Positions 1-15,355 of a stretch of DNA of 15,355 bases are shown in pieces (the first letter of the stretch is position 1; each line of letters opens with the position of its first letter). The translations under genes and the position numbers were made by a program. The notes beneath the pieces are model-generated. The model did not search any database and had not been told where the DNA came from. It saw nothing but the letters and a program-made list of their open reading frames with translations. Origin of the DNA: Alphaproteobacteria bacterium. GTDB lineage: Bacteria > Pseudomonadota > Alphaproteobacteria > UBA8366 > JADFVY01. The stretch spans positions 1 through 15,355 of the forward strand of contig JAOUMF010000006.1 in assembly GCA_029881615.1 (NCBI GenBank). The letters run 5' to 3'.

Positions 1-1
1 C

Positions 2-346
2 GTCATCCCCCAGGCTCGGCCCTTCCTGCTTTATGTGCTGGGTCGTTATACGGTTGGCCAGAAATCGGTTCCCCAGGACCTGCTGCCCTTCATGACCGAA
101 GCGGAGGCCGTGGATGCCGACTGGGCTATCTGTGCTTTTGGCGCCCGTGAATGCGCTTGCGCCTTGACGGCGGCGGCATTGGGCGGCCATGTTCGTGTCG
201 GGTTCGAGAACAATACCCTCATGGCTGACGGTTCGGTGGCAGCGGACAATGCGGCGCTGGTAACCCAGGTCGCATCCGCGGCCGGGCTGATGGGCCGGTC
301 GCTGGCCGGGGCCGCCGATGCGAGGGCTTATCTGGGAAGATCATGA
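2..346 (+). CDS. Beta-keto acid cleavage enzyme (BKACE, DUF849), C-terminal part
   Basis: Only the last ~114 codons are present; the frame is open to the left edge, so the start lies outside. The stretch GGHVRVGFENN followed by DGSVAADNAALV matches the C-terminal signature of BKACE enzymes. These are zinc-dependent cytoplasmic enzymes that condense a beta-keto acid with acetyl-CoA to give acetoacetate and a new CoA thioester. In the characterised 3-keto-5-aminohexanoate cleavage enzyme, the Arg and Glu of this motif are an active-site and a zinc-binding residue; both are present here. The next residue is Asn where many members have Asp (see findings). The stop TGA overlaps the ATG of the TAXI receptor gene (ATGA, 343-346), which suggests translational coupling and a link between the enzyme and transported substrate. 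The substrate cannot be told from this fragment. Family call is firm. Confidence 0.85.
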   Translation, partial: VIPQARPFLLYVLGRYTVGQKSVPQDLLPFMTEAEAVDADWAICAFGARECACALTAAALGGHVRVGFENNTLMADGSVAADNAALVTQVASAAGLMGRSLAGAADARAYLGRS

Positions 347-1407
347 AGCACATAATTCGATTGATGATTGCGGGATTCATGCTGGCGGGCATGGGTTCCG
401 GCTTCGCGCGGGCAGACAACCACGACTCCGACACCGGCGAGACCGCCACGACTGGCGCGCCCCCCGCGAACGGCGAGGCCGCCGAGGACGAGCCCGGGGT
501 CGATGGCGCGGGGCATGAGATTGTAATTGGCGCCGGCGCGGTCTCCGGCGTCTATTTCCCCGCCGCCGGTGCAATTTGCCGCGTGATCGCCGCGGGTGAT
601 GCCGAAACGCGCTGCCTCGTCGAAAGCAATGCCAATTCCTCGATCAATATCGAACGCCTGACCAGCGGCCTGCTGGATTTCGCCATCGTGCAGTCCGACT
701 GGCTGATGCATGCCGCGCGGGGCACCAACCTGTTTCAGGCCAACGGGCCCGACGAGTCCTTGCGCGCGGTAATGGCGCTGCATGCCGAACCCCTGACCCT
801 GATCGTGCGAACCGGCGCCGACATCGCGGGGCCGGCGGATCTGAAAGGCAAGCGCATCAGCGTCGGGCCGCCCTTCACCTATCAGCGCGTGCTGTTGGAA
901 ACGTTGCTGCGGGCCTGGGACATCGATACGGACGATCTGGCGCTGGTGCAGGAGATTACGGCCACCGAACAATTCGCGGCGCTTTGCGCGGGTGACATCG
1001 ATGCCGGCGCCATCGTAACGGCCCACCCCTCGCCGGCGTTGGCCGATGCGATGCGGCGGTGCGATCTGAAGCTGGCGCCGATTGCCGGCGACGAATTGAA
1101 TGAGTTGCTGGCTGCACGGCCGGAACTGTCGGCGGCGATGATCCCCGGCGGGCTCTACAAAGGGGTGCCGAACGCGGTTCCAACTTTTGGCCTGCGCGCT
1201 ATTCTGGCGTCCACGGTCAATGTCGAGGACAGCCTTGTCGAGCAGGTGACAGGGGCGGTTCTGGACGCGATGGCTGAGTTCACCGGTCAACATCCGGCAC
1301 TGGCCGGCATCACCGCGGACAGCATGACTTCCGCGAGCATTGCCTTGCCACTCCATCCCGGGGCCAAGGCGGCCATTCGCGCCAGGGGATTGCTGCCCGC
1401 CGAATAG
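343..1407 (+). CDS. TAXI-family TRAP transporter solute-binding protein, divergent copy (receptor 1)
   Basis: Predicted 354-residue periplasmic receptor of the TAXI class, which delivers a ligand to a TRAP permease. A Sec signal peptide (residues 1-24, ending ARA) is followed by an acidic, Gly/Pro/Ala-rich, probably disordered linker (about 25-57). The TAXI fold starts at EIVIGAGAVSGVYFP. Family landmarks shared with the two receptors downstream are the IG.G.VSGVYFP start, the IVQSD motif, an AEPLTLI strand, the MIPGGLYKG motif and the ending LPLHPGAKA. Four cysteines (79, 91, 215, 240) align with cysteines in the two sister proteins, so two disulfides are plausible. Odd: the GNPGSG ligand-site loop of the sisters is replaced here by VGPPFTYQR, and DVQY after QSD by WLMH, so the ligand may differ or binding may be altered. 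A GGGAAG ribosome site precedes the start, which overlaps the upstream stop. No terminator with a T tract follows. Confidence 0.9.
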   Translation: MKHIIRLMIAGFMLAGMGSGFARADNHDSDTGETATTGAPPANGEAAEDEPGVDGAGHEIVIGAGAVSGVYFPAAGAICRVIAAGDAETRCLVESNANSSINIERLTSGLLDFAIVQSDWLMHAARGTNLFQANGPDESLRAVMALHAEPLTLIVRTGADIAGPADLKGKRISVGPPFTYQRVLLETLLRAWDIDTDDLALVQEITATEQFAALCAGDIDAGAIVTAHPSPALADAMRRCDLKLAPIAGDELNELLAARPELSAAMIPGGLYKGVPNAVPTFGLRAILASTVNVEDSLVEQVTGAVLDAMAEFTGQHPALAGITADSMTSASIALPLHPGAKAAIRARGLLPAE

Positions 1408-1438
1408 CGAACCGTCGCGGCGCAAATCTATTTCACGG

Positions 1439-1468
1439 TTGACGCTGTGTGAACAGGGCGGGCATATA
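1439..1468 (+). promoter_or_regulatory. Candidate sigma-70-type promoter for TAXI receptor 2
   Basis: TTGACG (1439-1444) is followed after 18 bases by CATATA (1463-1468), inside an ATATATA run. It lies about 115 bases upstream of the chosen start of the second TAXI gene, in the only sizeable gap of the transport block (1408-1581). The -35 is good and the -10 approximate; spacing is one base longer than ideal. An imperfectly supported inverted repeat, AACCGT (1410-1415) with ACGGTT (1435-1440), overlaps the -35. Prediction by eye only. Confidence 0.4.
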
Positions 1469-1538
1469 TATACGTAACCATATGGATGGGGCGGCTTTGT
1501 AAATGCATGGTGAAATGCCGTGCCGCCCTGATAAATAG

Positions 1539-1553
1539 CGCTAGAACCTAGCG
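1539..1553 (+). promoter_or_regulatory. Small perfect inverted repeat in the leader of TAXI receptor 2
   Basis: CGCTAG-AAC-CTAGCG is a perfect 6-base inverted repeat with a 3-base centre, ending 28 bases before the ATG at 1582. It could be an operator half-site pair or a small RNA hairpin just upstream of the ribosome site. There is no T tract after it, so it is not an intrinsic terminator. Function unknown. Confidence 0.35.
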
Positions 1554-1581
1554 TAATATGAACATTAAACGGGAGCTTCCA

Positions 1582-2568
1582 ATGAAGATGAAATTTCTGA
1601 CAGCAGCCGCGATCGCAGCTGCCGCGACTATTGGCATGTCCACGGTCGGCTCTGGCCCGGCCCAGGCCGAACAACAGTTCGTCACCATCGGTACCGGCGG
1701 CGTTACCGGCGTGTATTACCCCACCGGCGGCGCGATCTGTCGCCTGGTCAACAAGAACCGCAAGGAACATGGAATCCGCTGTTCAGTGGAAAGCACCGGC
1801 GGCTCGGTCTACAACGTCAACACGATCCTGGCCGGCGAACTGGACATGGGCGTGGCGCAGTCGGACGTGCAGTACAATGCCTATACCGGTAGCGGCAGCT
1901 ATGCCGACAAAGGCCCCGCCAAGGAACTGCGCGCGGTGTTCTCGGTGCATCCCGAGCCGGTGACCATCCTGGCCCGTCGCGATTCCGGCATCACGCATAT
2001 CGATCAAATCAAGGGCAAGCGCTTCAATATCGGTAATCCGGGGTCGGGCACGCGCGACACCTGGGAGGTCATCGAAAAGGCGCTCGGCTGGAAACGGTCG
2101 GATCTGGCGCTGGGCGCGGAGTTGAAATCGGCCGAAACTGGTCAGGCCCTGTGCGACAACAAGATCGACGCCTATTTCTGGCTGGTCGGCCATCCCAATG
2201 CGCTCGCCAAGGAAACAGTGAGTTCTTGCGACGCGGTCCTGGTGGAAGTGTCGGGCCCCGGCATCGACAAACTGGTCAAGGACAACCCCTTCTATCGCTA
2301 TGCGACCATCCCCGGTGGCATGTACAGCAGCAATCCCAAGGACGTGAAGACATTTGGCGTCGGCGCCACTTTCGTGTCCTCCACGGCCGTATCCGAAGAG
2401 GTCGTCTATCAGGTCGTCAAGGCGGTCTTCGAGAATTTCGACGATTTCAGGAAGCTGCATCCGGCCTTCGCGAACCTGAAAAAGGAAGAAATGGTTCGTG
2501 ATGGCTTGTCGGCTCCGCTGCATGCCGGTGCGATCAAATATTACAAGGAAGCAGGTCTTCTGAAATGA
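1582..2568 (+). CDS. TAXI-family TRAP transporter solute-binding protein (receptor 2)
   Basis: Predicted 328-residue periplasmic TAXI receptor. I chose the ATG at 1582 because GGGAG lies 6 bases upstream and the protein then starts MKMKF with a normal Sec signal (cleavage after AQA, residue 29). An in-frame ATG at 1558 would add 8 residues but has no ribosome site. The mature part opens [15 protein letters not shown] and has the family motifs: [32 protein letters not shown], the [12 protein letters not shown] ligand-site loop, the [10 protein letters not shown] segment, the [13 protein letters not shown] motif and the C-terminal [14 protein letters not shown]. Cysteines 53, 67, 191 and 216 match those of the neighbouring receptors. 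It has the most canonical motifs of the three. With its own promoter candidate and a stem-loop right behind it, it may be expressed more strongly than the permease, as is common for binding proteins. Confidence 0.95.
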
Positions 2569-2573
2569 GTCCT

Positions 2574-2602
2574 TGGGGGGACGCCTTCGCGGGCGCCCCC
2601 CA
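2574..2602 (+). terminator. GC-rich intercistronic stem-loop behind TAXI receptor 2
   Basis: Six bases after the stop of the second TAXI gene, TGGGGGG (2574-2580) pairs with CCCCCCA (2596-2602). After a single bulged A, CGCC (2582-2585) pairs with GGCG (2592-2595); the loop is TTCGCG. The 11-pair stem is very stable, but only ATTCCTTTG follows, not a clean T run. It is therefore better read as a partial terminator or a 3' mRNA-protecting hairpin that lets the upstream receptor message accumulate. It ends 34 bases before the next start, in line with choosing 2637 as that start. Confidence 0.55.
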
Positions 2603-2636
2603 TTCCTTTGTCAGAGAGCTCGACAAGGATTGGGCC

Positions 2637-3626
2637 ATGCCCGAAGCCGCTGTGAAAATCATCCGGAATCTCAGGCTGGCAATCTTGCTGGCAGGGGTGG
2701 CTGCGACCTTTTTTCGGCCCCAACCGGCCGCCGCCGAACTGGATATCGTCATTGGAACCGGCAGTGTTCTCGGGGTTTACTTCCAGGTGGGCCGCGGCAT
2801 CTGCGGACTTGTCAATCAGAAGGTCAAGGACGTGAGATGTTCGGCGGTGCCAACCGCGGGATCGCTGTTCAATATGGACAGCGTCCGCGACAACGCCTTT
2901 GAAGTCGGGATCATTCAGTCCGACGTGCAGTACAAGGCGTTCAAACGTACCGGTGGGTTGGAATTCATCGATGTTGGATATGAAAATATCCGCACCCTGT
3001 TTTCAGTGCATGGTGAGCCTTTCACCCTGGTCGCCCGGCGAGATTCCGGGATCGGGTCGCTGGCCGATCTGGAAGGACGGCGCGTGAACCTGGGCAATCC
3101 GGGATCGGGTCAGCGCGCCACCATGCAGGTGGTCATGGACGCCATGGGGTGGACCCAGAAAAGCTTTGCGCTGGCTGGCGAATTGCCGGCTTCGCAGCAG
3201 TCGCTGGCGCTTTGCCACGGCCAGATCGAGGCAATGGTCTATGTTGTCGGGCATCCCAACAAATCCATCACCAAGGCGACGGACTTGTGCGATGCGGTGA
3301 TCGTGAACGTGGAAGGGCCGCAGATCGACCAGCTGGTCGCCGGAAATCCATACTATTCCTACATGACGATTCCGGGTGGCATTTATGTGGGCAATGACGA
3401 GCCCGTTCGAACCTTCGGTGTTCGTGCCACGGTCGTCGTGGCCGAGGATATGGACGACGACACGGCTTATGGAATCGTCAAGGCGGTGTTCGACAATCTG
3501 GAAAAATTCCGGCGCATGTATCCGGCTTTCGGACAGCTGGATCCCAAGAGCATGGCCACGGAAGGGTTGACCGCACCTTTGCATGAAGGTGCCAAGCGCT
3601 ACTATCGCGAAAAAGGCCTGATGTAA
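2637..3626 (+). CDS. TAXI-family TRAP transporter solute-binding protein (receptor 3)
   Basis: Predicted 329-residue periplasmic TAXI receptor. The frame is open from an ATG at 2565 that overlaps the previous stop, but that start would place the upstream stem-loop inside the gene and 24 extra residues before the signal peptide. The ATG at 2637 has AAGGA 7 bases upstream and gives a normal signal (hydrophobic core LAILLAGVAATFF, cleavage after AAA, residue 33). The mature protein opens LDIVIGTGSVLGVYFQ and carries GICGLVN, QSDVQYKAFKRTGG, GEPFTLVARRDSGI, the NPGSGQRATMQV ligand loop, PYYSYMTIPGGIY and the C-terminal TAPLHEGAKRYYRE. The four cysteines match those of receptors 1 and 2. It is clearly paralogous to receptor 2, so a tandem duplication is likely. 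The permease gene follows after 48 bases. Confidence 0.92.
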   Translation: MPEAAVKIIRNLRLAILLAGVAATFFRPQPAAAELDIVIGTGSVLGVYFQVGRGICGLVNQKVKDVRCSAVPTAGSLFNMDSVRDNAFEVGIIQSDVQYKAFKRTGGLEFIDVGYENIRTLFSVHGEPFTLVARRDSGIGSLADLEGRRVNLGNPGSGQRATMQVVMDAMGWTQKSFALAGELPASQQSLALCHGQIEAMVYVVGHPNKSITKATDLCDAVIVNVEGPQIDQLVAGNPYYSYMTIPGGIYVGNDEPVRTFGVRATVVVAEDMDDDTAYGIVKAVFDNLEKFRRMYPAFGQLDPKSMATEGLTAPLHEGAKRYYREKGLM

Positions 3627-3674
3627 CCGATCGCCGGATCGTACGGCGGCAAGAAACAGACAAGGGGACCCACG

Positions 3675-6263
3675 GTGACGGCAAACAACCCGTTGACCGA
3701 AGAATCGGTACAGGATTTCATTGCGGAGGTGGATACGGGCGCACGGGCGCCGACGGGCCACTTTTCGCGCAATGTGTTGTTTTACGTACCGATGGCCTGG
3801 TCGCTGTTCCAGCTATGGATCGCGTCCCCGTTGCCGTACTTGCTGGCGGATTACATCCCGCTGATGAACGATACCCATACGCGGGCGATCCATCTGGCGT
3901 TTGCGATTTTCCTGGCCTATCTGTCCTATCCGGCACTGAAACGATCGCCCCGTGACCGAATTCCGTTTCAGGACTGGGCGCTGGCGCTGATCGGTGCCTT
4001 CGCCGCCTGCTATATTGCGATCTTCGCCGTTGCGCTATCCACAAGGCCCGGATTGCCGATTACGGCCGATCTGGTTGCCGCCGGGGTCGGGATGGTCTGT
4101 CTGCTGGAGGCGACCCGCCGATCGCTTGGTCCACCGCTGTTGCTGGTGGCGCTGCTGTTCCTGTCCTATGTGTTTTTCGGTCATCTGGCGCCCGATGTGA
4201 TTGCCTGGAAGGGCGCATCCTTCACCAAGGCAATGTCGCACCAGTGGCTGACCCAGGAAGGCGTGTTCGGCATAGGGCTGGGTGTATCCACGACCTTTGT
4301 TTTCCTGTTCGTTCTGTTCGGCGCATTGCTGGACAAGGCCGGCGCGGGCAACTACTTCACCATGGTCGCCTTCTCGCTGCTGGGCCATCTGCGCGGCGGG
4401 CCAGCCAAGGCCGCCGTCGTATCCTCGGCGATGAACGGGATGATCTCGGGCTCGTCGATCGCCAATGTGGTTGTCACCGGTACCTTCACCATCCCCTTGA
4501 TGAAGCGGGTTGGATTTCCGGCCGAAAAGGCCGGCGCGATCGAGGTCGCTTCATCCACCAACGGTCAGTTGATGCCACCGATCATGGGCGCGGCGGCATT
4601 CCTGATGATCGAATATGTCGGCATATCCTATGTCGAGGTCATCAGGCATGCCTTCCTTCCAGCGGTTATCTCATACATCGCGCTGATCTATATCGTGCAT
4701 CTGGAAGCCTGCAAGGCCGGCATGGAAGGGTTGCCGCGGCGTACCGTCACCCCGTTGATGCAACGCATTTTCGGCCTGGTTATTACCCTGCTGGGAATGG
4801 TGATTCTGTCTGGCGTCATATATTTCGGTTTCAGTTGGGTGAAGGATGTTGCCGGGGATGCCTCGGCATGGATCGCCGGGGCGGTAATCCTGGCGGCCTA
4901 TTTCTTCCTGATGCGTATAGCCGCGTCGGTGCCGGATCTGGGCGACGAGGCCGCGATCACCAAAATGGAATATCTGCCGGAAACCGGACCGACCATAAAG
5001 TCCGGGCTGCATTTCCTGTTGCCGGTGGTGGTGCTGATCTGGTGTCTGGTGGTCGAGCGTTTCTCCCCCGGCCTGGCCGCATACTGGGCCTCGTTGCTGA
5101 TGATATTCGTGGTCGTTACCCAGGACATCGTGAAGAACTTTTTCCGCGGCGGTTCGCCCGACTATGCGAACGCGTTGCGCAGCGGGTTGCGCCACACCGC
5201 CGACGGCCTGGTCTTCGGCGCCCGCAACATGATCGGCATTGGAATCGCGACCGCGGTTGCCGGTATCGTCGTCGGCACGGTGACGCTGACGGGTATCGGC
5301 CTGGTAATGACCGAATTCGTCGAGTTCATTTCCGGCGGCAACCTGATCCTGATGCTGCTGTTTACCGCCTTCATCAGCCTGTTGCTGGGCATGGGTCTGC
5401 CGACCACGGCAAACTATATCGTGGTCTCGACCCTGATGGCGCCGGTAATCGTAACGCTGGGGGCAGAGCAGGGACTGATCGTTCCGTTGATCGCGGTGCA
5501 TATGTTCGTGTTCTATTTTGGCATTCTGGCCGACGATACACCGCCGGTGGGGCTGGCTGCGTTCGCGGCTGCGGCTATTTCGCGTGGCGACCCGATTCGT
5601 ACCGGTATTCAGGGCTTCATGTATGATATCCGCACCGCAATTCTGCCTTTCATGTTTATCTTCAATACCGAACTCCTGCTGATCGGCATCGAAAGCGTTT
5701 GGCATCTGATCCTGGTGGTGACGGCGGCGGTTGCCGCCATGCTGCTGTTTGCCGCCGGTACCCAAGGCTATTTCCTGGTGCGCAGCAAACTGTGGGAATC
5801 GCTGGCGATGATCCTGATCGCCTTCACCCTGTTCAGGCCGGGATTCTGGATGGATATGGTGTCGCCACCGCTGGAGACTCGTCCTCCGCAGGACATCATG
5901 GCGATCGCAGAGAAACAAGATCCGGACGCCTTTCTACGCGTTACCATGTCCGGAGAAACGATTGACGGCGATTTTGTAACCAGGATCGTGCCGCTGCCGT
6001 TGGGCCCGGCGGCTAGCGGCCCGGAACGGCTGTCCCACGCGGGCGTTGAAATCCGTGAGGATGGCGGCAAAGTGCTGGTCGATAATATCGTCTTCGGCAC
6101 CGCCGCCGAAAAGGCGGGCGTCGATTTCGATTGGGAAATAATTGATGTGCAGGCCGAGGCCGACCAGCCGCCCAAATATTTGTTCTACGTCCCGGCATTG
6201 TTACTTTTTGTCGTTATCGTGGTCACGCAGCGCCGCCGCAAGGCCGCGCTGGCGCCTGCCTAG
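3675..6263 (+). CDS. TAXI-type TRAP transporter fused permease (DctQ-DctM) with C-terminal DUF3394-like region
   Basis: Predicted 862-residue inner-membrane protein that imports the ligands captured by the TAXI receptors, driven by an ion gradient (known for TRAP carriers). GTG start with AAGGGG about 7 bases upstream. The small-subunit part is about residues 30-180. The large DctM part (about 195-690) shows the hallmark segments SGSSIANVVVTGTF (near 258), SSTNGQLMPP, GMGLPTTANYIV (near 572) and ADDTPPVGLAAFAAA (near 619). After the transport core, a membrane segment, a roughly 110-residue soluble stretch and a final membrane segment (YVPALLLFVVIVV) end in RRRK. The layout resembles the DUF3394 region known at the end of some fused TRAP permeases. 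The soluble part contains FGTAAEKAGVDFDWEIIDV, which looks like the core of a PDZ domain. The usp gene follows after 12 bases. Core call very firm; PDZ likeness is by eye. Confidence 0.95.
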   Translation: MTANNPLTEESVQDFIAEVDTGARAPTGHFSRNVLFYVPMAWSLFQLWIASPLPYLLADYIPLMNDTHTRAIHLAFAIFLAYLSYPALKRSPRDRIPFQDWALALIGAFAACYIAIFAVALSTRPGLPITADLVAAGVGMVCLLEATRRSLGPPLLLVALLFLSYVFFGHLAPDVIAWKGASFTKAMSHQWLTQEGVFGIGLGVSTTFVFLFVLFGALLDKAGAGNYFTMVAFSLLGHLRGGPAKAAVVSSAMNGMISGSSIANVVVTGTFTIPLMKRVGFPAEKAGAIEVASSTNGQLMPPIMGAAAFLMIEYVGISYVEVIRHAFLPAVISYIALIYIVHLEACKAGMEGLPRRTVTPLMQRIFGLVITLLGMVILSGVIYFGFSWVKDVAGDASAWIAGAVILAAYFFLMRIAASVPDLGDEAAITKMEYLPETGPTIKSGLHFLLPVVVLIWCLVVERFSPGLAAYWASLLMIFVVVTQDIVKNFFRGGSPDYANALRSGLRHTADGLVFGARNMIGIGIATAVAGIVVGTVTLTGIGLVMTEFVEFISGGNLILMLLFTAFISLLLGMGLPTTANYIVVSTLMAPVIVTLGAEQGLIVPLIAVHMFVFYFGILADDTPPVGLAAFAAAAISRGDPIRTGIQGFMYDIRTAILPFMFIFNTELLLIGIESVWHLILVVTAAVAAMLLFAAGTQGYFLVRSKLWESLAMILIAFTLFRPGFWMDMVSPPLETRPPQDIMAIAEKQDPDAFLRVTMSGETIDGDFVTRIVPLPLGPAASGPERLSHAGVEIREDGGKVLVDNIVFGTAAEKAGVDFDWEIIDVQAEADQPPKYLFYVPALLLFVVIVVTQRRRKAALAPA

Positions 6264-6275
6264 GGAGAAGCCAAT

Positions 6276-6704
6276 ATGTACAAGAACATCCTGCTCGCCA
6301 TTGATCTGAACGAGCCTTCTTCCTGGGAAAAGGCGCTTCCGGTGGCCCTGGCGCAGGTCAGGGGTGGCGGCGAGAATCTCCATCTGATGACCGTGGTGCC
6401 TGATTTCGGGATGGCCATTGTCGGCTCGTTCTTTCCCGCTGATTACGAGAAGAAGGCGCTGGCCGAGGCGGACGAGGCGCTGGGCGCGTTCGTGGCGGCG
6501 AATATCCCCGGCGAGATCAATGTCGCCCATACCGTCGCCCATGGTGCGATTTACAAGGAAGTGCTCGCCGAAGCGGAACGCATCGGCGCCGACCTTATCG
6601 TCATGGCATCGCATCGGCCCGCGCAGAGCGATTACCTGCTGGGTCCGAACGCGGCGCGGGTCGTGCGCCATGCCACCTGCTCGGTGCTGGTGGTCCGGGG
6701 CTAG
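6276..6704 (+). CDS. Universal stress protein, UspF-like, TRAP-associated
   Basis: Predicted 142-residue cytoplasmic Usp-fold protein. It starts YKNILLAIDLNEPS and ends with DLIVMASHRPAQSDYLLG and NAARVVRHATCSVLVV. This ending resembles the ASHRP...YLLGSNAA...VVRHA pattern of E. coli UspF rather than the classical UspA end. The usual nucleotide-binding series G-x2-G-x9-G-S/T is altered: the early glycines are replaced by Ala and Arg/Pro (as in UspF) and the last position is GP rather than GS. A GGGAGAAG ribosome site lies just upstream, 12 bases after the permease stop, so it is very probably in the same operon. A Usp encoded with a TRAP transporter has precedent: TeaD of Halomonas binds ATP and modulates TeaABC. 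A similar regulatory role is inferred here. Confidence 0.9.
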   Translation: MYKNILLAIDLNEPSSWEKALPVALAQVRGGGENLHLMTVVPDFGMAIVGSFFPADYEKKALAEADEALGAFVAANIPGEINVAHTVAHGAIYKEVLAEAERIGADLIVMASHRPAQSDYLLGPNAARVVRHATCSVLVVRG

Positions 6705-8476
6705 CGGTTCAGGGGGCGCGTTGCGCTTTCCAGCCAGGCTGCCGTCTTATCATCGACCTGCGAAATCAGAGCTTCACGCACCCGCCCATGGTAAGCGTTC
6801 AACCATTCGGTTTCGGCTTGAGTCAACAATGACGGGTCCACCAGATCCAGATCGATGGGGGCCAGGGTAAGGGTTTCAAAGCCAAGCATCGGCTTTTCGG
6901 CGCCCTCGATCTCCAGCGCGGTGACGCAAACCAGATTTTCGATGCGAATACCGTACGCGCCCGTCTTGTAGTAGCCGGGCTCATTGGAAATGATCATGCC
7001 GGGTTTCAGCGCCACGCTGTTGGGTATCTTGGAAATCCGCTGCGGCCCTTCATGAACGCCCAGATAACTGCCGACGCCATGGCCGGTGCCGTGATCATAG
7101 TCCAATCCCGCCTGCCACAGCGCGTGCCGCGCAAGGATGTCCAGTTGCGAACCGCTGGTGCCTTCCGGGAAACGCACAGTGGCAAGAGCGATATGACCCT
7201 TGAGCACCCGGGTAAAGCGGTCGCGCATTTCCGCTGTCGGATCACCGATGGCGACCGTGCGAGTCACGTCGGTCGTGCCATCGCGATACTGTCCGCCGGA
7301 ATCGACCAGATACAGCTCGCCCAGGCCCAGCATGCGGTCGCTTTCCGGCGTCACCGAATAATGCACGATGGCACCGTTCGGACCGGAGCCGGAAATAGTG
7401 CGGAAGGAAAGATCGGTAATGTGCTCGCCCTCGAAGCGCAGAGCTTCCAGCCTGTCCGCCGCCGCGATTTCGCCGACGCCGCCCTTGGGGGCCTCCGCCG
7501 CCAGCCAGGCGAGGAAGCGGCTCAACGCTACCCCGTCGCGGCGATGGGCCTTGCGCATGCCCTCGATCTCCACCTGATTCTTGCAGGCCTTGGGCAGCTG
7601 GCAAGGGTCGTCGGCGCGCACTATTTGTGCCCCGGCCTTTCCCAGCCGTTCGAACACCAGCGCCGCCGTGCCAGAGGGATCGGCCAGCACCCGGTTATTC
7701 CCCAGTGCCCATAGCGCGCCCTCGAATTCGGTGGCGTCGCGAATTGTCACGTCCCCACCCAGATGTGCCGCCAGATCAGGCCCTATCTTTGCGGGGTCAA
7801 CGAACCATTCCGCGCGCCCGGTGGCATACAGGATGGCAAAGGAAAGCGGCAGCGGGCTGTGCGCTACATCGCCGCCGCGGATATTCAGTAGCCAGGCGAT
7901 GGAATCCGGTGCCGTGACGACGGCGCTGTCGGCGCCCGCGTCAGCCAGGCTTTTTGCCACTCGCTGACGTTTGGCAGCGGAGGATTCACCGGCAAAGGCC
8001 TCGTCATGCGGCCTGACGGGGGCGGCGGGCGCGGCCGGGCGATCGGTCCAGGCGGCATCCAGCGGGTTATGTTCCACGGCCACGATCTCGCCGCCCGCCT
8101 TCTCCGCCGCCTTGCGCCAGACATCCAGCCCGCGTTCGGTATGGAGCCAGGGGTCGTAACCCAGCCGACCGCCCCTGCCCAGATGTTCGGCGACCCAGTC
8201 CTTGGGCGGTTCGTCGCTGATATGGCGGATGTCGAACAGGCCGGCATCCACCTGCTCGCGAATCTGGATGGTATAGCGCCCGTCGGTAAAGGCCGCCGCA
8301 TTGTCCTTCAGAATTACAGCGGCCCCGGCCGATCCGGTAAAGCCGGTGATCCAGGCCAGTCGTTCCGCGCTGGGCGGCAGATATTCATTCTGGAATTCAT
8401 CGGCATGGGGCACGATGAAACCATCCAGCCCCTGGCGCGCCAATTCAGCCCGTAATTTATCCAGCCTCGCCTTCAT
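6701..8476 (-). CDS. Xaa-Pro aminopeptidase (aminopeptidase P, M24B family, long form)
   Basis: Predicted 591-residue cytoplasmic metallopeptidase that removes an N-terminal residue preceding proline. It has the long three-domain form: two creatinase-like N-terminal domains (about 1-135 and 160-315), the pita-bread M24 catalytic domain (about 320-530) and a short C-terminal M24 tail. The five metal ligands are visible: Asp392 (DSGGQYRDG), Asp403 (DGTTDVTRT), His466 (GTGHGVG), Glu499 (SNEPGYY) and Glu513 (IRIENLV). No signal peptide. The ATG has a GGAGG-type site a few bases upstream. It lies 77 bases behind the dehydrogenase gene on the same strand, where TTGACG about 40 bases before the start could be a -35. 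Its stop codon shares the CTAG at 6701-6704 with the convergent usp gene. The M24B assignment is firm; actual peptide substrates are unknown. Confidence 0.95.
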   Translation of the reverse strand: MKARLDKLRAELARQGLDGFIVPHADEFQNEYLPPSAERLAWITGFTGSAGAAVILKDNAAAFTDGRYTIQIREQVDAGLFDIRHISDEPPKDWVAEHLGRGGRLGYDPWLHTERGLDVWRKAAEKAGGEIVAVEHNPLDAAWTDRPAAPAAPVRPHDEAFAGESSAAKRQRVAKSLADAGADSAVVTAPDSIAWLLNIRGGDVAHSPLPLSFAILYATGRAEWFVDPAKIGPDLAAHLGGDVTIRDATEFEGALWALGNNRVLADPSGTAALVFERLGKAGAQIVRADDPCQLPKACKNQVEIEGMRKAHRRDGVALSRFLAWLAAEAPKGGVGEIAAADRLEALRFEGEHITDLSFRTISGSGPNGAIVHYSVTPESDRMLGLGELYLVDSGGQYRDGTTDVTRTVAIGDPTAEMRDRFTRVLKGHIALATVRFPEGTSGSQLDILARHALWQAGLDYDHGTGHGVGSYLGVHEGPQRISKIPNSVALKPGMIISNEPGYYKTGAYGIRIENLVCVTALEIEGAEKPMLGFETLTLAPIDLDLVDPSLLTQAETEWLNAYHGRVREALISQVDDKTAAWLESATRPLNR

Positions 8477-8553
8477 CCGCCGCCTCCGCCGTTCGATATA
8501 CCGTCAAGCTAGGGCCGCGACGCCCTTCCGGCAACCCACAAGCGAGGGTGCCT

Positions 8554-9861
8554 TTATTCCGCCGGCACCGGGTGATATTTGCCGTCCGTGCCCAGGAACT
8601 CCTTGCCGTCGTCGCGATAGAAACTATCCGCCCCGGCGTCGCGCAGGATCGCCAGCATGTGCGGCACCTGATGGGCTTCCTGTTCCAGCCGGGTTATGAC
8701 CGCGGACGGGCCGATTTCATCCAGCAGTTCGAACGGACCTTTCTTCCAGGCAAAACCCCAGCGCATGGCGCGGTCCACATTGACGATATCGTCGGAAATC
8801 TGCGGCACCAGGTCGGCGGCATAGACCAGCGCGCCACCCATACAGGCCCAGGCTAACCGCCCCTCGACATCCTCGGCGAACAGCAGCGACCTGGCGTCGC
8901 CATGGCTGGGCGTAACTTCCATGGCCGGCCGCCACGCGCCAGTCAACAGGTCGAAGGTTTCCTTCGTGCGGCTGCCGTCCTCATGCTTGGTCAGCTTGTA
9001 GAAGCCGCCGCCGGTCTTGCGGCCAAGCTGGCCGCGCGTCATCATCTCTTGCTCGGCGGGCGGGAAGTTCAGATAGCCCCGGCCGGCATCGTCGGCCGGC
9101 AGGTTGCGATCCAGGTTCTTGCCCACGAAGTCCATGATATCAAGGCCGATCAGATCGATCAGCCCGTAAAGCCCGGTCGAGGGCAGCCCCACCGGCGCCC
9201 CCATCAGCGCGTCGACCATTTCCATGGAGAGACCCTGTTCCAGCCCGGCCCGCGCCTTGTGCAGCCCGGCCAGCATCCAGTAACAGCCGATGCGGTTGCC
9301 GATGAAGTTCACCGTGTCCTTGGCATGGACCACGCCCTTGCCGAGACGCTTGCCGCAGAATTCGGCCAGCGCATCCACCGCATCCTGGGTGGTGTCGGCG
9401 TCGGGCACCAATTCCATCAGCTTCATTACCTTCACCGGATTGAAGAAATGGGTGACAGTCACGTCGCGGCGCAGGCGGTCCGGCATGCCTTCGGTGATCG
9501 AACGCAGCGGAATGCCCGAAGTGTTGGTGCTGACCACCGAGCCGTCCTTGCGCAGCGGCTCCAGCTTTTCGAACAGCGCGCGCTTGGTGGCGAGATCCTC
9601 GATCACCGCCTCGCAAATCCAGTCGAATTCCGCAATTTTTGCCAGTTCATCGAACGACCCCGTCTCGATCCGCGCCGCCGCCTCGGGCGTGTCGACCGCC
9701 GGCGGGCGCCCGTTGACGATCCGGTCCAGCGCCTTTTCGGCGGCTTCGTTCGTTACGTCCAGCAACAGCACGCGGCATCCGGCCTCGGCGCAGGCGCCGG
9801 CGATCCCGGCCCCCATGGTGCCACCGCCCAGAACGGCGACGGAGTCTATTTTACGGGTCAT
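8554..9861 (-). CDS. 3-hydroxyacyl-CoA dehydrogenase, FadN-like but without enoyl-CoA hydratase domain
   Basis: Predicted 435-residue cytoplasmic NAD-dependent enzyme of beta-oxidation (3-hydroxyacyl-CoA to 3-ketoacyl-CoA). I chose the ATG at 9861, with AAGGA 7 bases upstream and MTRKIDSVAVLGGGTMGAG right at the NAD fold. The frame extends to 9930, but those 23 residues run through the promoter region. Seen: GxGxxG at Gly12-Gly14-Gly17; the catalytic segment HFFNPVKVMKLME with His138 and Glu150 of the His/Glu pair; NFIGNRIGCYWM; a first dehydrogenase C-terminal domain (about 187-290); and a second, diverged one ending with AMRWGFAWKKGPFELLDEIG. The tail SFYRDDGKEFLGTDGKYHPVP is the kind of sequence that leads into the hydratase domain in FadN-type fusions (about 770-790 residues), yet the gene stops there. 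No hydratase sequence follows before the aminopeptidase gene. It is divergent from the lipoprotein module. Confidence 0.93.
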   Translation of the reverse strand: MTRKIDSVAVLGGGTMGAGIAGACAEAGCRVLLLDVTNEAAEKALDRIVNGRPPAVDTPEAAARIETGSFDELAKIAEFDWICEAVIEDLATKRALFEKLEPLRKDGSVVSTNTSGIPLRSITEGMPDRLRRDVTVTHFFNPVKVMKLMELVPDADTTQDAVDALAEFCGKRLGKGVVHAKDTVNFIGNRIGCYWMLAGLHKARAGLEQGLSMEMVDALMGAPVGLPSTGLYGLIDLIGLDIMDFVGKNLDRNLPADDAGRGYLNFPPAEQEMMTRGQLGRKTGGGFYKLTKHEDGSRTKETFDLLTGAWRPAMEVTPSHGDARSLLFAEDVEGRLAWACMGGALVYAADLVPQISDDIVNVDRAMRWGFAWKKGPFELLDEIGPSAVITRLEQEAHQVPHMLAILRDAGADSFYRDDGKEFLGTDGKYHPVPAE

Positions 9862-9873
9862 GCGGTGGTCCTT

Positions 9874-9927
9874 TTCACGCGTCAAATCAGCGCGGAAATG
9901 GATAGTGGATCGGGGCGCTGCTTGCAA
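9874..9927. repeat. 54-base duplicated intergenic element, copy 1
   Basis: This block matches 12597-12650 without gaps, 41 of 54 bases by hand alignment. The best-kept parts are TTCACGCGTCAAATCA and GTGGATCGGG. It contains an operator-like inverted repeat, CGCG(T) and (G)CGCG, separated by 7 bases. It stands between the divergent dehydrogenase gene (- strand) and lipoprotein module A (+ strand), 149 bases before the start of the latter. The rest of the gap up to 10075 holds a GC-rich stretch and TATACA at 10015-10020, without a matching -35, so I cannot place the + strand promoter. Confidence 0.75.
9899..9927 (-). promoter_or_regulatory. Candidate promoter of the 3-hydroxyacyl-CoA dehydrogenase
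   Basis: On the minus strand, TTGCAA (9927-9922) is followed after exactly 17 bases by TATCCA (9904-9899). Transcription would begin near 9892, about 30 bases before the ATG. That point lies inside the inverted repeat CGCGT-7-GCGCG (9879-9895), a classic place for a repressor operator. By eye only. Confidence 0.45.
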
Positions 9928-10075
9928 CATTTTCAGCCGCCGGGGCAGCCACCAGGGACAACGCCGCCGCCGGAAACAGGTATCGGGGATCCGCCATATC
10001 AGCCAGGTGGGCGATATACAAAAGCGCGAACTTCGCTAACGTTGCGGGCAGCATCACAAGCCGTTTGAGGTCGAT

Positions 10076-10657
10076 ATGAATTCCAGCAGAACAGATCGTC
10101 ATTCACTTTCAAGAGTCATACCGTTTCTGTTTACGCTAGCGATCCTTTCAGGATGCGCGATGGGGGCCGCGTATAAAGAGGATTTCAGCCAGGTAACACT
10201 GACCACAGTGGAGATGGGCAAGGTTACGATGGGCCTGCCCGCCGGCTGGAAGCCCGATCCCGACAGCGTCGATGGTGAAAAAGTTGTCGCGGCCTTCGTC
10301 AACGACGCGATCGGCGGCTATGGCGAGGTGAAATGTTATTCTGTTCTGGTCAGCTTCAATACAATGCAGATTTTCGGTCAAAATGACGGAATCATCGCAG
10401 CGGGCGCCGATCCGGTACATGTCGCCGGTCCGTGGGCGTTGGGCGCTAACAAATATTCGCGTGTATTCGATGTTTACACGGGAACCGTGACCCGAAAGGG
10501 TCAGGAAGTCCAGGTGGCGTCCTATACCGGATACAACATCAACACGGCGCTTTCACCCTGTTACGCGGCGGTTCTGGTGGTCATGCCCGATGACAAATAT
10601 AGCGGGGAATTCAATCCCGTATTCGCCGCCATGCTTGACAGTGTCGTCACGCACTGA
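10076..10657 (+). CDS. Small predicted lipoprotein of module A
   Basis: Predicted 193-residue lipoprotein. A signal with a basic start and hydrophobic core ends in the lipobox ILSGC (Cys27); Ala at +2 would favour outer-membrane sorting. GAGG lies 5 bases before the ATG. The mature part has the pattern VTMGLPAGWKPD near its start and a later GTVTRKGQEVQVASYTGYN strand pair. This is reminiscent of PsbP/Mog1/DUF1795-like small alpha-beta proteins, a resemblance by eye and not a firm family call. Two cysteines (87 and 162) align with Cys90 and Cys163 of the paralogue at 13432-14007, with the same GW, GTVT..GQE and GYN landmarks, so a conserved disulfide is likely. It sits 12 bases before the propeller lipoprotein gene, implying co-translation and probably a shared complex. 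Function unknown. Confidence 0.82.
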   Translation: MNSSRTDRHSLSRVIPFLFTLAILSGCAMGAAYKEDFSQVTLTTVEMGKVTMGLPAGWKPDPDSVDGEKVVAAFVNDAIGGYGEVKCYSVLVSFNTMQIFGQNDGIIAAGADPVHVAGPWALGANKYSRVFDVYTGTVTRKGQEVQVASYTGYNINTALSPCYAAVLVVMPDDKYSGEFNPVFAAMLDSVVTH

Positions 10658-10669
10658 CGAGGGCATGCC

Positions 10670-12562
10670 ATGAAAAGGAACATTATCTTTTGCTGCGCTG
10701 CCGCGGCGATGTTGCCGCTGTCGCTGGCCGGTTGCATGACCACCGTTACGCAGAAACCCATGCTCGTGAAAGAGGCGCGCATACGGGCCGAAGCCGATAA
10801 AAACGCGCCGGCGGCCTGGAAACTGCCATTGGGCAGTGGCCAGATCGACGATATGACCATTCTGTCACCAGGGCGGCTTCTTATGACGATCCGCAAGGCA
10901 GCTTCCCTGACCGGTGGCCAGCACGTGATGCTGGTGGATATGGATACCGGAAAACAGTTGTGGCGCTATGACGGGAAAGGGCACAAGGGCGAGTTCCAAC
11001 GTGTTTTGGCGTCGCCGGATACGGTTTTATACCGTTTCGACAGCGAGGACGGCGAGGAACTAACGCTGGTCGCCCTGGACGCCGCAAACGGGTCCGAGCG
11101 CTGGACCCAGACCATGGACGGCGGGTCTGTCATGTTTCACCCGCTGCTGGCGGACGGCCTCGTACTCGTCATTGGAAATCTCAAGGACAGCATCACCGCC
11201 ACCGCCCTCACGCTATCATCGGGCCATAAGGGCTGGGAGCGAAAGTTTGCATCCGCGACAGCCGGTGCGGGTGATCGGCCCTTACCGCTGATAACACCCG
11301 ATGGCATGTGGTTTTTCTACGATGGGGTTGAGAAAATCTCGACCGGTAATGGCAACACCATCTGGCGCCGGGGCGATCTGTCCGCTGAAACCGGGCTGTC
11401 GCCGCGGCTTGTGGAAGATGCCCTTTATCTCATGGATACCGGACGGACCCTGCACCGGCTGGCCGCCGCCTCCGGCAAGAGCCAGTGGCGGTCTACCGCA
11501 CCAGCCGACACCGCCAGGGTCACCAATATCTATCCGCTCGGCGACCGAATTTACCTGCGGGGGATGAATCCCGACGCCCCCACGGCGGCCAAACTGCTTG
11601 TTTCGGTCCGGGCGGGCGACGGCAAGCCACAATGGCGATATGGTAGCCAGGAGTTCATCGTCAGCAATCTGATCGAAGACGACGGAAAACTGTTTTTTGC
11701 AACCCGGTCCCACCTGGGGGCGGTCGACGCGGTCTCCGGAAAGCCTCTTTTCTTGACGGAAATCACCAATTCCGGACGGACATTCCCGGTTCAGATACGA
11801 CTTTTCGGCGGCAAGGTCGCGTTCATCGGCGAACTCATCATCGCCGCCGTCGATACGAAGCAAGGCAAGACAGTCTATTCGCACGGATTTGACCCCGTCG
11901 ACGATTTTGCAAGCCTGAACAATATCGAATCCACCATCCGCAACAACACGGGCGGAGGGCGCGGATCGGATAATGCCTTCGGCGACATGGCCACCCGCGC
12001 CGCCGCCAATTCAGCGCGCTATCAGGAACAATCCAACCATTACGCCACAATCGCAAGCCGGGAAACGGGCTTTAAGGCCCAAAGCGCAAAGATCAAGGCC
12101 GACATGAATGCCGACTTCGCCAAGGCGGAAATGAATGTGTCGCTCATCTCCAGTTCCCTTGCCCTCGGCCAGGCGATGGCGGAAGCCCAGTGGAACGCCG
12201 ACCTGAAAGCGGAAGTCAGGCGTCAGGAATATTTGCGGCGGGTAATTACATTCCTGTATCCGGCAATGGAGCAGGGTGAGTACGTCTACCGACCGATGCG
12301 CGATGCACGATCGAGGACGGCGCAGTTCGCAGGGGTGGCCGTGATTCATATGCCTTCGGGCAAGATCGCCGAAACCAGCCTTTCGGCGCAGCACTTTATC
12401 TACGGTCTGTGGAACCTCATCGATTTCGACAAGGGGCTGGTCTACCACAACGGTGTTGGCCTGGACCCCGCCGATTACACCTATGACGGCCAGACCGGCC
12501 ATTTCCCGACCGATTACTTGAATACCTTCCTCATCGCACAGCCAATCAGGATTCCGCGATGA
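10670..12562 (+). CDS. PQQ/BamB-like beta-propeller lipoprotein with coiled and novel C-terminal region (module A)
   Basis: Predicted 630-residue lipoprotein; signal ends LAGC (Cys22), so probably anchored at the outer membrane facing the periplasm. Residues about 45-405 carry blade-closing motifs at regular spacing: LWRYDGKG (near 97), ERWTQ (143), GWERK (188), IWRRG (230), QWRST (271), QWRYG (321), then diverged LFLTE (357) and VYSHG (400). That count of eight matches the BamB-type propeller. PQQ itself need not be bound. Past the propeller come a Gly/Asn-rich hinge (about 422-434), a long charged, Ala-rich helical stretch (about 440-530) and a final domain of about 100 residues with YVYRPMRDARSR and FIYGLWNLIDFDKG, which I do not recognise. 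It is much longer than BamB (about 390). The N-terminal 79 propeller residues share 47 identities with the module B propeller. Scaffold or complex-assembly role inferred only. Confidence 0.88.
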   Translation: MKRNIIFCCAAAAMLPLSLAGCMTTVTQKPMLVKEARIRAEADKNAPAAWKLPLGSGQIDDMTILSPGRLLMTIRKAASLTGGQHVMLVDMDTGKQLWRYDGKGHKGEFQRVLASPDTVLYRFDSEDGEELTLVALDAANGSERWTQTMDGGSVMFHPLLADGLVLVIGNLKDSITATALTLSSGHKGWERKFASATAGAGDRPLPLITPDGMWFFYDGVEKISTGNGNTIWRRGDLSAETGLSPRLVEDALYLMDTGRTLHRLAAASGKSQWRSTAPADTARVTNIYPLGDRIYLRGMNPDAPTAAKLLVSVRAGDGKPQWRYGSQEFIVSNLIEDDGKLFFATRSHLGAVDAVSGKPLFLTEITNSGRTFPVQIRLFGGKVAFIGELIIAAVDTKQGKTVYSHGFDPVDDFASLNNIESTIRNNTGGGRGSDNAFGDMATRAAANSARYQEQSNHYATIASRETGFKAQSAKIKADMNADFAKAEMNVSLISSSLALGQAMAEAQWNADLKAEVRRQEYLRRVITFLYPAMEQGEYVYRPMRDARSRTAQFAGVAVIHMPSGKIAETSLSAQHFIYGLWNLIDFDKGLVYHNGVGLDPADYTYDGQTGHFPTDYLNTFLIAQPIRIPR

Positions 12563-12596
12563 TCGAGTTGATCTTTCGGGGCACGTGACGGTGTTC

Positions 12597-12650
12597 TTCA
12601 CGCGTCAAATCAACGCGGTAAAGGGCCGTGGATCGGGATCAGGTTGGCAA
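12597..12650. repeat. 54-base duplicated intergenic element, copy 2
   Basis: Same block as 9874-9927 and in the same orientation relative to the downstream lipoprotein genes. Here the inverted repeat is perfect: CGCGT-CAAATCA-ACGCG (12602-12618). The minus-strand -10 of copy 1 (TATCCA) is changed to GGCCCT, so the minus-strand promoter seems lost. The right end of the element supplies TTGGCA, a plausible -35 for the + strand. The 12563-12830 gap otherwise holds an AT-rich island and two small hairpins, listed separately. Confidence 0.75.
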
Positions 12651-12672
12651 AACGCCCAGCGTCGAGTATTAA
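12644..12672 (+). promoter_or_regulatory. Candidate sigma-70-type promoter for module B
   Basis: TTGGCA (12644-12649) and TATTAA (12667-12672) are separated by exactly 17 bases. The -10 lies at the left edge of an AT-rich island in otherwise GC-rich DNA. The inverted repeat of the duplicated element ends 25 bases upstream of the -35, a position usual for an activator or upstream operator. The leader to the ATG at 12831 would be about 150 bases. Confidence 0.45.
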
Positions 12673-12697
12673 ACATGGAATAATATGTGTAATGAGC

Positions 12698-12713
12698 AGT
12701 TATATTAATAACT
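12698..12713. other. AT-rich inverted repeat in the module B leader
   Basis: AGTTAT-ATTA-ATAACT: 6-base perfect arms around a 4-base centre, in a run (about 12663-12725) markedly richer in A and T than anything nearby. It lies just downstream of the candidate promoter and could be a regulator site. It may equally reflect relaxed composition at a duplication junction. Confidence 0.35.
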
Positions 12714-12767
12714 AGACCAGATAATACCGCTGAACCGGGCACCCGATCCCGGATGGCGCGACCCGAG

Positions 12768-12785
12768 ACCAGCCGTAACGCTGGT
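12768..12785 (+). other. Hairpin in the 5' leader of module B
   Basis: ACCAGC-CGTAAC-GCTGGT forms a 6-pair stem with a 6-base loop followed by TTCCC. It lies 45 bases before the start of the next gene and could shape the leader RNA. The stem is short and the T run is only two extra bases, so terminator activity is doubtful. Confidence 0.3.
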
Positions 12786-12830
12786 TTCCCGATAACGCCA
12801 ACAAAATGAAACAAACATAAGGATCAGGGC

Positions 12831-13376
12831 ATGCTGAGATTCGGAATCCGTCTATTGGCCGTGACCGCGTTGGTTTTGCTGGCCGGCGCGGCTAATGCGC
12901 AAACCAGTTTCGAAGAACTTTCCGGCAAGTTCGCGATCGATCTGCCGGACGGTTATGAACTACAACCGCAGAAATACTCCATACTGTTCCAATTTTGGGG
13001 TCCCGCCGGCCAGATCATGATGGTGTTGGAGGAAGGCGGGACGGACCTTGCGGAGAGCTATGAGTCGGCCTTGTCCAATCTGGACGGCACGTTGAAAAAC
13101 CCCGAACCCATAGCGCCAGTCGTCACCATGACCCTGAACGGCAGTCCTGCAAAATGGGGCATCTACAAGGGAACGGTTGAGAGTGATGGCAAGACGGTTC
13201 CACTTTACACCTATGTGGGCAGCATGCTGATTGATGATGGCAGCGTATATTTCCTGTCATTTGTCAGCGAGGGAAGTCACCTGACATGGGGCGAAAAGGT
13301 CACGAAGTCGTTTTACAGCCTGCGCAACGTGGACAGCCCGCTGACCGGCGCACGCGACGTCAAACCGGCTGGCTAA
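12831..13376 (+). CDS. Small secreted protein of module B (PsbP/Mog1-like appearance)
   Basis: Predicted 181-residue exported protein. TAAGGA lies 7 bases before the ATG. The signal peptide ends ANA (residue 23) before QTSFEEL; there is no lipobox cysteine, so it should be soluble in the periplasm. The mature part reads GKFAIDLPDGYELQ, then GTVESDGKTVPLYTYVGSM and VYFLSFVSEG. This repeats the landmarks (DLP.GW/GY, GTV.S.G..V, Y.GY/YVG) of the two small lipoproteins of modules A and B, so I infer a common fold, though it lacks their cysteine pair. It is the first gene of module B, 55 bases before the lipoprotein gene; module A has no equivalent. Function unknown. A hairpin spans its stop codon. 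Confidence 0.8.
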   Translation: MLRFGIRLLAVTALVLLAGAANAQTSFEELSGKFAIDLPDGYELQPQKYSILFQFWGPAGQIMMVLEEGGTDLAESYESALSNLDGTLKNPEPIAPVVTMTLNGSPAKWGIYKGTVESDGKTVPLYTYVGSMLIDDGSVYFLSFVSEGSHLTWGEKVTKSFYSLRNVDSPLTGARDVKPAG

Positions 13377-13385
13377 GCGCCAGCC
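13367..13385 (+). other. Stem-loop with the stop codon of the upstream gene in its loop
   Basis: GGCTGGC (13367-13373) pairs perfectly with GCCAGCC (13379-13385). The 5-base loop TAAGC contains the TAA stop of the secreted-protein gene. There is no T tract, so transcription probably continues into the lipoprotein gene. It may stabilise the upstream message or be chance. Confidence 0.4.
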
Positions 13386-13431
13386 CGATCATTCGGCAAA
13401 ATCTGAAATTCAAATAAGGCAGGAGGTTTGT

Positions 13432-14007
13432 ATGTTCATCGTTTCCATAACTTTAAAGCACGTATTCAGGTTGGCGGCCATTGCCGGAACGGCCCTTATA
13501 TTGAGCGGCTGCCTTGGTGGCCCCAGCATCCCCGATTATCCGGGAAGCGGCGCCGCGGAACCCGCGAAACTGACGGAAGTCGTCTTTGAAAAAGCGACAA
13601 TCAGCCTGGCGCCCGGTTGGGACAAAGACACAAGCATGGTCAACAACGACACCATCGTCGCCGGCTTCAAGAAAGGCCCGTCCATCGGGTATGTCCAATG
13701 CATGAGCTCGTTGCTCAAAGCCGATGTCGTCGGTGACGTCATGCGTGAGGGCGTTGCGGGGGCCAGTGGCAATGCGCAACTGGTTCGTGGGCCTTTTGCC
13801 GTGGCCGGGGGACTTAACAAGCCTTACATCGAAGTTCACCAGGGCACGGTAACGTCGGAAGGCCAGGAAATCGACGCCGCTTTTTACATCGGATACAACA
13901 GCTTCCGCTATCTGGGATGCAATTACGGCGTCATGCTGATCCACACGGGCACCCCGAATCCGGAGACCGAAGCCGAATTCGTCGCGATGTTCCGCACGCT
14001 CAAATAA
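13432..14007 (+). CDS. Small predicted lipoprotein of module B, paralogue of the module A lipoprotein
   Basis: Predicted 191-residue lipoprotein; hydrophobic signal ending LILSGC (Cys27), Leu at +2, fitting outer-membrane sorting. A full AGGAGG lies 5 bases before the ATG, the strongest ribosome site in the window. The mature part shares with the module A lipoprotein the ATISLAPGW start, QCMSSLL with Cys90, GTVTSEGQEIDAAFYIGYN, a second cysteine (163) at nearly the same spacing, and an ending in FVAMFRTL versus FAAMLDSV. Overall similarity is moderate, so the duplication is old. The propeller gene follows after 14 bases, the same order as in module A. Family and function not recognised beyond a PsbP/Mog1-like look. 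Confidence 0.82.
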   Translation: MFIVSITLKHVFRLAAIAGTALILSGCLGGPSIPDYPGSGAAEPAKLTEVVFEKATISLAPGWDKDTSMVNNDTIVAGFKKGPSIGYVQCMSSLLKADVVGDVMREGVAGASGNAQLVRGPFAVAGGLNKPYIEVHQGTVTSEGQEIDAAFYIGYNSFRYLGCNYGVMLIHTGTPNPETEAEFVAMFRTLK

Positions 14008-14021
14008 GCGGAGGTGGCCAT

Positions 14022-15355
14022 ATGTCGAAATTATCCGTTTCGCGCGCGGCAATTGTCGCGCTGGCCTTCCTGACCGCGGGATGCCTGCAAACCAACTTCC
14101 AGGTTCCGGTCAGGGTTTCCGACCAGAATCTTCGGGCGGAGGCGGAAAAAGGCCGGCCGGCGGCGTGGAAGCTGCCGCTGGGCGCGGGACGGATCGACGA
14201 CATGGCATTCCACTCGCCCGGGCGGCTGCTGGTCAGCCTGCGCAAGAACCAGTCCGTCGCCGGCGAACAGTACGCCATGCTGGTCGATATGGCGACGGGC
14301 CGCCCCTTGTGGCGATACGAGCCGGCGAACAGGAAAGGCGAATACAGCCGGGTTCTGGCAACGCAGGACATCATCCTTTACGCCTTCCATAACGAAGACA
14401 AAGTCACCCTTGTGGCGGTGTCGGCGTTGGATGGAACCGAACGTTGGGTGGCACCTGACATCCAGGGAAGCGCCCGCTTCCAACCGCTTCCGGACCAGGG
14501 TGTGATCCTGGCAACCAGTGCCGGCAAGGGCACGGCGACGCTCGCCGCTTACGACCTGGGCTCCGGCATGATTCGATGGAATCGCCAGTTCAACCTGCCC
14601 CAGGATATCGCGATACCGGCCATGCGGGTGACCGCGCAGGGCGAGGTATGGACCTTCCATGGGGCGGTCGAAAAGCTCTCGGCGAAGAACGGCAAGACAG
14701 TCTGGCGCCGCGACGGCATAAGTCTTGCCGGCGCATCACCGGCGCTTGATGGCGATTCATTGTATTTGGTTGACACTGCGGGCCTGATTCAACGGCTTTC
14801 GGCTGGCACGGGAAAAACCATCTGGACCAAGGCGCCGCCGGCGGGCGTGACCGTCACCAATATTTTCCCGCTCAACGACCGGGTCTATCTGCGCGGTAGC
14901 GATGCAAACAGCAAGAAATACCCGTTTATCGCCATGGATCGGCGAACCGGTCGCATCCTTTGGCACCGGATCACCAAGGAACCGATCGTCAGCAATTTGC
15001 TGGAACATGGAGGGCGGGTATTTTTCGCAACGCCTTCGACCGTTGGCGCCCGGGATCTGACCAGCGGGAAGAGTTATTTCGAGGAGACAATCACCAATTC
15101 GGGCCGCACCTACCCCGTTCATCTGAAACGATTTGGCAACAAGGTCGTTTTCATCGGCGAACTGATCGTGGCCGCGGTTGATACAAAAACAGGCAAAAAA
15201 CTCTATTCACACGGGCTGGACCCGGTGGATCTTGAAGCCAGCATGACCTCGCTGGACGCCAGGCTTGAAAAGCTGCAGGCCAAACAGGCCGCAGGTTCCG
15301 GCGACTCTTCGTCCGGCGCCATCGCGATGGCCGACTTCCATTCGGGGATGGCGCA
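14022..15355 (+). CDS. PQQ/BamB-like beta-propeller lipoprotein of module B, 3' end missing
   Basis: Predicted lipoprotein, 444 complete codons before the right edge, no stop reached. GGAGG lies 7 bases before the ATG; the signal ends LTAGC (Cys21). Blade motifs follow the same rhythm as in the module A propeller: LWRYE (near 95), ERWVA, IRWNR, VWRRD, IWTKA, ILWHR, then a TNSGRTYPV segment and LYSHGLDPVD. Residues 44-122 match residues 45-123 of the paralogue at 47 of 79 positions. After the propeller the two diverge: here a short helical segment (SLDARLEKLQAKQ) precedes a Ser/Gly-rich linker, and the next residues ADFHSGMA recall the GDMATRAAANS part of module A. A similar C-terminal extension is therefore expected beyond the edge. 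Role unknown; probably partners the lipoprotein upstream. Confidence 0.88.
   Translation, partial: MSKLSVSRAAIVALAFLTAGCLQTNFQVPVRVSDQNLRAEAEKGRPAAWKLPLGAGRIDDMAFHSPGRLLVSLRKNQSVAGEQYAMLVDMATGRPLWRYEPANRKGEYSRVLATQDIILYAFHNEDKVTLVAVSALDGTERWVAPDIQGSARFQPLPDQGVILATSAGKGTATLAAYDLGSGMIRWNRQFNLPQDIAIPAMRVTAQGEVWTFHGAVEKLSAKNGKTVWRRDGISLAGASPALDGDSLYLVDTAGLIQRLSAGTGKTIWTKAPPAGVTVTNIFPLNDRVYLRGSDANSKKYPFIAMDRRTGRILWHRITKEPIVSNLLEHGGRVFFATPSTVGARDLTSGKSYFEETITNSGRTYPVHLKRFGNKVVFIGELIVAAVDTKTGKKLYSHGLDPVDLEASMTSLDARLEKLQAKQAAGSGDSSSGAIAMADFHSGMA

Follow-up and report, generated by a model that had tools for sequence, protein, structure and literature searches.

The question raised by this locus is what two successive gene modules, each coding for a small lipoprotein and a BamB-like propeller, could do in an alphaproteobacterium, and whether they specify a second outer-membrane assembly complex of the BAM type, as the first-pass annotation had proposed. 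The window, i.e., the whole stretch of 15,355 nucleotides that was analysed, is an entire contig (C95) of a MAG that consists of 705 contigs and is 81.8% complete.

Organization of the Two Modules

From position 10,076 onward, the plus strand of the window carries five genes, whose products are predicted to be exported, as judged by inspection of their N-termini by eye and by a lipobox pattern. Module 1 comprises the genes of a small lipoprotein, P0001 (193 aa, 10,076..10,657), and of a propeller lipoprotein, P0002 (630 aa, 10,670..12,562). Module 2 comprises the genes of an exported protein without a lipobox, P0003 (181 aa, 12,831..13,376), of a small lipoprotein, P0004 (191 aa, 13,432..14,007), and of a propeller, P0005 (14,022..15,355), whose open reading frame runs into the end of the contig after 444 aa. 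The coordinates of the reading frames agree with the gene order and spacing described earlier as common to both modules, with 12 bases (module 1) and 14 bases (module 2) between the lipoprotein and propeller genes. Promoter and terminator scans gave no signal above shuffles. Farther upstream, at 343-6263, lie three successive genes whose products are TAXI-type (NMT1_3) binding proteins, then a single large gene of a DctM/DUF3394 TRAP permease, and the gene of a universal stress protein follows at 6276-6704.

The lipoproteins and the propellers of the two modules are paralogous pairs. P0002 and P0005 are identical at 197 of 415 positions (E 8e-121), and in alignment columns 41-120 at 48 of 80, which agrees with the 47 of 79 residues counted previously in the first blades. 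The identity between the two propeller genes is 57.6, 65.8, and 38.1% at the first, second, and third codon positions, respectively, as is the case for protein-coding genes under purifying selection. P0001 and P0004, proposed earlier to be related, share 57 of 191 residues (E 3e-18), and the alignment of their mature parts scores 164, compared with 57 for the best of 500 shuffles. Two mature cysteines are present in all five lipoprotein sequences; the first forms an invariant column, and the second is one column off in P0001, so that the cysteine pair reported before is kept but imperfectly aligned. A sequence search with P0001 against the PDB returned nothing meaningful (best E 1.9). Lipoboxes had been assigned to all four of these proteins. 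The assignment holds for P0001 and P0004, both with LSGC, and for P0002, with LAGC, but the N-terminus of P0005 (LTAGC) falls outside the pattern that we used; we take it to be compatible with looser lipobox rules.

The propellers are of the PQQ_2 type (PF13360 match) and have the eight-bladed fold. In P0002 the propeller (residues ~50-406) is followed by a C-terminal extension of about 220 residues, with long helices (416-532) and a beta domain (538-625). This extension is directly visible in P0002 only, as P0005 is truncated, and it is present in P0012 and P0014, which are 84.7% and 94.6% identical to P0005. Thus, the initial description of BamB-like propellers with a large extra C-terminus stands for the full-length P0002 and for relatives of the truncated P0005. 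Among families with solved structures, BamB is the nearest to the propellers by sequence; it is also their best curated match, and its chains rank high among the matches by structure, mainly over residues 50-529.

The Partner of the Propeller

The two-gene make-up ascribed to the modules was right as to a duplicated exported pair, but incomplete, because it overlooked P0003 and because the partner of the propeller in distant genomes has two PsbP-fold domains. P0003 itself has no meaningful Pfam or NCBIfam match, the best family model being TraW_N (E 0.4), and it gains significance because of a fused protein that adjoins the propeller in distant loci. In all three distant loci with upstream DNA, namely L010 (a Gemmatimonadota MAG), L011 (a Deltaproteobacteria MAG), and L019 (one more genome, from a Gemmatimonadota search), the gene directly upstream of the propeller gene codes for one two-domain exported protein of about 339-354 residues. 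It overlaps the propeller gene by 4 bases in L010 (6730-7875; 354 aa from an inner ATG in the protein search) and in L019 (2235-3299), and in L011 (648-1667) it ends 8 bases before the propeller GTG at 1676. Co-occurrence of the two families was observed in distant genomes, and the evidence for gene pairing consists of these three loci and the window.

The first half of the fused partner is related to P0003 (57/169, E 1e-24, and 54/160, E 4e-25; 34% identity). The second half is related to the lipoproteins by profile comparison (E 8.2e-7, columns 200-341) and matches them weakly by single sequence (E 1e-4 for P0004, E 0.044 for P0001). In a ten-sequence alignment, P0003 falls on the first half of the fused protein and the five mature lipoproteins fall on the second. 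P0003 is therefore the counterpart of domain 1, and P0001 and P0004 are counterparts of domain 2, which by homology would give P0001 a PsbP-like fold. In the window, the fused partner is probably present in split form.

The predicted structure of one fused partner (pLDDT 80, pTM 0.54, 9 alignment rows) contains two copies of the Mog1/PsbP/DcrB fold, with the type VI immunity proteins Tsi3 and Tli4 among the fold matches. Sequence comparison alone did not link P0003 to P0001 and P0004 (scores of 44 and 45 vs. shuffle maxima of 68 and 54), nor did it link domain 1 to domain 2 in the fused proteins P0030 (33 vs. 48) and P0032 (43 vs. 48). The putative likeness of domain 1 to domain 2, and of P0003 to P0001 and P0004, appears only in the model. 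The Pfam models of DcrB (DUF1795), PsbP, and LpqN matched none of the ten members at E up to 5, a range in which HMMER filters discard most weak matches, and NPCBM_assoc matched three of the ten weakly (best E 0.0017). What sets the family apart from DcrB, LpqN, and other Mog1/PsbP-fold proteins is the occurrence of two such domains in tandem, either fused or split, next to the gene of a propeller.

Besides the partner, no neighbour is common to the distant loci among ten products scanned with Pfam (the flanks of L019 were inspected by eye), and no shared third gene indicates a client. The genes nearby code for amidohydrolase, DUF6599, and DUF362 proteins in L010 and for a permease and a radical SAM protein in L011. 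In a further locus, L012, the neighbours are a histidine kinase and a response regulator. Bases 1-150 of L012, at the contig end, hold a glycine run and stop-rich sequence followed by an open propeller frame, so that an upstream partner is out of reach there.

The lipobox pattern is matched by all five small lipoproteins and by 11 of 14 propellers of the types found in the two modules; the exceptions are P0005 and P0014, with the weaker TAGC, and P0016, which has no cysteine there. Among the distant propellers, P0020 and P0022 match the pattern, and P0018, P0019 (L010), and P0021 (L011) do not. The lipobox cysteine is also missing in the L019 propeller and in the fused partners. Hence, in what is a small sample, lipid anchors seem to occur or to be lacking jointly where both genes are readable.

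Distribution of the Family

The propeller family is rare and scattered. A protein search with P0002 in 5.8 billion sequences, in which the best 7997 candidates by shared words were scored, gave at least 19 matches, of which 17 span 88-100% of the query. A search with the fused partner gave three rows, two of which are the L010 and L011 proteins or near-copies; its rarity equals that of the propeller. Three loci, L010, L011, and L012 (labelled uncultured Muricauda; broken off within the gene), were found by scanning genome contigs with a profile, after an initial scan in which none of 22 candidates was confirmed. A profile of the propeller C-terminal region (A4) was also run over sampled genomes, with the best first-look candidates per genome scored, so that the counts are lower bounds. 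It matched at least 1 of 398 genomes in the phylum of the window (the source genome itself), at least 2 of 298 in that of L010, one of them new (G681), and at least 1 of 297 and 1 of 395 in the phyla of L011 and L012, both being the genomes already known. Leaving out the four known genomes, this amounts to at least 1 new genome in 1384. Within the order, P0002 matched its own genome only (1/43). None of 35 pattern matches in viral contigs was confirmed, and a plasmid search gave no full match, its five records covering at most 45% of the propeller. Such a rare and patchy occurrence speaks against a housekeeping role.

Genomic Site and Duplication History

The gene before module 1 codes for a 3-hydroxyacyl-CoA dehydrogenase (3HCDH) on the minus strand, starts at 9861, and is 89-91% identical in 3/3 genus relatives. 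DNA homology to five relatives ends at 9864-9927, and the modules were seen in none of the five, two of whose stretches extend only 434 and 707 bases past this point. A 73-base direct repeat flanks module 1. Copy 1 (9842..9914) spans the 3HCDH gene start and its native upstream flank, and copy 2 (12,565..12,637), which begins just past the stop codon of the P0002 gene, holds a relic 3HCDH start. The copies are 75% identical (score 59 vs. at most 31 in 500 mononucleotide shuffles) and have diverged less than the modules have at third codon positions; with up to 3 mismatches allowed, the repeat core was not found elsewhere in the assembly. The repeats are possibly a scar of local duplication, a product of later recombination, or a kept regulatory stretch, and recombination between them could delete module 1. 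The G+C content is 54% in the P0001 gene, 55% in the P0003 gene, and 50% in the inter-module stretch, vs. 64% in the 3HCDH gene and 61% in bases 1-8500. Low G+C in 10,076-13,376 would fit acquired DNA, if weakly.

When 19 propeller domains are placed in a tree, those of the module 1 type and those of the module 2 type (seven rows each) form separate clades with starred support, and five distant propellers, on long branches, lie outside the starred branch that unites both. P0010 and P0017, which fall one per module clade, are probably neighbours, since both have a longest contig of 24,650 bases; if so, both copies were retained in at least two lineages. Because there are two supported clades, and because third codon positions are only 38% identical vs. 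66% at the second, the duplication is old and has been maintained under constraint at the protein level.

Comparison with BamB

Like BamB (YfgL; TIGR03300 / PRK11138), the window propellers are exported, of the PQQ_2 type, and provided with a lipobox or a similar sequence. It is unlikely but conceivable that they serve as an accessory BAM module, binding the POTRA domains of BamA as BamB does, with the small lipoproteins as extra BAM subunits for particular outer-membrane proteins. The lipoboxes and the closeness to BamB described above speak for it. However, with the BamB model TIGR03300 (cut-off 285.2), P0002 and the truncated P0005 reach 54.7 and 64.4 bits, respectively, whereas a separate BamB-like protein in 6/6 other genomes of the family scores 184.8-206.5 bits, itself below the cut-off. 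The relatives thus have a BamB of their own, and the proposed second BAM-type complex is not borne out, even if a BAM-related role of the modules is possible. In addition, the C-terminus of about 220 residues is foreign to BamB, a PsbP-fold gene adjoins the propeller wherever upstream DNA is visible, and the lipobox cysteine is missing in L010, L011, and L019.

In the genus relative G030, BamB adjoins der (one locus read), and the BamB gene GOX1969 of Gluconobacter lies beside der according to a published study (PMC11302035). The window propellers are not beside der on the visible side: their upstream neighbours are the 3HCDH and TRAP genes, and the region downstream of P0005 lies beyond the contig. 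The source MAG gave no strong BamB match, and der was not found in it (E up to 1e-30, in a search run with no positive control). Since der, too, was not found and the completeness of the MAG is 81.8%, the assembly probably just lacks the der-bamB locus, and we rejected the propellers as a BamB replacement in this genome. Other PQQ matches in the MAG presumably belong to a PQQ alcohol dehydrogenase-like protein, present in pieces on two contigs, and to a YVTN-type repeat protein.

The residues of BamB that contact BamA include L173, L175, R176, D227, and D229 (PMC3489874). These motifs are out of register in a joint alignment of the propellers with BamB, the register of which is unreliable, with 4/5 BamB frames wrong. 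Altogether, the propellers seem not to be BamB in the strict sense. Three full-length homologues, P0009, P0020, and P0022, carry "BamB" as their source annotation.

Discussion

The reading that we prefer, with a probability of about 45%, is that the locus encodes an exported and here lipid-anchored propeller/PsbP-fold unit that serves as a scaffold for a membrane complex, much like Ycf48 and CyanoP in the case of photosystem II, and is present in two anciently diverged copies. The unit would consist of a PsbP/Mog1-fold partner, encoded just upstream, and of a BamB-like propeller with a helical and beta extension. Ancestrally, both domains of the partner would have been part of one protein, which is divided in the window between the genes at 12,831 and 13,432, with module 1 retaining the second domain only. 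Partner and propeller may form a complex at the outer side of a membrane, where the propeller and its helical arm would act as the scaffold and the PsbP-fold protein as the adaptor holding an assembling or stressed membrane complex, and the two copies may serve different clients.

A more specific form of this idea, which we regard as rather improbable, is a portable two-gene assembly chaperone outside photosynthesis that would resemble Ycf48 and CyanoP, doubled here so that each copy acts with a different membrane complex. To our knowledge, no operon pairing of Ycf48 with CyanoP has been reported. Ycf48 and CyanoP, which act in the assembly of photosystem II, are a propeller lipoprotein and a PsbP-fold lipoprotein on the same membrane face that are thought to interact (PMC8038367). 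The Ycf48 propeller, however, is seven-bladed, the window contains no photosystem genes, and the likeness considered here is one of folds.

Similarly doubtful is a binding or sensing unit, in which the PsbP-fold domains would bind a small ligand, a lipid, or a damaged protein and hand it over to the propeller. We give as little weight to two exported proteins that are co-transcribed without physical contact. Their contact is indeed something that we infer, but their adjacency is kept in 3/3 distant loci where the other scanned neighbours differ, and lipid-anchor signals are jointly present or absent in those loci and the window. Duplication and patchy presence are in keeping with immunity genes; these features of the modules, together with Tsi3 and Tli4 among the fold matches, would fit PsbP-fold proteins that are immunity-like or self-protection lipoproteins with a merely co-transcribed propeller, but this is very improbable, as a Pfam scan of 9 products of the window and 10 of the distant loci (part of the genes of these loci) revealed nothing effector-like, PADLOC gave no match, and the partner adjoins the same propeller family in 3/3 distant loci.

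The preferred scaffold unit has no named equivalent in family searches or in literature searches for such a pair, which covered few subscription journals; this agrees with the first-pass annotation, which recognized no named system. The pair seems to be a rare and as yet unnamed envelope unit of two parts, distinct from the BamB factor itself. If its proteins are only co-transcribed, or if it is a minor BAM accessory, it would be just another uncharacterised lipoprotein family. The BamB-type propeller and PsbP/Mog1 are both common exported folds, and distantly related bacteria encode them as a pair, which cautions against naming such propellers BamB. The pairing supplies a concrete candidate partner for each protein and a possible non-photosynthetic parallel to Ycf48-CyanoP.
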